From: Sphingobium cloacae
Lineage (GTDB): Bacteria; Pseudomonadota; Alphaproteobacteria; Sphingomonadales; Sphingomonadaceae
DNA: 64,000 nt
Assembly: GCF_002355855.1 (NCBI RefSeq)
Contig: NZ_AP017655.1
Coordinates: forward strand, 2,607,001 to 2,671,000
Reading direction: 5' to 3'
The first letter of the stretch is position 1. The number at the start of each line of letters is the position of its first letter. Shown in pieces: positions 1 to 64,000 of this stretch. The notes below the pieces were generated by a model that was not told the DNA's origin, searched no databases, and was given only the letters and a program-made list of their open reading frames with translations. Made by a program: the position numbers and the translations under genes.

Positions 1-152
1 GTGCCATGCCCAACAACGACGACACCATCGGTCGTCTCGACAAGCGTGACGACCCGTACGACGCTGCGCTTCAAATGATCGGTTTCGGCAAGGGCCGGGA
101 CCGCGATCAGCGAAAGCAATAGTGCCACGGAAATCTGGTTGAACCACCGCAT
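1..152 (-). CDS. Secreted trypsin-like peptidase, N-terminus only (cut by window edge)
   Basis: Read on the minus strand from an ATG at 152, the frame stays open for 50 codons to the window edge. It begins MRWFNQISVALLLSLIAVPA and has a signal-peptide cleavage site after ALA. The mature start (ETDHLKRSVVRVVTLVET, then a Val-rich strand ending VVVGHG) resembles the first strands of S1C/trypsin-like periplasmic proteases, where the chain runs into the GTGFVV segment. The catalytic triad lies outside the window, so the family call rests on the first strands only. A perfect TTGTC-ATTA-GACAA dyad lies 166 bases upstream of the start. Confidence 0.55.
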   Translation of the reverse strand, partial: MRWFNQISVALLLSLIAVPALAETDHLKRSVVRVVTLVETTDGVVVVGHG

Positions 153-317
153 TCTCAACCCCCCGGAAGTGTGCGATCCTGATGCCTTTCAATCTTGCGA
201 GAAGTGCGCCGGCCCACAAGTCCTGGAATGCGCCCCGAAACTCTCCGCCGCATGCCGCGCAAACGACAACGCAGTCACCGAAGCGGTGACTCGTACCATC
301 TTTTTTTATCAAATCTG

Positions 318-331
318 TTGTCATTAGACAA
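318..331. promoter_or_regulatory. Perfect dyad TTGTC-ATTA-GACAA, candidate operator
   Basis: Perfect 5-4-5 palindrome in the 367-base gap between the divergent peptidase (start 152) and lipoprotein (start 520). Close variants sit upstream of the lipoproteins at 472-485 and 2795-2808. The binding protein is unknown. The rest of the gap shows no gene. Confidence 0.4.
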
Positions 332-471
332 GCGGTCTGCCTTCACAGAGGTACGAGAGGTCGCCCCACGCCCGGGCTACTCGTTCGCAATCCAGCTACT
401 AAACCTCCGGCTCCGCAATGATGCTGTTCGTCATCGAAATGACGTCAGGTTCGCTCTTGCGAAGCAGTATG

Positions 472-485
472 TTTTCTTATAACAA
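472..485 (+). promoter_or_regulatory. Dyad TTTTC-TTAT-AACAA upstream of the first lipoprotein
   Basis: The 14-base element TTTTCTTATAACAA begins 48 bases before the lipoprotein start at 520. It matches the reverse complement of 2795-2808 (TTTTCTTATGACAA) at 13 of 14 positions, at nearly the same distance from the paralogous gene. It could be a shared operator or a shared core promoter element. Confidence 0.45.
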
Positions 486-519
486 GAATATTGTCTAAAG
501 AGGATTGAAGGCGAGTCAC

Positions 520-1296
520 ATGAAGGTATATCTGAGCTTGATGGCCATCGCTCTTCTGGGTGGCTGCAATAGCACTTCCGATGCCGATAATGGACATAGC
601 AGCGGGAACGGAAGCAGCGCCGAGGCACAACCGAAGGATGTTCCGGCCAGCAACTCCCACCCGGAAATGTCGTTGCGTGATTTTAACTTGAGCAACGATA
701 TGGACAGTTACAATCGCACAGTCGAACTCGCCAAAGATGCGCTCGGCACTCTAGGCGGCTCCTCTGGAGGCGTACGCCAGGCAAATGTCCGAGCGTCGGA
801 TGAGGAGCGCACATTCACGGCACGGGCGCTCGCCAGCACCCTCCCGCCGGTAGGCAGCGGAAACGGAGCCGAACGTGTCACACGGCAAGAAGTGGAACTC
901 GATCCCCCGGCCGAGGCCGACTGGATCGCCCGTTCGCGCATCGTTTATGCCGGTGCGCGTTCCATAGATGTCTACTTGTTCGATGCCCCGGTTGTTGCCG
1001 CCAATTCCAACCCTGATGATGCAGCAACAATGCTCGAGGTGAAGGCCGACAAGCTTGTCGATACTCCGGTCGGTGTCGTGGCGCGCACGGGCAGCAAGGG
1101 AGAAGGTCCCGCTTTTTGGTGCATGGCATTGCCGATCAGCATCTCGCGGGATGGCGTGTGTGCAATGACCGCCAATGGCACAAAGCGACTGCTCATGACG
1201 ACCTATGCTCGCCGTAGTGACAATGAACCAGTCGTCAATCCCGAAGCCGTAAGCCGTTTGTTCGCCACGCTGCGGGTAATGTACGCAAAGCGGTAA
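520..1296 (+). CDS. Putative lipoprotein, paralogue of the gene at 1993-2754
   Basis: A 258-residue protein of unrecognised family. The N-terminus MKVYLSLMAIALLGGC is a lipoprotein signal with lipobox LLGGC, predicting outer-membrane or periplasmic anchoring. A low-complexity Ser/Asn/Gly linker follows. The body shares blocks with the gene at 1993-2754: LPPVGSGNGA versus LPPIGSGKGA, a V-x-[LI]-DPPA strand, a Cys near FWCMALP, a second Cys in [VT]CxxxxA, and a closing TTYxRRxD segment. The paired Cys residues may form a disulphide. An in-frame TTG at 505 is possible, but ATG 520 has the better Shine-Dalgarno (GAAGGCGAG) and a compact signal. No function is assigned. Confidence 0.65.
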   Translation: MKVYLSLMAIALLGGCNSTSDADNGHSSGNGSSAEAQPKDVPASNSHPEMSLRDFNLSNDMDSYNRTVELAKDALGTLGGSSGGVRQANVRASDEERTFTARALASTLPPVGSGNGAERVTRQEVELDPPAEADWIARSRIVYAGARSIDVYLFDAPVVAANSNPDDAATMLEVKADKLVDTPVGVVARTGSKGEGPAFWCMALPISISRDGVCAMTANGTKRLLMTTYARRSDNEPVVNPEAVSRLFATLRVMYAKR

Positions 1297-1523
1297 AGGT
1301 GCAGCGAACTCCTTCAGGGCCAACGCACCTGACACCGAAAGAGTGGCAAGATGGAGCACGGCTGTGCCTCGCCCTCATAAGGCACCAATGTTATCTGAGC
1401 ATCTTCGTTTATCGCCTCGGGCTTCGGCGAACCGTTGGGTTGCGAAATGCTATCGCGCAGGCGGATCGGCTCTGGCTGCTATGAGTGGGCGGCGCTCGGT
1501 TCCTAACGCCCGTTGCGCGTTGC

Positions 1524-1886
1524 TCAGGAGCCAGGGTCAATGATCATGACGCTGACGGAGACCAGCAGAAAGATCAGGATGATATTGGCGACGGCGATCG
1601 CCGAAGCGCTTCGCCTCGCGCCCCGCGCCCGAACGATGCCGGCAGCAGCAATGACGCAAAGCAGCGCCAGGGCCGCATACTGGCCGGCCATCATCCATGC
1701 CCGGACGTCCGGACCGACCGCATGATGGTCGATCACGAAAGGACCTGAGAGAATCGCGAGACCCCAGGGTACGAGCATGAACGACAGGGCATGCAGACGA
1801 CGCCGTATCTCGGGCGTCTTCGGAAAGGAGCGGACAACGACCACAACGGATCCGATCCATACGAGAAACAGAACCCAAATGAGCAT
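1524..1886 (-). CDS. Small integral membrane protein, unknown function
   Basis: A 120-residue protein starting MLIWVLFLVWIGSVVVVVRS, preceded by a strong GGAAGGAG ribosome-binding site. A longer frame begins at 1925, but the added residues are charged and the site favours ATG 1886. Four hydrophobic stretches are visible: residues 1-18, about 35-55, about 64-85 and about 95-117. A basic loop (FPKTPEIRRRLHALS) follows the first. The family is not recognised. The gene lies between the two lipoprotein paralogues and in the same direction as the second. Confidence 0.6.
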   Translation of the reverse strand: MLIWVLFLVWIGSVVVVVRSFPKTPEIRRRLHALSFMLVPWGLAILSGPFVIDHHAVGPDVRAWMMAGQYAALALLCVIAAAGIVRARGARRSASAIAVANIILIFLLVSVSVMIIDPGS

Positions 1887-1992
1887 CGGACGCTGTCTCC
1901 TTCCTCTCCTAGGGGGGCACGCCATTCCCGTCTCGTGAAAGACTTTGGCGCACCGGAGAATCGCAAGGAATGCTCGGCTCTAAACCGGGACT

Positions 1993-2754
1993 CTACATGC
2001 CAAGGCGCTGAAATACCCTGATCATCCGGTCGATCGGCTCCTGATCGAACACCTGATCCGCATCGTTCCGCCGCTTATAGGTTGTCACCAGCAACAGAGG
2101 AATGTCGGCCACACTGGCAGAGCATGTCGCCTGACGGCTTTCAGCCACCGGCCGGGCCATGCAGAAGGCCAGGAGATTGTCCTGCCCGCCAAAGCTGGTT
2201 CTTGCTGACGATCCGGTCGGCAGGTCGACGATAGCCATTGTTTCCTTTAAAATCCTCTCTCCGCCCTCGTCGTCGGGCTTGCCGGGCCTCGCGATCGGCT
2301 TCTTGAGATAATAGACTGTCACTGGCGGGTCGCCAGCGAAGGATATGGTCGCTCGACCCACATAGCTGGCGCCAGCTGGCGGATCGATATTGACCTCATA
2401 TTGCTCCACCCGGCTTGCGCCTTTTCCGCTTCCAATGGGTGGCAGGATACTGGCGAGCATGTTGGCAGCCTGCTGACGTGCCGGCGTAGGGGAGGGTGCC
2501 TGAGGGCTCGCAGAGTTCCCCGTAAGCTGCAGCGCTTCTTGTGCGACACCATTGACGCGCTCGCTGGTGGACACGTCTTTGTTCAGCTCAGCAATGGCGG
2601 CCCGCCAGCCTAGCAAACTTGTGTTGGATGAGCCCAACTTTAGCTCTGGCGACGCCATGTTCTCGCTCTTGGACGACTGCTGGCTCTGCTCCGACGCTCG
2701 GCCGCAGGCTCCCAATGCCATAATCGCGCAGATCGACATCACATGTTGTTTCAT
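1993..2754 (-). CDS. Putative lipoprotein, paralogue of the gene at 520-1296
   Basis: A 253-residue protein beginning MKQHVMSICAIMALGACGR, a lipoprotein signal with lipobox LGAC. The frame extends upstream to 2868, but the extra residues are unlike a signal peptide and cover the dyad at 2795-2808, so 2754 is preferred. A Ser/Gln-rich linker is followed by the body shared with the gene at 520-1296 (LPPIGSGKGA, NIDPPAG, FCMARPV, ATCSA, VTTYKRRND). The paralogues lie on opposite strands with 0.7 kb between their stops, which suggests an inverted duplication. Function unknown. Confidence 0.65.
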   Translation of the reverse strand: MKQHVMSICAIMALGACGRASEQSQQSSKSENMASPELKLGSSNTSLLGWRAAIAELNKDVSTSERVNGVAQEALQLTGNSASPQAPSPTPARQQAANMLASILPPIGSGKGASRVEQYEVNIDPPAGASYVGRATISFAGDPPVTVYYLKKPIARPGKPDDEGGERILKETMAIVDLPTGSSARTSFGGQDNLLAFCMARPVAESRQATCSASVADIPLLLVTTYKRRNDADQVFDQEPIDRMIRVFQRLGM

Positions 2755-2794
2755 CCATGCCTCCCACTTCCAGATGACTCTTATTACACATATT

Positions 2795-2808
2795 TTGTCA
2801 TAAGAAAA
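2795..2808 (-). promoter_or_regulatory. Dyad upstream of the second lipoprotein
   Basis: Read on the minus strand it is TTTTCTTATGACAA, ending about 40 bases before the lipoprotein start at 2754. It differs at one position from the element at 472-485 and at two from the perfect dyad at 318-331. Confidence 0.45.
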
Positions 2809-2985
2809 GTGTGAGCTGCTATGTTGGTTGCAACACCGAAAGGCATTGCTTCTGATGCCCTTGCACAATTTACCTGGACATGTTCGTAGCTGACTGTCGG
2901 CGCGATTTTGCAGAAAACGTCCGGTTTCAACGGGAGCCGTCGTTGGCGGATGCCACCGGGAATGACGGGATTGTCCCAGACCAAG

Positions 2986-3624
2986 TCACTCAGGTTCACC
3001 CATCGATCGATGAACGTAAGACAAGTTTTGAAGGCTCCAACTGGAGCCTCGAACGGCGGCAAAGGCGGCGGAAGCTGCAGCGGCCTCAGGAAGCGCAAGA
3101 TCGCTACATAAACGCGTCTCGCGCTTCGCGAGGCGTTCTAGGTATGCGCAGAACATGTCGGCGAGGGCGTCGGCATAGCCCGCGATCTCGGCTTCGGTTC
3201 GCGGCGTGGAGGAAAAGCTGCCGCCCACTTCGCTGAGCGTCGTCTTGATGAGATCGCCGGTGCGCAGCCGCGTTTCCTCGGTCGCGTCCGGCAGCACTTC
3301 GCGCATGAAGTCCTCAACACTGTCGGCCGAGGCGGCGCGAAATTCGATCGCTTCTGGGCCGTCGCGGTAGAGCGGCGCCGCATCATGGAGCGCGCCGCGG
3401 ATCGGCGCTTCCTCACACTCGGATAGCAGGAATGCGTAAACGAGCATGCGCACACGCACCATTGGGGGTTTGGTCGCGCCTGCCAGGATGCTGCGTAGCA
3501 GATCGGACGTCTGCCGCCACTCGTTGCTCTGCAAGCGAAAGAGGATCGACGCCTTGTTGGGGGAATATTTGTAGAGCGAAGGGTGGCTTCCGTTGCGCGC
3601 GTTGATGATCCATCGCGCCGATCT
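2986..3624 (-). pseudogene. TetR-type regulator lacking its N-terminus
   Basis: The minus-strand frame is open from a TAG at 3625-3627. Near its start it encodes NGSHPSLYKYSPNKASILFR, which matches the recognition-helix end of a TetR helix-turn-helix (the GSLYxYFxxK pattern). An all-helical ligand-binding domain of about 180 residues follows, to the stop at 2986. The first 30-40 residues of a normal TetR, including the start and first helices of the DNA-binding domain, are missing upstream of 3625. The only ATG (3534) comes after the HTH. The simplest reading is truncation by a rearrangement near 3625. Confidence 0.6.
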
Positions 3625-3832
3625 CTATGTGCAGCCTCGTTCCCTGCTGGCGGCAGACAAGAAGCTGACCCGCAGCTACAAGCGTGTGCTCAACCACTTT
3701 CGTGAGGGCGGCCGCGTGATGATGGCTCCCAGATTCCGAAAGGACTGACCAGGAGCGCCGTCTGCTTTTTATCGGACGTCGCGGTCGCGCAACAGTCTTG
3801 GAGCGGATTATCCTGAGCGAGGAGACATTGCG

Positions 3833-3976
3833 ATGAAGCTCGCCGTCTATAATTTTGAAAATCTGTTCCCCCGTAAAAGGCCATCAATTTCGACGGTTGA
3901 GAAGAATTTAAGAGACGTTATTCCTACGTTCGAAGAGATCCGATTTGCAAACAATTTGGTGACCCCGATTTCTTGA
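3833..3976 (+). pseudogene. Endonuclease/exonuclease/phosphatase family, N-terminal remnant
   Basis: ATG 3833 follows a GAGGAGA ribosome-binding site and opens with MKLAVYNFENLFPRK, the typical first strand of the endonuclease/exonuclease/phosphatase fold (xxIATYNVENLF), whose Asn is a metal-site residue. Family resemblance is lost after about 15 residues and the frame stops after 47 codons, against a usual 250-350. The break fits the other truncated genes between 3540 and 3980. The stop lies just after a 10-base copy of the tRNA-Glu 3' end. Confidence 0.5.
3957..3966 (+). repeat. Candidate distal attachment repeat TGGTGACCCC
   Basis: TGGTGACCCC here is a direct repeat of 34470-34479, the 3' end of tRNA-Glu including the encoded CCA. 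The two copies would bound a segment of about 30.5 kb holding both iron modules, the conjugation remnants and the serine recombinase. Ten bases is short and a chance match cannot be excluded. Confidence 0.3.
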
Positions 3977-4069
3977 CAGGTTTTTTGACTAAATTAAGAT
4001 CATCCGGGTTGTTCTGGTGTTGCAATTTTGGCCGAACGTCATTTCGTCATCGGGAGAAGGAAATTTCCG

Positions 4070-4837
4070 TTATCTAAGAAAGAACTCGACCGGCACTACC
4101 AGCTCCAGCGTATCGCCGGGTTTGTCGGCGGGCGGCTTGGGAAGTGGCGACGCGCGCTTGGGTAGGGCGACGGCCTCGCGGTCAAGATCGGAGAAGCCGG
4201 ACGACCGTTCCAGCCGCGAGGATAGCACCTTACCTTCACGGTCGATGACGATGCGGACATAAGGTATACCCTGTTGCCGCCGCGCCATCGCCATGCGCGG
4301 ATAGCGACGCACCTTGTTGAGGGCCGAAAGCACCCGTCCTTCCCATGTATCGGGGGCGTTGCTAGATGCTTCTGGGGCTGGCGGTGCGAGCGCCGTTTTG
4401 GGCGCGGCCGTCTCCGGTTCCTTCGGGCCGGAATCGGCGTGCTTGGGGGCAATAACGGGAATTGGCACGGTTACCGGCGAAATCTGAACCTCGCTGTGTT
4501 CGTTCGGCTGGACCTTCTTTTCCTTGACCGGCTCGGGCGCTTCCTTGTCTTCTGGCGGTGTTTCGGGCGGCGACGTGGGCGGGTTCACGTCGAACACGCT
4601 AAGCGCGGGCGGCGGCGCTTCCACCGGGGTGACATAGCCGATGGTAAGGAAGTAACCCGCCAGCATCAGAGCATAGACGCCCACGGTCCCGGCCAGTCCG
4701 GCGAGGCGGGTGCCGTGATCGGCCTGGTAGCTGTACCGTTCGAGCGATGTCGCAGTATCTTCTACGGGGTGCATAGGCAGGAGATCTCGACCTTTAACTC
4801 GCTCGGAATCACGATCGCGTATCTTATTCAGCAACAT
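4070..4837 (-). CDS. tonB: TonB energy-transducing protein (module 1)
   Basis: A 255-residue TonB. It has a cytoplasmic N-terminus, one membrane anchor at about residues 45-68 (LAGTVGVYALMLAGYFLTIG), a periplasmic Pro/Glu/Lys-rich spacer to about 165, and a TonB C-terminal domain with YP (RRYPRMA), YVRIVIDREGKV and SSGFSDLD blocks. With ExbB/ExbD (not in this window) it would carry proton-motive force to the receptor at 6090-8546. It is the last gene of module 1, and its start overlaps the PepSY gene by 14 bases. Met22 is an alternative start. The second TonB at 20752-21618 shares the RASPLPKPP ending. Confidence 0.9.
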   Translation of the reverse strand: MLLNKIRDRDSERVKGRDLLPMHPVEDTATSLERYSYQADHGTRLAGLAGTVGVYALMLAGYFLTIGYVTPVEAPPPALSVFDVNPPTSPPETPPEDKEAPEPVKEKKVQPNEHSEVQISPVTVPIPVIAPKHADSGPKEPETAAPKTALAPPAPEASSNAPDTWEGRVLSALNKVRRYPRMAMARRQQGIPYVRIVIDREGKVLSSRLERSSGFSDLDREAVALPKRASPLPKPPADKPGDTLELVVPVEFFLR

Positions 4838-6077
4838 CGATCTGCCTCATTGGGAGTTGGCTCAATCGGTCGCGCCGCCTAAGGGAAGCTCGTGCGCTTC
4901 GCTTTTTCCACCAGATGATGATCCCCGTGATCGATAAACCGCTCACCAGAATGCCGAGCAGAGCAACAAGAATGCGATAAGGCAGACCGAAGACCTGAGC
5001 CATATGAAGGCCATACATCCACTGATTGAAGGCGTTGCCCGCGGCGCCGTCCTTCCGCGGCAGGGAAAGCGTCAGAAGCTCCCCGGTGCGCCCATCGATG
5101 AACAACCCGGTCGACCCATCATCATCGCGGATATCGCGGTCGCTCCGGACATAATAGATATAGAGATTGCGATTTAGGTCGCGGGCGAGCGCGCTTTCAT
5201 ATTCGATCGTCAAGCCGTATCGATGCGCCGTTTCGGGAAGATGACGCCGTCCCGCAGCGAGTGCATCACGCCAGTCGAGGCGCATGTCCCGCTGATCGGG
5301 AGGAAGAACCGGCAGATTCCGGCGCGGTTCGTCATATACGACGAAGCGCTCCATGATCGCCTGGTAGACCGGCCCGGCGCTGAGCATGACGCTCGACCAC
5401 GCGAACAGGAGCAGCATACCCCATAGCCAGAGCCCGCCCGCACGGTGAAGATCGAGGATGCGGCGGGCCGGCGGCGCTCGGGGCTTGATCGTCCAGGAGA
5501 TCTTCCACCGCGCCCAGAACGACTTGCGCGCGGTTCCTCCGGACGCCGGCAAGGTCAACGCGAAGCCAGCAAAACTGTCGATCGTCCAGAGGATTGCGAC
5601 CAGGCCCAGGATCGTCCCGCCCCATACCGGCGGCAAGGCAAGCTGGCGGTGGAGCTTATATATGAAGCCGATCGTCGAGCGGCGATCGAACAGGCTTCGC
5701 CTAGAATCTCGCGTGCCAAGTAGCGTCCCGTCATAAGGATCGAAGAACGCCTGATCGTAGTCCAATGCCGCCATTACCCCGACACGAGGCCTCATCAGCA
5801 AGACAAGGCTCTCGCCGGGATGCCGGGCAAGGGGAATGAAGAGCGGCTCGGCTTGCGGCAGCGCCTCGCGCGCGTGATCGATCATTCGCTCGATCGGCAG
5901 CTCCTTCTGTCCCGGTTTCAGGCTGACCGTCAGGAGGTCTGCATTGAGCAGATGGTCCAACGGCGCCCGGAACGCGAGGATGCTCCCGGTGAGGCCGGTA
6001 ATCACCAGAAATATGGCGATCCCCAGACCCATCCAGCGATGCAGTCGAACCAGCGCGGTCCGTAACCCCTTGGGCAT
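4824..6077 (-). CDS. PepSY-domain iron-uptake membrane protein (module 1)
   Basis: A 417-residue member of the PepSY-associated TM family, common beside siderophore receptors and often proposed to act in ferric reduction in the inner membrane. The first TM segment with HRWMGLGIAIFLVITGLTGS carries the typical H-R-W motif. A periplasmic PepSY region follows, then TM helices near residues 150-180 and 205-235 with the conserved LHRQL and LDLHRAGGLW histidines, a second PepSY region, and a final TM pair around 365-395 ending IIIWWKKRSAR. It lies 12 bases after the receptor gene, in the same operon as tonB. Confidence 0.85.
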   Translation of the reverse strand: MPKGLRTALVRLHRWMGLGIAIFLVITGLTGSILAFRAPLDHLLNADLLTVSLKPGQKELPIERMIDHAREALPQAEPLFIPLARHPGESLVLLMRPRVGVMAALDYDQAFFDPYDGTLLGTRDSRRSLFDRRSTIGFIYKLHRQLALPPVWGGTILGLVAILWTIDSFAGFALTLPASGGTARKSFWARWKISWTIKPRAPPARRILDLHRAGGLWLWGMLLLFAWSSVMLSAGPVYQAIMERFVVYDEPRRNLPVLPPDQRDMRLDWRDALAAGRRHLPETAHRYGLTIEYESALARDLNRNLYIYYVRSDRDIRDDDGSTGLFIDGRTGELLTLSLPRKDGAAGNAFNQWMYGLHMAQVFGLPYRILVALLGILVSGLSITGIIIWWKKRSARASLRRRDRLSQLPMRQIDVAE

Positions 6078-6089
6078 GGGTCGGCGGCC

Positions 6090-8546
6090 TTACCAGTTGT
6101 AGCGGAGGCTTACATCGACCGAGCGGGGCCTGCCATACCAGCAGAAGGAATAGCAGGAATTGATATAGGTCTTGTCAAAGATGTTGGTGGCGTTGACCGC
6201 CAGCCGCCAGTGATCGACTTGATAGGCGATCAACGCATCGAAGAGGGTTCGGCCCTCTGTCTTGACGCGGTTGGGGATGTCGTATGTACCGCTGGTGTAA
6301 CGTCCACCCAACCCGAAGCTCAACCCCGCCAGCGCGCCTTCGTGAACTGTATAGTCTCCCCAAAGGGACACCATTGTGGAGGGCGTATCCACCGGATGGA
6401 TACCGACCTGTGCCGGGATGGTCGATTTGGTGACTTGAGCGTCAACCAAGGTGAAGGCGCCGCGAATGCGCAGGTTCTCCGTGACGTCGGACTGTGCCTC
6501 GATCTCGATCCCCTTGGACCGGATTTCGCCGGTCTGGACCTGCGCGCCCGGATGGTTGACCTGATCCGGGTCGGGAGTCGACACATTTTGTTGCTTCAGA
6601 TGATAAGCGGCCACGGTGACGAGCGTGTCGCTGCCGTCGGGCTGGAACTTGATGCCCAGTTCATATTGACGGCCCGTTGTCGGTTTGAAGGGCGTGTCGT
6701 CCCAGGTGCTGCCGCTCGCGGGCTCAAAGGCCTCGGTATAGCTGAAATAGGGCGCGAACCCGCTCGGGTGCAGATAAGTGAGGCCACCGCGAAACGTGAA
6801 GGCATCGGCCTTCACCTTCGTTTTGTTGCCCGTGGACAGCGCGGTGGTGATCGTTTCGGCCCAATCCTGCCGGCCGTTCAGGGTTACGACGATCCGGTCT
6901 GCGAACTTGCTTTGCTGCTGGAAATAAATGCCGGTCTGCTGATAGCGGATCGGGTTGTCAGCCCGGGCAGCACCGAAGGCCAGCGTGCCGAGATTACCAT
7001 AGACCGGATTATAGACGTCGATCGGGGGCGCGGCGGCGAACCAGCGCGTGCGCTGATAGTGGCTGCGGCCATAGTCGATCCCGACCATCGAGAGATGCTC
7101 GCCGCCCAGTGCATTCCAACGGACCTGGACATTGTTGTCGGCCGCGATCGTGTCGGAATCGTCGTGGCGCCTTATTACGGAACGGGATGCCGTCCGGTTG
7201 TCGGCTTGCAGGGCGGTGGGATAGACATAGCCATAATCAAGGGTGGATTCGCTATAGCGCAGGCCACTCTTGAACTTCACAGCGTCGCTGAAACTATGTT
7301 CGAACAGATAGCCGACATAGAAGGCGTCGGTGTTCCAATAATCGAAGTCGGAATCGCCAAGATAGCGGTCGCGGGCGATGGGTCCGTTGGGATTGGCAAG
7401 GACCGTGCCCGAATAAGGAAGACCGCTATAATAGCTCGATTTGCTGTTCTGGTAATAGCCGAGCACCGTCAAATTGGTTCTATCGTCGGGACGCCAGGAA
7501 ATGGCGGGCGCAATATAGGTGCGATCATTGCGTCCATAGTCCAGCCAACCGCCGCTGTCCCGCACCAGAGCCGTCAGGCGATAGGAAAATGTCCCTTTCG
7601 TATCGATGGCGCCGCCATGATCAGTGGCGAGTTGGAAGCGGTTGAACGTGCCGCCCTGAACCTCGATCTCGTGCAGAGGCTCCGTCGTCGGCCGTTTCGA
7701 GACGAGATTGATGATCCCGGAGGGGCCGGATTGGCCGTAGAGCACCCCGGCGGGCCCCTTGAGCACTTCGATCCGCTCAAGGCCATAGGTCTCCGATGGC
7801 GCATCGAAGACATTGTAATTGAGGCGCATGCCGTCGCGAAGCAGGCCGCTATTGGTGTTGGCGAAGCCTCGGATGGTGAGGATGTCGTAACTGTCGCCGC
7901 TACCGTTCTGATAGGCAGCTGTACCGATACCCGAGGTATAGCGAAGGGCATCGGTCAGGTTGACGGCCCCCTGTGCGTCCAGAGCTTCGCGCGTCACGAT
8001 CGAGATCGATTGCGGGGTTTCGATGATCGGGGTGTCGGTCTTCGTGCCGGCGGCGCTGCGCCGCGCCGCATAGCTGGGAACGTAGCTTGTGGCGGTCTCC
8101 GGCGGTGCATAACGGCCAAGAAACGGCTTCCCATCGGTATCGCCTTGCACCCGCACCGGGCCAAGCTGGATCGCGCCATCTGCTGATTGCGGAGCGGGTT
8201 CGAGCGTCACGCGGTTACCCGTCGCGCGGAAGGTCAAGCCTGTGCCAACAAGCAGTTGGGACAGCGCCTCCATTGGCGCATATCTGCCGCGCACAGCGCT
8301 GCTGCGCCTGCCCGCCACCTTGTCGAGATCGTAGAAAATCTGGAGTCCGGCGCGGTCGGTGAACGCGAGCAGCGCTTTGTTCAAATCCTGCGCGGGAATA
8401 TCGAATTCGACCTGACCGGCTGGCGCAGCCTGCGCCATTGCCGCCTGCGGGATGGCCGTGCCTGCAATCGTCAGCGCCAACGCGCTTGCCTTAACCGCCC
8501 AGATGCAGCGCCCACGTCTGGCCCCACCCACAATGTTAACCCCCAT
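6090..8546 (-). CDS. TonB-dependent siderophore receptor with STN signalling domain (module 1)
   Basis: An 818-residue outer-membrane receptor. ATG 8546 is preferred over 8594 because AGGAAAGGA lies eight bases upstream and a signal peptide ending AMAQA follows. Domains: STN (about 35-105, FDIPAQDLNKALLAFTDRAG), plug (about 145-270, including TPQSISIVT, TIRGFANTN, LKGPAGVLYGQSGPSGIINL), then a 22-strand-type barrel ending in an aromatic residue (SLRYNW). The plug places it with hydroxamate-type receptors such as FhuA and FoxA; the ligand cannot be read from sequence. The STN domain fits surface signalling through the FecR at 8682-9683 and sigma factor at 9802-10302. Confidence 0.9.
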   Translation of the reverse strand: MGVNIVGGARRGRCIWAVKASALALTIAGTAIPQAAMAQAAPAGQVEFDIPAQDLNKALLAFTDRAGLQIFYDLDKVAGRRSSAVRGRYAPMEALSQLLVGTGLTFRATGNRVTLEPAPQSADGAIQLGPVRVQGDTDGKPFLGRYAPPETATSYVPSYAARRSAAGTKTDTPIIETPQSISIVTREALDAQGAVNLTDALRYTSGIGTAAYQNGSGDSYDILTIRGFANTNSGLLRDGMRLNYNVFDAPSETYGLERIEVLKGPAGVLYGQSGPSGIINLVSKRPTTEPLHEIEVQGGTFNRFQLATDHGGAIDTKGTFSYRLTALVRDSGGWLDYGRNDRTYIAPAISWRPDDRTNLTVLGYYQNSKSSYYSGLPYSGTVLANPNGPIARDRYLGDSDFDYWNTDAFYVGYLFEHSFSDAVKFKSGLRYSESTLDYGYVYPTALQADNRTASRSVIRRHDDSDTIAADNNVQVRWNALGGEHLSMVGIDYGRSHYQRTRWFAAAPPIDVYNPVYGNLGTLAFGAARADNPIRYQQTGIYFQQQSKFADRIVVTLNGRQDWAETITTALSTGNKTKVKADAFTFRGGLTYLHPSGFAPYFSYTEAFEPASGSTWDDTPFKPTTGRQYELGIKFQPDGSDTLVTVAAYHLKQQNVSTPDPDQVNHPGAQVQTGEIRSKGIEIEAQSDVTENLRIRGAFTLVDAQVTKSTIPAQVGIHPVDTPSTMVSLWGDYTVHEGALAGLSFGLGGRYTSGTYDIPNRVKTEGRTLFDALIAYQVDHWRLAVNATNIFDKTYINSCYSFCWYGRPRSVDVSLRYNW

Positions 8547-8681
8547 TCGATCGTTCCTTTCCTGACACGCGAACGACCCGCAAATGATATTCAATAGCGG
8601 GTCTAAAGGTTAGGACGCTTAAGGCAGGGGGAGGCGGTAAAAATAATTTCGCGTTCGCCGAAGCGCGTGTGGATGCGCCCG

Positions 8682-9683
8682 TTAGCGAATAATGGTGGCG
8701 AAGGGGCCGATGCTGACCGTGCTTGCGCCCAGTTCCGTCGCGATGGTGGCAATCGCGCCGTCAACATCCTTGGCGTCGAACAGTCCGCTGACCTGTCGGC
8801 GCGCAAGCGCCGGGTTGGCGACAATGATCTGCCCGCGCCGATAGCGGTTGAGTTCGGCGACAACATCGCCCAACGGGCTGGCATCGAACAACAGACGACC
8901 GCGCCGCCATGCTTCGGCTTGTTCCACCTCAACGCCAGCGACGGAACCAAGGCCATTCGCATCATAGCGAACCTGCCGACCCGGCGAGAGGACCGCATGC
9001 GCCGTTTCCCCACTGGCCGCATGGGCCGCTACGTCAACGTCATGCTGCGCAACCGCGACGCGCACGGCATCGGGCAGGCGATCGACGCTGAAGCGGGTTC
9101 CCAGCGCGCGGGCTTCCCCGTTCGCCGCCTCCACCACGAAGGGACGGCCGCCCGCCATCGCCTTGGGCGTAGGCGCAAACAACGCCACGCCGGACAGGAG
9201 TTCGACGCGGCGTTCGCGCCCATCGAAATGCACGGCGATGGCGGTCGCCGGACCAAGATTGACCCGCGATCCATCTTCAAGCGCGACGGTTCTAACCTCG
9301 CCAATATCGGTGCGATGATCGGCGCGAAGTATCGTCAGCGGATCACCAAACCAGAAGGAGACGAAACCGAACGCACCAACTGCGCCCGCCACAGCCGCTC
9401 CAACCCGGCCCCATCGCCTGCGCGGGACTGGCTGGGCAATGGGCATGGGCGAAACAGCGGTCGTCATGTCAGCACGCAACGGCCCCGGATCGGCCTTCAG
9501 CAAATCGAGGTTCGCCCATGTCGATCGGGCATGATCGAAGGCGGCACGATGAGCGGGACTTGCAGCCAGCCAGACGTCAAGTTTTGCCCGCTCGCCGGAC
9601 GTGAGCGGCGCACCGCCGAGCCGGACGGTCCAGTCCGCAGCCGCCTGCTCCACCTGATCCCTATTCTCGCGATTGTCAGCCAT
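8682..9683 (-). CDS. fecR: FecR-family anti-sigma factor (module 1)
   Basis: A 333-residue inner-membrane regulator. A cytoplasmic DUF4880-type domain occupies residues 1-55 (AADWTVRL, W in KLDVWLAASPAHRAAFD). A membrane segment near 92-112 and a FecR domain (about 120-215, RTVALEDGSRVNLG, ALGTRFSVD) follow, then a DUF4974-like C-terminal STN-partner region. It would relay receptor occupancy to the ECF sigma factor encoded just upstream (stop 9802). The 118-base gap between the two genes contains, on the minus strand, CGTCTTATCGATGA, which resembles the -10 regions proposed for module 2. Confidence 0.88.
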   Translation of the reverse strand: MADNRENRDQVEQAAADWTVRLGGAPLTSGERAKLDVWLAASPAHRAAFDHARSTWANLDLLKADPGPLRADMTTAVSPMPIAQPVPRRRWGRVGAAVAGAVGAFGFVSFWFGDPLTILRADHRTDIGEVRTVALEDGSRVNLGPATAIAVHFDGRERRVELLSGVALFAPTPKAMAGGRPFVVEAANGEARALGTRFSVDRLPDAVRVAVAQHDVDVAAHAASGETAHAVLSPGRQVRYDANGLGSVAGVEVEQAEAWRRGRLLFDASPLGDVVAELNRYRRGQIIVANPALARRQVSGLFDAKDVDGAIATIATELGASTVSIGPFATIIR

Positions 9684-9801
9684 TCATCGTCCCCGCCGCG
9701 TACCGATCTGTCCGCCGGTCGCCTTGCACCGGCATCGGATCAGTCATCGATAAGACGCGCGGGATGCAAGGAGTCAGTAAAAAGCGGTGCAACGAACGAC
9801 C

Positions 9802-10302
9802 CTATTGCGGTTTCATGCGGTGCATGATGTGGGCAAGCGCAATGCTCAGATGTTTCTGCACCGAGCTTTCGGAAATGCCGAGCTGGTCGGCAACCTCCGC
9901 ATAAGTCAGCCCCTCGACCTTCGCCAGCACGAAGATACGGCGCGTCCGATCGGGGAGGTCTGCAACGACATCATGCAGGCGGGCGAGCATCTGGCGCGCG
10001 GCGACCGCTTCATCAAGCGGCGGGGCATCGTCGTGAATTTCGGCAAGCCGTTCGTCATCGGTCGGATCGGTGCGGCGGCGTTCCACCCTGCGGATATGAT
10101 CGACCGCCAGATTATGCGCGGTGCGGAACAGATAGGAGCGATCATTGGAAAGGGCGGCGGCGTTGCCGCGTTCGGCGATACGCACGAAGGCATCGTGCGC
10201 CAGATCGGCGGCGGCAGCGGGATCGCGCAGCTTGTGAGTCAGATAGTCCTGCAATGCGCGTCCATGCGCCAGATACAGGCGCTTCAACGCCTTGCCCGCC
10301 AA
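9802..10302 (-). CDS. fecI: FecI-like ECF sigma factor (module 1)
   Basis: A 166-residue ECF sigma factor. Region 2 (about 10-80) has DLAHDAFVRIAE and YLFRTAHNLAVDHIRR. Region 4 (about 110-160) has LPDRTRRIFVLAKVEGLTYAEVADQLGISESSVQKHLS. This is the iron-starvation FecI subfamily, which directs RNA polymerase to siderophore receptor operons. It heads module 1, with FecR downstream. Upstream (10303-10586) no gene is seen, and the next sequence is a broken conjugation gene, so an element junction probably lies in that gap. Confidence 0.9.
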   Translation of the reverse strand: MAGKALKRLYLAHGRALQDYLTHKLRDPAAAADLAHDAFVRIAERGNAAALSNDRSYLFRTAHNLAVDHIRRVERRRTDPTDDERLAEIHDDAPPLDEAVAARQMLARLHDVVADLPDRTRRIFVLAKVEGLTYAEVADQLGISESSVQKHLSIALAHIMHRMKPQ

Positions 10303-10586
10303 CTCGTAACTCCCGAACTCCGCTTGCCCGATACCCTGCCGGGATAGACCAAGTGAGAACCACTCGCAACTTCCGAACGCGGACGTCCTTCGATGAGTAG
10401 CCGTCCCAGGAGCAAGACGTTGGGAGAGAGATGGCCGGCAGCGGGCAGCAACTGATCAGTCGGGCCAGAAGCCGACGCTCCGAGAGCGTCGCTGCTGTGC
10501 AAAAATTCTGCGGCAGACTTTCCTGAGCAAGGAGGCATCCGTTCTGAGACCGGCCGCTCGCCTAGCCTTGCGGTCAGGCAAGCAGA

Positions 10587-10886
10587 ATGAACCTGACGAA
10601 CGCGGATGCCCGCGCGCGGAAATATGGCGGCTGCGGCATCCTTGGATTCCAGTCCTATCCGCAATTGCGCGCGACCTACGGGCAGGAGGATGCCGCCGCG
10701 ATCACCGGCTACTGTTCGACCTGGGTGGCGCTCCGCGCGAACGACACCGACACGGCGGAACATGTCTCCAAGAATCTCGGCCGCGTCGAGCAGGTCGAGG
10801 CCAATGAGGGCATGTCCTATGGGGTGAACGACATGCGCGACGGGGTGAACCTCTCGCGCATGCAAGTGACCCGGCCGCTACGTTGA
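10587..10886 (+). pseudogene. Type IV coupling protein (TraD/VirD4-like), fragment left of the IS
   Basis: Residues such as GILGFQSYPQLRATYGQ, GYCSTWVALRANDTDTAEHVSKNLG and GVNDMRDGVNLSRMQVTRPL match the C-terminal part of the conjugative ATPase that docks DNA to a type IV secretion channel. The nucleotide-binding N-terminal two thirds are missing: an in-frame TAG lies 21 bases before the ATG at 10587. The frame is cut by the IS after CTA at 10878-10880. Removing the IS joins it in frame to the part at 11728 (RPL then VMDTEVTNLP). Confidence 0.7.
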
Positions 10887-11724
10887 GAACCTATACACCT
10901 GTTTGATATTATGAGATAAATATCCTGTCTCTGTGAGTTTGTGCAGGAGAGAGTATGTCACGCCATCTGTTTTGGCTGTCGGATGAGGCAGGGTTAGCGA
11001 TTGAGCCACATCTGCCGCATGGCAAAGCTGGCAAGCCGAGAGTTGACGATCGAACGGTGATTTCGGGCATCCTGCACGTGCTCAAGACAGGCTGCCGCTG
11101 GCGCGACGTACCCGCCGCTTATGGGCCGCCCACAACGATCTATAACCGCTACAACCGCTGGTCTCAGCGGCGCATCTGGCAGCGCCTTTTCGAGAAGGTC
11201 GCGGCATCGGGGCCTGTGCCGAAAGAACTGTCGATAGATAGCAGCCACGTCAAAGCCCACCGTTCGGCGGCAGGCTCAAAAAGGGGGAGTATGAAGAAGC
11301 GGTCGGTCGCTCACGGGGCGGCAGGACGTGCAAGATCCACTGCCTGGCCGACGATCGCGGCCGACCGGTCGCCATCACCCTGACACCCGGCAACATCGCA
11401 GACATCAGCATCGCCATTCCGCTACTCGGTACGGTCGCTCCACCAAGGCGTCTCCTCGCCGACAAAGCCTATGACGCCGACAGCTTGCGCAACTGGCTGA
11501 CCGCCCGAAACGTCAAAGCCGTGATCCCTTCAACTGCTTCGCGCCGAACACCATATCCTCTCGACCGGCGTATCTATCGAAGGAGAAACGTCATCGAGAG
11601 GCTCTTCGGACGCCTCAAAAACTGGCGGCGCATCGCCACCAGATATGACCGACACGCCCAAAACTATCTCGCCGCTATCGCTCTCGTCGCCGTCGTCGCA
11701 GAGTGGAGCAAATGAGTCCCCAAC
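10881..11724 (+). mobile_element. IS5-family (IS427-like) insertion sequence, about 844 bp
   Basis: The element is bounded by CTA at 10878-10880 and 11725-11727, a 3-base target duplication typical of IS5/IS427 elements. The ends form imperfect inverted repeats: left GTTGAGAACCTATAC from 10882, right (reverse complement) GTTGGGGACTCATTT from 11724. It carries one frameshifted transposase and interrupts a type IV coupling protein gene that is in frame when the IS is removed. Confidence 0.8.
10955..11715 (+). CDS. IS5-family transposase made by -1 frameshift (two frames)
   Basis: Frame A (10955-11383) begins MSRHLFWLSDEAGLAIEPHL and carries the N-terminal DUF4096-type domain (DDRTVISGILHVLKTGCRWRD) and the first catalytic Asp (SIDSSHVKAHR). 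At the A5G5 run (11278-11287) a -1 slip enters the frame giving KKGEYEEAVGRSRGGRTCKIH and continues to 11715, with LLADKAYDADSLR (second Asp) and RNVIERLFGRLKNWRRIATRYD (catalytic Glu). Together these form a DDE transposase of about 253 residues. The frameshift is the normal expression mode in the IS427 group, so the copy may be intact. Without slippage only an inactive N-terminal product ending at 11383 is made. Confidence 0.8.
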
Positions 11725-11727
11725 CTA

Positions 11728-12207
11728 GTGATGGACACCGAGGTCACCAACCTGCCGAACTTCTCCGGCTTTCTCCGTTTCGGCCGCAATCTCCCGGTCC
11801 TGCGCTTCTCGGACACGTTCAACGAGATCCGGACATTGTGTGCCGCCTTCATCGAGCGCACCGATCCCCCGAAACGGCTCCCGGCGGGCAAGGACATCAT
11901 CACCCATGTTCGCGCCGCCGCCCAGGCGCGGGCCGCTGCGCAATCGGGTGCGGCCAACCCGCCGCCACCTGAGAAGCCACGGCCAACCAATCAGCCCGAC
12001 CTGTTCGAGCCTGGCAATCCCCTACCGGAACCGGCCGAACAGCCGCCGCCGGCGAGCCCCGATCCGTTCGAGCCTAAAGAAGGCGGCGTGCTGTCCGGGG
12101 GTGAAGGCTCCGATACCCCGGTCGAAGCCAGCGCGCCGGTGCCGTTCCTGGGAGCGGCGCGCGGGCGGATGTCGGGTTTATCTCCGAATGATGGGAAGAT
12201 GAGATGA
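11728..12207 (+). pseudogene. Type IV coupling protein, C-terminal part right of the IS
   Basis: Continues the fragment at 10587-10886 with TNLPNFSGFLRFGRNLPVLR and FIERTDPPKRLPAGKDIITHV, the end of the ATPase core. A Pro-rich disordered tail of about 80 residues follows. A GTG at 11728 could start translation but would give only a nonfunctional C-terminus. The stop overlaps the start of the lytic transglycosylase gene (12204), showing the original operon order. Confidence 0.7.
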
Positions 12208-12725
12208 GATCCCGCGCGATTGTCGCGGGGGCGCTGGCGTGCCTTCTCGCCTTTAGCCCGGCGATCGCGTCCGCCAAAGGGACAGCCGCCGCGGAAAACG
12301 AGATCGGCCACTGTATTCGTCAGGCTGCCAAGGGTCGGGTTTGGCTTGAGAAGACCTTGTGGGGCCTGCGCAGACAGGAGGCCGGATGGCTCGGAGCGGA
12401 AGTCGCCAACACCAACGGGACTCACGATCTCGGGCCGCTTCAGATCAATAGCTGGTGGGTGCCCCGGATCGCACGCCTGGTCGAACGTCCCGAACATCAG
12501 GTCCGGCACTGGCTTCGCTATGATGCCTGTTTCAATGCCGAAGCGGCGCGCTGGATATTCCTGTCGGGGTTGCAGGCGACCGGCGACTATTGGAAGGCCG
12601 TCGGCGTCTATCATAGTCCAACGGGCTGGCGGCAGCGCGCCTATGCGGCGAAGGTGGCAAACCACATGCGTCGGCAGTTTGGGGCCGCCGCTTTCTCCCA
12701 GTATAGCCGAAGCGACAATCGATGA
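12204..12725 (+). CDS. Conjugation lytic transglycosylase (TrbN/VirB1-like)
   Basis: A 173-residue protein with a signal peptide (residues 1-24, ending AIASA) and a lysozyme-like SLT domain. The catalytic Glu sits in LRRQEAGW, followed by the substrate-groove motif DLGPLQINSWW and a terminal YAAKVANHMRRQ helix. Enzymes of this type open peptidoglycan for assembly of a conjugative type IV secretion channel. The start overlaps the coupling-protein stop by four bases, which supports a conjugation role over a general autolysin role. Confidence 0.75.
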   Translation: MRSRAIVAGALACLLAFSPAIASAKGTAAAENEIGHCIRQAAKGRVWLEKTLWGLRRQEAGWLGAEVANTNGTHDLGPLQINSWWVPRIARLVERPEHQVRHWLRYDACFNAEAARWIFLSGLQATGDYWKAVGVYHSPTGWRQRAYAAKVANHMRRQFGAAAFSQYSRSDNR

Positions 12726-12790
12726 CCGGGCCGCGCGTTCGATGTAGTGAAGTCGCGCCTTGATGGCGTGAATCACTATGTTGAAAGGCG

Positions 12791-13651
12791 GTGCGCGTGT
12801 TCGAACCTGCGCCAATAGTGCTGCGGCGGGATCCGAACGGCCTGCTTCGCCCAGATTTGCGCGAGATGCTGCACGCCCTCTTGGATGCGGCTGGCAGCAA
12901 TGTTATCGAGCCGGTCGCGGAAATGCCGGACCCTTCGCCCGCTGATGCGTTCGGGGATTTGATGGCCGGGGCGCGATCGTTCGAGCTGGCGCCAGGCGTC
13001 CTGCTGGCGGATCACCTCTGGGATCATGCCGGTGACTATCGGCGCGGCGCCCTGGCCGAACGCCTTCGGGCGACGGCCGAACAGCGAGGCAAGCATCTTC
13101 CGGGCTTCCTGGCGGTCTATGCCACCAGTATTCGAACGCCCTTGGCCTATGGACCGCACCGCATGCCGCTTCGTGTGGCCGAGGACATTGCTGTGCCGGC
13201 GGGGATCGGCGGACCCTATCTGGTTCTCGTGTCCTGTCGGCTTTTGCCGAACCACAGGGCTGAAGCGGTTTGCGGCTTTGCCCAACCCATCCTGAGCGGT
13301 CGCGGGTTCGTGCCGGTATTCTCCGACCTGGAACGGGATATATTCGAAGGCCTGATCGGGCTTCAGGTCGCCCTCGATGCACATGGCCTGGACTGCACGA
13401 TCACGCGCGTCCTGCCTCCTGCCTCGTCCATGGCCGAGCACGACATTCATGTCGCAATCGGCCGGGGTGACGTAGTCGTCCGTGAGTTACGGCTTGCGGT
13501 CAGGGCTGACTGTGCGGCCAGTGATGACGCTGCCGATAGCCACGGGTCCGTTTATGTCATCAAGTCAGACAACTGGGTGAGCGGCGACTTCCTCAGATGG
13601 CTGGAACAAGCAATTCTCGGGAAAAAAATGGCCGATTTCCCGTTAGGTTAG
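12791..13651 (+). CDS. Conserved-looking hypothetical protein of the conjugative block
   Basis: A 286-residue protein from a GTG start with a GAAAGG site close upstream. The family is not recognised. There is no signal peptide or membrane segment. The middle (about 85-200) holds hydrophobic strands such as GPYLVLVSCRLLP and GLIGLQVALDAHGLDCTITRVLP, suggesting an alpha/beta fold. The C-terminus contains VYVIKSDNWVSGDFLRWLEQ. It follows the transglycosylase by 65 bases, with an imperfect dyad at 12745-12778 between them. GC content and codon use resemble the flanking conjugation genes. Confidence 0.5.
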   Translation: MRVFEPAPIVLRRDPNGLLRPDLREMLHALLDAAGSNVIEPVAEMPDPSPADAFGDLMAGARSFELAPGVLLADHLWDHAGDYRRGALAERLRATAEQRGKHLPGFLAVYATSIRTPLAYGPHRMPLRVAEDIAVPAGIGGPYLVLVSCRLLPNHRAEAVCGFAQPILSGRGFVPVFSDLERDIFEGLIGLQVALDAHGLDCTITRVLPPASSMAEHDIHVAIGRGDVVVRELRLAVRADCAASDDAADSHGSVYVIKSDNWVSGDFLRWLEQAILGKKMADFPLG

Positions 13652-13794
13652 TCGACTGGCTGCGAACGCGCGACTACATCCTTAACACGCCGGGCGTTGC
13701 GGCAAGGACATGACTCGTTTAGGTTGTTAAGAATGGATCGCAATAACTCCAGCGAATCGACGATGCGGAGGTGCGGCATCGAAGAAGGCAGGGC

Positions 13795-14307
13795 ATGCTG
13801 GATCAGGGCAAAGCATTGCGGGTTTATCAGGAGCAGCACGCGCGGCTTCTGAACTGCGCATCGCGAATCCTGGGCGATGCCGTCCGCGCCGAAGATATCG
13901 TCCATGATGCATGGATCGCGGTTACCGCGCGTATCGGCGACGAAGATGTACGCGAATTTGGCGGCTATCTTTACTCGACCGTCCGGAATCTCGCGATCGA
14001 CGCCCTGCGGCGGGAGCGCAAATATGACGAGATCGCGGGCGGCAATTTCGAGGCGGCGGCCGTCAACGTGCCCGACGCTAGCCCGCCGGTCGATGTGTGG
14101 ATCGCCGACGCGCAGGAACTGGATCGCTTCAGGCAGGCCTTGGCGCGGCTGCCCGAGCGACAACGCATCGCGGTCGAGATGCACCGCGTCGGCAATTTCA
14201 AGCTGCGCGATATCGCAGGCCGGCTTGGCGTTTCGGTCGGTTACGCGCAGGAACTGGTGATGAAGGGTATCGCGTTCTGCGCGGAATATCTGGAAGAGGG
14301 GCATTAA
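13795..14307 (+). CDS. FecI-like ECF sigma factor (module 2)
   Basis: A 170-residue ECF sigma factor starting MLDQGKALRVYQEQHARLLN; a longer frame from 13771 adds only a basic stretch. Region 2 has RAEDIVHDAWIAVTAR and YLYSTVRNLAIDALRRERK. Region 4 has LPERQRIAVEMHRVGNFKLR and IAGRLGVSVGYAQELVMKG. It heads module 2 and presumably reads the two matching promoters at 14342-14366 and 15492-15516. Similarity to the module 1 sigma factor is visible only in the core motifs, so the two modules are not a recent duplication. Confidence 0.88.
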   Translation: MLDQGKALRVYQEQHARLLNCASRILGDAVRAEDIVHDAWIAVTARIGDEDVREFGGYLYSTVRNLAIDALRRERKYDEIAGGNFEAAAVNVPDASPPVDVWIADAQELDRFRQALARLPERQRIAVEMHRVGNFKLRDIAGRLGVSVGYAQELVMKGIAFCAEYLEEGH

Positions 14308-14341
14308 AGGCGGTGCAGTGCGCTGAAACGAAGACGATAGC

Positions 14342-14366
14342 TGAAAAATCGAGTGCCCATCCGTCT
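14342..14366 (+). promoter_or_regulatory. Candidate ECF promoter upstream of the module 2 fecR
   Basis: TGAA at 14342 and CCGTCT ending at 14366 span 25 bases, the same span as 15492-15516 before the receptor. Downstream, TATGAGGG is also shared. The layout fits FecI-type promoters (an A-rich GAA -35 and a GTCT -10). It supports starting fecR at 14443 rather than 14353, which lies inside the promoter. Confidence 0.55.
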
Positions 14367-14442
14367 TCCTTGTATGAGGGATTTGAAACCAACGGCGCCG
14401 ATAGGACCGACCTGGTGGCGGTTGCGGCCGGGACGGCCTTCG

Positions 14443-15456
14443 ATGGCGTCTGACCGCAAGCGGGCACTGCTCGAGGCCGCCGACTGGTATACGCGCATCA
14501 TCGAAGGCGACGATCCGGACCTCGATGGCCGTTTCCACGATTGGCTCGATGCCGATCCTCTCCATGCCGAGTCCTGGAGAGACATCCTGCGAACAGGCAG
14601 GAGCCTTGCCCGGCTCGAACCGACGACAAGCGCGCAGTGGGTGCAGGGTAGGGCGGCGCCGGCCGGCGAGGCTCGCGCGGCCCCGCCGCCGCGCCGGCGG
14701 GCGGGGCGCCGTTTCTCGCTGAGCCCGTCGCGTCTGCCGTTCAACGGGAAACGCCTGCTGGCCGGCGCGGCGGCGGCTTGCGCGGTCTTCGCGTTCGCAC
14801 CCGACGCGATCATCTGGTGGCAGGCCGATCAGACCAGCAGGGCCGGCGAGGTCCGCGCGCTCGCCCTGGCCGACGGCACCAAGGTCGATCTCGGACCGGC
14901 CAGCGCGATCGCCATCGACTATGAGGGCGGTCGCCGCAATGTGCGCCTGCTCGCGGGGCAGGCCTGGTTCGAGGTCGCGCATGATCCGGCCAGACCCTTT
15001 CGCGTCGAGTCCGACAATGCCCGCGTGACCGTACTGGGCACCGGCTTCGATGTCCGCATGACCGGCGGCGCCACCGATGTGAGCGTTGCGCATGGTCGTG
15101 TGCGCCTGGAAAGCCTGCCGGACACGAAACAGACGCGCGAGCTGACCGCCGGAGAATGGGCCAGCATCGCCCCCGACGTCCGTGAGCGTCACGGCGCCGC
15201 TTCGGTCCCTTTGCTCGGCTTGTGGCGCCGTGGCGAGCTGGTCGCGCGCGGCGAGACTCTGGGCAATGTGATCGAGCAGATCCGCCCTTGGTATCGCGGG
15301 CGCATCCTTGTTCTCGACTCCAGCCTCGCGGCCGTGCCGGTTACCGGCATCTTCAAGGCAAGCGATCCTCTGCGCGCCATCTGCAACCTGGTCGAGCCGC
15401 ATGGCGGCCGCGTCGCCACAGTGACGCCCTGGCTGATCGTCGTCACCAAGGGCTGA
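14443..15456 (+). CDS. FecR-family anti-sigma factor (module 2)
   Basis: A 337-residue regulator starting MASDRKRALLEAADWYTRII. The DUF4880-type cytoplasmic domain (residues 1-50) has DWLDADPLHAESWRD. An Arg-rich segment and a membrane helix (about 104-120, LLAGAAAACAVFAFAP) follow. The FecR domain has VRALALADGTKVDLGPASAIAIDY and VLGTGFDVRM, and a C-terminal region contains VIEQIRPWYRGRILVLD, where the receptor STN domain is expected to bind. It lies between the sigma factor and receptor genes, each separated by a promoter-sized gap of about 130 bases. Confidence 0.87.
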   Translation: MASDRKRALLEAADWYTRIIEGDDPDLDGRFHDWLDADPLHAESWRDILRTGRSLARLEPTTSAQWVQGRAAPAGEARAAPPPRRRAGRRFSLSPSRLPFNGKRLLAGAAAACAVFAFAPDAIIWWQADQTSRAGEVRALALADGTKVDLGPASAIAIDYEGGRRNVRLLAGQAWFEVAHDPARPFRVESDNARVTVLGTGFDVRMTGGATDVSVAHGRVRLESLPDTKQTRELTAGEWASIAPDVRERHGAASVPLLGLWRRGELVARGETLGNVIEQIRPWYRGRILVLDSSLAAVPVTGIFKASDPLRAICNLVEPHGGRVATVTPWLIVVTKG

Positions 15457-15491
15457 TTTCCGCGTCGCGAGAAAAATTTCTTCCGATCGCC

Positions 15492-15516
15492 TGAATCTCC
15501 GAAGCGCCACCCGTCT
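15492..15516 (+). promoter_or_regulatory. Candidate ECF promoter upstream of the module 2 receptor
   Basis: TGAA at 15492 and CCGTCT ending at 15516 have exactly the spacing seen at 14342-14366. TATGAGGG follows four to six bases later in both. The predicted transcript would have a 5' leader of about 60 bases before the TTG start at 15587. Confidence 0.55.
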
Positions 15517-15586
15517 CTTTTTATGAGGGGTGTAGTTCTTGCAACGCATTAGCAAGAATGTCCCCTTTCGTGCAAAGGAGACTGAC

Positions 15587-18343
15587 TTGAATCTCGGGGG
15601 ACATCACACGCGCGGCCGTCGCCGCCACGCAGCTTATATAGGGGCCTTGTTGATCACGAGCGCGCTTGCCGGCTTCGCGCCGCAGCCGGTCCTGGCGCAG
15701 ACATCTTCCGCGACGCAGCGCAGCTATGCGATCCCGGCACAACCGCTCGCAGATGCCCTGGCAGCGTTCGGGCATCAGTCCGGCCTCGATGTCTCGGCCA
15801 GTCCCTCGGTCACCAATGGCAAGACCTCCACGGCTGTGGCCGGCGATCTGTCGTCGAGCGAGGCGCTCGGCCAGCTGCTGGCCGGCACCGGCCTGACCTT
15901 CCGCTTCGTCAGCGCGACCGGCGTGACGATCGAGCCCGCGCCGCAGGCAGCCGAGGGTTCGGTCACGCTCGGCCCTGTCCGGGTGCAGGGCGAAGGATCG
16001 GGTCGCGGAGGCGGCACGGTACGGCAGCCGGCCGACACGCGCGGCACCTACACCGTTCCCGTTACCAGCAGCGCCACCAAGCTGGATCTGGCCATCAAGG
16101 ACACGCCGCAGGTGGTCAACGTCATAACCCGCCAGCGGATCGAGGATCAGAACCTTACCCAGGTTGCGGATGTGATCGCGCAGGCGCCAGGCATCTCCGT
16201 CATGCAGCAGGGCGTGCCCGGCGCGGGGCGCATCCAATATTACTCGCGCGGCTTTCCCGTCACAAACGTCATGCTTGACGGTGTCGTCACGACGGGTGCG
16301 GGCAACCGCGACTTCGACCTTTGGAGCGTTCTCGACACGGCGATCTATGACCGGGTGGAATTCGTGCAGGGCTCGACCGGTTTGGCCACGGGTGCCGGCG
16401 ATCCTAGCGCCAGCGTTAACTTCGTACGCAAGCGGCCGACAGAGGAACTGCTTGCGGAAGCTAAACTGCACTATGGCAGTTGGGAGCGCATTCGGGGCGA
16501 GGTCGACCTTTCTTCTCCGCTCAACGGCGCCGGCACGCTGCGGGGACGTGTCGTCGGTGCCTATCAGCAAGGCGATACCTGGCAGGACCGCGTGAAGTCG
16601 AAGACGGGTACGCTTTACGGAATCGTGGAAGCCGATCCGACCGAGAATCTGATGCTCACCGCTGGCCTGCTGTGGACCAAGATTCGGGTCGATGATGCGG
16701 TGCCGTTCGGCATGAATCCGGCAGGAAACCTCGGACCGGGAGGCAATCCGTTCCCGATCATCAGTCTCGGACGCAGCTTCAATCCCGCGACGCAATGGAC
16801 GTACGCCGAGATCGAAATGCTGAATCCCTTTGCTAAAGCGGAGTGGCGTTTCGCCGAAGATTGGCGGCTCAATGTGGGCTACATGTTCAGCAAGATCAGC
16901 CAGGACCGCATGTATGGCGGCATCGGGCAATATTTCTACGACCCGACAGCCAATACGGCCAGCTACTCCTACGGTCGGGTCAACGTTGATGGACGTATCC
17001 ATAACGTCGATGCTTCGATCACCGGAAAATTCCATTTGTTCGGCCGCGAGCATGACGTTGTGGCCGGTTTCAGCGGATACTGGGGCACGATGAACAACCC
17101 GATGTATATGGCCATCGGAACAGGCGCTGCCCCGTCAACCATCGCGATTAGCGGGTGGAACAATGGCAATCAGCCGCTTCCCACCATGGGATCACCCGAA
17201 CTGATCCCAGGCACCGGCATTCCCAATCCGTTCGACGATCTGATGAATGACGTCGGCGCGATCAGCCAGCTGAAGGAAAAGCAATATGCTGGCTATTTCG
17301 GTGCAAGGCTTCGGCCTGTCGACCATGTGTCGCTGGTTTTCGGCGGACGTCTGAACCGCTGGGAGCGCAGCGGACGCATGTGGGTGCCGGATCTTGAGTC
17401 GGTGATCACGCCACCTTTCGAACTGAAATTGGTGCCTCAAGACCTCAACACCTATTCCTCGAAAGTGAGCGGAAAGTTCACGCCTTATGCCGGTGTTGTT
17501 TTCGCCGCGACACCGAACATCACGGCCTATGTCAGCTATGCAGGTATCGAGCGCGCCAATATCGATTGGGAAACCGGAACGTGGTTCGAAGACTTCGAAG
17601 GAAATCCGCTGCCGCCCGTCAGAGGCAACACTATTGAGATCGGAGCCAAAGCTGCGGTATTCGACGGACGCCTCAACATTCAGCTTGCGGCATATCGCAT
17701 GAAACAGAGAAACCTTGCGGACACCTTCAGTGAAGAGGCCCGTCAGGCGGCCATCGCTGCGGGAGGGTGTCCACCCGGGCCGAATCCCCTCAACATTGCA
17801 GGTATCGGGCGATACTGCGCCATTCCTGGCAAGGGCTACGTATCCAAAGGTATCGACTTCAGCCTCTCAGGCCAACTCACGCCGAGAGTCAATCTGAGCG
17901 CAAGCTACAGCTACCTTCATTCCAAGCGCGCAGAAACCGGATATCAGAGTTGCTCCGGCTTTGGTGCCAGCGGCGGCGGCGACGCCAGTACAGGCAGCTA
18001 CGGAGGCGGGGCGGGCTTTCCATGTCCCGAACACACGGTGAAGCTGTTCGGAACGTATCAGGCAACTGACGATCTCACGCTGGGCGGCGGGGCGATCTGG
18101 AAGAGCGCGACCAAGAGTTCTTATCCCAACGGCGTTGGGGGGCTGCATCCTGACGCTATACGCGACCAAGGCAGCTACGCAGTGGTCGACCTAATGGCAC
18201 GCTATCGCCTCAACCGCCGGATTACGATCAGCGCCAATATCTACAACCTGTTCGATGAAACATATCTGAGCAGTTCCGATGGCCTTGGTGGCTTTTGGGG
18301 CGCGCCCCGCAATGTGATGTTTTCCCTAGGATTTCGATACTGA
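15587..18343 (+). CDS. TonB-dependent receptor with STN signalling domain (module 2)
   Basis: A 918-residue outer-membrane receptor. TTG 15587 is chosen because AAAGGAG lies seven bases upstream and a signal peptide ending PVLAQ follows; the earlier TTG (15539) has no such site. Domains: STN (about 42-120, YAIPAQPLADALAAFGHQSG), plug (about 155-290, KDTPQVVNVITRQRIEDQ, YYSRGFPVTNVMLDGV, VQGSTGLATGAGDPSASVNF), and a barrel ending SLGFRY. The plug resembles FhuE/FpvA-type siderophore receptors. It lies 82 bases before the secreted Slam cargo and is the obvious partner for whatever that protein binds. A Cys pair (GGCPPGPN, GRYCAIPG) and a second pair (YQSCSGFG, GFPCPEH) sit in predicted outer loops. 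Confidence 0.9.
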   Translation: MNLGGHHTRGRRRHAAYIGALLITSALAGFAPQPVLAQTSSATQRSYAIPAQPLADALAAFGHQSGLDVSASPSVTNGKTSTAVAGDLSSSEALGQLLAGTGLTFRFVSATGVTIEPAPQAAEGSVTLGPVRVQGEGSGRGGGTVRQPADTRGTYTVPVTSSATKLDLAIKDTPQVVNVITRQRIEDQNLTQVADVIAQAPGISVMQQGVPGAGRIQYYSRGFPVTNVMLDGVVTTGAGNRDFDLWSVLDTAIYDRVEFVQGSTGLATGAGDPSASVNFVRKRPTEELLAEAKLHYGSWERIRGEVDLSSPLNGAGTLRGRVVGAYQQGDTWQDRVKSKTGTLYGIVEADPTENLMLTAGLLWTKIRVDDAVPFGMNPAGNLGPGGNPFPIISLGRSFNPATQWTYAEIEMLNPFAKAEWRFAEDWRLNVGYMFSKISQDRMYGGIGQYFYDPTANTASYSYGRVNVDGRIHNVDASITGKFHLFGREHDVVAGFSGYWGTMNNPMYMAIGTGAAPSTIAISGWNNGNQPLPTMGSPELIPGTGIPNPFDDLMNDVGAISQLKEKQYAGYFGARLRPVDHVSLVFGGRLNRWERSGRMWVPDLESVITPPFELKLVPQDLNTYSSKVSGKFTPYAGVVFAATPNITAYVSYAGIERANIDWETGTWFEDFEGNPLPPVRGNTIEIGAKAAVFDGRLNIQLAAYRMKQRNLADTFSEEARQAAIAAGGCPPGPNPLNIAGIGRYCAIPGKGYVSKGIDFSLSGQLTPRVNLSASYSYLHSKRAETGYQSCSGFGASGGGDASTGSYGGGAGFPCPEHTVKLFGTYQATDDLTLGGGAIWKSATKSSYPNGVGGLHPDAIRDQGSYAVVDLMARYRLNRRITISANIYNLFDETYLSSSDGLGGFWGAPRNVMFSLGFRY

Positions 18344-18425
18344 TTATTTAGAAAGAAGGAGAAGTCAGCAATTGTCAAACGAAGCACAACCAAATTCATA
18401 ACTTGGCAACTGAAAGGATCATTCA

Positions 18426-19202
18426 ATGCGTTCGATTCTCTTTGCGACAATTTCCGCTGCGGCGATTCTCATTCCGTCAGCCGTGCAAGCGCAAACCTTT
18501 TCCGGCTCTACTACGAGCTTCCCCGCGACCTTCACTTTTAACGGGAGCGTCTATCAAGGCACGACCGACGGATTGCTCGGTGGTCCAGCAGGCTGGGGGC
18601 CGAATAATACTGTGAATCTGACTGTCCTGCCTCTCAACACGCACGTCTATGATAAGCCCCCTGTTGACACGCGGTATACCTTTTACCGTCAGCCGTATTC
18701 AGTCGTCATCGGCAATATGAAGCAGACGACGGGCGGCAATTATTACTACATCCGCGATATCGTCGGCCACATCACGCCGACGAGCGGTGTTCCCACGAGC
18801 GGCACTGTCACCTACACCGGTCGCACGGTATGGCATGATCTCGACCTGGCAGCCTCCAACCGTGAAGGTGATTTCAGCTATACCATCAACTTCAGCGGAA
18901 CGCCGACCGGCTCCGGATCGATCAGCAACCTGCGCGGCGGAAGCGGCTTCCTCGCCTGGACCGGGAGCGGCACGCTCGCGTCCCACGCGATCCAATATGA
19001 TGCTGCCGACGGCACCTGGGGCGTGAAAGGCGGCACCGGCACGTTCAGCATCAGCAATCCGATCGTCGCAGCCGGATACGGGCTGTCGTCAGCCACGCCG
19101 ACTTACGACCTCGCGCTGTTTGGTCCCAATGCGCAGGAAGTTGCGGGCGTCATCAAGATCAATGCCCAGGTCGGCAGCCTCGGCATCGCCGGCAAGCAGT
19201 AA
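18426..19202 (+). CDS. Secreted TbpB-like beta-barrel protein, probable Slam (type XI) cargo
   Basis: A 258-residue exported protein. Signal peptide MRSILFATISAAAILIPSAV..QAQ is type I: no lipobox Cys, so the protein is predicted soluble rather than lipid-anchored. The mature chain is rich in Gly, Thr, Ser and Tyr with alternating strands (GTVTYTGRTVWHDLDLAA, GDFSYTINFSGTPTGSGS). It ends in a small barrel with DLALFGPNAQEVAGVIKI, the signature of TbpB/HpuA-like barrels (F-x-G-P-x-A-x-E-x-x-G). This domain order matches hemophilin-type Slam substrates. A Slam gene follows directly and a receptor precedes it. The ligand (heme, ferri-siderophore or other metallophore) is not evident. Ribosome-binding site GAAAGGAT; a strong hairpin follows the stop. 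Confidence 0.72.
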   Translation: MRSILFATISAAAILIPSAVQAQTFSGSTTSFPATFTFNGSVYQGTTDGLLGGPAGWGPNNTVNLTVLPLNTHVYDKPPVDTRYTFYRQPYSVVIGNMKQTTGGNYYYIRDIVGHITPTSGVPTSGTVTYTGRTVWHDLDLAASNREGDFSYTINFSGTPTGSGSISNLRGGSGFLAWTGSGTLASHAIQYDAADGTWGVKGGTGTFSISNPIVAAGYGLSSATPTYDLALFGPNAQEVAGVIKINAQVGSLGIAGKQ

Positions 19203-19212
19203 GCAAGTCTCT

Positions 19213-19245
19213 GGCCATTCCCCGAGAGCCGGGGAATGGCCTTTT
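19213..19245 (+). terminator. Intrinsic terminator between cargo and Slam genes
   Basis: A 12-bp perfect stem (GGCCATTCCCCG at 19213-19224 paired with 19230-19241), a 5-base loop and TTTT. It lies 11 bases after the cargo stop and 17 bases before the slam start, so it should lower slam expression relative to cargo. Confidence 0.75.
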
Positions 19246-19261
19246 GCTGGATATCATCTGG

Positions 19262-20737
19262 ATGCATAAGTTCTTTGTTGGGCATCATTGGCTGCTGCTT
19301 GCCATTTTCTTTCATATCCCGGCCGAAGGACTGGCTCAAACCGTGATCCGGCCCCCTGACGATGGTGTCCTGCAGGTGCCGGATGTGCCCATCGACGTTC
19401 CGAAAATAGGGAATCCAGCGGAAGCTTTGAAGCAAGGCCAACCAGCAACACGGGCGGACGAGCCCGTCCAACTGGAAGATGAGGATTTGAAAGCCAACTC
19501 CGAACTCGCCAGTTTTATACTCGGCAAGAGCGTCCAGGCTGCGGACTGGGCGACCGTTCGGCGTGTGCTTGCCTATTACACCGGCATTCCAGGCCATGAC
19601 CCGCTGCTGGCGCTTTACGCCCGCGGAGCGCTGGATCGCCACGATGGACGCCACGGCCGCGCGATCACCGCCTATCGACAGATGCTCAGAGCGGATGGGA
19701 GCCTGAACTATGTCCAACTCGATCTGGCGGCGATGTTGTTCGAGGACAAACAATTGACGGAAGCCAGGACCCTTTTCGAGCTATTGAGGCGCGACTCCGA
19801 CCTTGTCCCGACCGCCCAGCAGGCCATCGATCAATATCTCGCGGCGATCAGGAAACAGAATAAATGGAATGGAACAGTCCGCCTGGGGTACAAATACAAC
19901 GACAATGTCAACAACGCTTCGGCCGACCGCTACATTTATCTTTTCGGTCTTCGTTTCGACAAAGATCCCGCAAGCCTGCCCCGCTCGGCCAACGCAATCA
20001 GTTATTTGGCGAACCTGAACCGCGATTTCAATCTTTCCGGCAACCACTATCTAAGCGTGGACGGCACAATCGAAGGTGACCGTTATTGGGATGACCATGC
20101 ATGGAGCGAGACGAACGCGACGCTTCGGCTCGGGTATCAGTATCGCAATCTCAAATCCTGGTTCTCGGTTATGCCGAGTTTCGGTGAAACATGGCTTGGC
20201 GGTGATCCTTTTCGCAGAACGGTTGGAGCGAGCATCGAATATGGCCGATGGGTTACGCCCAAGTGGCAGGTGATCGGCAATTATTCCTACTTCAACAAGC
20301 GGTATAGCGGCCTCTACACCATCTATGACGGCGATCTCCATGCCCTCTCAGCAACCGCCGTCTATTTTGCATCGCCCCAAACGATCCTCTATGGTGGAGT
20401 CACCGTTCAGCGCGACATGCTGGAGACGAAATATGAAGCCTCCGCGCGCGACGGCGCAAGCCTGGGCTTCATCAAGCAGTGGAACGGCGGCTTCAATGTC
20501 CGCGGGAACGTGCGATACAGCTTTCGCAAGTTTCGCGACTACAGCCTTTGGGACACGGCGAAGCTGCGTCGCGACCATGAATACCAATTTGATCTCAGCG
20601 CGATGCATAGCAAGCTCCGCTTCGCGGATGTCTATCCCCGGCTGAGCTATCAGCATCTGAGGGTCGATAGCAGCATCTCCTCGCTCTACTCGCGCACGGG
20701 CAACCAGTTCACCCTTTCTCTCGAGACGAGCTTTTGA
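19262..20737 (+). CDS. Surface lipoprotein assembly modifier (Slam), type XI outer-membrane translocator
   Basis: A 491-residue protein; ATG 19262 gives MHKFFVGHHWLLLAIFFHIP and a cleavage site near EGLAQ. A periplasmic helical TPR-like domain (about 55-205) has WATVRRVLAYYTGIPGHDPLL and AITAYRQMLRADGSLNYVQL. An outer-membrane barrel (about 210-491) starts with WNGTVRLGYKYNDNVNNAS, the conserved entry of the Slam/DUF560 barrel, and ends LSLETSF with a terminal Phe. Slam proteins move TbpB-like substrates across the outer membrane; the adjacent gene at 18426 encodes a fitting substrate. The stop is followed by tonB in 14 bases, with the TonB ribosome-binding site overlapping the slam stop. Confidence 0.85.
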   Translation: MHKFFVGHHWLLLAIFFHIPAEGLAQTVIRPPDDGVLQVPDVPIDVPKIGNPAEALKQGQPATRADEPVQLEDEDLKANSELASFILGKSVQAADWATVRRVLAYYTGIPGHDPLLALYARGALDRHDGRHGRAITAYRQMLRADGSLNYVQLDLAAMLFEDKQLTEARTLFELLRRDSDLVPTAQQAIDQYLAAIRKQNKWNGTVRLGYKYNDNVNNASADRYIYLFGLRFDKDPASLPRSANAISYLANLNRDFNLSGNHYLSVDGTIEGDRYWDDHAWSETNATLRLGYQYRNLKSWFSVMPSFGETWLGGDPFRRTVGASIEYGRWVTPKWQVIGNYSYFNKRYSGLYTIYDGDLHALSATAVYFASPQTILYGGVTVQRDMLETKYEASARDGASLGFIKQWNGGFNVRGNVRYSFRKFRDYSLWDTAKLRRDHEYQFDLSAMHSKLRFADVYPRLSYQHLRVDSSISSLYSRTGNQFTLSLETSF

Positions 20738-20751
20738 AGGAGCGCGCGACG

Positions 20752-21618
20752 ATGGCTTACAGAGCACCGCTCGCGACCGATGGTGATTGGCCTCCAGGCG
20801 ATCGAGAAACCGGTTTGCCAGCCCTGGATGGGCCGCGCAATGAGCCGCCACCGTCCTGGCCGGCGTCGACCGGCGGGCGGGCAGTCGGCTTCCTCCATTC
20901 CGTCAGGATGGAACCGGCTCCCTTCCGCTACGCGGATCGGCCGATGCCCCTCGGAACGCGGCTGTTCGGCCTGGGCGGCACCACTCTTGTTTGTGCGCTT
21001 GTTCTGGCCGCCGCCCTGTTCAAATGGGTCGGTGCGACGCCGGTGATTGTGCCGACGACGTTGAGTGTGTTCGACGTCGCCGAGCCCGAAGCCCCGCCCG
21101 CGCCCGACACCGAAATCCCGCCTGGCCCTGAGCAGGTGCAGAAGGAGAAGCCACAGGTAGAGGTCGTGAAGACACCGCCGCCTCCGCTGGTCCAGGTGCC
21201 GAGCGCGAGCAGCGTTGCCGCACCACCCAAGGCTGTGCCAGTGGATGATCCCGGCCCGCCTGTCGACCAGACCACCGCACCGCAGTCCTCGCCCAAGCCG
21301 CCCGGCGCCAAGTCGAGCGATGCGAAGCCGACATGGGAGGGCCAGGTTCTCGCCGCGCTCAATGCCGCCAAGCGCTATCCCCTCGAGGCGAAGCGCAACC
21401 GCCAACAGGGCATGCCGTGGGTCCGCTTCACGATAGACCGTGACGGCCGGGTGCGTTCGGCGCGGATCGCGCGGTCGAGCGGCTTCGATGCGCTGGACCG
21501 CGAGGCGGAGGCGCTACCCTTGCGTGCCTCGCCGCTCCCCAAGCCGCCCGAGAGCGTCAAAGGCGACCGCATCGAGCTGACGGTCCCGATCGAGTTCTTC
21601 TTGGCCGGAGGCGGATGA
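20752..21618 (+). CDS. tonB: TonB energy-transducing protein (module 2)
   Basis: A 288-residue TonB. A cytoplasmic N-terminal extension of about 65 residues precedes the membrane anchor (about 73-95, LFGLGGTTLVCALVLAAALF). A long Pro-rich spacer (about 105-190) and a C-terminal domain with KRYPLEAKRNRQQGMPWVRF, TIDRDGRV and RSSGFDALDREAEALP follow. ATG 20752 follows GAAGGAG, which straddles the slam stop. It should energise the receptor at 15587-18343. It resembles the module 1 TonB in the C-terminal domain but not in the extension or spacer. Confidence 0.9.
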   Translation: MAYRAPLATDGDWPPGDRETGLPALDGPRNEPPPSWPASTGGRAVGFLHSVRMEPAPFRYADRPMPLGTRLFGLGGTTLVCALVLAAALFKWVGATPVIVPTTLSVFDVAEPEAPPAPDTEIPPGPEQVQKEKPQVEVVKTPPPPLVQVPSASSVAAPPKAVPVDDPGPPVDQTTAPQSSPKPPGAKSSDAKPTWEGQVLAALNAAKRYPLEAKRNRQQGMPWVRFTIDRDGRVRSARIARSSGFDALDREAEALPLRASPLPKPPESVKGDRIELTVPIEFFLAGGG

Positions 21619-22052
21619 TGGTGACGACGATGGCGCTCAAGCGCCGCAGCCTTGTCGAGCGCAAAGTTCTGGCGCTCCTGCGGGGAGAAGAGATTGCCGC
21701 GCAGCCCAACGGGAAGGTACGACCGAGCCGGACCCGAGCGGCGGCGGGGCCGACACGGGCACAGGCGCGCCACTTCGTTGAACTGCGCGGTCATGCCGCC
21801 TACAACGGCTTCACCATCCTTCCAGCGGGCGCGCCCTATATCGGCGTGGACGAACTGGGTCTGTTGGCCTGGCTGGCATCCGCGCAACGCCTCCATGCTC
21901 CCGACCCAGCTCCCGGGGCTGATCCCGTCCTGCGCGCGGCGGTGCTGCATTGCGCCGGCTTGCTCGACGAGATGGGGCTGCGCCTCTCGATGCTCACGAC
22001 CTGCGGCGCGCGCACTCCCAGGCCGATGGTCCTGAAGGATCGGGCCGCATGA
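21615..22052 (+). CDS. Hypothetical protein in the module 2 operon
   Basis: A 145-residue protein whose ATG overlaps the tonB stop (ATGA). The family is not named with confidence. The N-terminus is basic (ALKRRSLVERKVLALLRGEE) and there is no signal or membrane segment. The C-terminal half contains YIGVDELGLLAWLASAQRLH and two Cys (LHCAGLLDEMG, LTTCGARTP). Small proteins of this size between tonB and processing enzymes occur in other sphingomonad receptor operons (recalled pattern, unverified here). Tight coupling on both sides indicates a role in the same pathway. Confidence 0.6.
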   Translation: MMVTTMALKRRSLVERKVLALLRGEEIAAQPNGKVRPSRTRAAAGPTRAQARHFVELRGHAAYNGFTILPAGAPYIGVDELGLLAWLASAQRLHAPDPAPGADPVLRAAVLHCAGLLDEMGLRLSMLTTCGARTPRPMVLKDRAA

Positions 22053-22984
22053 TGCTCCGCACGATCGTCGCGAGTATCCGCACCGCTGCGTTCGGCAGGA
22101 AGCGGCAAGCGCTCCATGACCGGGCAACCGCCCGGCACGGCCTGCTGGAGCCGGTCGGGTCCGGCTTGGCGATACCCGACATCCAGCAATATACCGCGCG
22201 GGGTGCCAACGGGGACTATACGATCTTCGTCACCCTGCCGAGCGGCCCGCCGCCCGGAGCCGGCTATCCGGTCCTGACACTGCTCGACGGCAATGCCTGG
22301 ATCGCCGGCGCGGCCGAAGCGCTACGCTGGCAGAGCCGATTCGCAATCCAGAGCGAAATCGAACCGATGATCGTCGTCGCGGTCGGCTATCCCGGCGAAG
22401 CGCCGTTCGATCTTGGCCGCCGGGCCTATGATTTCCTTCCCGACCATTCGTCGGGCAAGCTGTCGGAGCGCTTCATGCAGGGCGCGCCCTGGCACCAACC
22501 TGGCGGGGCCGATGCATTCCTGGACTTTCTGAAAGGTCCGCTCCGCGACGATCTCGCCGAGCGCTATCCGGTCGATCGATCGCGGCAGATCCTGTGCGGG
22601 CACAGCTTCGGCGGCTTCTTCGCGCTCTATGCGCTGCTGCATCGGCCGGAGGCGTTCCGCCACTATGCCGCGCTCAGCCCTTCGCTGTGGTGGGATGACG
22701 GGCGGCTCCTGAAGGACGCCGAGGCCGCAATCGCTGCCATGCCGCGCGACCTTGTGACGGATATTCTCATCGCCGTCGGCGAGCGCGAGACGCCGGAGCG
22801 CCCGAAGATCAGCGCGCGAATGCTGGATGACTCCGCCGCCTTCGTCGACAGGCTGGAGCGCGAGAGACTCGCGGGCGTGTCGGTCGACTATCGCGTGTTG
22901 GCCGGTGAAAACCATCAGTCCCTGCTCACGGCGGCTTTCTCCGCCGTGCTGCGCTTTGCGACCATGAACGGAGGCCAGGCATGA
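22049..22984 (+). CDS. Fes/IroE-like esterase, probable siderophore hydrolase
   Basis: A 311-residue alpha/beta hydrolase of the putative-esterase (PF00756) type. ATG 22049 overlaps the previous stop (ATGA); the frame upstream of it is out of context. Visible features are VLTLLDGNAWIAGAAEALRW (core strand and DGN motif), IVVAVGYPG, the nucleophile elbow GHSFGGFFALYALLHRPEAF, ALSPSLWWDDG and the catalytic His in GENHQSLLTAAF. Family members cleave ferric-catecholate or related esters to release iron. No clear signal peptide is visible, so it is probably cytoplasmic, like Fes. Its stop overlaps the siderophore-interacting reductase start. Confidence 0.82.
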   Translation: MMLRTIVASIRTAAFGRKRQALHDRATARHGLLEPVGSGLAIPDIQQYTARGANGDYTIFVTLPSGPPPGAGYPVLTLLDGNAWIAGAAEALRWQSRFAIQSEIEPMIVVAVGYPGEAPFDLGRRAYDFLPDHSSGKLSERFMQGAPWHQPGGADAFLDFLKGPLRDDLAERYPVDRSRQILCGHSFGGFFALYALLHRPEAFRHYAALSPSLWWDDGRLLKDAEAAIAAMPRDLVTDILIAVGERETPERPKISARMLDDSAAFVDRLERERLAGVSVDYRVLAGENHQSLLTAAFSAVLRFATMNGGQA

Positions 22985-23796
22985 AGCGGCGTATCCGCGC
23001 CTGGATTGAGCGCCTGTTTCATTCTCGTATCGAGGAATGCACGCTGCTGCGCGTGGTCGAGACAAACCGGATCACGCCGCATATGTTGCGCGTGGCCTTC
23101 ATCGGACGCGATCTCGAACCCTTTGCCACGAACGAGAACCTGCACGTCAAGCTGCTGCTCCCGCCCCAGGGCGCGGCGCGCGACCACTGGCTGAAGGAAG
23201 AACCCGGCGGCAAGGTGCGTCTCAAGGGCCGCAATCTCGATCCGGTGTTCCGTAAATACACCATTCGCTCGATCGATGCCGGGGTCGGGCGCGTGGCGAT
23301 CGACTTCGTTTGCCATGAGGACGGCGGCCCCGGCGCGGCCTGGGCGGCGGCGGCCAAGCCCGGCGACGTCGTCGGCATGATCGGCCCCGGCGGGCGCTCC
23401 GCCGCTCCCGCCGACTGGGTTCTGCTCGCAGGTGACGAAACCGGGCTGCCGGCGATCGGCCGCATCCTCGAAAGCCTGTCCGGCGACGCCAGGGGGCTGG
23501 CACTGGTCGAGATCGACGGACCAGAGGAGGAACAGCCGCTCTCCGCGCCGCCGGGCGTCGAGCTGCGCTGGCTGCACCGTCAGAGAGCGCTCGCAGGCAC
23601 CACCGATCTGCTGGCCGATGCGGTAAAGGCCGTGTCGCTGCCCGGCGATGGGACGCGCTTCGCCTGGGTCGCGGGAGAGTTTGCCGCCATCCAGGCGATC
23701 CGGCGGCATCTGCGCGCCACCGGCCTCGGCAAGCAGGAGCAACTTGTGGTCGCCTATTGGCGGCGCGACGAAGCCGAGGCGCGAGGAACGGGATGA
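22981..23796 (+). CDS. Siderophore-interacting protein (ferric-siderophore reductase)
   Basis: A 271-residue flavoprotein of the SIP/ViuB family. The N-terminal FAD-binding domain (about 20-140) has TPHMLRVAFIGRDLEPF and the flavin motif FRKYTIRSID. The NAD(P)H domain has DWVLLAGDETGLPAIGRIL and FAWVAGEFAAIQAIRRHLR, and it ends VVAYWRRDEAE. It reduces ferric siderophore in the cytoplasm so iron is released. Its position after the Fes-like esterase suggests hydrolysis and reduction act together on an imported ferri-siderophore. It overlaps both neighbours by four bases. Confidence 0.9.
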   Translation: MKRRIRAWIERLFHSRIEECTLLRVVETNRITPHMLRVAFIGRDLEPFATNENLHVKLLLPPQGAARDHWLKEEPGGKVRLKGRNLDPVFRKYTIRSIDAGVGRVAIDFVCHEDGGPGAAWAAAAKPGDVVGMIGPGGRSAAPADWVLLAGDETGLPAIGRILESLSGDARGLALVEIDGPEEEQPLSAPPGVELRWLHRQRALAGTTDLLADAVKAVSLPGDGTRFAWVAGEFAAIQAIRRHLRATGLGKQEQLVVAYWRRDEAEARGTG

Positions 23797-24500
23797 TGCA
23801 GCGCCGCGTATTCCTTCATTCCCTCACGGCTGCCGCCATTTTTGGGCTGGCCGTCCCGGCGCGGGCGGCGAGCGGATGGGACTTGCTGACCGAGGCGGCC
23901 TACAGGTCGCCCTCAACAGCGCGGGCACGGGTCTTGCTGTCGCAGGCGCGAACCGACGCGGCGGCGGCGCTGCGCCAGAACCCGGCAAACCAGGAAGCGG
24001 CCATCCAGCAGGCCGTGGCGGCGGCCTGGGGCGCGATGCTCTCCGGCGGCATCGGTCCAGCTCGCGAGGCGCGACGGTTGATTCAGGCGCAAATCACGGC
24101 CCAGCCGAACAACGCCGAAGCGCATCTTGCCATGGGCGCATGGCACATCGAGGCGGTGCGGCGCGTCGGGATGCTGGCCGGGCCGACCGTCGGCGCCAGC
24201 CGGAAAGCGGGCAATGCCGCGCTCGATCGCGCCATTGCACTGGGCGGTCGGCGCGCTCTGCCTTCAGCCTATGCCACGCTGTTGCGAGCCGCGTCTGGCG
24301 AAGGCAAGTGCCAGAACGGCCGCGCGGCCGTTCTGGCACTTGCCCGCCGGGCCGCGCAAGGCACGGCCCCGACCAGCCTCGATGCAGTGATGCGGGCCAG
24401 CGCACAGCGGTTCGTCGTTACCGTTGCGGCGCCGAGTGCGAACGCGGCCGATGCGGCGGCGCCGCTGCTGCCCTTCGCCCATCTCTCCGGTAAAAGCTGA
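23793..24500 (+). CDS. Exported TPR-like protein with Tat-like signal
   Basis: A 235-residue protein from ATG 23793, overlapping the SIP stop. The N-terminus MMQRRVFLHSLTAAAIFGLA with cleavage near ARAAS resembles a Tat signal with a twin Arg (RRVFLHS). The mature part is helical, Ala-rich and TPR-like: repeats of the type ARVLLSQARTDAAAALRQNP and AQITAQPNNAEAHLAMGAWH. This predicts a periplasmic binding or scaffold protein. A perfect 42-bp palindrome lies within codons at 24304-24345. No enzymatic motif is seen. Confidence 0.65.
   Translation: MMQRRVFLHSLTAAAIFGLAVPARAASGWDLLTEAAYRSPSTARARVLLSQARTDAAAALRQNPANQEAAIQQAVAAAWGAMLSGGIGPAREARRLIQAQITAQPNNAEAHLAMGAWHIEAVRRVGMLAGPTVGASRKAGNAALDRAIALGGRRALPSAYATLLRAASGEGKCQNGRAAVLALARRAAQGTAPTSLDAVMRASAQRFVVTVAAPSANAADAAAPLLPFAHLSGKS
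24304..24345. repeat. Perfect 42-bp palindrome inside a coding region
   Basis: Two exact 21-base arms meet at 24324/24325 with no spacer; the left arm begins GGCAAGTGCCAGAACGG. It lies in frame in the TPR-like gene and encodes GKCQNGRAAVLALA on the plus strand; the minus strand encodes the same peptide. It follows no stop codon and has no T run. Confidence 0.9.
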
Positions 24501-24718
24501 TGGGTGGAGTTGTCATGCTGTGCGGGCGCGTCGTTCTTATGGCCCTGGTGGCGATCGGCGGGATCGTGGGGATGCTGCTCGCCGAGGGCGCATGGGACTG
24601 GCTGTTCCTTACGCTTGCCTCTCTGCCTCTGCTGATCGGCGGATCGGCGCTGGCCGCGCGCAAGCTCCGGGGAGCAATCCCCGACAGTCGCGATGATTAT
24701 CCTGCCCGTGGCTCCTAA
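24500..24718 (+). CDS. Small two-helix membrane protein (module 2)
   Basis: A 72-residue protein whose ATG shares one base with the preceding stop (TGATG). Two hydrophobic helices are visible, VVLMALVAIGGIVGMLLAEG and WLFLTLASLPLLIGGSALAA, followed by a basic tail. The next gene, the PepSY protein, starts three bases after its stop. It probably works in the inner membrane beside PepSY. The family is not recognised. Met6 is an alternative start. Confidence 0.6.
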   Translation: MGGVVMLCGRVVLMALVAIGGIVGMLLAEGAWDWLFLTLASLPLLIGGSALAARKLRGAIPDSRDDYPARGS

Positions 24719-24721
24719 CCG

Positions 24722-25894
24722 ATGGCGGGGCGCACGAAAATGCAGATGAACGCGCCCGCCAAGGCACCCTCGCGCTGGTATCGGGCGAACCTGTGGCTGC
24801 ACCGCTGGGCGAGCCTCGTCGCGACGCTTCCGTTCCTAGTCCTGTGCCTGACCGGCACGGTGCTGATCTTCCACGAGGAGATCGACGCGGCGATGGGCAT
24901 GCTTCCGCCCGCGCCGGGATTGAGCGCCGAGCATCGGCCGCTGGCGGAATCGGTCGACGCGGCGCTCGCGGCCCATCCAGATGAAAAGGTGGCGCTGGTC
25001 GGCATCGACCCCGGCGATCATTCGGGGCTACTGTTAGTCGCGACGGTTCCCAATGGCGATACCGGCTTCGATCGCACGACGCTGCGCTTCGCGCACCTCG
25101 CCACCGGCAAGCTTGTGCCCGAGAACTTCAGTGAGGGCGAGACGCTGACCGGCTTCCTGCTCGAACTCCACGCACAGTGGTTCATGGGGCCGATCGGTGA
25201 GTTGATCGGCGCTCTGGTCGCGCTGCTGGTGCTGTTGTCGCTGGTCTCGGGCCTTGTCGTCTATGCACCCCATGCACGAAGGGTCGCCTTCGGGGCGTTC
25301 CGGCGCGGACGCGGACCGAGGCTGCTTCAGCTCGACCTGCATAACTTCATTGGTGTGATCGTGCTTGGCTGGGGCCTCGCGGTGACGCTCACCGGCTTTC
25401 TGCTCGGCTTCGGCACCCTGGCCACCGGTCTGTGGGCGCAGAGCGAGCTGGGCCAGGCGCAGCGGACTTTTGTCGGGGCGCCCGTCGATCCGCGCCGCCC
25501 CCCGGTGGACGCCGATGCCGTGGCACGGGCCGCGCTGGCGGCCGCGCCGGAAGGCTGGCGGGTCGGCAACATCTTCTGGCCCGGCACCGACTTCTCGACG
25601 CCCCACCACTACACCGTGTTGATTCATGGCGAGGGGCTGGACGAGCGCCTGTTCCGGGCCGTGCTGGTCAATGCCGAGCGGGGCGATGCCGCCGCCGTGG
25701 CCGAGATGCCCTGGTATATGAAGGCGATCATTCTCTCGCAGCCGCTGCATTTCGGGGACTATGGCGGGTTGCCGCTCAAGCTGCTGTGGACTGCCTGCAC
25801 TTGGCTGACCCTGTTCATCACGGGGAACGGCGCCTGGCTCTGGTGGGACCGCAGGCGCAAGCGGCGGCGCACGCCGATGGAGGCGGCGGCATGA
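24722..25894 (+). CDS. PepSY-domain iron-uptake membrane protein (module 2)
   Basis: A 390-residue PepSY-associated TM protein. TM1 (about 22-45) carries LWLHRWASLVATLPFLVLCL. A PepSY region follows, then TM2 (about 158-180, LIGALVALLVLLSLVSGLVV), TM3 after the conserved LLQLDLHNFIGVIVLGWGL (the H-N-F version of the usual H-x-x-x-G), and TM4 near 355-375 (WTACTWLTLFITGNGAWLWW), ending in a basic tail. It may support periplasmic or membrane reduction of ferri-siderophores. It is the counterpart of the gene at 4824-6077 but only loosely similar. Confidence 0.85.
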   Translation: MAGRTKMQMNAPAKAPSRWYRANLWLHRWASLVATLPFLVLCLTGTVLIFHEEIDAAMGMLPPAPGLSAEHRPLAESVDAALAAHPDEKVALVGIDPGDHSGLLLVATVPNGDTGFDRTTLRFAHLATGKLVPENFSEGETLTGFLLELHAQWFMGPIGELIGALVALLVLLSLVSGLVVYAPHARRVAFGAFRRGRGPRLLQLDLHNFIGVIVLGWGLAVTLTGFLLGFGTLATGLWAQSELGQAQRTFVGAPVDPRRPPVDADAVARAALAAAPEGWRVGNIFWPGTDFSTPHHYTVLIHGEGLDERLFRAVLVNAERGDAAAVAEMPWYMKAIILSQPLHFGDYGGLPLKLLWTACTWLTLFITGNGAWLWWDRRRKRRRTPMEAAA

Positions 25895-25952
25895 CGCGAC
25901 CCGGATTGAGCGTCAACGGTCCGTTAGACGCGGAGCAAGGGGACGCTGCGCC

Positions 25953-26132
25953 ATGAATATTCTTCAATTGGGCGCGATCTGCGGCCTCACATTGATCTGG
26001 TTGCTGCTCTGCTTGCTATTCCTGGTGGTGATGATCCCATGCTGGACAGCCGGCGCCCTGGTGGTGGCATTGCAGGAAGAAGCGCTGATGCGGCGTCTGA
26101 TCAACAGACAATCGACGGGGGAGTATCAGTGA
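25953..26132 (+). CDS. Tiny single-helix membrane protein (59 residues)
   Basis: ATG 25953 gives MNILQLGAICGLTLIWLLLC, one long hydrophobic helix (residues 3-38) followed by an amphipathic basic tail (EEALMRRLINRQS). The stop overlaps the GTG start of the next gene (GTGA). Upstream it abuts a 21-codon frame (25891-25956) linked to the PepSY stop. The tight coupling argues for a real gene despite its size. Together with the gene at 24500 it gives two mini membrane proteins flanking PepSY. Confidence 0.55.
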   Translation: MNILQLGAICGLTLIWLLLCLLFLVVMIPCWTAGALVVALQEEALMRRLINRQSTGEYQ

Positions 26133-27376
26133 AAATCGCTTTGTGGTCTTTGGGCGGCATCGCCCTCTTGCTCGTGCTGGCATTCATCGCCCTGCAAATC
26201 TTCTTCGCGATGAGCGTCAAGCCGGTCGAACCCTTCGTGCCGACCAAGGCGGAGCAGGAGAAGCTCGCCTTCTACTCGCGGCCGGAGAACTGGTTCGCGC
26301 AGCATCTGCAAGGCGGGCGCGAGACGGTCGACGGACAGACGATCGACCCCAAGCTGCAATATATGATGGAGCAGGTCCGGCCCGCCGCGCCGTGGCTGCG
26401 CCGCTCCGCGCCACTGATCTTCGCGACCCCATGGGGCCGGGGTTTCATCCGGCACGGCGCTGATCGCGATTGGCGACTCCTTACCCAGGTCACGGGCGAG
26501 ATGGCGCATGTCGAAGACCGGACCATCCAGGGGCGTGGCGGCCCAATCCCAATCCGCATCTACCGCCCTGAAACGGACGATAAGGGACCGCTGCCCATTC
26601 TGGTCTATCATCATGGCGGAGGCTGGATTTTCGCCAGCATCGTCTCCCATGATCGCGTGTCGCGCCTGATCGCCAACGAGGCGAAGGTGATCGTCGTCGC
26701 CGTCGATTACCGACTCGCACCCGAGCATCACTATCCGGCCGCAAGCGACGACGGCGAAGATGCGTTCCTGTGGGCGCGCGCCAATGCCGCCTCTTTCGGC
26801 GGCGATCCCGCTCGCGTCGGCGTGGGCGGCGACAGCGCCGGGGGCCATGTCTCCATCAACATCGCCCAGCGCCAGCTCGCGGCGGGCAAGCCCGGCCCCA
26901 CCGCCATGCTGCTCTTCTATCCGGGCGCGGGCCTGCCGCAGGATGATCCTTCCTATCGCCTGTTCGGCACGGGCTATGCGCTCGACAGCACCTTCATCGA
27001 GTTCATCCTGCCGCGCGTGTTCGAGGGCTATAGCCCCGGCCGCCATAAGGAAGCCGACGCATATATGGACCCCGCCAGCGCGCCGAGCCTCAAGGGATTG
27101 CCGCCGGCGATCGTCGTCACCGCCGGGTTCGACATATTGCGTGATTCAGGGCGCAGGTTCGCCGAGCGGCTGCAAGTGGACGGCGTGCCGGTACACTACA
27201 CCAACTATCCCTCGCTTACGCATAGCTTTCTGCAATTCTCCGCCGTCGTGAAAGATGCCGACACCGCCTCAAGCGAGAGCGCAAAGCTGTTCGGGAAGCT
27301 GGTTCGTGATACCAATGGCGCCGAAACGATCCTATCTTCGCCAATCACCCACATTCATAGCCAGCCGCAAACTTAG
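26129..27376 (+). CDS. Membrane-anchored HSL-type alpha/beta hydrolase
   Basis: A 415-residue protein from GTG 26129, chosen because it overlaps the preceding stop and follows GGGGGAG. The N-terminal helix (VKIALWSLGGIALLLVLAFI) is a signal anchor placing the enzyme in the periplasm. The hydrolase domain (about 140-400) is of the hormone-sensitive-lipase/alpha-beta-hydrolase-3 type: oxyanion motif YHHGGGWIF, nucleophile GGDSAGGHVS, acid in TAGFDILRDSG and His in LTHSFLQF. It is the last gene of module 2. A periplasmic esterase could act on an imported siderophore or ester ligand before inner-membrane transport; this is inference. Confidence 0.8.
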   Translation: MKIALWSLGGIALLLVLAFIALQIFFAMSVKPVEPFVPTKAEQEKLAFYSRPENWFAQHLQGGRETVDGQTIDPKLQYMMEQVRPAAPWLRRSAPLIFATPWGRGFIRHGADRDWRLLTQVTGEMAHVEDRTIQGRGGPIPIRIYRPETDDKGPLPILVYHHGGGWIFASIVSHDRVSRLIANEAKVIVVAVDYRLAPEHHYPAASDDGEDAFLWARANAASFGGDPARVGVGGDSAGGHVSINIAQRQLAAGKPGPTAMLLFYPGAGLPQDDPSYRLFGTGYALDSTFIEFILPRVFEGYSPGRHKEADAYMDPASAPSLKGLPPAIVVTAGFDILRDSGRRFAERLQVDGVPVHYTNYPSLTHSFLQFSAVVKDADTASSESAKLFGKLVRDTNGAETILSSPITHIHSQPQT

Positions 27377-27640
27377 GGCGCATTCTTGCCTTGCCGGTCG
27401 GCGAACTGGTCGGCGCGCTTATGACGCGGCACACGAACCGGATTATGCTAATGGCGCTTGTACCTATCATCAGCATTGCTGGATGTCGCAGGCAAGCTTT
27501 GGTCAGAGCGATCAGAGGTGTCGGCTAAGAAGATCCTTGAAAATTGGACGATATTCGAGTTTCCAACTCTGAAATGACATTGGAAAGTCTGTTGTTTGCA
27601 ATCGATTTGTGGTATCCTTTCAAATCAAAGGAATGCTCCG

Positions 27641-28066
27641 ATGTCTCGTCTCAGCAGTCAGCATTTGCGCGAAGATGTTACGGCAAAAATTTGCCGATCC
27701 GCGTCGGAGTGGGTGTGGCGGCCTTGGTATGCGAAGCTCTGGTGGAGCGCCATTCCGGTCTGGTGGATCGGCATGACGGCAGCGAGCGTAAATGAGCCAG
27801 TTGCCCGCTTCTATGATGGTGCCCTCGCTGGCTTCCTCAACGTGCTGTTCTTTCCGATGACGGCTCTACTGTTCTTGGGCGTTGGCTTTGTGCGCCACTG
27901 GATCGATGGGTTTATTGCAGTCGGGGCCGGCCCTTCATCGGAGGTCGGAGGAATGGCGGTCGGACACGCAAGCGAGTTCGCCCGACTGGATCCGTCCATC
28001 GATATCTTCGACCCGCGCTCGGGAACTCTATATGTCGGAAATCCCGAAAACCAGACGCACGATTAG
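27641..28066 (+). CDS. Hypothetical membrane protein next to traG
   Basis: A 141-residue protein starting MSRLSSQHLREDVTAKICRS after an AAAGGAATG site; an upstream frame from 27596 adds an unlikely leader. Two hydrophobic segments are visible: YAKLWWSAIPVWWIGMTAAS and GFLNVLFFPMTALLFLGVGF. The C-terminus is soluble. Its stop overlaps that of convergent traG by four bases. GC content is lower than in the neighbouring iron genes, and the 264 bases before it hold no gene, so a junction with module 2 lies there. Family not recognised. Confidence 0.5.
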   Translation: MSRLSSQHLREDVTAKICRSASEWVWRPWYAKLWWSAIPVWWIGMTAASVNEPVARFYDGALAGFLNVLFFPMTALLFLGVGFVRHWIDGFIAVGAGPSSEVGGMAVGHASEFARLDPSIDIFDPRSGTLYVGNPENQTHD

Positions 28067-31000
28067 CGCTTCTTGAAGCTGCTATCGCCGTCGCCAGGGC
28101 TCCCATCGATATCCGTTGAGAACCGGCCAGACTTGAGCACCGACGATTGCTCGATCGACGTCAGTGGTCCGGTGATGTCGAACGTGGCGCGGCCAGAATC
28201 TGCATCGCCGAGATAGCGGTTGCGCAGACCTTCCGCGCCGAGGACGCGGTTCGACAATTCGCGCGCAAAGGCTTCCTCCGGTCGTGACGATCTGGCTGCT
28301 GCACGCTCAGACGCCGCAATAGCCTCACGCACATCATAGTTGACGATATCGAGTGACGACTGAGCGCGTTCGCTGCTGATCCCGACATCACTACTATTGA
28401 ACCCGAGCTGCCCGCCAACACGCCCCGAAGTCGACTTCGACGATTGTGGTCCCTGCCGTCCGCGACCGGTTCCGCCTGACGTCTCGGATTCTGAAGAACT
28501 GATGGAACCACCGATGTTGGCTCCGACGCTGGTGCCCATCGTGACCTGATCCTGCGCGGACCGGGAGAGCGAGCGCTGCCAACCCGTCTGCCCGATGATC
28601 GACTGCACGTCGCGCTGGAGCGTATCGGCAACCTGCGGCTGCAAACGCCAATTGCCATTCCGGTCCATCTCGAACCCACCGCGCAACCAGTTCTGCATCA
28701 TCGCCTGGCCTTCGGCGGCGCCGCCCATGAAGTGCTCGACCGTATCCGGACCGGCCTGTTTGCCCGCCTCGAACCGCGTGCTGGTGTCGCTGCGACCCGA
28801 CTGCTGAAACCCGACCGAACTCGAGACCAGCACATCGTTCTCCGCAAAGCTGAATCGCGCGCGCCCGCCGTTCGCAATTGCCCCGAGCTGGCTTTCGTTG
28901 ATCAGCCCACCGCGCCACATCTGCGCGGCCGTCTCGGGCGTCAGGTTGAGGCTCAGATCGCCATTCTGCGCCATCGCGATCTCACGCTTGGACATGGTGA
29001 CGCCGTGCTCGGCAAGCAGGCCCTGCATACGTGTGAGCCGCTCATTCTCGACGATCCGGGTCAGCCTCTCGTTACGCACACGATCCGCGATGCCGGCTGC
29101 ACCGCCTTCTGCCATGTCGGTCTGATTGCCGACGCCCTGGCTCAGCGTGCGGATGAAGCTGTCGAGCCGCGCCGCCTGCCGCACCGACATGCCCGCTGCC
29201 GCCGTGCCCTCGGCAAAGCCCGCATTGTCGGCTTGCCGGCGCTGCTCGCCGATCCGGGCGGCCGAGCGCGTGCCGTCGTGACCGACCTCGCGCTGCGCGT
29301 CGAGCTTACCCGACCGCTCGGCGAAGTCATAGCCGGCGGCCTCGCGGGTGCGGCCATAGACGCTGGTGCCTTCGCGGCCCGCTTCGACGGTCGCGCCGTC
29401 GGCGGTGCCGACCTGCACAGCGGCGTTATAGGTTTCCAAGGCACGGAGAACCTGGGCCTCGTTGCGACCGGTGGCACGGGAAAGCTGTGAGATCGCGGTG
29501 GACCGCGCCTCACCAGACAGATTGTTGATGAACCCGATCCGCCGCGACATTTCCTGGACCGGAATGCCGAGCATGGCGGCGGCATTGCGCTGCCCCTCAT
29601 TGTTCCCGGTCCGGTGCGCCTGTTCGGTCGCGACGTTGCCGCGCTCGATCCCGGCGACATTGTCGCCCGCAAAATCGCGCCTACCTTCCATCGCGCCGAT
29701 CTGGACCTGCGCGCCAGTCAGGTCGTTGCGCAGCATCTGCTCCTGGTCATAGGCATTGGCGATCAGCTTGGCGAAGGTCGGATCGGCCGATGCCTGACCG
29801 ATCACGGTCGAGGCCTTGAGGGCGGCATCCTTCTGGTCGTAACCATTGCGCTCGAAGTGCCGCTGCGCGCCGGTCTGCATCATGTCATAAGCGCGCTGGT
29901 CGCCGAACGCCCGCCACTGGATCATGCGCTGCGCGAATGCAGCAAAGGCCCGCTCGCCGGACTGGCCCTCGCCAAAATAGCCGGTCCCCAGCGCGCGCAG
30001 CGCATCCTGCTGCGCAAAATTGTGGATCGCGGAGGTGGTGGCATTATCACGGATCGCGCGCACCGTTGCCGGATCGGACAGGCTGCGCCCGGTGAGCGCG
30101 GGCGACAGGCCGCCCAGCTCGCGCGCGGCATCGAGGCCGCCGAGCGAGAATGCGGCGGTTCCCGCCGCGCCACCGCCTTGCTCGCCGATGACGCGGCTTG
30201 CCGCGCCGAACGCCCGGTTCTGGCCGAAGGTCGACCGCTCGCCGAAGTCGCCGAAGCTCGACGAACCACTGACGCGGGCCATAGTGCCCGAGGCCGACGC
30301 CTGCGCTTCGAGCGCGCCGGCATAGCCCTCGCGGGTGCCGAGCGGTGCAGCCGCCGCGGTGCCCTGGCCCTGGACGCCGAGCGCGCCGCTGGTGAAGGCG
30401 GTGAACACATTGCCGGAGAAGCGGAAAACCGTGAACACGAACGCGCCAGCGAGTCCGGCCGCGGCTGTGCGGAAGCTGCCGAATATGGCGAGCGCCTTCA
30501 TCGCAGCCGAGGGCGCGAGCATCCAGGCATTGGCCGCGACATTGTTCGACCGCATCTCGGCGAGCACATCGGTCGCCCGGCCCAGGGTGAGCTGGTAGAT
30601 GCCAGCGTCGATCACCCCCCAGAGCGCCACGAACACAAACAGGCCGAGCGCGAAGCTGGCGACGCGCAGGTTGATCGGGGTCAGGATGAACAGCAGCGCG
30701 ACCGGCATCATGAACAGCATGATGCCGAAGACCGTCGCGCGGATCGTCGGCATCCATTCATTGGCAGTGGACATGGTGGCGAGACCGCTGGAAATGACGG
30801 CGCGGTTGGCCATCACGCGCGCGGCGGTCGCCGGACTATCCTCGAACAGCACGTCGCCGACGGTATTGCCGAGCAGGACGTTGGTGAGGAACTGCTGAAG
30901 CGTCTGCGGCGCATCCATCATCATCTGGCCCATCTCGCCGAGATTGGACCGGCAGCGCTGAAGCTGCGCGGCGTTGGCGATGTCATAGCCGGTGCGGGTG

Positions 31001-31806
31001 CAGACCTGCGCGACATAGGTGTCGAACAGGCCCGGTTCCGACAGGCGGGTCGAAATATGCTCCCAGGCCTCGTTGCAGCTCATCGTCGTGCCGGCCTTGT
31101 CGGTCGAGGTGAACACCGTGCTGAACGTCGCGGGGCCGGCCATCGCGGCGAAGGCGGCCGGCAGATCGGTCGTTGTGCGAAAGAGCTGATCGTCATCGAC
31201 GCCATAGGCCGGCGACACCCGCGCGACCGGATAGCATTGGCGGACATAGTCCTTGATCGTGGAATCGAGGAACACGTCGGTCATCGGACCGCGCGGGCTT
31301 GCGGCGTTGAGGAACAGGTCGAACGAATGCCCGCCCGCGCCGAATTCGAGCTTGGCATTGGGATCGGTGGTGTTGTCGTCGATCACCTCGGCCAGCGCGC
31401 GTTCCATCATGTTGGTCATGCCCGCGACCAGCACGATGAGGTTGGGCACATCGCCGACCGGCTGATAGGCGTTGCGCACGCGGTCATAGACATGGACCGT
31501 GCCAGTGGTCGCAACCATGCCGACGAACAGCCCGACCCCGATCAGCATCTGGAACCCGAACGCGACGAGCCCCATGCCTTGTCCCCGCACACTCGCGAGC
31601 AGCACGCCAAGCGCGATGCCGACCACCGCAACGATCAGCACCAGCGTCTCGTAGCGCGGATCGCCGAAGATCATCGATACGAGGCGGAACGCGTCCACGG
31701 TTTCGGCGAAGCCGTCATAGGTGTGATAGCTCGTGTCGATCGCGAGCGCGGATGTGGCGGCGAAGACAGCGAACAGGGCAAAGAGGCTGCGAAGCAAACG
31801 GGGCAT
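28063..31806 (-). CDS. traG: Conjugal transfer mating-pair stabilisation protein TraG
   Basis: A 1247-residue F-type TraG. A signal-like N-terminus (LLRSLFALFAVFAATSALA) precedes a TraG N-terminal domain with membrane segments at about 45-65, 75-105, 365-405 and 450-475. The remaining 700 residues are a long, polar, Gln/Ala/Arg-rich periplasmic or transferred region with repeated RSGxxAARIGEQRRQA-type stretches. TraG assists pilus assembly and stabilises mating pairs. The traH-like fragment upstream gives the F-plasmid order. No premature stop is seen, but the rest of the transfer operon is absent from the window. Confidence 0.85.
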   Translation of the reverse strand: MPRLLRSLFALFAVFAATSALAIDTSYHTYDGFAETVDAFRLVSMIFGDPRYETLVLIVAVVGIALGVLLASVRGQGMGLVAFGFQMLIGVGLFVGMVATTGTVHVYDRVRNAYQPVGDVPNLIVLVAGMTNMMERALAEVIDDNTTDPNAKLEFGAGGHSFDLFLNAASPRGPMTDVFLDSTIKDYVRQCYPVARVSPAYGVDDDQLFRTTTDLPAAFAAMAGPATFSTVFTSTDKAGTTMSCNEAWEHISTRLSEPGLFDTYVAQVCTRTGYDIANAAQLQRCRSNLGEMGQMMMDAPQTLQQFLTNVLLGNTVGDVLFEDSPATAARVMANRAVISSGLATMSTANEWMPTIRATVFGIMLFMMPVALLFILTPINLRVASFALGLFVFVALWGVIDAGIYQLTLGRATDVLAEMRSNNVAANAWMLAPSAAMKALAIFGSFRTAAAGLAGAFVFTVFRFSGNVFTAFTSGALGVQGQGTAAAAPLGTREGYAGALEAQASASGTMARVSGSSSFGDFGERSTFGQNRAFGAASRVIGEQGGGAAGTAAFSLGGLDAARELGGLSPALTGRSLSDPATVRAIRDNATTSAIHNFAQQDALRALGTGYFGEGQSGERAFAAFAQRMIQWRAFGDQRAYDMMQTGAQRHFERNGYDQKDAALKASTVIGQASADPTFAKLIANAYDQEQMLRNDLTGAQVQIGAMEGRRDFAGDNVAGIERGNVATEQAHRTGNNEGQRNAAAMLGIPVQEMSRRIGFINNLSGEARSTAISQLSRATGRNEAQVLRALETYNAAVQVGTADGATVEAGREGTSVYGRTREAAGYDFAERSGKLDAQREVGHDGTRSAARIGEQRRQADNAGFAEGTAAAGMSVRQAARLDSFIRTLSQGVGNQTDMAEGGAAGIADRVRNERLTRIVENERLTRMQGLLAEHGVTMSKREIAMAQNGDLSLNLTPETAAQMWRGGLINESQLGAIANGGRARFSFAENDVLVSSSVGFQQSGRSDTSTRFEAGKQAGPDTVEHFMGGAAEGQAMMQNWLRGGFEMDRNGNWRLQPQVADTLQRDVQSIIGQTGWQRSLSRSAQDQVTMGTSVGANIGGSISSSESETSGGTGRGRQGPQSSKSTSGRVGGQLGFNSSDVGISSERAQSSLDIVNYDVREAIAASERAAARSSRPEEAFARELSNRVLGAEGLRNRYLGDADSGRATFDITGPLTSIEQSSVLKSGRFSTDIDGSPGDGDSSFKKR

Positions 31807-31821
31807 CGGCTCGGCTCCGGG

Positions 31822-32226
31822 TCAGCGGTTGCGGTTGGCGGCGGCGCCGGCGGCGTCCCGCGCGTCGCGGTCGCGCTGGCGGACCACGCCGGCATAGTTG
31901 GCCGATAGGTTCGCCTGGTTGAGCGCCGCCATGTACGACTGCCGCATCTGCGCGCGCTGGCGCAGCACCTCGTCGCGCAGCCCGCTGAGCTGCTCGATCC
32001 CTTTGGCGAGGATGCGGGTCTGGCAGGCTTTGGCATTGCCGGCATCGCCGGCGCCCGCGGCCGTCACACCGCGCTCGGCATTGGACACGGCAAAATCGAT
32101 GCTGCGGGTCAGGTCGTTGAGCATCTGATAGGCGAGCGTCAGCGCGACCAGTTCGTCGATGTCGCCGATCACGCTGTCGACGACACCCTGGCGCGAAGCA
32201 GCCACACGGCGGTAGCGATGGCCCAT
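31822..32226 (-). pseudogene. Probable C-terminal fragment of conjugal transfer protein TraH
   Basis: A 134-residue frame ending 15 bases before traG. The helical sequence VIGDIDELVALTLAYQMLND and the tail (RILAKGIEQLSGLRDEVLRQ, MAALNQANLSANYAGVV) would suit the C-terminal helices of TraH, which precedes traG in F-type operons. A normal TraH is about 450 residues. The sequence upstream of 32226 shows no TraH homology by eye, so the gene appears cut near the recombinase end of the element. It could instead be a small intact unnamed transfer protein. Confidence 0.45.
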
Positions 32227-32342
32227 CCGTTCCCGACTTGGATTCCCGCTGCCCCTGAATCGATCATGATCACGTCGCCGGGGGGCGACCGACCTTACCG
32301 AGGCTGGTCATCCGCCAACTGCTGGCGTGACGGGCGCGCGCC

Positions 32343-32720
32343 ATGAGACGCTCGCGGTTGCCACAAACGCGCTACGGTCCCGCAGACTCGGAACCAGAGA
32401 GTCCCGCAAAGTTCCCACACGCTACCGCAAGGCAGCAAGCCAGCGTTGCGAGCGCGGGCGGTGGAAAGAAGGCGCTCTCGGCCTCTGGATCAGCGCGAGA
32501 CCGCAGCGTCGGTCATGAACCACGCTTCACGCGAAGGGACAAATTCTCGAAGGAATTGCTCGCCGACGCCTGCTCCGTATTTGCGCGCCGCCTCGGCCGG
32601 CCCGTGTCCGAAGACGAGGCGCGCGCACTGCTTGGTGATCTTGCGGATTATTACGCGATCGCAATCGATCACGCCCAAGCCGTAAATCATGGCCCTCAGC
32701 CATCCCAAAGGAGAGAATAA
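32343..32720 (+). CDS. Small hypothetical protein upstream of the serine recombinase
   Basis: A 125-residue frame. The N-terminal 60 residues are low complexity and may not be translated. The C-terminal part (KFSKELLADACSVFARRLGR, VSEDEARALLGDLADYYAIA) looks like a genuine helical domain. It lies 191 bases before the recombinase, in the same direction, and may be an accessory factor. No RNA gene or other frame is evident in the gap between them. Confidence 0.4.
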   Translation: MRRSRLPQTRYGPADSEPESPAKFPHATARQQASVASAGGGKKALSASGSARDRSVGHEPRFTRRDKFSKELLADACSVFARRLGRPVSEDEARALLGDLADYYAIAIDHAQAVNHGPQPSQRRE

Positions 32721-32911
32721 TCATCGTCCCAGCCACGCAATGACAATCGGTCCCGAAGTCAAACAGCGACTTGACCGAGGGATGCCGAATCGGAATAAAT
32801 GGTGAACAAATCGGGCGGCGCTGTTGCGCCCCGCCTGCCTGTGACGTGCGTCTTTCATCCCTGAAGGAGAAGGGGTGTTGCGCCCGGGTGTCCAATAGGG
32901 AGTTTTGAAGC

Positions 32912-34510
32912 ATGGCGAGGCCACGGACGGCACCGAAACGCAAGACGACGCGCGCGATCGATCAGTTCGCGGCCCGCAAAGCCGTCGTCTATGCTCGCGT
33001 ATCCACAGCCGAACAGGAACGCGAAGGCTTTTCCATTCCCGCGCAGCTAAAGCTGCTCGCCGAATATGCCGGTGCGAACGACATCAACGTGGTTGCCGAG
33101 CACATCGATATCGAAACCGCGAAAAAAGCGGGGCGCACCGAGTTCGAGGCGATGTTGACCTATCTTCGCCGGCATCCATCTATCCGCGTGATACTCGTCG
33201 AGAAGACGGACCGCCTCTATCGTAATTTCAAGGACTATGTGACGCTCGACGAACTGGATGTCGAAGTTCACCTGGTCAAGGAAGGCGTCGTTCTCTCTCG
33301 CGATTCCCGGTCCAGCGAGAAGTTCATGCACGGCATCAAGGTGCTGATGACGAAGAACTATATCGACAACCTGTCTGAAGAGGCCCGGAAGGGCATGAAC
33401 GAAAAGGCCGCGCAGGGATATTGGCCGACCTTGGCGCCGCTCGGATATCGCAACGTGCGCAGCGACTCGGGCAAGAAGGTGATCGAGATCGATCCCGAGA
33501 CGGCGCCGATCATCATCAAGCTGTTCGACCTGTGTGCGACCGGCAATTATTCGATGAAGGAACTGGCCGGAAAGGCGGGCGAACTGGGCCTCAAATATCG
33601 CAGGAGCCGCAAGCCGATCGGGACGAGCACGCTGCTCTATGTGCTGCGCAACCGGATCTATACCGGATCATATGAATGGCACGGCAAGCTCTATCGCGGT
33701 TTGCATCAACCGATCGTCTCGCTCGAAACATGGGAGAATGCGCAGGAAATCATCGACGGCCGCAGCGCGGCCAACCTTCGCGCCAAGCCCGTGGAATTCA
33801 CTTACACCGGGCTCATGACGTGCCGGCATTGCGGCTGCGCGGTCGTCGCCGAACTCAAGAAGAAGAAATATATCTACTACCACTGCTCGGGCTTCAAAGG
33901 GAAATGCCCTGAGCCCTATGTGCGGCAGGAAGCCCTCGATACCCATTTCGAGAACCTGCTCGCGCGCTTGCGACTCGATGATGAGATATTCGGTCTTGTG
34001 CAGCGTGCGCTGCGTGAAGGGCATGTCGATGAACGCCGCGATCGGGAAGAGAAGAAGGCGGCTCTCATCGCCGAAGCCGGCGAACTCCAGGATCGTCTGG
34101 ATATGATCTATCTCGACAAGGTGCAGGGCCGGATCACCGCGGAATTCCATGATCGCATCTCCGCCACATGGCGAGATGAGCGCGCCCGCGCTGTGCGAGG
34201 CCTGGAAATCCTCAATGAGGCCGACGATGAGTTTGTGGACGACAGCATTGCGCTGCTCGATGCGGTGCGCACGGCGCACAAAGGCTTCGCGGAGATGTCG
34301 ATAAGCCACAAACGAAGGGCTCTGAATCTGGTCCTCCAGAACTGCTCCTGGGCCGACGGACATCTGTTAGCCGAGTTCAGGGAACCCTTTGGAATGCTTG
34401 AGGAATTGTCGCAAAATTCCCTAGTCAGGAAGAGGCCTGTTTTGACCTCTGGAGACTGTTCTGACAGTCTGGTGACCCCTACGGGAATCGAACCCGTGTT
34501 TCAGCCGTGA
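32912..34510 (+). CDS. Large serine recombinase (site-specific integrase)
   Basis: A 532-residue recombinase. The resolvase-type catalytic domain (about 22-170) has the active-site Ser31 in VVYARVSTAEQEREGFS and the helix LVEKTDRLYRNFKDY. A recombinase domain (about 190-290, GYWPTLAPLGYRNV, YVLRNRIYTGSYEWHGKLYR) is followed by a zinc ribbon (TCRHCGC paired with YHCSGFKGKC) and a coiled coil (about 375-420). The final residues LVTPTGIEPVFQP are encoded by the 3' half of the tRNA-Glu gene on the other strand, so the gene runs into the attachment site. It is the likely integrase of the accessory block. Confidence 0.92.
   Translation: MARPRTAPKRKTTRAIDQFAARKAVVYARVSTAEQEREGFSIPAQLKLLAEYAGANDINVVAEHIDIETAKKAGRTEFEAMLTYLRRHPSIRVILVEKTDRLYRNFKDYVTLDELDVEVHLVKEGVVLSRDSRSSEKFMHGIKVLMTKNYIDNLSEEARKGMNEKAAQGYWPTLAPLGYRNVRSDSGKKVIEIDPETAPIIIKLFDLCATGNYSMKELAGKAGELGLKYRRSRKPIGTSTLLYVLRNRIYTGSYEWHGKLYRGLHQPIVSLETWENAQEIIDGRSAANLRAKPVEFTYTGLMTCRHCGCAVVAELKKKKYIYYHCSGFKGKCPEPYVRQEALDTHFENLLARLRLDDEIFGLVQRALREGHVDERRDREEKKAALIAEAGELQDRLDMIYLDKVQGRITAEFHDRISATWRDERARAVRGLEILNEADDEFVDDSIALLDAVRTAHKGFAEMSISHKRRALNLVLQNCSWADGHLLAEFREPFGMLEELSQNSLVRKRPVLTSGDCSDSLVTPTGIEPVFQP
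34470..34479 (+). repeat. Proximal attachment repeat at the tRNA-Glu 3' end
   Basis: TGGTGACCCC, the complement of the tRNA 3' end with its CCA, repeated directly at 3957-3966. It also encodes the LVTP residues near the end of the recombinase. Confidence 0.35.
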
Positions 34511-34545
34511 AAGGGCCGCGTCCTAGACCGCTAGACGAAGGGGCC
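34470..34545 (-). tRNA. tRNA-Glu(TTC)
   Basis: On the minus strand, acceptor GGCCCCT (5') pairs with AGGGGTC, with discriminator A and an encoded CCA. The anticodon loop CTTTCAC has anticodon TTC, and the T-loop is GGTTCGATTCC. The 3' half overlaps the last 13 codons of the serine recombinase. All arms are intact, so integration restored a functional tRNA. Confidence 0.95.
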
Positions 34546-34591
34546 ACATGCAGGTCCGCTCAGGCGTCGCTGCGAAGCGAGGCGGGCATTA

Positions 34592-34618
34592 GGGGTTGGC
34601 TTCGCGGCGGTCAACCCC
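34592..34618. terminator. Hairpin between tRNA-Glu and recJ
   Basis: GGGGTTG (34592-34598) pairs with CAACCCC (34612-34618), flanked by T/A-rich bases on both sides. It sits 28 bases after the recJ stop on the minus strand. The T run is weak (TTTA on plus, TAAT on minus). Confidence 0.45.
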
Positions 34619-34645
34619 TTTAGGTCATCAAAATGCAGCTTTGCC

Positions 34646-36412
34646 TCAATCGGCCCAGGCGGCGTCTTCCAGATGGAGTTCGGCGGCGGGGCGCGGGCCC
34701 CAATCGTCGATCCTGGCGCGGCCCGCGGCCCAGAGACGCCGGTCGCGCGGCGCGGCAAGGATGGCCTGGCCCATGTCCGTTTCGGCCTTGCGGAAGGCGA
34801 TGGTCTTGATCGAGCGGCCGTCGTCGCCCGCCATGATCGCGCGCAAATGGCCATTGCCGACGACATCGGCCCGGACGACGCGCATCGGCCCGGCGGCGAT
34901 GAGCGGGGCGGGCCAGCCTGCGCCATAGGGACCGCCCTGCTCCATCGCCGCCACGAAATCGGGATTGACCCCGGCGGGCGCGAGCACGGCGTCCAGCATC
35001 AGGGCGCGATCGTCGCGGGCGCGGGCCACGGCGGCGGAAAGCCGTTCGTCGAGGAAGTCGGCCAGCGCGTCGAGCTTGTCCCCCGCGACCGTCAGGCCCG
35101 CCGCCATGGCGTGACCGCCACCCGCGACCAGCAGGCCGCTGTCCTTGGCCGCCAGCACCGCCGCGCCCAGATCGACGCCGGATATGGACCGGCCCGATCC
35201 CTTGCCGGTGCCTTCTTCATCCAGCGCGATGACGATGGCGGGGCGGCCCGCTTTTTCCTTGAGGCGGCCCGCGACGATGCCGATGACGCCGGGATGCCAG
35301 CCCGCGCCGGAGACGAGCGCGACGGCGCGATTGCCCTGCGCCGCGAGCAGGGCTTCGGCCTGTTCCTGCACCAGCGATTCGATGGCTCGGCGTTCTTCGT
35401 TCAGGCGGTCGAGTTCGGCGGCGATGCGGGCGGCTTCCAGCGGATCGTCGGTGGTGAGGAGGCGCACGCCAAGGTCCGCCTTGCCCACGCGCCCGCCCGC
35501 ATTGATGCGCGGCCCCAGCGCGAAGCCCAGATCGTGGCAGAGCGGCGCGCGGCTGAGCCGGCTTGCGTCCATCAGCGCGGCGAGGCCGATATTGCGGCGC
35601 TTGGCCATGATCTTGAGGCCCTGCGCCACGAAGGCGCGGTTGAGGCCGCGAAGCTGCGCCACGTCGGCGACCGTGCCCAATGCCACGATGTCGAGCAGTT
35701 CCATCAGCGGCGGTTCGGCCCGCGCCGCGAACCATCCGCGCGCGCGCAGCGTCCGTATCAACGCCGCGCCGAGCAGGAAGGCCATGCCGACGGCGGCGAG
35801 ATGGCCGTGGGCGGCGGCTTCCTCCGCTTCGTCGAGGCGGTTGGGATTGACCAGCGCGAAGGCTTCGGGAAGGGCGGCGGCGCATTTATGATGATCGACC
35901 ACGACGACATCGACGCCGGCCTGCTTCGCCATGGCGAGCGCGTCGAACGCCTGCGCGCCGCAATCGACGGTGACGATCAGGGTCGCGCCCTCGCCCGCCA
36001 GCCGGACCAATGCCTCGCCGGAGGGGCCATAGCCTTCCATCAGGCGGTCGGGGATATAGGGCCGGGCGGCAAGGCCGAGGTCGCGCAGCAGGCGTATGAG
36101 CAGCGCCGCGCTGGTCGCGCCGTCCACGTCATAATCGCCGAAGATGCGGACATCCTCCTGACGCTGCACCGCGTCGGCGATCCGCCCGGCAGCGGCGTCC
36201 ATGTCGCGGAACAGGCTGGGATCGGGCATGAAATGGCGGATGGTAGGATTGCGGTGCGCTTCCACCGCTTCGCGCGGGCAGCCGCGCGCCAGGAGCAATT
36301 GCGTCACCAGATCGTCGGGGCGGTAATCCGGATCGCGGGCGTCGGCGCCTTGCCCTCGCCAGCACCATGGCTGGCCCGACAGGGAACGGGAAATGTTGAG
36401 CGCGATCGTCAT
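34646..36412 (-). CDS. recJ: Single-stranded-DNA-specific exonuclease RecJ
   Basis: A 588-residue 5'-3' ssDNA exonuclease of recombination and mismatch repair. ATG 36412 gives MTIALNISRSLSGQPW; the open frame extends further upstream but into the tamA leader. DHH phosphoesterase motifs are visible: VRIFGDYDVDGATSAALLIR, LIVTVDCGA, VVVDHHK and AVGMAFLLGAAL. The DHHA1 domain has SGAGWHPGVIGIVAGRLKEK and VAGGGHAMAAGLTV. The C-terminal OB region has RADVVGNGHLRAIM. It is divergent from tamA with a 163-base gap. Confidence 0.95.
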   Translation of the reverse strand: MTIALNISRSLSGQPWCWRGQGADARDPDYRPDDLVTQLLLARGCPREAVEAHRNPTIRHFMPDPSLFRDMDAAAGRIADAVQRQEDVRIFGDYDVDGATSAALLIRLLRDLGLAARPYIPDRLMEGYGPSGEALVRLAGEGATLIVTVDCGAQAFDALAMAKQAGVDVVVVDHHKCAAALPEAFALVNPNRLDEAEEAAAHGHLAAVGMAFLLGAALIRTLRARGWFAARAEPPLMELLDIVALGTVADVAQLRGLNRAFVAQGLKIMAKRRNIGLAALMDASRLSRAPLCHDLGFALGPRINAGGRVGKADLGVRLLTTDDPLEAARIAAELDRLNEERRAIESLVQEQAEALLAAQGNRAVALVSGAGWHPGVIGIVAGRLKEKAGRPAIVIALDEEGTGKGSGRSISGVDLGAAVLAAKDSGLLVAGGGHAMAAGLTVAGDKLDALADFLDERLSAAVARARDDRALMLDAVLAPAGVNPDFVAAMEQGGPYGAGWPAPLIAAGPMRVVRADVVGNGHLRAIMAGDDGRSIKTIAFRKAETDMGQAILAAPRDRRLWAAGRARIDDWGPRPAAELHLEDAAWAD

Positions 36413-36575
36413 GCCATGGCTGTAGACCGCCCGCGCCGCCGAGGGAAGCCGGCGACCGATCGTAACGGTTTCGGAACCGCTCAAGCCTTTGAGCGTATTG
36501 TTATTTCGACACGCCTGTGAAAGAGCGGACAAGGAAAGGGGCAAGGGTTTGACGGGCGACAGGCGCAGGACCGGG

Positions 36576-38678
36576 ATGGGACATGCCATCGGCATGGCTA
36601 TGATCGCGGCGTGGCCGCCCTGCCTGATGGCGCAGACGACGCCGCCCGCACCTTCCTCCGCCAACCCGGAACAGCCCGCCTCCGAACCGGAAAAGCCGAT
36701 CCTGCCCGACGACCAGTTCGAGCAGCGCCTGCCCCCTCTGGGCGAAGGACAGCCGGAGAGCGGCGCGCCGCTGCCGTCCATCGATAGCTGGCTGGACCAG
36801 CAGATGCCGCAGAGCGCCGAGGTCCCGGAGGAATTGCCACCCGCCACCGAACCGCCCGCCGATACGGAGCTGGCCCAGCCGCTGCCGCCGCTGGACAGCG
36901 TGACGGTGCCCGAGCAGGTCGCGCAAAGCGTGCCCGACGAGAAACTGCCGCCGGTCCATTATGCCGTGTCGGTGGAAGGGTTCGAGGATACCGGGCTGGA
37001 GGACCAGTTCCGCGAGGCGTCCGCCCTGGTCGACGGCAAGGGCAAGGCGGACACCGCCGCCATGGTGCAGGCCCGCGCGCAGGAGGATGAGGCGCTGGCT
37101 GTGCGGCTGCTCCAGTCGGAGGGCTATTATGACGGGACGGCCCTGGCCTCGCTGGACCAGGCGGGCGACGGCACGTTGCGCGCGGTCGTTTCGGTGACGC
37201 CGGGCAAACGCTACAGGATCGGCGAGATCGTCATCAACGCCGGACCGACCGTGCCGCCCGGCCTGGTCCGCGACAGCCTGCCGCTCAAGACGGGCGATTA
37301 TATCGTGGCGACGCGGGTCGAGGGGTCGGAGGCGAATGTCGCGCTCAAGCTGCCGGAAAACGGCTATCCCTTCGTCAAGGTGGGGGACCGGGACATATTG
37401 CTCGATCCCGAAACGGTGACGGGGGATTATACGCTGCCGGTGGAGACGGGGCCGCGCGGTTCCTTCCGGGGCATCACCACCAGCGGGGACAAGCAGGCTT
37501 TCGGCGCGGACCATATGACGGTCATCAGCCGCTTCAAGCCAGGCGAACTGTATGACAGCCGCAAGGTGGACGACCTGCGCAAGGCGCTGGTGGCGACGGG
37601 ACTGTTTTCCAGCATCGCGGTCGATCCGGTGCAGACGGGCGAACCGGGGCCGGACGGGACGGAATATGTCGACCTGCATGTCGAGCAGGAGGCCGGGCCG
37701 CCGCGCACATTGGCGGGCGAGGTCGGATATGGCACGGGTCAGGGCTTCCGCGCGGAAGGAACGTGGACGCATCGCAACATGTTCCCGCCCGAAGGCGCGC
37801 TGATCGGGGGCGTGATCGCGGGGACGCAGGAACAGGGCGTGTCGGGCACCTTCCGCCGGTCCAACGCGGGCAAGCGCGACCGGACCTTCCAGGCGGGCGT
37901 CAACGTCAACCACCAGAAATATGATGCCTATGAAGCGTTCACGCTGGGCCTCAACGCCAGCATTTCGCGCCAGTCGACGCCGATCTTCCAGAAGCGCTGG
38001 ACCTATGCCTATGGCGTCGAGGTGCTGCTTTCGAACGAAAAGACCACCGTCGACGAAAGCACCGGCGACGCCAAGCGGCTGACCTATTTCATCGGGGCGC
38101 TGCCGATGCAGTTGGGTTATGACCGGTCCGACGATCTGCTCAATCCGACCAAGGGGGTGCGCGCCAATCTGCGGCTGTCGCCGGAAGCGTCCCTGCAAGG
38201 CAATGTGTCGCCCTATGTGCGGGCGACCTTCGATCTTTCGGGCTATTATCCGGTGTCCGACAGCCTCGTCATCGCGGCGCGTACGCGCGTTGGCACCATC
38301 ACCGGCGCGGCGCGGGACGATATCGCGCCGTCGCGGCGCATCTATGCGGGCGGCGGCGGATCGGTGCGCGGCTTCGGCTATCAGGAACTGGGGCCGAAGG
38401 ACGCGAACAACGATCCCATCGGCGGACGGTCCGTGAACGAGTTCGCGGTGGAGGGCCGCTATCGCTTCGGCAATTATGGCGTCGTCGCGTTCGTCGATGC
38501 GGGGCAGGTCTATGAAAGCTCCATGCCCAAATTCTCCGACATCCGTTATGGCGTGGGCATAGGCGGGCGCTTCTACACCAATTTCGGGCCGTTCCGCGCG
38601 GACATCGCCATGCCGATCGACCGGCAGCCGGGCGAGTCCAAGTTCACGCTCTATATCGGCATCGGGCAGGCATTCTGA
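36576..38678 (+). CDS. tamA: Outer-membrane assembly factor TamA (BamA/Omp85 family)
   Basis: A 700-residue Omp85 protein. ATG 36576 opens MGHAIGMAMIAAWPPCLMAQ, a signal peptide; an in-frame TTG at 36549 with a better purine-rich site is an alternative. An unusual Pro/Glu-rich segment of about 100 residues follows. POTRA domains (about 130-350, GKRYRIGEIVINAG, GDYIVATRVEGSEANV) and a 16-strand barrel (about 380-700) follow, with QLGYDRSDDLLNPTKGVRAN, AGGGGSVRGFGYQELGP and a final ...LYIGIGQAF. It works with TamB in outer-membrane protein and lipid delivery. The stop overlaps tamB (TGATG). Confidence 0.92.
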   Translation: MGHAIGMAMIAAWPPCLMAQTTPPAPSSANPEQPASEPEKPILPDDQFEQRLPPLGEGQPESGAPLPSIDSWLDQQMPQSAEVPEELPPATEPPADTELAQPLPPLDSVTVPEQVAQSVPDEKLPPVHYAVSVEGFEDTGLEDQFREASALVDGKGKADTAAMVQARAQEDEALAVRLLQSEGYYDGTALASLDQAGDGTLRAVVSVTPGKRYRIGEIVINAGPTVPPGLVRDSLPLKTGDYIVATRVEGSEANVALKLPENGYPFVKVGDRDILLDPETVTGDYTLPVETGPRGSFRGITTSGDKQAFGADHMTVISRFKPGELYDSRKVDDLRKALVATGLFSSIAVDPVQTGEPGPDGTEYVDLHVEQEAGPPRTLAGEVGYGTGQGFRAEGTWTHRNMFPPEGALIGGVIAGTQEQGVSGTFRRSNAGKRDRTFQAGVNVNHQKYDAYEAFTLGLNASISRQSTPIFQKRWTYAYGVEVLLSNEKTTVDESTGDAKRLTYFIGALPMQLGYDRSDDLLNPTKGVRANLRLSPEASLQGNVSPYVRATFDLSGYYPVSDSLVIAARTRVGTITGAARDDIAPSRRIYAGGGGSVRGFGYQELGPKDANNDPIGGRSVNEFAVEGRYRFGNYGVVAFVDAGQVYESSMPKFSDIRYGVGIGGRFYTNFGPFRADIAMPIDRQPGESKFTLYIGIGQAF

Positions 38679-41600
38679 TGGCGGACGATACTCCCCCTCC
38701 CCCGCGCGCCGGACGCCCGCTCTGGGCCAAGATCGCCATCGGCGCGGCGGGCCTTGTCGTCGCGCTGGCGGTGCTGGTCGTCGGGCTGCTGCTGTTTCTC
38801 AACACGCAGCCGGGCAAGAAATTCCTGATCCGCCAGATCGCCGCGCTCGAAATGGAATCGGGCATGAAGATCGAGGTCGGGCGGATCGACGGGTCGATCT
38901 ACAGCGACATGACGATCCGCGACCTCGTGCTGCGCGATCCCAAGGGCGTGTTCGCGGTCAGCCCGGAAGTGCATGTGGTGTGGAGCCCGTTCCGCTACAT
39001 CCACAACCATATCTCCGTGCGGCTGCTGGAAAGCCCGCTGGTGGTGCTGGCGCGCAGCCCGCAGTTCAACGTGACGGAAAGCGACCCCAACGCGCCGATC
39101 CTGCCGGACCTCGACATCGACGTGGACCGGATGAAGCTCGCCCGCTTCATCCTCGCCAAGCCCGTCATCGGGCAGAAGCGGGAGATCGCCATCGATGGCG
39201 TGACCCATATCGCGGACGGACGGGCGCAGCTTTCGGCCAATGCGGTAGTGGACAGCGGCGACCGCCTGCAGGCGAGCCTCGACGCGGTGCCCGCGCAGAA
39301 TCGCCTCGCCATGAAGGGCACGCTGACCGCGCCCAAGGGCGGCGTGATCGCGGCGATGGCGGGCCTGACCGACGGCATGACCGCGACGCTGGACGGCAAG
39401 GGCACGTGGCAGGCATGGGACGGGCGGCTGGTCGCGACATCGCCCAAGGGCGAACTGGCGAATATCGCTCTGGCGGCGCGGGACGGGAATTTCACCGCCA
39501 AGGGCCCGGTGCGGCCCGGCCTCGTCTTTGCCGGGACGGTGGACCGGCTGACCGCGCCCGCGCTGGACGTGGACCTGTTCGCGGGGCTGAACGAACGGCG
39601 CGTGAACCTGAAAGGCAGCCTGCGTTCGCCCGCGCTGGCGGCGACCGCGCAGGGCTTGATCGACCTCGGCAAGAGCCGGTTCAGCGCGCTCAAGATCGAC
39701 GCCGCGCTGCTGACGCCCGGCGCGATCATGGAGAAGGTGCGGGGCAAGGACGTGCGCGCCACCGTCATCCTCGACGGGCCGATGGCGACGCCCTTCGTCG
39801 ATTATGACATCACGGCGGCGATGCTGGCCTTCGACGCGACGGGCATCGAAGGGTTGAAGGCGGGCGGGCGGGCGGTGATCGACGCCGACCGCATCCGCAT
39901 CCCCGTCAATGCGACGGCGCGGCGGGTGACGGGGCTGAATGCCGCCGCCGGGGGCCTGCTCGAAAATCTGCGGGTGAAGGGCGATTTCGCCTATGCGGGC
40001 GGGAAACTCATCAGCGACAACCTCAAGATCAACAGCAACCGGATCGACGCCACCGCCATCGTCCTGGCGGACCTCGACAACGCCCTTTATCGCGGGGCGC
40101 TGAAGGGCCGGGTCAACGATTACAAGGTCGATGGCGTCGGCATCGTGAACCTGACCACCGACATGGAACTGGTGCCCGGCCCGAAGGGCGGCTTCGGCCT
40201 GTCGGGCAAGTTCGGCGTCAGGACGGCGCGCTGGGAAAATGCGTCGGTGCGCGACTTCCTGGGCGGCAATGCGGTGGCGAGCGGGCGCATCGGGATGACG
40301 CCGGAAGGCAAGTTCACGCTGGCGGGCCTCAAAGGCGCGGCGCCCAATTTCCAGATCCTTTCCGGATCGGGCAGCTATGACACCGACGGCGCCATCGCCT
40401 TCGACGCGGCGGCGTCATCGAAGCAATATGGGCCGCTGGCGCTGACGGTGCGCGGCACGATGGAGCGGCCGCAAGCGGTGCTGCGCGCCGCGCGGCCCAA
40501 TGTCGGCGTGCAACTGCATGACGTGGTGGCGAAGCTGAACGGCGAGGCGGCGGGATACCGGCTGGAGGCGACGGGCGGGTCGGATTATGGGCCCTTCTTC
40601 GCCAATGTGCTGATCCGCACGGCGCAGGGACCGCTTACCATCGACATCAGCAAGGCGCGCTTTGCGGGCGTGGACATGGCGGGGACGCTGCGCCAGACGC
40701 CCGCCGGACCGTTTGCGGGCCAGCTTTCGATGAACGGTTCCGGCATCAACGGCGCGCTGCGGCTGGCGGCGGTCGGCAAGGCGCAGGGCATCGATGTGAA
40801 CGCGACCGCCAGCAATGCGAAGCTGCCGGGCGAGGCGAACGTGGTGATCGGGCGGGCGATCGTGACCGGCTCCATGGTGATGGGCGACCAGCCCCGCATC
40901 CTGGGCGACGTGCAGATGGCGAACGCGGCCTATGGCGATTATGTGGTGCGCAAAGCGCGCGCGAAGATCGACTATCAGGGCGGACGCGGACGGGCGCAGC
41001 TTGTCGCCGACGGGTCGAGCGGCGTGCCCTTCTCCATCGCGGTCAACGCGGCGTTGCGCCCGACGCTCTATGCGGTGGCGGTGCAGGGCAAGGCGAGCAA
41101 TGTCGACTTCCGGCTGGACAAGCCCGCGATCATCCGCATCGAACAAGGCGGATACAGGCTGGAGCCCGCGACGCTGGTGCTGCCGCAGGGGCGGGTCGAT
41201 CTGGCGGGCCGCTTTGGCGACAGCACGGCCTTGCAGGCGCGGTTCAAGGATTTCGACCTCGCCATCGCCAATATGTTCAGCCCCGGCATCGGCGTCGGCG
41301 GGCGCGCGACGGGGACGCTGGATTATGCGCAGCAGGGCAATGCCTTCCCCACCGCGACCACGCGCCTCGCTATCAGCGACTTCCGCCGGTCGAGCCTGAC
41401 CGCCGTGTCCGATCCGGTGGCGATGAATGTCGAGGGCAAGCTGTCTTCGGCGGGCGGCGACATGCGCGGGGTGATCCGCAGCGGCAATGCGACGCTGGGC
41501 CGCTTCGTCGCGACGCTGGCGCCGCCGGGACCGGGCGCAAGCTGGTCCGAGCAGTTGATGGCCGCGCCGCTGGGCGGAGGCATTCGCTATGCCGGGCCCG

Positions 41601-42865
41601 CGGACGTGCTGTTCTCCTTCGCCGGCCTCGCCGATCAGCGGCTGGACGGGCCGATCGCGGTCGCGGCGGACTTTGGCGGGCGGGTGAATGCGCCGCGCAT
41701 CAACGGCCTCGTCCGCGCCAATGCGCTGACCTATGAGAATGAGACGTTCGGCACGCGTGTGACGCAGATGCGGCTGGACGGGCGCTTCACCAACGACCGG
41801 CTGGAAATCCGCGACTTTTCCGGCCGCGCGGGCGACGGCACGGTGCAGGCGAGCGGCACGGTCGGCCTGGCGGCGGACAGCGGTTTCCCGATGAACATCG
41901 CGGTCAAAATGGATCGGGCCCGCCTCGCCCGCAGCGAGCAGATCACCAGCGTGGTGAGCGGCACCCTCAACATCACCAACAGCGCGGCCAACGGCGGCCT
42001 TATCAAGGGCGACCTGTCGCTGCCGGAGACGCGCTATCGCGTGGCGTGGCAGGGCGGGACCGAAATCCGCCAGCTTCAGGGCGTGCGGCGCAAGGGCGAA
42101 GGCACCGACATCCTCGACCAGCGACGCGAGGCGCGGCAGGCAACCAAGCCCGCCTTGTGGAAGCTCGACATCCGGGTGCGCGCGGACAATGAGATCTATG
42201 TGACCGGCATGGGCCTCGATTCCGAATGGAAGACCAACATGCGGATCACCGGCACCACCGCCAATCCGCGCGTGGTCGGCAAGATCGAGGTGATCCGGGG
42301 CCGCTACAGCTTCTCGGGCCATCAGTTCGAACTGGAGCAGGGCGTCATCACCTTCGACGGGGAGATGATGAACCCGACGCTGGCGATCCGCGCGGAAACG
42401 AAGATCGACGCGGTGACGGCGGGCATCGGCGTCACCGGCACGGCGCAGCAGCCCGACATCGCCTTCATCTCCAACCCGACGCTGCCGCAGGATGAAATCC
42501 TCTCGCGCATCCTGTTCGGCAGCAATGTCGCGAACCTGTCGGCGACGCAGGCGGTGCAGTTGGCCGTGGCGCTGAACGGGCTGCGGGGCGGCAGCGGCGG
42601 CCTTAATCCCATGGGCAAGCTGCAAGGCGCTTCGGGTCTGGACCGCATCGGCATCGTCGGCGGGGACGAGGCGACGGGGCGCGGCACATCGCTGGCGGTC
42701 GGGCAGCATATCTCCAACAATGTCTATGTGGAGGTCATCACCGATCCCAAGGGCTTCACCGCCACGCAGCTGGAGATCGCGCTGTCCAAGACGCTGAGCC
42801 TGCTGTCCAAGACCGGGACCAATGCGGGATCGTCGGCGAACCTGCGCTATTCGAAGGATTATTGA
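38678..42865 (+). CDS. tamB: Translocation and assembly module protein TamB
   Basis: A 1395-residue AsmA-like bridge protein. An inner-membrane anchor lies at about residues 20-42 (AAGLVVALAVLVVGLLLFLN), followed by a long repetitive beta-helical periplasmic body. The DUF490/TamB C-terminal domain (about 1050-1395) has DIRVRADNEIYVTGMGLDSE, FSGHQFELEQGVITFDGEMM, PDIAFISNPTLPQDEILSRI and the closing ISNNVYVEVITDPKGFTATQ. It pairs with TamA in the outer membrane. Length is normal for alphaproteobacteria. Adjacency with a one-base overlap supports co-translation with tamA. Confidence 0.95.
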   Translation: MADDTPPPPRAGRPLWAKIAIGAAGLVVALAVLVVGLLLFLNTQPGKKFLIRQIAALEMESGMKIEVGRIDGSIYSDMTIRDLVLRDPKGVFAVSPEVHVVWSPFRYIHNHISVRLLESPLVVLARSPQFNVTESDPNAPILPDLDIDVDRMKLARFILAKPVIGQKREIAIDGVTHIADGRAQLSANAVVDSGDRLQASLDAVPAQNRLAMKGTLTAPKGGVIAAMAGLTDGMTATLDGKGTWQAWDGRLVATSPKGELANIALAARDGNFTAKGPVRPGLVFAGTVDRLTAPALDVDLFAGLNERRVNLKGSLRSPALAATAQGLIDLGKSRFSALKIDAALLTPGAIMEKVRGKDVRATVILDGPMATPFVDYDITAAMLAFDATGIEGLKAGGRAVIDADRIRIPVNATARRVTGLNAAAGGLLENLRVKGDFAYAGGKLISDNLKINSNRIDATAIVLADLDNALYRGALKGRVNDYKVDGVGIVNLTTDMELVPGPKGGFGLSGKFGVRTARWENASVRDFLGGNAVASGRIGMTPEGKFTLAGLKGAAPNFQILSGSGSYDTDGAIAFDAAASSKQYGPLALTVRGTMERPQAVLRAARPNVGVQLHDVVAKLNGEAAGYRLEATGGSDYGPFFANVLIRTAQGPLTIDISKARFAGVDMAGTLRQTPAGPFAGQLSMNGSGINGALRLAAVGKAQGIDVNATASNAKLPGEANVVIGRAIVTGSMVMGDQPRILGDVQMANAAYGDYVVRKARAKIDYQGGRGRAQLVADGSSGVPFSIAVNAALRPTLYAVAVQGKASNVDFRLDKPAIIRIEQGGYRLEPATLVLPQGRVDLAGRFGDSTALQARFKDFDLAIANMFSPGIGVGGRATGTLDYAQQGNAFPTATTRLAISDFRRSSLTAVSDPVAMNVEGKLSSAGGDMRGVIRSGNATLGRFVATLAPPGPGASWSEQLMAAPLGGGIRYAGPADVLFSFAGLADQRLDGPIAVAADFGGRVNAPRINGLVRANALTYENETFGTRVTQMRLDGRFTNDRLEIRDFSGRAGDGTVQASGTVGLAADSGFPMNIAVKMDRARLARSEQITSVVSGTLNITNSAANGGLIKGDLSLPETRYRVAWQGGTEIRQLQGVRRKGEGTDILDQRREARQATKPALWKLDIRVRADNEIYVTGMGLDSEWKTNMRITGTTANPRVVGKIEVIRGRYSFSGHQFELEQGVITFDGEMMNPTLAIRAETKIDAVTAGIGVTGTAQQPDIAFISNPTLPQDEILSRILFGSNVANLSATQAVQLAVALNGLRGGSGGLNPMGKLQGASGLDRIGIVGGDEATGRGTSLAVGQHISNNVYVEVITDPKGFTATQLEIALSKTLSLLSKTGTNAGSSANLRYSKDY

Positions 42866-42887
42866 GGGGACGGATCAGCCTCCGCCC

Positions 42888-43514
42888 TCACCCGGGAGTG
42901 GTCGGCAGGGGAATGGCCAGATGATGCGCGATCTCGCTGGCGACCGTGGACACATGGGTCCGCGCCAGATCATGATCCGCGCCGGGAAGGATGCGAAATC
43001 GGACATGGGGCAGCAATGCCGACAACCGCTTTCCCACAGCGGGAGGACTGATAGGATCGGCATCGCCCCAGAGCAGAAGCGTCGGTGCAAGGATGGACGG
43101 CAGGCTTGCCGATAAATCCTCCGTCGGCTCGGCAATCCACGGTGCGGCGCGGGGATAGATGGCGAAATAGTCCGGTCGCCAATCCGACCCGCCCAGATTG
43201 GCCACCGGCACGCCACCGGAAGTGACGGCGAGCACCAGCCGCCTGACCTTTTCCGGACAGGCGAGCGCCAACCTGATCGCGATCAGGCCACCCATGGACT
43301 GCGCGATGATGTTGACCGGCCCGTCCATATGTTTCCGCACCATGGAAACAAGGTCGTCGAAGCCGTTCACATCCGGGTCAGCCGGTTCGTCGCCAAGACC
43401 GGGCCAGGAGAAAAAGACGCCGTCCAGCCGAGCATCCTCAGCCACCGGCTTCCAGAAGGACGCACTGCCCCCCGCGCCGGGAAGAAAGAGGTTTGTCGTC
43501 ACGGATCGACTCAT
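42888..43514 (-). CDS. Alpha/beta hydrolase
   Basis: A 208-residue alpha/beta hydrolase from MSRSVTTNLFLPGAGGSASF; an upstream Met at 43568 adds only a basic stretch. The nucleophile elbow is AQSMGGLIAIRLAL, the acid is in LLWGDADPIS, and the His is in PGADHDLARTH. The short size lacks a full cap domain. The substrate is unknown. It is convergent with tamB, 22 bases from its stop, and its start is 50 bases before the dnaE2 stop in the same direction. Confidence 0.75.
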   Translation of the reverse strand: MSRSVTTNLFLPGAGGSASFWKPVAEDARLDGVFFSWPGLGDEPADPDVNGFDDLVSMVRKHMDGPVNIIAQSMGGLIAIRLALACPEKVRRLVLAVTSGGVPVANLGGSDWRPDYFAIYPRAAPWIAEPTEDLSASLPSILAPTLLLWGDADPISPPAVGKRLSALLPHVRFRILPGADHDLARTHVSTVASEIAHHLAIPLPTTPG

Positions 43515-43564
43515 CCTGCGGGATATAATCCAGCCGACCCGAAATCCACAATCAACCTCCTCCC

Positions 43565-46500
43565 TCAATGAAAGTCCCGCGAGCCGGGGAGGATGCGGAC
43601 GTTGCGGGGATGGCTGGAGGCGCGGGCGCGGGGTTGGGCGCTGTGGCCGCTGGTCAGGCGGTCGAGTTCGGCGGTGCGGTCGTGGACGCGGGACGCCATC
43701 AGGTGGACGACGCCTTCCTTGCTGCGCTGCACTTCCCCTTCCACCAGCATCAGGCGGGACGCCATGACCGGGCGGCGCTGCATTTCGAAGAGACGCGCCC
43801 AGAGCAGGGCGTTGGTGATGCCCGTCTCATCCTCGATGGTGATGAAGACGGCATTGCCCTTGCCGGGGCGCTGGCGCACCAGCACGACACCGGCGACGCG
43901 GACTCGCGCGCCGTTCTTCGCGGCGCTGACCTGCGCGCAACTGAGGACGCCTTCCGCCGCGAATATGGGGCGGAGGAATTGCATGGGATGGCCTTTCAGG
44001 GACAGGCGCGTCACCTGATAGTCGGTCGCGACATGTTCCGACAGCGGCATGGCGGGCAGCATCGCGTCCGGTTCCTCGCCCAGTTCGCGGGCGGCGGGAT
44101 CGCGGGTCCGGGCGGCGGCGAACAGGGGCAGTTCGTCGGACGGGGTGCGGCGCGCTTCCCACAAGGCGGCGCGGCGGTCCTGCCCCAGCGAGCGGCAGGC
44201 GTCGGCATCGGCCAGCAGGCGCAGGGCGCGGGCGGGCAGGCCTGCGCGGCGGGCGAGATCCTCCATGCCGGTGAACAGGCCATCGGCGCGCGCCTTTGCC
44301 AATCGCTCTGCCCAATCCTCGCGGAAACCCTCGATCTGCCGCAGGCCGAGGCGCAGGGCGAGCGCCCTTCCTTCCCCTTCGCCCTGCGCACCGTCGCGGG
44401 ATCGCAGCAGCGGTTCGAGCGCATTGTCCCAGCCGCTCATGTTCACATCGGCATCGTATACGGTGACGCCATGCTCCCGCGCGTCGCGGACGATCTGCGC
44501 GGGGGCGTAGAAACCCATGGGCTGCGAATTGAGCAATGCGCAGGCGAAGATCGCCGGATGATGGCATTTGATCCAGGCCGACACATAGACGAGCCGGGCG
44601 AAGGACAAGGCGTGGCTTTCGGGGAAACCGTAGCTACCGAACCCCTCGATCTGCTTGAAGCAGCGCTGCGCGAAGTCGCGATCATAGCCGCGCGCCGCCA
44701 TGCCCTCGATCATCTTTTCGCGGAAATGATGGATGGTGCCGACATTGCGGAAGGTCGCCATGGCGCGGCGAAGCTGGTTCGCTTCGGCCGGTTCGAAGCC
44801 CGCGGCGGTGATGGCGAGCTTCATCGCCTGCTCCTGAAAGAGCGGGACGCCGCAGGTCTTGCCCAATAGCTGTTTCAGTTCGTCCTTCGGTCCATGCTCC
44901 GGCGAAGGATAGGGATACACCACCTTTTCCTCCCCGCAGCGGCGGCGCAGATAGGGGTGGACCATATCGCCCTCTATGGGGCCGGGGCGCACGATGGCGA
45001 CCTGTATGGTGAGGTCGTAGAGATCGCGCGGGCGCAGGCGGGGCAGCATGTTGATCTGGGCGCGGCTTTCCACCTGGAACACGCCGATGCTGTCGCCCTT
45101 GCACAGCATGTCGTAGACGGCGGGGTCGCTGGACTCGATGTCGACGGTGAGCTTCGGATGGCCCAATCCCTGATCGCGCATCAGGTCGAACGCCTTGCGG
45201 ATGCAGGTCAGCATTCCGAGCGCCAGCACATCGACTTTCATGAGGCCGAGCGCGTCGATGTCGTCCTTGTCCCATTCGATGAAGGTGCGGTCCTCCATCG
45301 CGGCATGGTGGAGCGGCACGGTTTCGTCGAGGCGGTTCTGCGTCAGGACGAAGCCCCCGACATGCTGGGAAAGATGCCGGGGGAAAGGCTTTTCGAGCAA
45401 CTGGCCGACGATCGCCTGCAACCGCGCGATCTGCGGATTGCCGGGCGCGAAGCCGGCTTCCGCGATGCGCGCCTCGCCCATGTCGCTGGAATAGCTGCCC
45501 CAGACGGTGCCGGCGAGGCGGGCGGCGATATCTTCGCTGAGGCCCAGCACCTTCGCCACTTCGCGCACGGCGCTGCGGGCGCGGTAATGGATGACGGTCG
45601 CGGCGATCCCGGCGCGGTGGCGGCCGTAACGCTTGTAGATATATTGCATCACCTCCTCGCGCCGCTCATGCTCGAAATCGACGTCGATGTCGGGCGGTTC
45701 GCCCCGCTCCTCCGACACGAAGCGGGAGAAGAGCAGGTCGTGCTTGGCCGGGTCGATGGAGGTGACGCCCAGCAGGAAGCAGACCATGGAGTTGGCCGCC
45801 GACCCCCGCCCCTGACATAATATGCCCTCCATCCGGGCGAAGGCGACGATGTCGTGGACGGTCAGGAAATAATAGGCATAGTTCCGACTGCCGATGAGGC
45901 CGAGTTCCTCATCCAGCAGCGCGCGTACCCTGGCCGGGATGCGCGGGCCGTAGCGGGCATGGGCGGCGGCGAAGGTGAGTTCCTCCAGCCATTGCTGGGC
46001 GGTCCATCCCTCGGGCACCGGCTCATGCGGATATTCGTAGCGAAGCTGGTCGAGCGTGAAACCGACGCGATCGAGGAAGCGGACGCTTTCCGCCACCGCC
46101 TCCGGGCAGGCGCGGAACAGACGGGCGATGGCGGCGGGGGCGTGGAGATGGCGCTCCGCATTCGCCTCCAGCCTGCGCCCGGCCTGCGCGATGGTCGTGC
46201 CTTCGCGGATGCAGGTGAGGACATCCTGGAGCGGGCGATCGGCGGGCGTGGCGATGAGCACGTCCATCGTCGCGATGAGCGGCGCGCCGGTGCGGGCGGA
46301 GAGCGCCCGATAATCCGCCAGCCTGCGCGCGTCGCGGCCGTCGCGGCGCAGCGCAGCGCCCAGCCAGACCCGGCCCGGCGCGAGACGGGACAGACGGAGG
46401 AGCAATGCTTCCAGATCGGCGGGCGGCGGGGGCGGAAGGAGGCTGAGATGACCTTGCGTCACGGCTTCGGGGGAGGGGCGTTCGTCATGCTCATAGTCCA

Positions 46501-47035
46501 CCGGCTTGCGGTGGGCGGTCTGCTCGGTCGCGGTGGACCATGGCAGGACGATCAGCAGCAGGTCGTCGAGATGGGCCGTAAGATCGTCATATTTCAGGAT
46601 GCAGTCGCCCTTGACCGAGCGCAGATTGCCGACCGTCAGCAATTTGGTGAGTTCGCCCCACCCCCGCCGCGTCGCGGGATAGGCGACGATGTCGGGCGTG
46701 CCGTCGGCAAAGACCAGCCGCGCGCCCGTCAGCAGCTTCATGTCGGGCACGCAGGCGGCCTTTTCACCGGGCGTCAGTTCGGCATCCGCACCTTCCCGCG
46801 CCCGCTTGTCCGCCAGCATGGCGTCCTGCGCGTCGGCCACGATCCGCCGCAACGCCGACCAGGCGCGGACCACGCCCGCGACCGTGTTGCGGTCGGCTAT
46901 GCCCAGCCCCTTGAGGCCCAGCAGGATCGCCTGCCGCACCATATCCTCGCCATGGGATGCGCCGCGCAGGAAGGAGAAGTGGGTGGCGGCGACCAGTTCC
47001 GCGAAGGGCGGCGGATCGGGCGGACGGGCGCTCAT
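43565..47035 (-). CDS. dnaE2: Error-prone DNA polymerase III alpha (DnaE2/ImuC)
   Basis: A 1156-residue C-family polymerase. ATG 47035 gives FAELVAATHFSFLRGASHGE, the PHP-domain start typical of DnaE2; the longer frame from 47200 is a shadow of imuB. Polymerase motifs include FLLGVTSIDPAKHDLLFSRF, ERGEPPDIDVDFEHERREEV (catalytic Asp pair) and VGGFVLTQNRLDETVPLHHA. Helix-hairpin-helix and OB regions follow in the C-terminal third. It performs translesion synthesis with ImuB. The start overlaps the imuB stop by four bases, so the cassette imuA-imuB-dnaE2 is one operon under LexA control. Confidence 0.95.
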   Translation of the reverse strand: MSARPPDPPPFAELVAATHFSFLRGASHGEDMVRQAILLGLKGLGIADRNTVAGVVRAWSALRRIVADAQDAMLADKRAREGADAELTPGEKAACVPDMKLLTGARLVFADGTPDIVAYPATRRGWGELTKLLTVGNLRSVKGDCILKYDDLTAHLDDLLLIVLPWSTATEQTAHRKPVDYEHDERPSPEAVTQGHLSLLPPPPPADLEALLLRLSRLAPGRVWLGAALRRDGRDARRLADYRALSARTGAPLIATMDVLIATPADRPLQDVLTCIREGTTIAQAGRRLEANAERHLHAPAAIARLFRACPEAVAESVRFLDRVGFTLDQLRYEYPHEPVPEGWTAQQWLEELTFAAAHARYGPRIPARVRALLDEELGLIGSRNYAYYFLTVHDIVAFARMEGILCQGRGSAANSMVCFLLGVTSIDPAKHDLLFSRFVSEERGEPPDIDVDFEHERREEVMQYIYKRYGRHRAGIAATVIHYRARSAVREVAKVLGLSEDIAARLAGTVWGSYSSDMGEARIAEAGFAPGNPQIARLQAIVGQLLEKPFPRHLSQHVGGFVLTQNRLDETVPLHHAAMEDRTFIEWDKDDIDALGLMKVDVLALGMLTCIRKAFDLMRDQGLGHPKLTVDIESSDPAVYDMLCKGDSIGVFQVESRAQINMLPRLRPRDLYDLTIQVAIVRPGPIEGDMVHPYLRRRCGEEKVVYPYPSPEHGPKDELKQLLGKTCGVPLFQEQAMKLAITAAGFEPAEANQLRRAMATFRNVGTIHHFREKMIEGMAARGYDRDFAQRCFKQIEGFGSYGFPESHALSFARLVYVSAWIKCHHPAIFACALLNSQPMGFYAPAQIVRDAREHGVTVYDADVNMSGWDNALEPLLRSRDGAQGEGEGRALALRLGLRQIEGFREDWAERLAKARADGLFTGMEDLARRAGLPARALRLLADADACRSLGQDRRAALWEARRTPSDELPLFAAARTRDPAARELGEEPDAMLPAMPLSEHVATDYQVTRLSLKGHPMQFLRPIFAAEGVLSCAQVSAAKNGARVRVAGVVLVRQRPGKGNAVFITIEDETGITNALLWARLFEMQRRPVMASRLMLVEGEVQRSKEGVVHLMASRVHDRTAELDRLTSGHSAQPRARASSHPRNVRILPGSRDFH

Positions 47036-48636
47036 GCGAACAGGCCGTGCAGATACCAGCCGGGGCGCGCCGCCTCCGCCCCGTAAAGGCCGTAGCGGAA
47101 AATCCAGTAGCGGCGGCCGCGCGCATCCTCCACGCGGTAATAGTCGCGGGTGCGCCCGATGCTCTCGCCCGCGACGGCGCCGCCGGGGGCCGTCCACCAT
47201 TCGGGCGCGATGCGTTCGGGCCCTTCATAGCGGGTGACTTCGTGCAGCGCCCGCCGCCAGCGGAAGCGGTGGGGCGGGCCGTCCGGCACCTCCGCGATGA
47301 CGTCGATGGGCTGGGGCGGATCGAAGAGGTGGAGGGGACGCATCGGCGGATCGCCGGATGCCTCCTGCCGGGGCCATGGGGCGGGAGCGGAGCTTTCCAT
47401 CGCGGGCAGCGCCAGTTGCGCCTGTTCAGGGATATGGCTGTCGCGCGGGTGGAGGCGCTGAATCTGCATCCGGCCCGCGCGGATCGAAAGCCGGTCGATC
47501 AGGGCGGCGATGCCTTCCTCCCGGCGCGCCTCGCCGCCTTCCAGCGCGAGTTGGGTGGGCGCCATCGGCTCGGCGCGGGGCACGGTGAGGCGCAGCATAT
47601 CGAAGCCGAAGCCGGGGTCGAGCGGGTCGGAAAGGCCGTCGACCTTCTCTTCGATCAGGCGCAGGATCGCGGGAGCATCGCGAACGGGCAGGCTGGTCTC
47701 GACGCGCAGGGGAAAGGCGAGGCCGTCGCTACGGAAGAAGACCGCTTCGAAACGGCGTCCGCCCTGCCCCCGTTCGGCCAGGCGCTCGCCTGCTTCGGCG
47801 ATCATCTCCGACAGGACGGAGAGGGCGTGGGCCGTGCTGGCCATGGGTTCGGGGAAGCGGCGCTCGACGCGGATGGCGGGGCGCGGGCGGCGGGGCGCGA
47901 GGGGGCGCTGGCCAAGGCCCAGCAGGCGGTGGAGCGCGTCCACCGCCTCCTCCCCGAAGCGGGCGGCGAGCGTGGCGGCGGGGCGCGCGGCAAGGTCGCC
48001 TACGGTGCGCAGGCCAGCGCGGCGCAGGGCGACGGCGCTTTCCTCCTCCAGACGCAGCGCCTCGACGGGCAGGCGACGCAGGGCGGCTTCCTCATGGGGG
48101 GCCGACGCGATGGGGAAACGCGCGAGCGCATGGGCGGCTTCGGGCGTGGATGCGAGGGCATGACGCACCTCCATGCCATGCCGGTCCAGACGGTGGGTGG
48201 CCTCATGGGTCAGGGCGGCCTCCCCGCCCCAGAGATGCGCGCAGCCGGTGATGTCGAGCATCAACCCGGCGGGCGGATCGAGCGCGGCGATGGGCGTATA
48301 GCGGGCGCAACCGTCGCACAGGCGCTCCAGCCAGTCCTGATCGGCATGGGGGTCCGCATCGAACAGGACCAGATCGGGCTCCCGCGCGTGCGCGTCGGCC
48401 AGCGTCATGCCGAGGGCGAGGCCCAGCTCCAGCGCGGCGGCGTCCAGCGCGGCGAGATGCATCGCACCCCGCACCGGCTCCACAATCGCGCAGGGCGCGC
48501 CTTCGGGCCGCGCGGTCCAGAGGTCAGGCCGCGCGATCCGCAGCCGGTCGAACGGCAGGAAGGGAAAGTGCAGGGCGAGATAGCGGCGCGCCGCCGTCCC
48601 GTCCCCCCTCGTGCCTTCCATGATCATCGCGTTCAT
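47032..48636 (-). CDS. imuB: ImuB, inactive Y-family polymerase-like protein
   Basis: A 534-residue DinB-like protein. The start is uncertain: GTG 48666, ATG 48636 (preceded by GGAG, used here) and ATG 48621 all precede the conserved RRYLALHFPFLPFDRLRI. Y-family fingers and palm are recognisable (IVEPVRGAMHLAALDAAALE, LMLDITGCAHLWGGEAAL, GMEVRHALASTPEAAHALAR), but the catalytic carboxylates of active DinB enzymes are largely missing, as known for ImuB. The C-terminal region (about 430-534, RYEGPERIAPEWW, RDYYRVEDARGRRYWIFRYG) is the ImuB tail. It bridges DnaE2 to the sliding clamp. It overlaps imuA by about 110 bases. Confidence 0.9.
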   Translation of the reverse strand: MNAMIMEGTRGDGTAARRYLALHFPFLPFDRLRIARPDLWTARPEGAPCAIVEPVRGAMHLAALDAAALELGLALGMTLADAHAREPDLVLFDADPHADQDWLERLCDGCARYTPIAALDPPAGLMLDITGCAHLWGGEAALTHEATHRLDRHGMEVRHALASTPEAAHALARFPIASAPHEEAALRRLPVEALRLEEESAVALRRAGLRTVGDLAARPAATLAARFGEEAVDALHRLLGLGQRPLAPRRPRPAIRVERRFPEPMASTAHALSVLSEMIAEAGERLAERGQGGRRFEAVFFRSDGLAFPLRVETSLPVRDAPAILRLIEEKVDGLSDPLDPGFGFDMLRLTVPRAEPMAPTQLALEGGEARREEGIAALIDRLSIRAGRMQIQRLHPRDSHIPEQAQLALPAMESSAPAPWPRQEASGDPPMRPLHLFDPPQPIDVIAEVPDGPPHRFRWRRALHEVTRYEGPERIAPEWWTAPGGAVAGESIGRTRDYYRVEDARGRRYWIFRYGLYGAEAARPGWYLHGLFA

Positions 48637-49339
48637 CGCGCCCGTCTCCAAATTGGCGTCGTTCACTGTCCCAGGTCAGGCGCCACGCCATGCCGTCCCG
48701 CCCACCGCGATGGCGGAGCAAAGTGAGGTCGAAGGCGCTCATGCCCGGCGCGTTCCCAGGCAAGGGCGTGGAAGGCGCGGCGGCCACCCGCCAGCGCGTG
48801 TCGGCGGCGCTGGGCGTCGGATCGGCGTCCGTCCGCAACAGCAGCGCGGTGACGCCCGATTGCTCCGCCGCCAGCGTCAGGCGGCGGCTGGCCGTCAGGT
48901 CGAGGCGCGGCGCACGACCCCGGATTTCGAGCAGCAGCGCGCCAAGCGCGGGGCATCGCAACGCCTCCACGGCGGCGCGGAGCAGCATCGCCTCATCGGA
49001 CATCGCGCCAAGCAACAGATGCGCCGGATCGATTCCCAGGGCGGCGAGGCCGGGGCCATAGGGCGCGCCCTGATGCGCGGCGGTGGCGGGACGCAGCCAC
49101 AGGGTCGTGGCTTCCGGTCCCGCCAGATGCGCGAGGATCAGGGAAAGGCCGGTAGCGGCCGCCTCCCCGCCTTCGCCGGCGAAAAACTCATGCACCCGAC
49201 CCCGCGCCAAACCACCGCCCAGCACCCGGTCGATCGGCGCATGGCCGAAAGAGAAATGGGCATGATGCGCCGCGCCCCTGCTTTCCAGCGAAGCGATGCG
49301 CCGTTTGAGGGCGGTAAGGGTCCGGGCCGACTCGATCAT
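48524..49339 (-). CDS. imuA: ImuA, RecA/SulA-like mutagenesis protein
   Basis: A 271-residue ImuA-type protein. The start is MIESARTLTALKRRIASLES, followed by FGHAPIDRVLGGGLARGRVH, a RecA-like core without a clear Walker A, and GALLLEIRGRAPRLDLTASR and SAFDLTLLRHRGGRDGMAWR. The last 35 residues are low-complexity (RDERDDHGRHEGG) and lie over the imuB start. ATG 49339 has no Shine-Dalgarno, and the LexA box ends only eight bases upstream, so the transcript may be leaderless or start at GTG 49342. Confidence 0.85.
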   Translation of the reverse strand: MIESARTLTALKRRIASLESRGAAHHAHFSFGHAPIDRVLGGGLARGRVHEFFAGEGGEAAATGLSLILAHLAGPEATTLWLRPATAAHQGAPYGPGLAALGIDPAHLLLGAMSDEAMLLRAAVEALRCPALGALLLEIRGRAPRLDLTASRRLTLAAEQSGVTALLLRTDADPTPSAADTRWRVAAAPSTPLPGNAPGMSAFDLTLLRHRGGRDGMAWRLTWDSERRQFGDGRDERDDHGRHEGGRDGGAPLSRPALSLPAVRPAADRAA

Positions 49340-49346
49340 CACAAAT

Positions 49347-49361
49347 GTTCTTTGTTTGTTC
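49347..49361. promoter_or_regulatory. LexA (SOS) box upstream of imuA
   Basis: GTTCTTTGTTTGTTC is an exact GTTC-N7-GTTC, the LexA site of alphaproteobacteria. It lies 8-22 bases upstream of the imuA ATG and should repress the whole imuA-imuB-dnaE2 operon until DNA damage. Confidence 0.88.
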
Positions 49362-49411
49362 TTTTCTCTTCCGCACACCTTCCTGTCAATTGCCCGCAGC
49401 CTGCGCGCGGG

Positions 49412-50191
49412 TTAAAGCGACGTCACGGCGATGGACTGGCTGTTCAGCGTCGCGGTGCCGAAAATCGTCATGAAAGCGACGTCCGTCGCATCGCGGCCCA
49501 CGGCGATGCGGACCATGCCTTCGAGGGGCGCAAGTCCGGTGGCGTCGACCAGATGCCAGGCCCCATCCAGCCACACTTCCACGACGGCATGGAAATCGGG
49601 AGGGTCGAGGTCCAGCGCATAGACGGACACGAGCCGGGCAGGAATGTCGCAGGCGCGGATCAGCGCGGCGGTCAGATGGGCATAGTCGCGACAGATGCCC
49701 TGTTGCAGGACGAAGCTGTCGACCGCGCCGGTCGTCGCGTCCGAACTGCCAGGCGTATAACGCAGATTGTCCCCGACCCAACGCACGAGGGCCTGCACCA
49801 GCGCGCCGCCCTCCAGTCCGGGGAAATGCCCTTCGACGAAGCTGGCGAAACGGTCCGCCTCGCAATAGCGGCTGGGCCAGATGAAAGGGAGCACCGTTTC
49901 CGGCAAATCGGGCAAGGGCGATGCCCGCAAGCCTGGAAGGTCGGGCGCGATCCGTTCCACCTCCACCATCGCTCGATAACGCAACGTCATGCGGCCACTG
50001 TCCGCACGGGCCCATGTCCGGCGACCGATGCCGCTTCCCCCGCCCAGAGTGGAAACAAGTTCCGCCCCTTCGACGGTCAGGGACTGTTCCAGCACATGCT
50101 GATCGGGCATTTCCGCCGCTTCCAGCGCCAACAGGACATTGGCGGGATCGGCAAAATCATAATCCAGCACGCTTTCGATCGCGAGGCGCAT
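49412..50191 (-). CDS. Transglutaminase-like cysteine peptidase family protein
   Basis: A 259-residue protein starting MRLAIESVLDYDFADPANVL; the upstream frame to 50266 lacks a start with a good site. An N-terminal beta domain of the bacterial transglutaminase type is followed by the catalytic core: Cys in QQGICRDYAHLTAALIRACD, His in DFHAVVEVWLDGAWHLV and Asp in VDATGLAP. No signal peptide is seen. The substrate is unknown. It lies 73 bases upstream of imuA on the same strand but is separated from it by the LexA-regulated promoter. Confidence 0.85.
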   Translation of the reverse strand: MRLAIESVLDYDFADPANVLLALEAAEMPDQHVLEQSLTVEGAELVSTLGGGSGIGRRTWARADSGRMTLRYRAMVEVERIAPDLPGLRASPLPDLPETVLPFIWPSRYCEADRFASFVEGHFPGLEGGALVQALVRWVGDNLRYTPGSSDATTGAVDSFVLQQGICRDYAHLTAALIRACDIPARLVSVYALDLDPPDFHAVVEVWLDGAWHLVDATGLAPLEGMVRIAVGRDATDVAFMTIFGTATLNSQSIAVTSL

Positions 50192-50348
50192 AGCTGCCCT
50201 TTCCCTTGTTCCGCCACATAACCGGCCAATGCTTTGTCCGTTCCTCCTGCGCGATGCTTCGGCCATTTACGCGACCGACGAAGAAAGGCGATTATGCCGC
50301 AACCAATGGCTGGCTTGGGTGGGAAGCGGACGGTCTGCTTTCCTGACT

Positions 50349-50445
50349 CCGTTCGCCCTGAGCGAAGTCGAAGGGCACGACCGACCGTAGGGAGGCCACT
50401 TCGCTCCGCTCAGTGGAAGGCTTCGACTTCGCTCAGCCCGAACGG
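50349..50445. repeat. REP-like inverted repeat in the transglutaminase-recA gap
   Basis: The left arm (50349-50374) reads CCGTTCGCCCTGAGCGAAGT and on to GAAGG. The right arm (50419-50445) is its reverse complement with a few changes (CTTCGACTTCGCTCAGCCCG). The arms are 44 bases apart. This CTTCGACTTCGCTCAG core is familiar from dispersed intergenic repeats in sphingomonad genomes (recall, not checked). No gene lies between 50192 and 50636. Confidence 0.6.
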
Positions 50446-50521
50446 ATGAAGGAGTGTCCGCTCCTGGCCGTTGAAGCGGACATGCTTCGCCCAGCTTTGC
50501 AGAGCACATGACCGCCCATGT

Positions 50522-50559
50522 AAAAGGCCCGCCATGCATCCTTGCGCGGCGGGCCTTTT
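50522..50559. terminator. Bidirectional intrinsic terminator after recA
   Basis: AAAAGGCCCGCC (50522-50533) pairs with GGCGGGCCTTTT (50548-50559) across a 14-base loop, giving a GC stem with T runs on either strand. It lies 78 bases beyond the recA stop. Confidence 0.8.
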
Positions 50560-50636
50560 CAGTGCGTGAAGCATGAGACGGGCGGTGTCGCGCCGACGGG
50601 CCTCCGGTTGATCCGACCGAAGGCTCCGGTCAGCGC

Positions 50637-51710
<1,074 letters not shown>

Positions 51711-51785
51711 GGCCCTGTCCCCTGTCAAGCGGAGCGCGCCGATTCTTCCGGCGTGTGGCCACCCTGTATCCTGTTTGTTCCATAA

Positions 51786-51800
51786 GAACAAGAGGGGAAC
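51786..51800. promoter_or_regulatory. LexA (SOS) box upstream of recA
   Basis: GAACAAGAGGGGAAC is the complement form of GTTC-N7-GTTC. Its left half also belongs to a perfect palindrome, TTGTTC-CATAA-GAACAA (51775-51791), so two overlapping binding arrangements are possible. Confidence 0.82.
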
Positions 51801-51809
51801 AGAATTTTC

Positions 51810-52169
51810 CTATTCCTTTTCCAGCAGCTTGCCCAGCGCGCGTTCCACCGCGCCGATGGTGAAGGGCTTGGCGAGCGCGGGCCGATCCGCATAGGCGGTC
51901 GGCAGATCATCGGCCATCCCGCCCGTCGCGAAAACGAAAGGGATGGCGTTTTCGACGAGGATGTCGGCGACCGGCCAGCTCTTTTCGCCCTGGAGGTTGC
52001 AATCCAGCAGCGCCGCGTCAAAGCCGCCCTGCCGCGCCAGCGCGCAGGCTTCCTCCACCGATGAGGCCACGGCGTGCAGCCGGTAGCCGAGCGTTTCGAG
52101 ATAATCCTCCAGCATCATGCCGATCATCGCTTCATCCTCGACGATCAGGATGGATTTGCCGTCCGACAT
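51810..52169 (-). CDS. Single-domain response regulator
   Basis: A 119-residue CheY-like receiver and nothing else. The acidic pocket is ILIVEDEAMIGMMLEDYLET, the phospho-acceptor is Asp56 in ALLDCNLQGEKSWPVADILV, a switch Thr is in PFVFATGG, and the Lys is in PALAKPFTIG. It resembles stand-alone receivers with the LxGExxxPVAD signature common in alphaproteobacteria rather than CpdR or DivK. It lies 84 bases downstream of the cckA stop in the same direction, so it may be phosphorylated within that relay. Confidence 0.88.
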   Translation of the reverse strand: MSDGKSILIVEDEAMIGMMLEDYLETLGYRLHAVASSVEEACALARQGGFDAALLDCNLQGEKSWPVADILVENAIPFVFATGGMADDLPTAYADRPALAKPFTIGAVERALGKLLEKE

Positions 52170-52252
52170 GCCTGCCTTTCCCTGTTGCGGAAACGCTTCG
52201 CTACCGTATCGGATGCGGCTTGCCCAGCCCTAATGGGCTGATCCAGCGCAAG

Positions 52253-54679
52253 TCATTCCGCCATCGGACGCAAGGCCAGCGCATCGCGCGCGGCTTCGGC
52301 CAACTGGCTGACGGAGAAGGGCTTGGGCAGGAAGGCGACATTGGCGATGTCGATCGACTTGCGCAGCTGTTCCTCGGCATAGCCCGACATGAAAAGCACC
52401 GGCAGGTCGGGGTGCATCTGCCGCGCGCGCGCGACCATGGAGGGGCCGTCCATATTGGGCATGACCACGTCGGAAATAAGGAGGTCGATGCTTTCGTCCC
52501 CGGCCAGAACCTCCAGCCCCTGTTCGCCGTCATGGGCGGTCAGCACCTTATAGCCCTGCCGCACGAGCGCGCGTTCGGCGACGGCGCGGACCATATCCTC
52601 ATCCTCCACCAGCAGGACGGTGCCGCTGCCCCATGTCTCGCTGCGGCGGACGGGGGCCTGCGGGCGGGCGGCCTGATCGACGTCCGCGCCACGATAGACG
52701 GGGAGGTAGATGACGAAGCTGGCGCCGCGGCCCGGGTCCGATTCGGCGAAGATATAGCCGCCCGACTGCTTGACGATGCCGTAGACGGTGGAGAGGCCGA
52801 GGCCCGTGCCCTTCCCCAGTTCCTTGGTGGTGAAGAAGGGCTCGAAGATCTTGGCCAGCACGTCGGGCGCGATGCCGAGGCCCGTGTCGGAAACGCGCAG
52901 GGCGGTGTAGTCGCCCGCCGGCAGGATCTGATGCCCCATTTCGCGCACGCGGGCGGCGGGCACGGCATAGGTCTGGATGTTGAGCGTGCCCCCCTGCGGC
53001 ATGGCGTCGCGGGCGTTGACGGCGAGGTTGACGATCACCTGCTCCAGCTGGCCGGGATCGGCGCGCACCGCGCCCAGATTGCGGCCGTGGCTGACCTCCA
53101 GCCTGACGCTTTCGCCGAGCAGCCGTTTCAGCAGGTTGGAGACGTCCGCCACGATGTCCGGCAACTGGAGGATCTGAGGACGCAGCGTCTGCTGGCGGGA
53201 GAAGGCGAGCAACTGCCGCGTCAGGCCCGCGGCGCGATTGCTGTTCGACTTGATCTGCTGAATGTCGTCATAGTCGCTGTCGCCCGGCGTATGGCGCATC
53301 AGCATCAGGTCGCAATGGCCGATGATCGCGGTCAGGATGTTGTTGAAGTCGTGCGCGACGCCGCCCGCGAGCTGGCCGATGGCCTGCATCTTGGTCGCCT
53401 GCGCCACCTGCCGCTTGAGCCGGCTTTCCTCGCTATTGTCCTTGAGGCTGAGGAGCACCGCCGCTTCGCCCAGGCCGCGCACGCCCGCCAGACTGAGCGC
53501 GGTCGGCTCGTCGGGCTGCTCGCGCAGGCGCACGGCGATGTCGCCCGACATTTGCGGGCCGACCGCGAAACGGCGCACGGCGTCGGCCACCGCCGCCTGA
53601 TCCTCCCGCACGACGAGGTCGCCGGGATAGCTGGTCTTTTCTCCCGGCTTCAAACCCACGGCGCGGCAGAAGGCGTTGTTGAGGAACAGCATCCGCCCGT
53701 CGCGATCCGCCATGGCCAGGCCGAAGGGCAGGAGCGAGAGCAGCGTTTCGATATAGGACAGCGCGGAGGTGCCCCCGCCGCCGCCCGGCTCGTCGATCAG
53801 GAGGAGGAGCATCGGCCCATCCTGACCGCTGCTCTGCCCGCCCCCGCCCGGCTGGGCCGCGCGGCGCAAGGGCACCTGGAGCAGGCGCAGCGGCAGGCCC
53901 CCGGTCTGCTCACGGGCGAGGAACAGCCGTCCCTTGTCGTCCACCCGCATGTGCGAGGCGAAATCGCGGCCTGTGGCGTTGGCGTCGATCCGCCCCACCG
54001 CGCGCAGCAGGAATGCGCCATTGGCGGCCCGGATGCGCCCTTCCCCGCCGATCAGCACCGCCATGACGCCCGCCTCGCCCAACTGCCGCCCCGCCTCGCC
54101 GGTCAGCAGGCGATGCACATCGTCCAGCGCGCTCGGCTGGCGGACGGGGGTGAAGCGCCAGAGCAGATAATCCTCCGCCCGGCCCGTGCGGCCGACCTCC
54201 ACGTCCAGCCGCAGCGCGCCATGCGACAAGCCGCGCACCGCCGCTTCGCCATCCTTCCACGCCTTGCGCGCGGCGGCGGCGAGCTTTTCGGTGACCGCGC
54301 CGTCCGCGACCACGGCGGGCGGCGTGGGATAGCCCGTGAACCATTCGCCGAAGAGGTCGCTGGCACAGAGCAGGCGGCCGGTGCGGTCGGTGACGGCGAT
54401 GGCGACATTGGAGGCATCGGCGGCGGCGCGGGCCACGGTCCAGTCCGGCACCGCTTCGCTGTCGGGCGCGGCGGGGGGATAGAGACGGCGGAACCAGGAA
54501 AGCAGCGCCGCGATCATCAGGACGGCGGCGGCAAAACCGGCCGCCAGCGCCCAGTCGCCGACCGCGTAAAGGACGAGGCCGGCGGAAACCAACGCGGCGG
54601 CGATCAGCGACGGCAAGGCGAGGCGCGACGGCGGCCGCGCCAGCCACGCATCATCCCTGCCGTTCAATCGCGTGGCCAT
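52253..54679 (-). CDS. cckA: Hybrid histidine kinase CckA
   Basis: An 808-residue cell-cycle kinase. Two membrane helices lie near residues 20-62 (LPSLIAAALVSAGLVLYAVG). Two PAS-like regions follow (about 90-200 and 300-385, ETLLSLLPFGLAMADRDGRM). The dimerisation domain has the phospho-His in IGQLAGGVAHDFNNILTAII. The ATPase has N box VIVNLAVNARDAMP, and DTGLGIAPDVLAKIFEPFFT and KGTGLGLSTVYGIVKQSGGY. The C-terminal receiver has DLLISDVVMPNMDGPSMVAR and LPKPFS. CckA feeds ChpT and CtrA; neither is in this window. Confidence 0.92.
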   Translation of the reverse strand: MATRLNGRDDAWLARPPSRLALPSLIAAALVSAGLVLYAVGDWALAAGFAAAVLMIAALLSWFRRLYPPAAPDSEAVPDWTVARAAADASNVAIAVTDRTGRLLCASDLFGEWFTGYPTPPAVVADGAVTEKLAAAARKAWKDGEAAVRGLSHGALRLDVEVGRTGRAEDYLLWRFTPVRQPSALDDVHRLLTGEAGRQLGEAGVMAVLIGGEGRIRAANGAFLLRAVGRIDANATGRDFASHMRVDDKGRLFLAREQTGGLPLRLLQVPLRRAAQPGGGGQSSGQDGPMLLLLIDEPGGGGGTSALSYIETLLSLLPFGLAMADRDGRMLFLNNAFCRAVGLKPGEKTSYPGDLVVREDQAAVADAVRRFAVGPQMSGDIAVRLREQPDEPTALSLAGVRGLGEAAVLLSLKDNSEESRLKRQVAQATKMQAIGQLAGGVAHDFNNILTAIIGHCDLMLMRHTPGDSDYDDIQQIKSNSNRAAGLTRQLLAFSRQQTLRPQILQLPDIVADVSNLLKRLLGESVRLEVSHGRNLGAVRADPGQLEQVIVNLAVNARDAMPQGGTLNIQTYAVPAARVREMGHQILPAGDYTALRVSDTGLGIAPDVLAKIFEPFFTTKELGKGTGLGLSTVYGIVKQSGGYIFAESDPGRGASFVIYLPVYRGADVDQAARPQAPVRRSETWGSGTVLLVEDEDMVRAVAERALVRQGYKVLTAHDGEQGLEVLAGDESIDLLISDVVMPNMDGPSMVARARQMHPDLPVLFMSGYAEEQLRKSIDIANVAFLPKPFSVSQLAEAARDALALRPMAE

Positions 54680-54728
54680 GCCGCGCTCCCCCTGCGCCCG
54701 CTTCGGAACCGCTTCCCGCCTTCAACGA

Positions 54729-55340
54729 TCAGACGGGTGCGATTTCCTCCAATGCGCTGCTTTCGGGCGGCTTGCCAGTCCTCAATTTGCGCGCGTGCCA
54801 TTTCCGGCCCATGCGATGACGCCAGAACCAGTCGGCGAGGAAATAGCCGATAGCGGCGGCGGCGAAGGAAATCAGCGCCAGACCGAAGAGCAGGGCGGGC
54901 GCGGCCTCCGAAAAGAGCCAGGCGCACCATTGGCCGATGCTCGCATGACCGTCGACCAGCGCCATGAAGCCCGACGCGTCGGCGGTGCGGCCCAGCATCC
55001 AGTTGCCGATAAAGACCGACGCCCAGAGGATGAAGGGCGTGGTCGCCGGATTGGACAGGAAGGTCATGGCGGCGGCGATCGGGATGTTGGCGCGGAAGGG
55101 CAGCGCCAGCAGCGCCGCGCCCGCGATCTGGACGCCGGGAATGAGCAGGAAGATTCCGACCAGCAGGCCCAGCGCCACGCCGCGCGGCACCGACCGGCGG
55201 GTGAAGCGCCAGAGCGAGGGTTCCAGCACGCGATGCGCCACCGGGGCCAGGAAGCGGTTGTTCTCCAGCGATTCACGGGTGGGGGCATTGGCGTGCCACC
55301 AGCGGGCGAAGCGCCCCATGCTCGCTTTAGGGCCCATCAT
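54729..55340 (-). CDS. DUF2062 membrane protein
   Basis: A 203-residue protein with the DUF2062 signature: [40 protein letters not shown] and [18 protein letters not shown]. Membrane helices lie at about 52-72, 78-100, 103-125 and 160-182 ([20 protein letters not shown]). The function of the family is unknown. Its ATG overlaps the smpB stop, and the pair is probably co-transcribed. Confidence 0.85.
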
Positions 55341-55819
55341 CCGTGCGCCTTCATGATGCGCTGCTGGTCGCGCTTCCAGTCGCGTTCCTTGATCGTCTCG
55401 CGCTTGTCATGGGTCTTCTTGCCCTTGGCCAGCGCCAGTTCGACCTTCGCCTTGCCCCGGCTGTTGAAATAGATGGACAGCGGCACCAGCGTCATGCCCT
55501 TGCGCTCGACCGCGCCGTGCATCCGGGCGATCTCCCGTTCGTGCAGCAGCAGCTTGCGGGGGCGCCTGGGTTCGTGATTATGGCGGTTGCCGTGGCTGAA
55601 TTCGGGGATGTTGCTGTTGACCAGCCACACCTGCTGGCCCTTCACCTCGGCATAGCTTTCGGCGATGTTTCCTTCACCAAAGCGCAGCGACTTGACCTCC
55701 GTCCCTTGCAGGGCGATGCCCGCTTCGAACACATCCTCCAGAAAATATTCGAAGCGCGCGCGCCGGTTCTCGGCGACGATCTTCTTCTTGTCGAATGTTT
55801 CGGGACGGGGACGGGCCAT
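55337..55819 (-). CDS. smpB: SsrA-binding protein SmpB
   Basis: A 160-residue tmRNA partner for rescue of stalled ribosomes. Visible motifs are [40 protein letters not shown], the RNA-binding [20 protein letters not shown], and [20 protein letters not shown] with the C-terminal [20 protein letters not shown] tail that enters the decoding centre. It follows dapA by 49 bases. The dapA-smpB neighbourhood is common in alphaproteobacteria. Confidence 0.97.
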
Positions 55820-55868
55820 GACTTCCAGAACTAACCTATGCGCTTTTCAATATAGGATCGCCGGCGGG

Positions 55869-56747
55869 TCAGACCAGACCCGCGATCTCCAGCGCCCGGT
55901 CGACCGCTGCCCGGCTCGATTCCGACGGCCATGTGATCGGCAGCCGGACGTCGCCGGGCATGTCGGGCCGGACGCGCGTGAGGGCATATTTGACAGGCCC
56001 AGGTGAAGAATCGCTGAACAGGGCGTCGTGCAGCGAATAAAGCCGGTCGTGCAGCGCCAGCGCGCCGGTCCAGTCGCCCTTGGCGCAGGCGGCCTGGAAC
56101 TCGGCGCACAGGCGAGGCGCGACGTTCGCGGTGACGGAGATGCATCCCCGGCCACCCGACGCGTTGAAGGCAAGCGCGGTTTCGTCATTGCCCGAAAGCT
56201 GGCAGAAGTCCGGTCCGCAGGCGAGGCGCTGCGCGGTGACCCGCCCCAGATTCCCGGTGGCGTCCTTGATCCCCACGATGGTGCCGAAATCCTGCGCGAG
56301 GCGATGGATCACCGGCACGCCGATGTCGGTGATGGTGCGGCCGGGCACATTGTAGATCAGGATCGGCAGGTCGCAGCGTTCGGCCAGATAGGCGTAATGG
56401 CGGTAGATGCCTTCCTGATTCGGCTTGTTGTAATAAGGGACGACCACCAGCGCGGCGTCCGCGCCCGCCGACTGCGCGGCGAACATATGTTCCAGGGCAA
56501 TGCGCGTGTCGTTCGATCCGCAGCCCGCGATCACCGGCACGCGGCGCGCCACCTGGTCGACGCAGATCGCGATCACGCGATTATGTTCCGCCACCGTCAT
56601 GGTCGAGCTTTCCCCGGTAGTTCCGCAGGGGACGAGGCCGCTGCTGCCCTCCGCGATCTGCCAGTCGACAAAGGCGCGGAAGGCGCCCTCGTCGATCGCC
56701 CCGTCGCGAAAGGGCGTCACAAGAGCCGGCATGGACCCCGAAAACAT
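55869..56747 (-). CDS. dapA: 4-hydroxy-tetrahydrodipicolinate synthase DapA
   Basis: A 292-residue TIM-barrel lyase that condenses pyruvate and aspartate semialdehyde in lysine and diaminopimelate synthesis. Motifs: GSMPALVTPFRDGAIDEGAF, SSGLVPCGTTGESSTMTVAE, the catalytic Tyr in ILIYNVPGRTI, and the Schiff-base Lys in IVGIKDATGNLGRV. SGNDETALAFNASGGRGCIS closes the active site. Length is standard. Its start is 139 bases from the divergent transglycosylase gene. Confidence 0.96.
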   Translation of the reverse strand: MFSGSMPALVTPFRDGAIDEGAFRAFVDWQIAEGSSGLVPCGTTGESSTMTVAEHNRVIAICVDQVARRVPVIAGCGSNDTRIALEHMFAAQSAGADAALVVVPYYNKPNQEGIYRHYAYLAERCDLPILIYNVPGRTITDIGVPVIHRLAQDFGTIVGIKDATGNLGRVTAQRLACGPDFCQLSGNDETALAFNASGGRGCISVTANVAPRLCAEFQAACAKGDWTGALALHDRLYSLHDALFSDSSPGPVKYALTRVRPDMPGDVRLPITWPSESSRAAVDRALEIAGLV

Positions 56748-56886
56748 GTTTTTACTCCTTCTATTCTCCGGGATTCCGGGGCATTGTCTGCTTGAAGCGG
56801 GCGCTATAGCGCGTCATTCAGGGCCTGATAAGGATGCAATTGCGATTATGTCCATAATGCGCTCTCCCTTTTATCCTGATGGTTTG

Positions 56887-58941
56887 ATGGTCCGTATGCC
56901 CTTGATCGCCTTTTTGCTCGCCACCGCCAGCGCCAGCGCGCAGGTGGAAACCCCCGCCGCCTCCAGCAATCCCAACTTCCCGCCCGGCGCGGTCGTCCAG
57001 CCGCTTCCGCCGCAGGGCAGCAGCAGCGACAGCCAGTGGAATCGGGTGAGCGGGCGGATCGGCGTTTCCCAGGACGCCTCGATCAATGGCGCGATCAGCC
57101 AGTGGCGCGCCTTGCAGCAGAGCGACGGCCTGGGTTCCTCCACCTATATGAGCTTCATCATGGCCAATCCCGGCTGGCCGGGCGAGGACCGGATGCGGCG
57201 GCTGGCGGAAACCGGGATCAATCCCGACAGCTACGATCCGCGGCAGGTCTCGGCCTTCTTCGCCCGCTTCCCGGCGCGCACGGCGGTGGGCCATGCCCGC
57301 AACGCGCTGGCGCTGATGCAGCTGGGGCGGATGGACGAGGCGCGCGTCGCGGCGCGCAATGCGTGGACCGGCGGATCGCTGTCGCCCACCGACGAGGCGC
57401 GGCTTCTCCAGCTTTTCGGATCGGGTTTCAGCGCCGCCGATCACGACCAGCGCGCCGACATCTTGCTGTGGGGCAATGACGTGCCGGGGGCGATGCGGAT
57501 GCTGGCCTATGTGCCGCCAGCCCGCCGCCCGGTCTATGAAGCGCGGATCGCCTTCCGCCAGAAAGCGCCCGACGCCACGCTGAAGATGCAGGCCGCCGAA
57601 GCGCTGGGCGCGACCGATGCGGGTTTCGTCGCGGACAAGGCGATGTGGCTGCGCAACACCGGCAACTGGATCGGGGCGCGGCAATATCTGGCCAACCGGC
57701 CGACGCTCGCCTTCCGGCCCGGCAATGCCGAGAAATTCTATGAGACGCTGCTGGATCAGGCGCGCGCTTCGGCGAACGACAAGCAATGGAGCTTCGCCTG
57801 GGGCATCGCCAGCAGGATCGACGATGCCTATGCGCCGGGCACCGATGTCAGCACCCGGCCGATCGGCGAGCGCGACGATTATACCAGCCTTGCCTGGCTG
57901 GCGGGAACGACGGCCTTCTACAATCTCAACCGGCCCTCCGACGCGGTGACCATGTTCCGCCGCTACGCCGCCGCCGCCAAATCGCCGCAAACGCAGTCCA
58001 AGGGCTATTATTGGGCGGGACGCGCCGCGCTCGGCGCCGGGGACGCGGCATCGGCCAACAGCTATTTCCAGCAGGCGGCGGTCTTCCCGGATCAGTTCTA
58101 CGGACAGCTTGCGCTGGAGCGGCTGGGCCGTCCCATCCCCGCCCCCACCGTCCATGAACAGGCGGTGGAGATCGCCGCCGCCGACCGGGCGGCGTTCAAC
58201 AACCGCTCCGTGGTCCGCGCCGTCCGGGCTCTGGGCGCGATGGGCTATTGGGAGGACCAGAGCAAGTTCGCCCGCGCCATCGCCAATAATGCCGACAGCG
58301 ACAGCGATCATTATCTGGCCGCCGAACTCGCCAAGAGCATCGGCCGCACCGACATGAGCGTGATGGTCGGCCGCCGCGCCGTGTCGAGCGGCCTCACCGG
58401 CTATGGCGAAAGCGCTTTTCCCCGGGTGCCGGTGCCGCCTTCGGCGCAGTCCCACTGGACGATGGTCCACGCCATCGCGCGGCAGGAAAGCCAGTTCGAC
58501 CGCGCCGCCGTCAGCCATGCGGGCGCGCGCGGGCTGATGCAGCTGATGCCCGGCACCGCGCGGGAGCAGGCGGGGAAGCTGGGAATGGGTTACAATCCCG
58601 GATCGCTGACCACCGACACCAGCTATAACATCATGCTGGGATCGTCCTATTTCGAGCGGATGCTGAACTATTATGGCGGCAGCTATCCGCTGGCGGTGGC
58701 GGCCTATAATGCGGGGCCCGGCAATGTGAACAAATGGATCGCGGCCAATGGCGATCCCCGGATGCCGGGCGGCGACTGGCTGCGCTGGATCGAGAGCATC
58801 CCGATCTTCGAGACGCGCAACTATGTGCAGCGGGTGTTGGAAAATGCCGTGGTCTATGAAGCGATGAACCCGGACCGGGCACGTTTCCGGGGCACCAATG
58901 CGGTGCTCAGCCGCTATCTGGGGAAGCAGACGCCGGGCTGA
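56887..58941 (+). CDS. Soluble lytic murein transglycosylase (Slt70-like)
   Basis: A 684-residue exported enzyme. ATG 56887 gives MVRMPLIAFLLATASASAQ, a signal peptide; two earlier in-frame ATGs (56848, 56857) would add a polar leader. A helical superhelix (about 60-490) with TPR-like segments has AVGHARNALALMQLGRMDEA and KSPQTQSKGYYWAGRAALGA. The catalytic domain (about 515-640) has Glu in HAIARQESQFDRAAVSHAGA, RGLMQLMPGTAREQAGKLGM, and YPLAVAAYNAGPGNVNKWIA. It cleaves peptidoglycan to anhydromuropeptides. Confidence 0.92.
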   Translation: MVRMPLIAFLLATASASAQVETPAASSNPNFPPGAVVQPLPPQGSSSDSQWNRVSGRIGVSQDASINGAISQWRALQQSDGLGSSTYMSFIMANPGWPGEDRMRRLAETGINPDSYDPRQVSAFFARFPARTAVGHARNALALMQLGRMDEARVAARNAWTGGSLSPTDEARLLQLFGSGFSAADHDQRADILLWGNDVPGAMRMLAYVPPARRPVYEARIAFRQKAPDATLKMQAAEALGATDAGFVADKAMWLRNTGNWIGARQYLANRPTLAFRPGNAEKFYETLLDQARASANDKQWSFAWGIASRIDDAYAPGTDVSTRPIGERDDYTSLAWLAGTTAFYNLNRPSDAVTMFRRYAAAAKSPQTQSKGYYWAGRAALGAGDAASANSYFQQAAVFPDQFYGQLALERLGRPIPAPTVHEQAVEIAAADRAAFNNRSVVRAVRALGAMGYWEDQSKFARAIANNADSDSDHYLAAELAKSIGRTDMSVMVGRRAVSSGLTGYGESAFPRVPVPPSAQSHWTMVHAIARQESQFDRAAVSHAGARGLMQLMPGTAREQAGKLGMGYNPGSLTTDTSYNIMLGSSYFERMLNYYGGSYPLAVAAYNAGPGNVNKWIAANGDPRMPGGDWLRWIESIPIFETRNYVQRVLENAVVYEAMNPDRARFRGTNAVLSRYLGKQTPG

Positions 58942-58961
58942 AGCTTTGCTGGAGACGCGGC

Positions 58962-59444
58962 ATGAGCGCGCACCCCAATTACATCTCGCCCGAAGGCTTC
59001 GCGAGGCTGCGGGCGGAATATGACCATCTGCTGGGCATCGAGCGGCCCCGGATCGTCGAGGTGGTCAGTTGGGCCGCGGGCAATGGCGACCGCAGCGAAA
59101 ATGGCGACTATCTCTACGGCCGCAAGCGAATGCGGGAGATCGACGGCCAGCTGCGCCGCCTGTCGAAGAAGATGAAGGACGCCAAGGTCATCGACCCCCG
59201 CGCGCAGCCGGACAAGAGCCGGGTCTATTTCGGCGCGACCGTCACCATCGCGGACGAGGACGACCATCGCCGCACCGTCACCATCGTCGGCAATGACGAG
59301 GCGGACGCCGGCACCGGCCGGATCGGCTGGGGTTCCCCCATCGCGCGGGCGCTGCGCGGCGCGGCGGTGGGCGACCTGCGCCGGGTCGTGCTGCCCGCCG
59401 GGGAGAAGGATTATGAGGTGATGGCGATCCTCTACCCCGCATAG
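58962..59444 (+). CDS. greB: Transcription elongation factor GreB
   Basis: A 160-residue Gre factor. The N-terminal coiled coil has YISPEGFARLRAEYDHLLGI and the acidic tip GDRSENGDYLYGRKRMREID, whose Asp/Glu stimulate transcript cleavage in the polymerase channel. The C-terminal FKBP-like domain contains VYFGATVTIADEDDHRRTVT and GWGSPIARALRGAAVGD. The RxxENxDYxYGKxRxREID pattern marks GreB rather than GreA. It lies 20 bases after the transglycosylase gene. Confidence 0.93.
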   Translation: MSAHPNYISPEGFARLRAEYDHLLGIERPRIVEVVSWAAGNGDRSENGDYLYGRKRMREIDGQLRRLSKKMKDAKVIDPRAQPDKSRVYFGATVTIADEDDHRRTVTIVGNDEADAGTGRIGWGSPIARALRGAAVGDLRRVVLPAGEKDYEVMAILYPA

Positions 59445-59472
59445 GGCGCGCGGGCGCGGGAGGGGCCGCCCC

Positions 59473-60786
59473 TCACGCCGCGCGGATGGCCGTGAGGAAC
59501 GCGGTGGCGCGGGCGTCGAGCCGATGGGCTTCGTCCGCCAGTTGATCGGCGGCTTTGCGCATGGCGTCCGCGCTGTCGACGGCGGCGGCGGCATTGTCGC
59601 TGATGCGGCTGGCGCTTTGACGGATATGGTCGCTGGAGCCGCCCGCTTCGGCCACGCTGTCGGCCATGGTCCGACTGAAGGCGCCATGGCGGGCAACGGC
59701 GTCGAAGACGGCGACGGCGGCGCGATCCGCCGTCGCGATCGCGGCGTCCATATGGACATGGCCTTCCGCCACCTGCGCGGCGGTCGCGCGGATTTCCCCG
59801 ATCCGCCCGGCGATCTCCGCCGCCGCACCGCGGGTCTGGCCCGCCAGCTGCTTCACCTCATGCGCGACGACGGCGAAGCCATGCCCGGCTTCCCCTGCCC
59901 GCGCGGCCTCGATCGACGCGTTGAGCGCCAACATGCCGATCGCCCGCGCGATGTCGTCGATCAGGGCGGTGACCTCGCCGATGCCGTCCGCCTGCGCGCT
60001 CAGCGTCCGGTTGTGCCGTGAACCCAGGCGAGCCTGCTCCACCGCCTTGCGGATGGCGTCGCCGGCGCGGCGGACCTCATCCTCCATGGATTGAAAGAGC
60101 TGGGCCAGATCCCTGCCCGACGCGGCGATGCCGGAAAGATTGTCGGCGGTCTGGGCAGCGGCGACGGCCATGCCCGCCGATGCCTGCCCATTGTTTCCGG
60201 CGCGCCCCGCCGCTTCCGCCGCAAGCGCGGACAGCCTGTCCGCCATCGCCACCATATCGGCGATCAGCTTTTCGATGTCGGCGCGGAAGCTGGCGCTTTC
60301 GTGCGTCACCCGCTCCAGCCTTTCGATGCGCGCCATGGCGAGCCGCGTGTCCCGCTCCGCCGCCAGCCGCAGCAGCAGCGGACCGCCGACGGTTCCCGCA
60401 TAGCGTCCGCCGTCGGTCAGGATCAGCCCTTCGCAGCCCTGCCCCTGCGCGGCATAGAGGTCGATCAACGCTTCCACGCTGGCGGAACGGTCGATCGTGG
60501 CGCAGGGCTGGACATGATCGTCCAGACGCCCGCCGAAACTGGGGTTGCGGAGCAGCGCATGGCCGAAAGGGTTGAACAGGATGCGCCGCATGTCGCGCTC
60601 ATAAATGGCGCCGGCCGGACAGTCGCGCTCATCCAGCACCGGCAGCAGGCGCAGGGCCGGATCGCCCTGGAAACAGTCGACCGCTTCGCTGAGCGGGCGG
60701 CCCAGCCGGATCACGGCGCGATGATCCATCGGAAGCGGCGCCCCGGCGGGCGATGACGGGAGATCGGACAGGCGAGACATGAACAT
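59473..60786 (-). CDS. Cytoplasmic chemoreceptor-like protein with MCP signalling domain
   Basis: A 437-residue protein without membrane segments. The N-terminal 160 residues look like a CBS-pair or EAL-associated sensory domain ([60 protein letters not shown]). The rest is a coiled-coil MCP signalling domain with the hairpin [40 protein letters not shown]. No methylation or pentapeptide tail is evident. A soluble receptor of this kind may report an internal signal to a Che system, which is not in this window. Confidence 0.82.
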
Positions 60787-60859
60787 GCGCGCCTGCTTAG
60801 GTCGAAATGGTAAACCAGCCGTTAGGATTTGATGACAATTTTATGACAAACGACTGTTT

Positions 60860-61654
60860 TCAGGTAATTTTCTTTGAAGGCTTGTAGCCGAAAGCCGCCT
60901 TGGCCAGCTTGACGACTTCAGGGTCGGCCTCCGGGAAATCCATCGGCACCAGTTTCTCCAGCGTCTCCGCGACATAGGTGAGCGCGGCGAGGCGGCCGGT
61001 CTTGCGGTGGTTGTTGTCGATCACCTGCCAGGGCGCATGTTTCGTGCCGGTCTTCGCGAACATGTCGTGCATGGCGTCGAGATAGTCGGCGCGGCGGGCG
61101 CGGTTGCGATAGTCGTCCGCGCCGGTCTTCCACCGCTTCCACGGCACATCCAGCCGTTCGGCCAGCTGCTTGTCCTGCGTTTCCTGCGTGATGTGGACGA
61201 ACAGCTTCACGATGTTGCTGCCCGCGTCCACCTGCTGCCGTTCGAAGGCGTTGATTTCGTCATAGGCGCGCTTCCATTCCTTTTTGGAGCAGAAGCCTTC
61301 GACCCGTTCGACCAGGACGCGGCCGTACCAGCTGCGGTCGAACAGGGCGATGTTGCGCCCGGACGGCAGGCGCGTCCAGAAACGCCAGAGGAAATGATGG
61401 TCGCGCTCTTCCGGCGTGGGCGCGGAGATGGGGTGGACCTTGTAATAGCGGGGGTCCCAGTCGGCGGTCATGCGCTTGATGATACCGCCCTTGCCCGCCG
61501 CGTCCCACCCTTCCAGCAGGATGACGCTGCGCCGGTCGTGGATGATGTGCGCGACCTGAATCTTGGCGAGGCGCTGCTGGAGGTCCGCCCGCGCCGCATC
61601 ATAATCGCCGGTGAATTTCGAGGCGTTCTCATAATCCTTGAGGTCGATGGCCAT
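60860..61654 (-). CDS. ppk2: Polyphosphate kinase 2 family protein
   Basis: A 264-residue PPK2. Walker A is SVILLEGWDAAGKGGIIKRM, the lid and Walker B region is ALFDRSWYGRVLVERVEGFC, and WKTGADDYRNRARRADYLDA and HAPWQVIDNNHRKTGRLAAL complete the fold. It transfers phosphate between polyphosphate and nucleotides; short PPK2 forms of this kind usually use NDP or NMP acceptors, but the class cannot be set from sequence alone. It is read from its own promoter, 95 bases after the aspS stop with a terminator between. Confidence 0.93.
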   Translation of the reverse strand: MAIDLKDYENASKFTGDYDAARADLQQRLAKIQVAHIIHDRRSVILLEGWDAAGKGGIIKRMTADWDPRYYKVHPISAPTPEERDHHFLWRFWTRLPSGRNIALFDRSWYGRVLVERVEGFCSKKEWKRAYDEINAFERQQVDAGSNIVKLFVHITQETQDKQLAERLDVPWKRWKTGADDYRNRARRADYLDAMHDMFAKTGTKHAPWQVIDNNHRKTGRLAALTYVAETLEKLVPMDFPEADPEVVKLAKAAFGYKPSKKIT

Positions 61655-61686
61655 GCGTCATCCTCTCCATCCGCCGAGCAAAAACA

Positions 61687-61722
61687 AAGCCCTGCCCTTC
61701 CTTGTAGAGAAGAACAGGGCTT
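61687..61722 (-). terminator. Intrinsic terminator after aspS
   Basis: Read on the minus strand, AAGCCCTG and CAGGGCTT form the stem (61722-61715 and 61694-61687), followed by a T-rich tract TTTGTTTT. It lies 28 bases after the aspS stop. Confidence 0.75.
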
Positions 61723-61749
61723 CGGCAAGCCTGCGCGGGAAGCGGCGGA

Positions 61750-63534
61750 TCAGGCCTTGGCCTGCGGCTCCACCACGCGGATATGGAGTTCGCGAAGCTG
61801 CTTGAGCTCGGCCGGGCTGGGCGCGCCCATGAGGAGGTCTTCGGCCCGCTGGTTCATCGGGAAGAGCGTGATCTCGCGCAGGTTCTGCGCGCCGCACAGC
61901 AGCATCACGATACGATCCACGCCCGCCGCCATGCCGCCATGGGGCGGCGCGCCGTACTGGAAGGCACGGTAGAGGCCGCCAAAGCGATCCTCCACATCCT
62001 GCTGCGACAGGCCGACCAGTTCGAACGCCTTGACCATGGCTTCGGGCGACTGGTTGCGGATCGATCCGGACGCGATCTCATAGCCGTTGCAGACCATATC
62101 GTACTGATAGGCCTTGAGGCTGAGCGGGTCCGCGCTGTTCAACGCCTCCAGCCCGCCCTGCGGCATGGAGAAGGGGTTGTGCGCGAAGTCGATCTTCTTC
62201 TCGTCCTCGTCATATTCGTAGAAGGGGAAGTCGACGATCCAGCACAGTTCGAAGCGGTCCTTGTCGATGAGGTCGAGTTGCTCACCCACGCGGATGCGCG
62301 CCAGCCCCGCGAGCTTGGCGGCCTGCGATTCCTTGCCCGCCGCGAAGAACACGCCGTCATTGGGGCCAAGGCCGAGCGCGGCGATCAGCTTCGCGGTCGC
62401 TTCCTCGCCATGGTTCTTGGCAATGGGGCCGCCAGGGACGCCATCCTTGATGTTGATATAGCCAAGACCCGAATAGCCTTCGCCCCGCGCCCAGTTGTTC
62501 ATGTCGTCGAAGAATTTGCGGCTGCCCGCGCCCGCGCCGGGGGCCGGGATCGCGCGGATCACGCTGCCGCTTTCGACCAGCGAGGCGAAGATGCCGAAGC
62601 CCGACCCGTGGAAATGATCGGTCACGTCGGTGATGAGGATGGGGTTGCGCAGGTCCGGCTTGTCGCTGCCATATTTGAGCATGGCCTCGGCATGGGGGAT
62701 GCGCGGGAAGCTGCCCGCCGGGGTCACGGGCTTGCCGTCGGCGAAGGCTTCGAACACCTGCGCGATCACCGGCTCCATCGTGTTCCACACATCTTCCTGC
62801 GTGACGAAGCTCATTTCGAGGTCGAGCTGGTAGAATTCGCCGGGCAGGCGGTCGGCGCGCGGGTCTTCGTCGCGGAAACAGGGCGCGATCTGGAAATAGC
62901 GGTCGAAGCCCGCGACCATCAAAAGCTGCTTATATTGCTGGGGCGCCTGCGGCAGGGCATAGAATTTGCCCGCATGGATACGGCTGGGGACGAGGAAGTC
63001 GCGCGCGCCTTCCGGGCTGCTGGCCGTCAGGATCGGCGTCGAATATTCGGTGAAGCCCGCATCCTCCATGCGGCGGCGCATGTCGGAGATGATCTTCGTG
63101 CGCTTGACGATGTTCGCGTGCAGCGTTTCGCGCCGCAGGTCGAGGAAGCGGTAGCGCAGACGGATATCCTCGGGATAGTCCTGCTCGCCCGCGACGGGGA
63201 GCGGCAGGTCGGCGGCGGCGGACAGCACCACCGCGTCATCCGCGCGGATCTCGATTGCGCCGGTGGGAAGGTTCGGATTCACCGCCTCGGCGGCGCGGGC
63301 GACGACGCGGCCCGTCACCGTCACGACGCTTTCTGCGCGCAGGCTTTCGATCACCTGGAAGACAGGGCCGTCCACCTCCGTCACGATCTGGACCATGCCA
63401 TAATGGTCGCGCAGGTCGATGAAGACGAGGTCGCCATGATCGCGCTTGCGATGCACCCAGCCGGAGACGCGGACCGTCTCGCCGGCGTTGGCGGCGGTCA
63501 GTTCGCCGCAGGTATGAGTGCGATAGGCGTGCAT
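61750..63534 (-). CDS. aspS: Aspartyl-tRNA synthetase
   Basis: A 594-residue class II synthetase. ATG 63534 opens [20 protein letters not shown]; the longer frame to 63612 has no start site. The OB anticodon domain has [20 protein letters not shown]. Motif 1 and 2 regions have [20 protein letters not shown] and [24 protein letters not shown] insertion (about 280-420) marks the bacterial type. Motif 3 is [20 protein letters not shown]. Alphaproteobacteria often use AspRS for both tRNA-Asp and tRNA-Asn; this is not tested here. Confidence 0.97.
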
Positions 63535-63662
63535 GGCGTCTGTTTCTTTCGGCTGCGTTTTACGGAAATGACAAATTGTTGCGCCGCCGCTAAGAGCGGG
63601 ATTGTCGAGCAACGACGAGCCCGCCGGGGCGCGGGCCTGCCCATAATAAGATCGAAGACCAT

Positions 63663-64000
63663 ATGCAAATCCATCCGCTGATTACCGACAGCAAGACACT
63701 CGCCGATTTCTGCGCCCGCATCGCGAAATCTCCCTATATCGCCATCGATACCGAGTTCATGCGGGAAAATAGTTACTGGCCCGACCTCTGCCTGGTGCAG
63801 GTGGCGGACCCGAACGAAGCCGCCGCCATCGACCCGAAAGCGCCGGGGCTGGACCTTTCCCCCCTGCTCGACCTGATGGTCGACAATGAGGAGGTGCTGA
63901 AGGTCTTCCACGCGGGCGGGCAGGATCTGGAGATCATCTACAACCTGACCGGCAAGACGCCGCATCCGCTGTTCGACACGCAGATCGCGGCGATGGCGCT
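63663..64000 (+). CDS. rnd: Ribonuclease D, N-terminal part (cut by window edge)
   Basis: ATG 63663 begins [20 protein letters not shown] and stays open to the window edge (112 codons seen). DEDD 3'-5' exonuclease motif I is [20 protein letters not shown], with Asp and Glu. Motif II is [18 protein letters not shown], and the FDTQIAAMA segment follows. It would trim tRNA 3' ends. It is divergent from aspS with a 128-base gap. Confidence 0.93.

Follow-up and report, generated by a model that had tools for sequence, protein, structure and literature searches.

The stretch of DNA analyzed here, which we call the window, comprises 64,000 nucleotides of the Sphingobium cloacae genome and carries a run of iron uptake genes on its forward strand. 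The run opens with a FecI-like ECF sigma factor (13771..14307; PF04542, 6.4e-13; PF08281, 2.5e-11) and a FecR anti-sigma/sensor protein (14353..15456; PF04773, 2e-22; DUF4880, 3.5e-7). These are followed by an STN TonB-dependent receptor of the FpvA/FauA/FhuE type (15587..18343), an fHbp-like type XI secretion system (T11SS) cargo without a lipobox (18426..19202), the T11SS outer membrane protein Slam (19262..20737), and TonB (20734..21618; PF03544, 2e-14). Downstream are a 145-amino-acid protein of no family (21615..22052; zero Pfam or NCBIfam matches at E ≤ 1), an IroE/BesA/PfeE-like siderophore esterase (21950..22984; PF00756, 6.1e-23) whose true start is probably near 22049, and a siderophore-interacting FAD reductase (22981..23796; PF04954, 3.7e-37; PF08021, 1.1e-29), with a PepSY_TM inner membrane protein farther on (24722..25894; PF03929, 8.5e-50). 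In the PDB, the esterase matched BES (6.8e-39), PfeE (2.2e-34), and a fungal triacetylfusarinine C esterase (2.8e-23), and the reductase matched 4yhb (9.3e-46) and ViuB (4.6e-29). Slam, cargo, siderophore-type receptor, ECF/FecR pair, TonB, esterase, and reductase thus form one same-strand run, in which the ECF sigma factor, FecR, and STN receptor make up a surface signaling system of the FecI/FecR type. Neither a heme oxygenase nor DUF454 was present among the typed genes of the run.

The receptor reading frame is open over 15539-18343. Because AAGGAG stands at 15575-15580, ahead of a TTG codon at 15587, that codon is the likely start, in keeping with the initial annotation. The STN, Plug, and TonB_dep_Rec domains all scored over their cutoffs. 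The receptor also passed the ferri-siderophore TonB receptor model (TIGR01783, TonB-siderophor) with 247.2 bits against a cutoff of 223.5, and its best PDB matches were FpvA (5.5e-87), FauA (1.5e-79), and FhuE (1.6e-73). It fell below the equivalog models for FauA (NF049960; 380.8 of 900 bits) and FhuE (NF007447; 326.4 of 666 bits) and reached just 84.7 of 316.85 bits in the TonB-hemin model.

The 258-amino-acid cargo passed PF08794 (FHBP_C) at 5.3e-13, with 50.1 bits against a cutoff of 28.1. It had been described as having a signal but no lipobox Cys; we judged the signal by eye to be of the Sec type (SAVQAQT), and the protein has zero Cys residues. The motif DLALFGPNAQEVAGVIKI that had been given as its ending is present, but the real C terminus is VIKINAQVGSLGIAGKQ. 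In the structure model, whose input alignment included fHbp-like and hemophore rows, the fHbp fold ranked first and the hemophore and TbpB folds next, and the predicted structure contains the TbpB-like C-terminal barrel on which the original proposal depended. This refines the TbpB-like label: fHbp is the closest comparison, ahead of HphA and TbpB. The model is unreliable over residues 6-61, a part that may house the binding site. The cargo failed the factor H-binding protein equivalog NF041466 (26.4 of 200 bits), and neither HphA_N (PF22828) nor HphA_C matched it at E ≤ 1; three sphingomonad hemophores scored 117 to 129 bits in HphA_N (6.7e-34 or better). An axial His pair of hemophilin/HphA is represented by the H43A/H106A mutant named in PMC8560813. 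In our multiple-sequence alignment, which is unsure over the N terminus, the hemophore DHS motif aligned to PYS in the window cargo, and no cargo His fell at the DHS/GPH positions.

Adjoining this cargo and its TbpB/fHbp-type barrel is the Slam gene. Its product matched TPR_Slam (PF24575; 7.6e-26, 91 bits against 35.2, residues 76-178) and the complete SlipAM barrel model (PF04575; 2.9e-56, 191.5 bits against 22, residues 208-497), with residues numbered in the 497-amino-acid frame that starts at 19244. The product is therefore a Slam with a TPR domain and a barrel, as proposed, and not an unrelated porin; the host genome has no other PF04575 match. These domains support the core of the initial annotation, a T11SS unit with a lipobox-free cargo beside a signaling TonB receptor.

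Two predicted RNA structures lie in the run. A long leader hairpin (15513..15582, forward strand) pairs with the receptor Shine-Dalgarno sequence at 15575-15580; the 15457-15600 fold is −51 kcal/mol (z, −3.45), and 0 of 200 shuffles were equally good. Between cargo and Slam is a GC-rich, attenuator-like 12-bp hairpin with a TTTT tail (19213..19241, forward strand). The fold of 19200-19262 has a dG of −29.2 (z, −3.57; 1 of 200 shuffles equally good), and the terminator scan includes this hairpin, but the scan made 8 calls in the region where 8.6 would be expected. The leader hairpin, whose function we infer, contains the palindrome TTCTTGC-N9-GCAAGAA (15536-15558), a candidate iron-regulator site. 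TTGC-N9-GCAA has one exact match in the window, where 1.52 would be expected with one mismatch allowed. In the window and 47 sphingomonad loci taken together (919 kb), there were five exact matches against 0 to 4 in 10 Markov controls. Three of the four outside the window lie at or just 5' of ECF genes (L062, L090, and L220, the last overlapping the predicted gene start), and the fourth (L106) is not by an ECF gene; this pattern is suggestive only. No promoter consensus was found by scan over 13500-26000, inspection by eye gave no convincing ECF promoter, and Rfam returned nothing at the gathering threshold over 8000-27000. Seventeen bases of the tRNA-Glu 3' end recur some 58 kb upstream of the window. 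This copy is inverted, which rules out a simple attachment-site pair as element ends.

We searched for relatives in genome sets drawn around the host, which include the host genome, and around Thauera, which include Thauera sp. Sel9. The cargo protein matched in two of 398 genomes of the phylum (the host and G306). PF08794 gave 10 matches at E ≤ 0.001 in 398 genomes of the phylum (7 over the cutoff), 5 in 94 genomes of the host genus (only the host's over the cutoff), 3 in 150 genomes of the Thauera family (all over), and 12 in 300 genomes of the Thauera order (11 over). The window Slam found 27 matches in 313 alphaproteobacterial genomes, with the runner-up at 74.5 bits against 1148, and PF04575 found 70 in 296 Sphingomonadales (runner-up, 128 against 193 bits). 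Six matches to the Thauera Slam were found in 29 Thauera genomes; the close one was only in Sel9, which has four more weak matches. The cargo was not found in the plasmids and viral contigs searched.

Thauera sp. Sel9 has a second instance of the siderophore form, with the same receptor-cargo-Slam order, and these two are the only instances found. Trees paired the window and Thauera receptors at 100/100 and the Slams at 98/94. Raw identities are closer to level: the window receptor is 37% identical to Azospirillum receptors with no Slam annotated nearby and 36% to that of Thauera, and the window Slam is 36% identical to an A. lwoffii plasmid Slam and 35% to that of Thauera. Identity between the two loci is 26% for ECF and 29% for FecR, so receptor, cargo, and Slam look like the co-inherited core. 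The Thauera cargo is split over two reading frames and therefore may be broken or carry a sequencing error.

The initial annotation had proposed a neighborhood search among Sphingomonadales PF04575 loci. From the 82 Slam places listed by the PF04575 search (the host's included), 40 others were fetched, and one of 3.2 kb (L006) was dropped. The order ECF-FecR-receptor-cargo-Slam occurred in 2 of these 39 (L090 and L093), both of the heme type. A receptor HMM placed TonB receptors in 9 of the 39, immediately 5' of the cargo solely in those two. Forty PF08794 loci were also fetched, several per genome, with two genomes (G399 and G947) that look like one; none of the 40 has a window-type receptor beside the cargo. 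Where the receptor beside the cargo or Slam could be typed (L078, L079, L081, L087, and L137), it was of the heme or transferrin type in 5 of 5, which argues for iron capture generally, not for siderophores. Elsewhere, L084 has a siderophore-type receptor (198 of 223.5 bits) on the opposite strand two genes off, L144 has a FauA-like receptor (TIGR01783, 269.6 bits) about 5 kb off on the opposite strand with genes intervening, L086 has a receptor far off, and L088 has a weak untyped match beside the cargo that is absent from the receptor HMM results.

Another reading is that the cargo, whether secreted or at the surface, serves a different partner, for instance as an adhesin, a binder of another protein ligand, or a competitor defense factor, and that its operon link to an iron receptor is incidental. 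Binding of a host protein is what made the fHbp class best known, the wider receptor HMM found a TonB receptor in 8 of the 40 PF08794 loci and none in 32, and an Erwinia plasmid carries cargo and Slam without an annotated receptor in the vicinity. Against this, receptor-cargo-Slam recurs in Thauera with tree support for the receptor and Slam pairing, and the cargo holds the operon position of hphA in hemO clusters, as these are outlined in the work cited below. We consider this reading unlikely.

Slam cargo such as TbpB act as co-receptors, and the receptor here carries an STN domain and is preceded by the ECF/FecR genes. The cargo could accordingly be a surface accessory that tunes uptake or STN signaling and carries no ligand. 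A Cys-free protein has no lipid anchor and so fits a freely released carrier better, and we regard an accessory role as quite improbable.

The initial annotation had also held that ECF/FecR control and an STN receptor set this module apart from heme systems. We reject that distinction, as heme clusters show the same layout. The A. baumannii hemO cluster is outlined in PMC10483418 as ECF sigma-anti-sigma-hphR-hphA-hsmA-TonB-heme oxygenase, and in that outline and in PMC8560813 it resembles the window in gene order, Slam-secreted cargo, ECF/anti-sigma pair, and TonB. Three sphingomonad heme loci (N. resinovorum pSA1, G186, and G249) likewise have the order ECF-FecR-receptor-cargo-Slam with TonB downstream; two of them pass the STN cutoff, and the third falls short of it (27.0 of 28.4 bits). 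The window ECF is 36 to 38% identical to their ECFs, compared to 26% for that of Thauera. The differences lie in the ligand parts. Compared to hemO as outlined, the window cargo lacks the HphA heme domain, the receptor is of the siderophore type, and esterase, siderophore reductase, and PepSY_TM occupy the place of heme oxygenase. The sphingomonad heme modules have an HphA_N cargo, heme oxygenase, and DUF454, and their receptors have TonB-hemin as best model (203 to 214 bits, under its cutoff). That the module is a heme version in disguise, with a divergent hemophore and a heme receptor, is very improbable given the unmatched HphA domains, the receptor's pass in TonB-siderophor and low TonB-hemin score, the absence of heme oxygenase and DUF454 from the typed genes of the run, and an alignment, unsure over the N terminus, that puts PYS in place of DHS. 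Since the ligand parts differ consistently from heme, the different ligand suggested at the outset stands as the better reading.

We hypothesize that a hemO-type T11SS module was respecialized from heme to ferri-siderophore, a proposal that we hold with slightly better than even confidence. On this model, Slam would carry the cargo over the outer membrane, and the free cargo would catch a ferri-siderophore. The siderophore would most likely be foreign, because the host genome gave no match to IucA/IucC (PF04183) or NRPS condensation (PF00668) genes, for both of which control genomes gave matches. The cargo would deliver it to the FpvA/FauA/FhuE-type receptor for import energized by TonB, the occupied receptor would raise its own operon through STN-FecR-ECF signaling, and iron would be freed inside by the reductase and/or the esterase. 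A hydroxamate-class receptor next to an ester hydrolase weakly suggests ester-containing hydroxamates, e.g., coprogen and fusarinines, as first ligand candidates.

The fHbp-like T11SS group comprises 54 lipoproteins and 285 soluble proteins (Grossman 2025, PMC12282271). The window cargo resembles it in its FHBP_C barrel, nearby slam gene, and, as in the soluble members, absent lipobox. The section of that survey on the group names it by domain and gives no ligand or receptor; in the window, by comparison, the receptor and the genes for iron release suggest a siderophore as ligand. Neisserial fHbp is a lipoprotein, unlike the window cargo, and has been reported to bind ferric enterobactin (PMC4189776, citing Veggi 2012). 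Bacteroides XusAB sets a precedent: according to the abstract of PMC13142918, XusB binds a siderophore at the cell surface and passes it to a TonB receptor. The comparison is one of function; XusB is a Bacteroidota lipoprotein, and the abstract mentions no Slam.

More broadly, and with somewhat less than even confidence, we propose that type XI secretion in Proteobacteria exports dedicated siderophore binders. The fHbp-like class would then include "siderophore-phores" that feed FpvA/FauA/FhuE-type signaling receptors, and siderophore binding by fHbp in vitro would reflect an old role of the fold. With its natural pairing of an fHbp-like cargo and a siderophore receptor, the module allows the question of whether the fold carries siderophores to be put cleanly in a nonpathogen, and it may help to explain the in vitro binding of ferric enterobactin by fHbp. 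The module also bears on how receptor, cargo, and Slam change jointly under constant gene order and regulation. If our proposal is true, the module would represent, in Proteobacteria, a counterpart to the iron piracy of XusAB.

The module runs along the plus strand from an ECF sigma gene starting at 13771 through FecR (start 14353), an STN TonB-dependent receptor (start 15587), the fHbp-like cargo (18426-19202), the type XI outer-membrane protein Slam (19262-20737), and TonB (start 20734). These are followed by a 145-aa protein of no family found (start 21615), a siderophore esterase (start 21950), and a siderophore-interacting FAD reductase (start 22981). The run ends with a protein of 247 aa (start 23757), for which Pfam gave no match at E ≤ 0.01, and a PepSY_TM protein (start 24722). 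As the initial annotation had proposed, the product of the gene at 19262 is, judged by sequence family, clearly a Slam: profile searches matched PF04575 across the whole model (2.9e-56) and PF24575 (7.6e-26). A PDB sequence search with this protein gave no match, and a genome search found no further Slam in the host. The cargo scored above the PF08794 cut-off and only below that of TbpB_B_D, and in a PDB sequence search it matched fHbp chains (1.1e-6). Because the cargo contains no Cys, it has no lipobox, in line with the initial annotation.

The receptor exceeded the TIGR01783 cut-off (247 bits versus 223.5). The FauA and FhuE models were nearest to it, neither reaching its cut-off, and its nearest PDB sequences were FpvA, FauA, and FhuE. 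Nearest to the esterase were BES, PfeE, and the fungal triacetylfusarinine C esterase, while the reductase was nearest to an iron-chelator utilisation protein, siderophore-interacting proteins, and ViuB. The ligands of FauA, FhuE, and FpvA contain hydroxamates, and coprogen and the fusarinines contain ester bonds. The receptor class and the kin of the esterase hint at such ester-containing hydroxamates (coprogen, fusarinines) as ligands. Neither IucA/IucC nor a condensation domain was found in the host genome by searches that were positive in control genomes, which, for these two routes, is consistent with use of a foreign siderophore.

The window's order of ECF, FecR, receptor, cargo, and Slam recurred in three sphingomonad loci (L062, L090, and L093), where genes for TonB, haem oxygenase, and DUF454 follow downstream, their order varying between loci. 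The cargos of these loci matched HphA_N at 6.7e-34 to 1.5e-37, and the best model for their receptors was TonB-hemin at 203 to 214 bits, under its cut-off of 316.85. STN was above cut-off in the L062 and L090 receptors and at 27.0 versus 28.4 bits in L093. All three loci exceeded the cut-offs for haem oxygenase and DUF454. These loci are complete hemO-type haem modules in sphingomonads, L062 lying on Novosphingobium resinovorum plasmid pSA1. Excerpts of PMC10483418 describe the same gene order for the Acinetobacter baumannii hemO cluster. On this shared order, we read the window module as the hemO plan with its ligand-specific parts exchanged.

We propose that the cargo would be exported via Sec, pass through Slam, and, once free, capture a ferri-siderophore and hand it over to the receptor. 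TonB would drive import, induction would run through STN, FecR, and ECF, and iron would be freed inside through reduction, ester cleavage, or both. The ferric enterobactin binding described for fHbp (excerpt of PMC4189776, citing Veggi 2012) independently supports a cargo-siderophore mechanism.

Scanning genomes for the window cargo yielded one other locus, in Thauera sp. Sel9, ordered ECF, FecR, STN receptor, cargo, Slam, and then an alpha/beta hydrolase. Its receptor is likewise FauA/FhuE-like and above the TIGR01783 cut-off (272 bits). The cargo gene (positions 8663-9447 of locus L002) is divided between two frames, either by a frameshift or by a sequencing error, and its pieces were compared separately. 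Identity to the window was 36% for the receptor, 39% for the C-terminal part of the cargo, 35% for Slam, 26% for ECF, and 29% for FecR; the window ECF (36 to 38%) and FecR (34 to 36%) were nearer to the sphingomonad haem modules. In trees with rows picked among the loci collected for this analysis, the outside receptors being mostly plasmid-borne, the window and Thauera proteins paired for the receptor (16 rows, support 100/100) and for Slam (24 rows, support 98/94). The Slam pair sat within a six-row group whose other four members (loci L060, L072, L073, and L140) adjoin cargos that look lipidated by eye, separate from the haem Slams, which grouped together at 100/100. However, Azospirillum receptors were equally close by raw identity (37%), as was a Slam from A. 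lwoffii (36%). No Slam was listed beside the receptor, in an incomplete gene table, at six outside receptor loci with annotation extending past the receptor (two Azospirillum, Variovorax VAI-C, Neorhizobium, Paracoccus, and P. putida); this count leaves aside a Diaphorobacter record that ends nearby and three records without annotation.

A long receptor-leader hairpin (15513-15582, z -3.45) covers the Shine-Dalgarno sequence and contains a TTGC-N9-GCAA palindrome; Rfam gave no match for it. The motif also occurs at or just 5' of the ECF genes in L062, L090, and a further locus, L220, and a Fur-box-like palindrome precedes the Thauera ECF gene. Between the cargo stop and the slam start lies a strong hairpin, its 12-bp stem perfect and followed by a TTTT tail (19213-19241, z -3.57). 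In folds without shuffle controls, the corresponding gap also contained hairpins in L062, L087, L060, and L061; the one in Thauera was weaker, and L090 and L093 showed no clear hairpin. The hairpin may set the ratio of cargo to pore so that cargo outnumbers pore.

The module is rare: PF08794 was above cut-off in 1 of 94 genomes of its own genus, and a close Slam occurred in 1 of 29 Thauera genomes. At other fHbp-like loci, all five typed receptors adjoining cargo or Slam were of haem or transferrin type. At another locus (L084, 3761-9921), Slam and an fHbp-like cargo lie two genes from a FhuA/FoxA-leaning receptor on the other strand, slightly below the TIGR01783 cut-off, a possible third siderophore-linked case. 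The patchy distribution is consistent with horizontal transfer. Downstream of the module are a TraG-like gene (28063-31806, minus strand) and a large serine recombinase (32912-34545) abutting tRNA-Glu (34470-34545); we regard the genes at 28063-34545 as mobile-element remains, and a search for element ends found none. The window also holds a second signalling siderophore cluster on the minus strand (4070-10302), comprising ECF (9802-10302), FecR (8682-9683), an STN receptor nearest to the FhuA and FoxA models (6090-8594), PepSY_TM (4824-6077), and TonB (4070-4837). An IS4/5-type transposase piece (PF13340, 10955-11383) separates the two clusters, which together look like a siderophore-use island.

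Excerpts of the literature describe Slam-receptor pairing in general (120 of 185 clusters, PMC5449769) and a T11SS subcluster, 1C, consisting mostly of environmental Sphingomonadaceae (PMC8406197). No Slam cargo paired with a siderophore was found in the titles and abstract openings of the open PMC literature among the matches listed. Of the open PMC papers, PMC12918729 alone combined the phrase "surface lipoprotein assembly modifier" with the word "siderophore". The latter word is absent from the main texts of PMC12282271 and PMC5449769 and occurs once in PMC8406197, within a reference. Thus, the receptor-paired Slam is of a kind already known, and its siderophore variant looks to be the new part.
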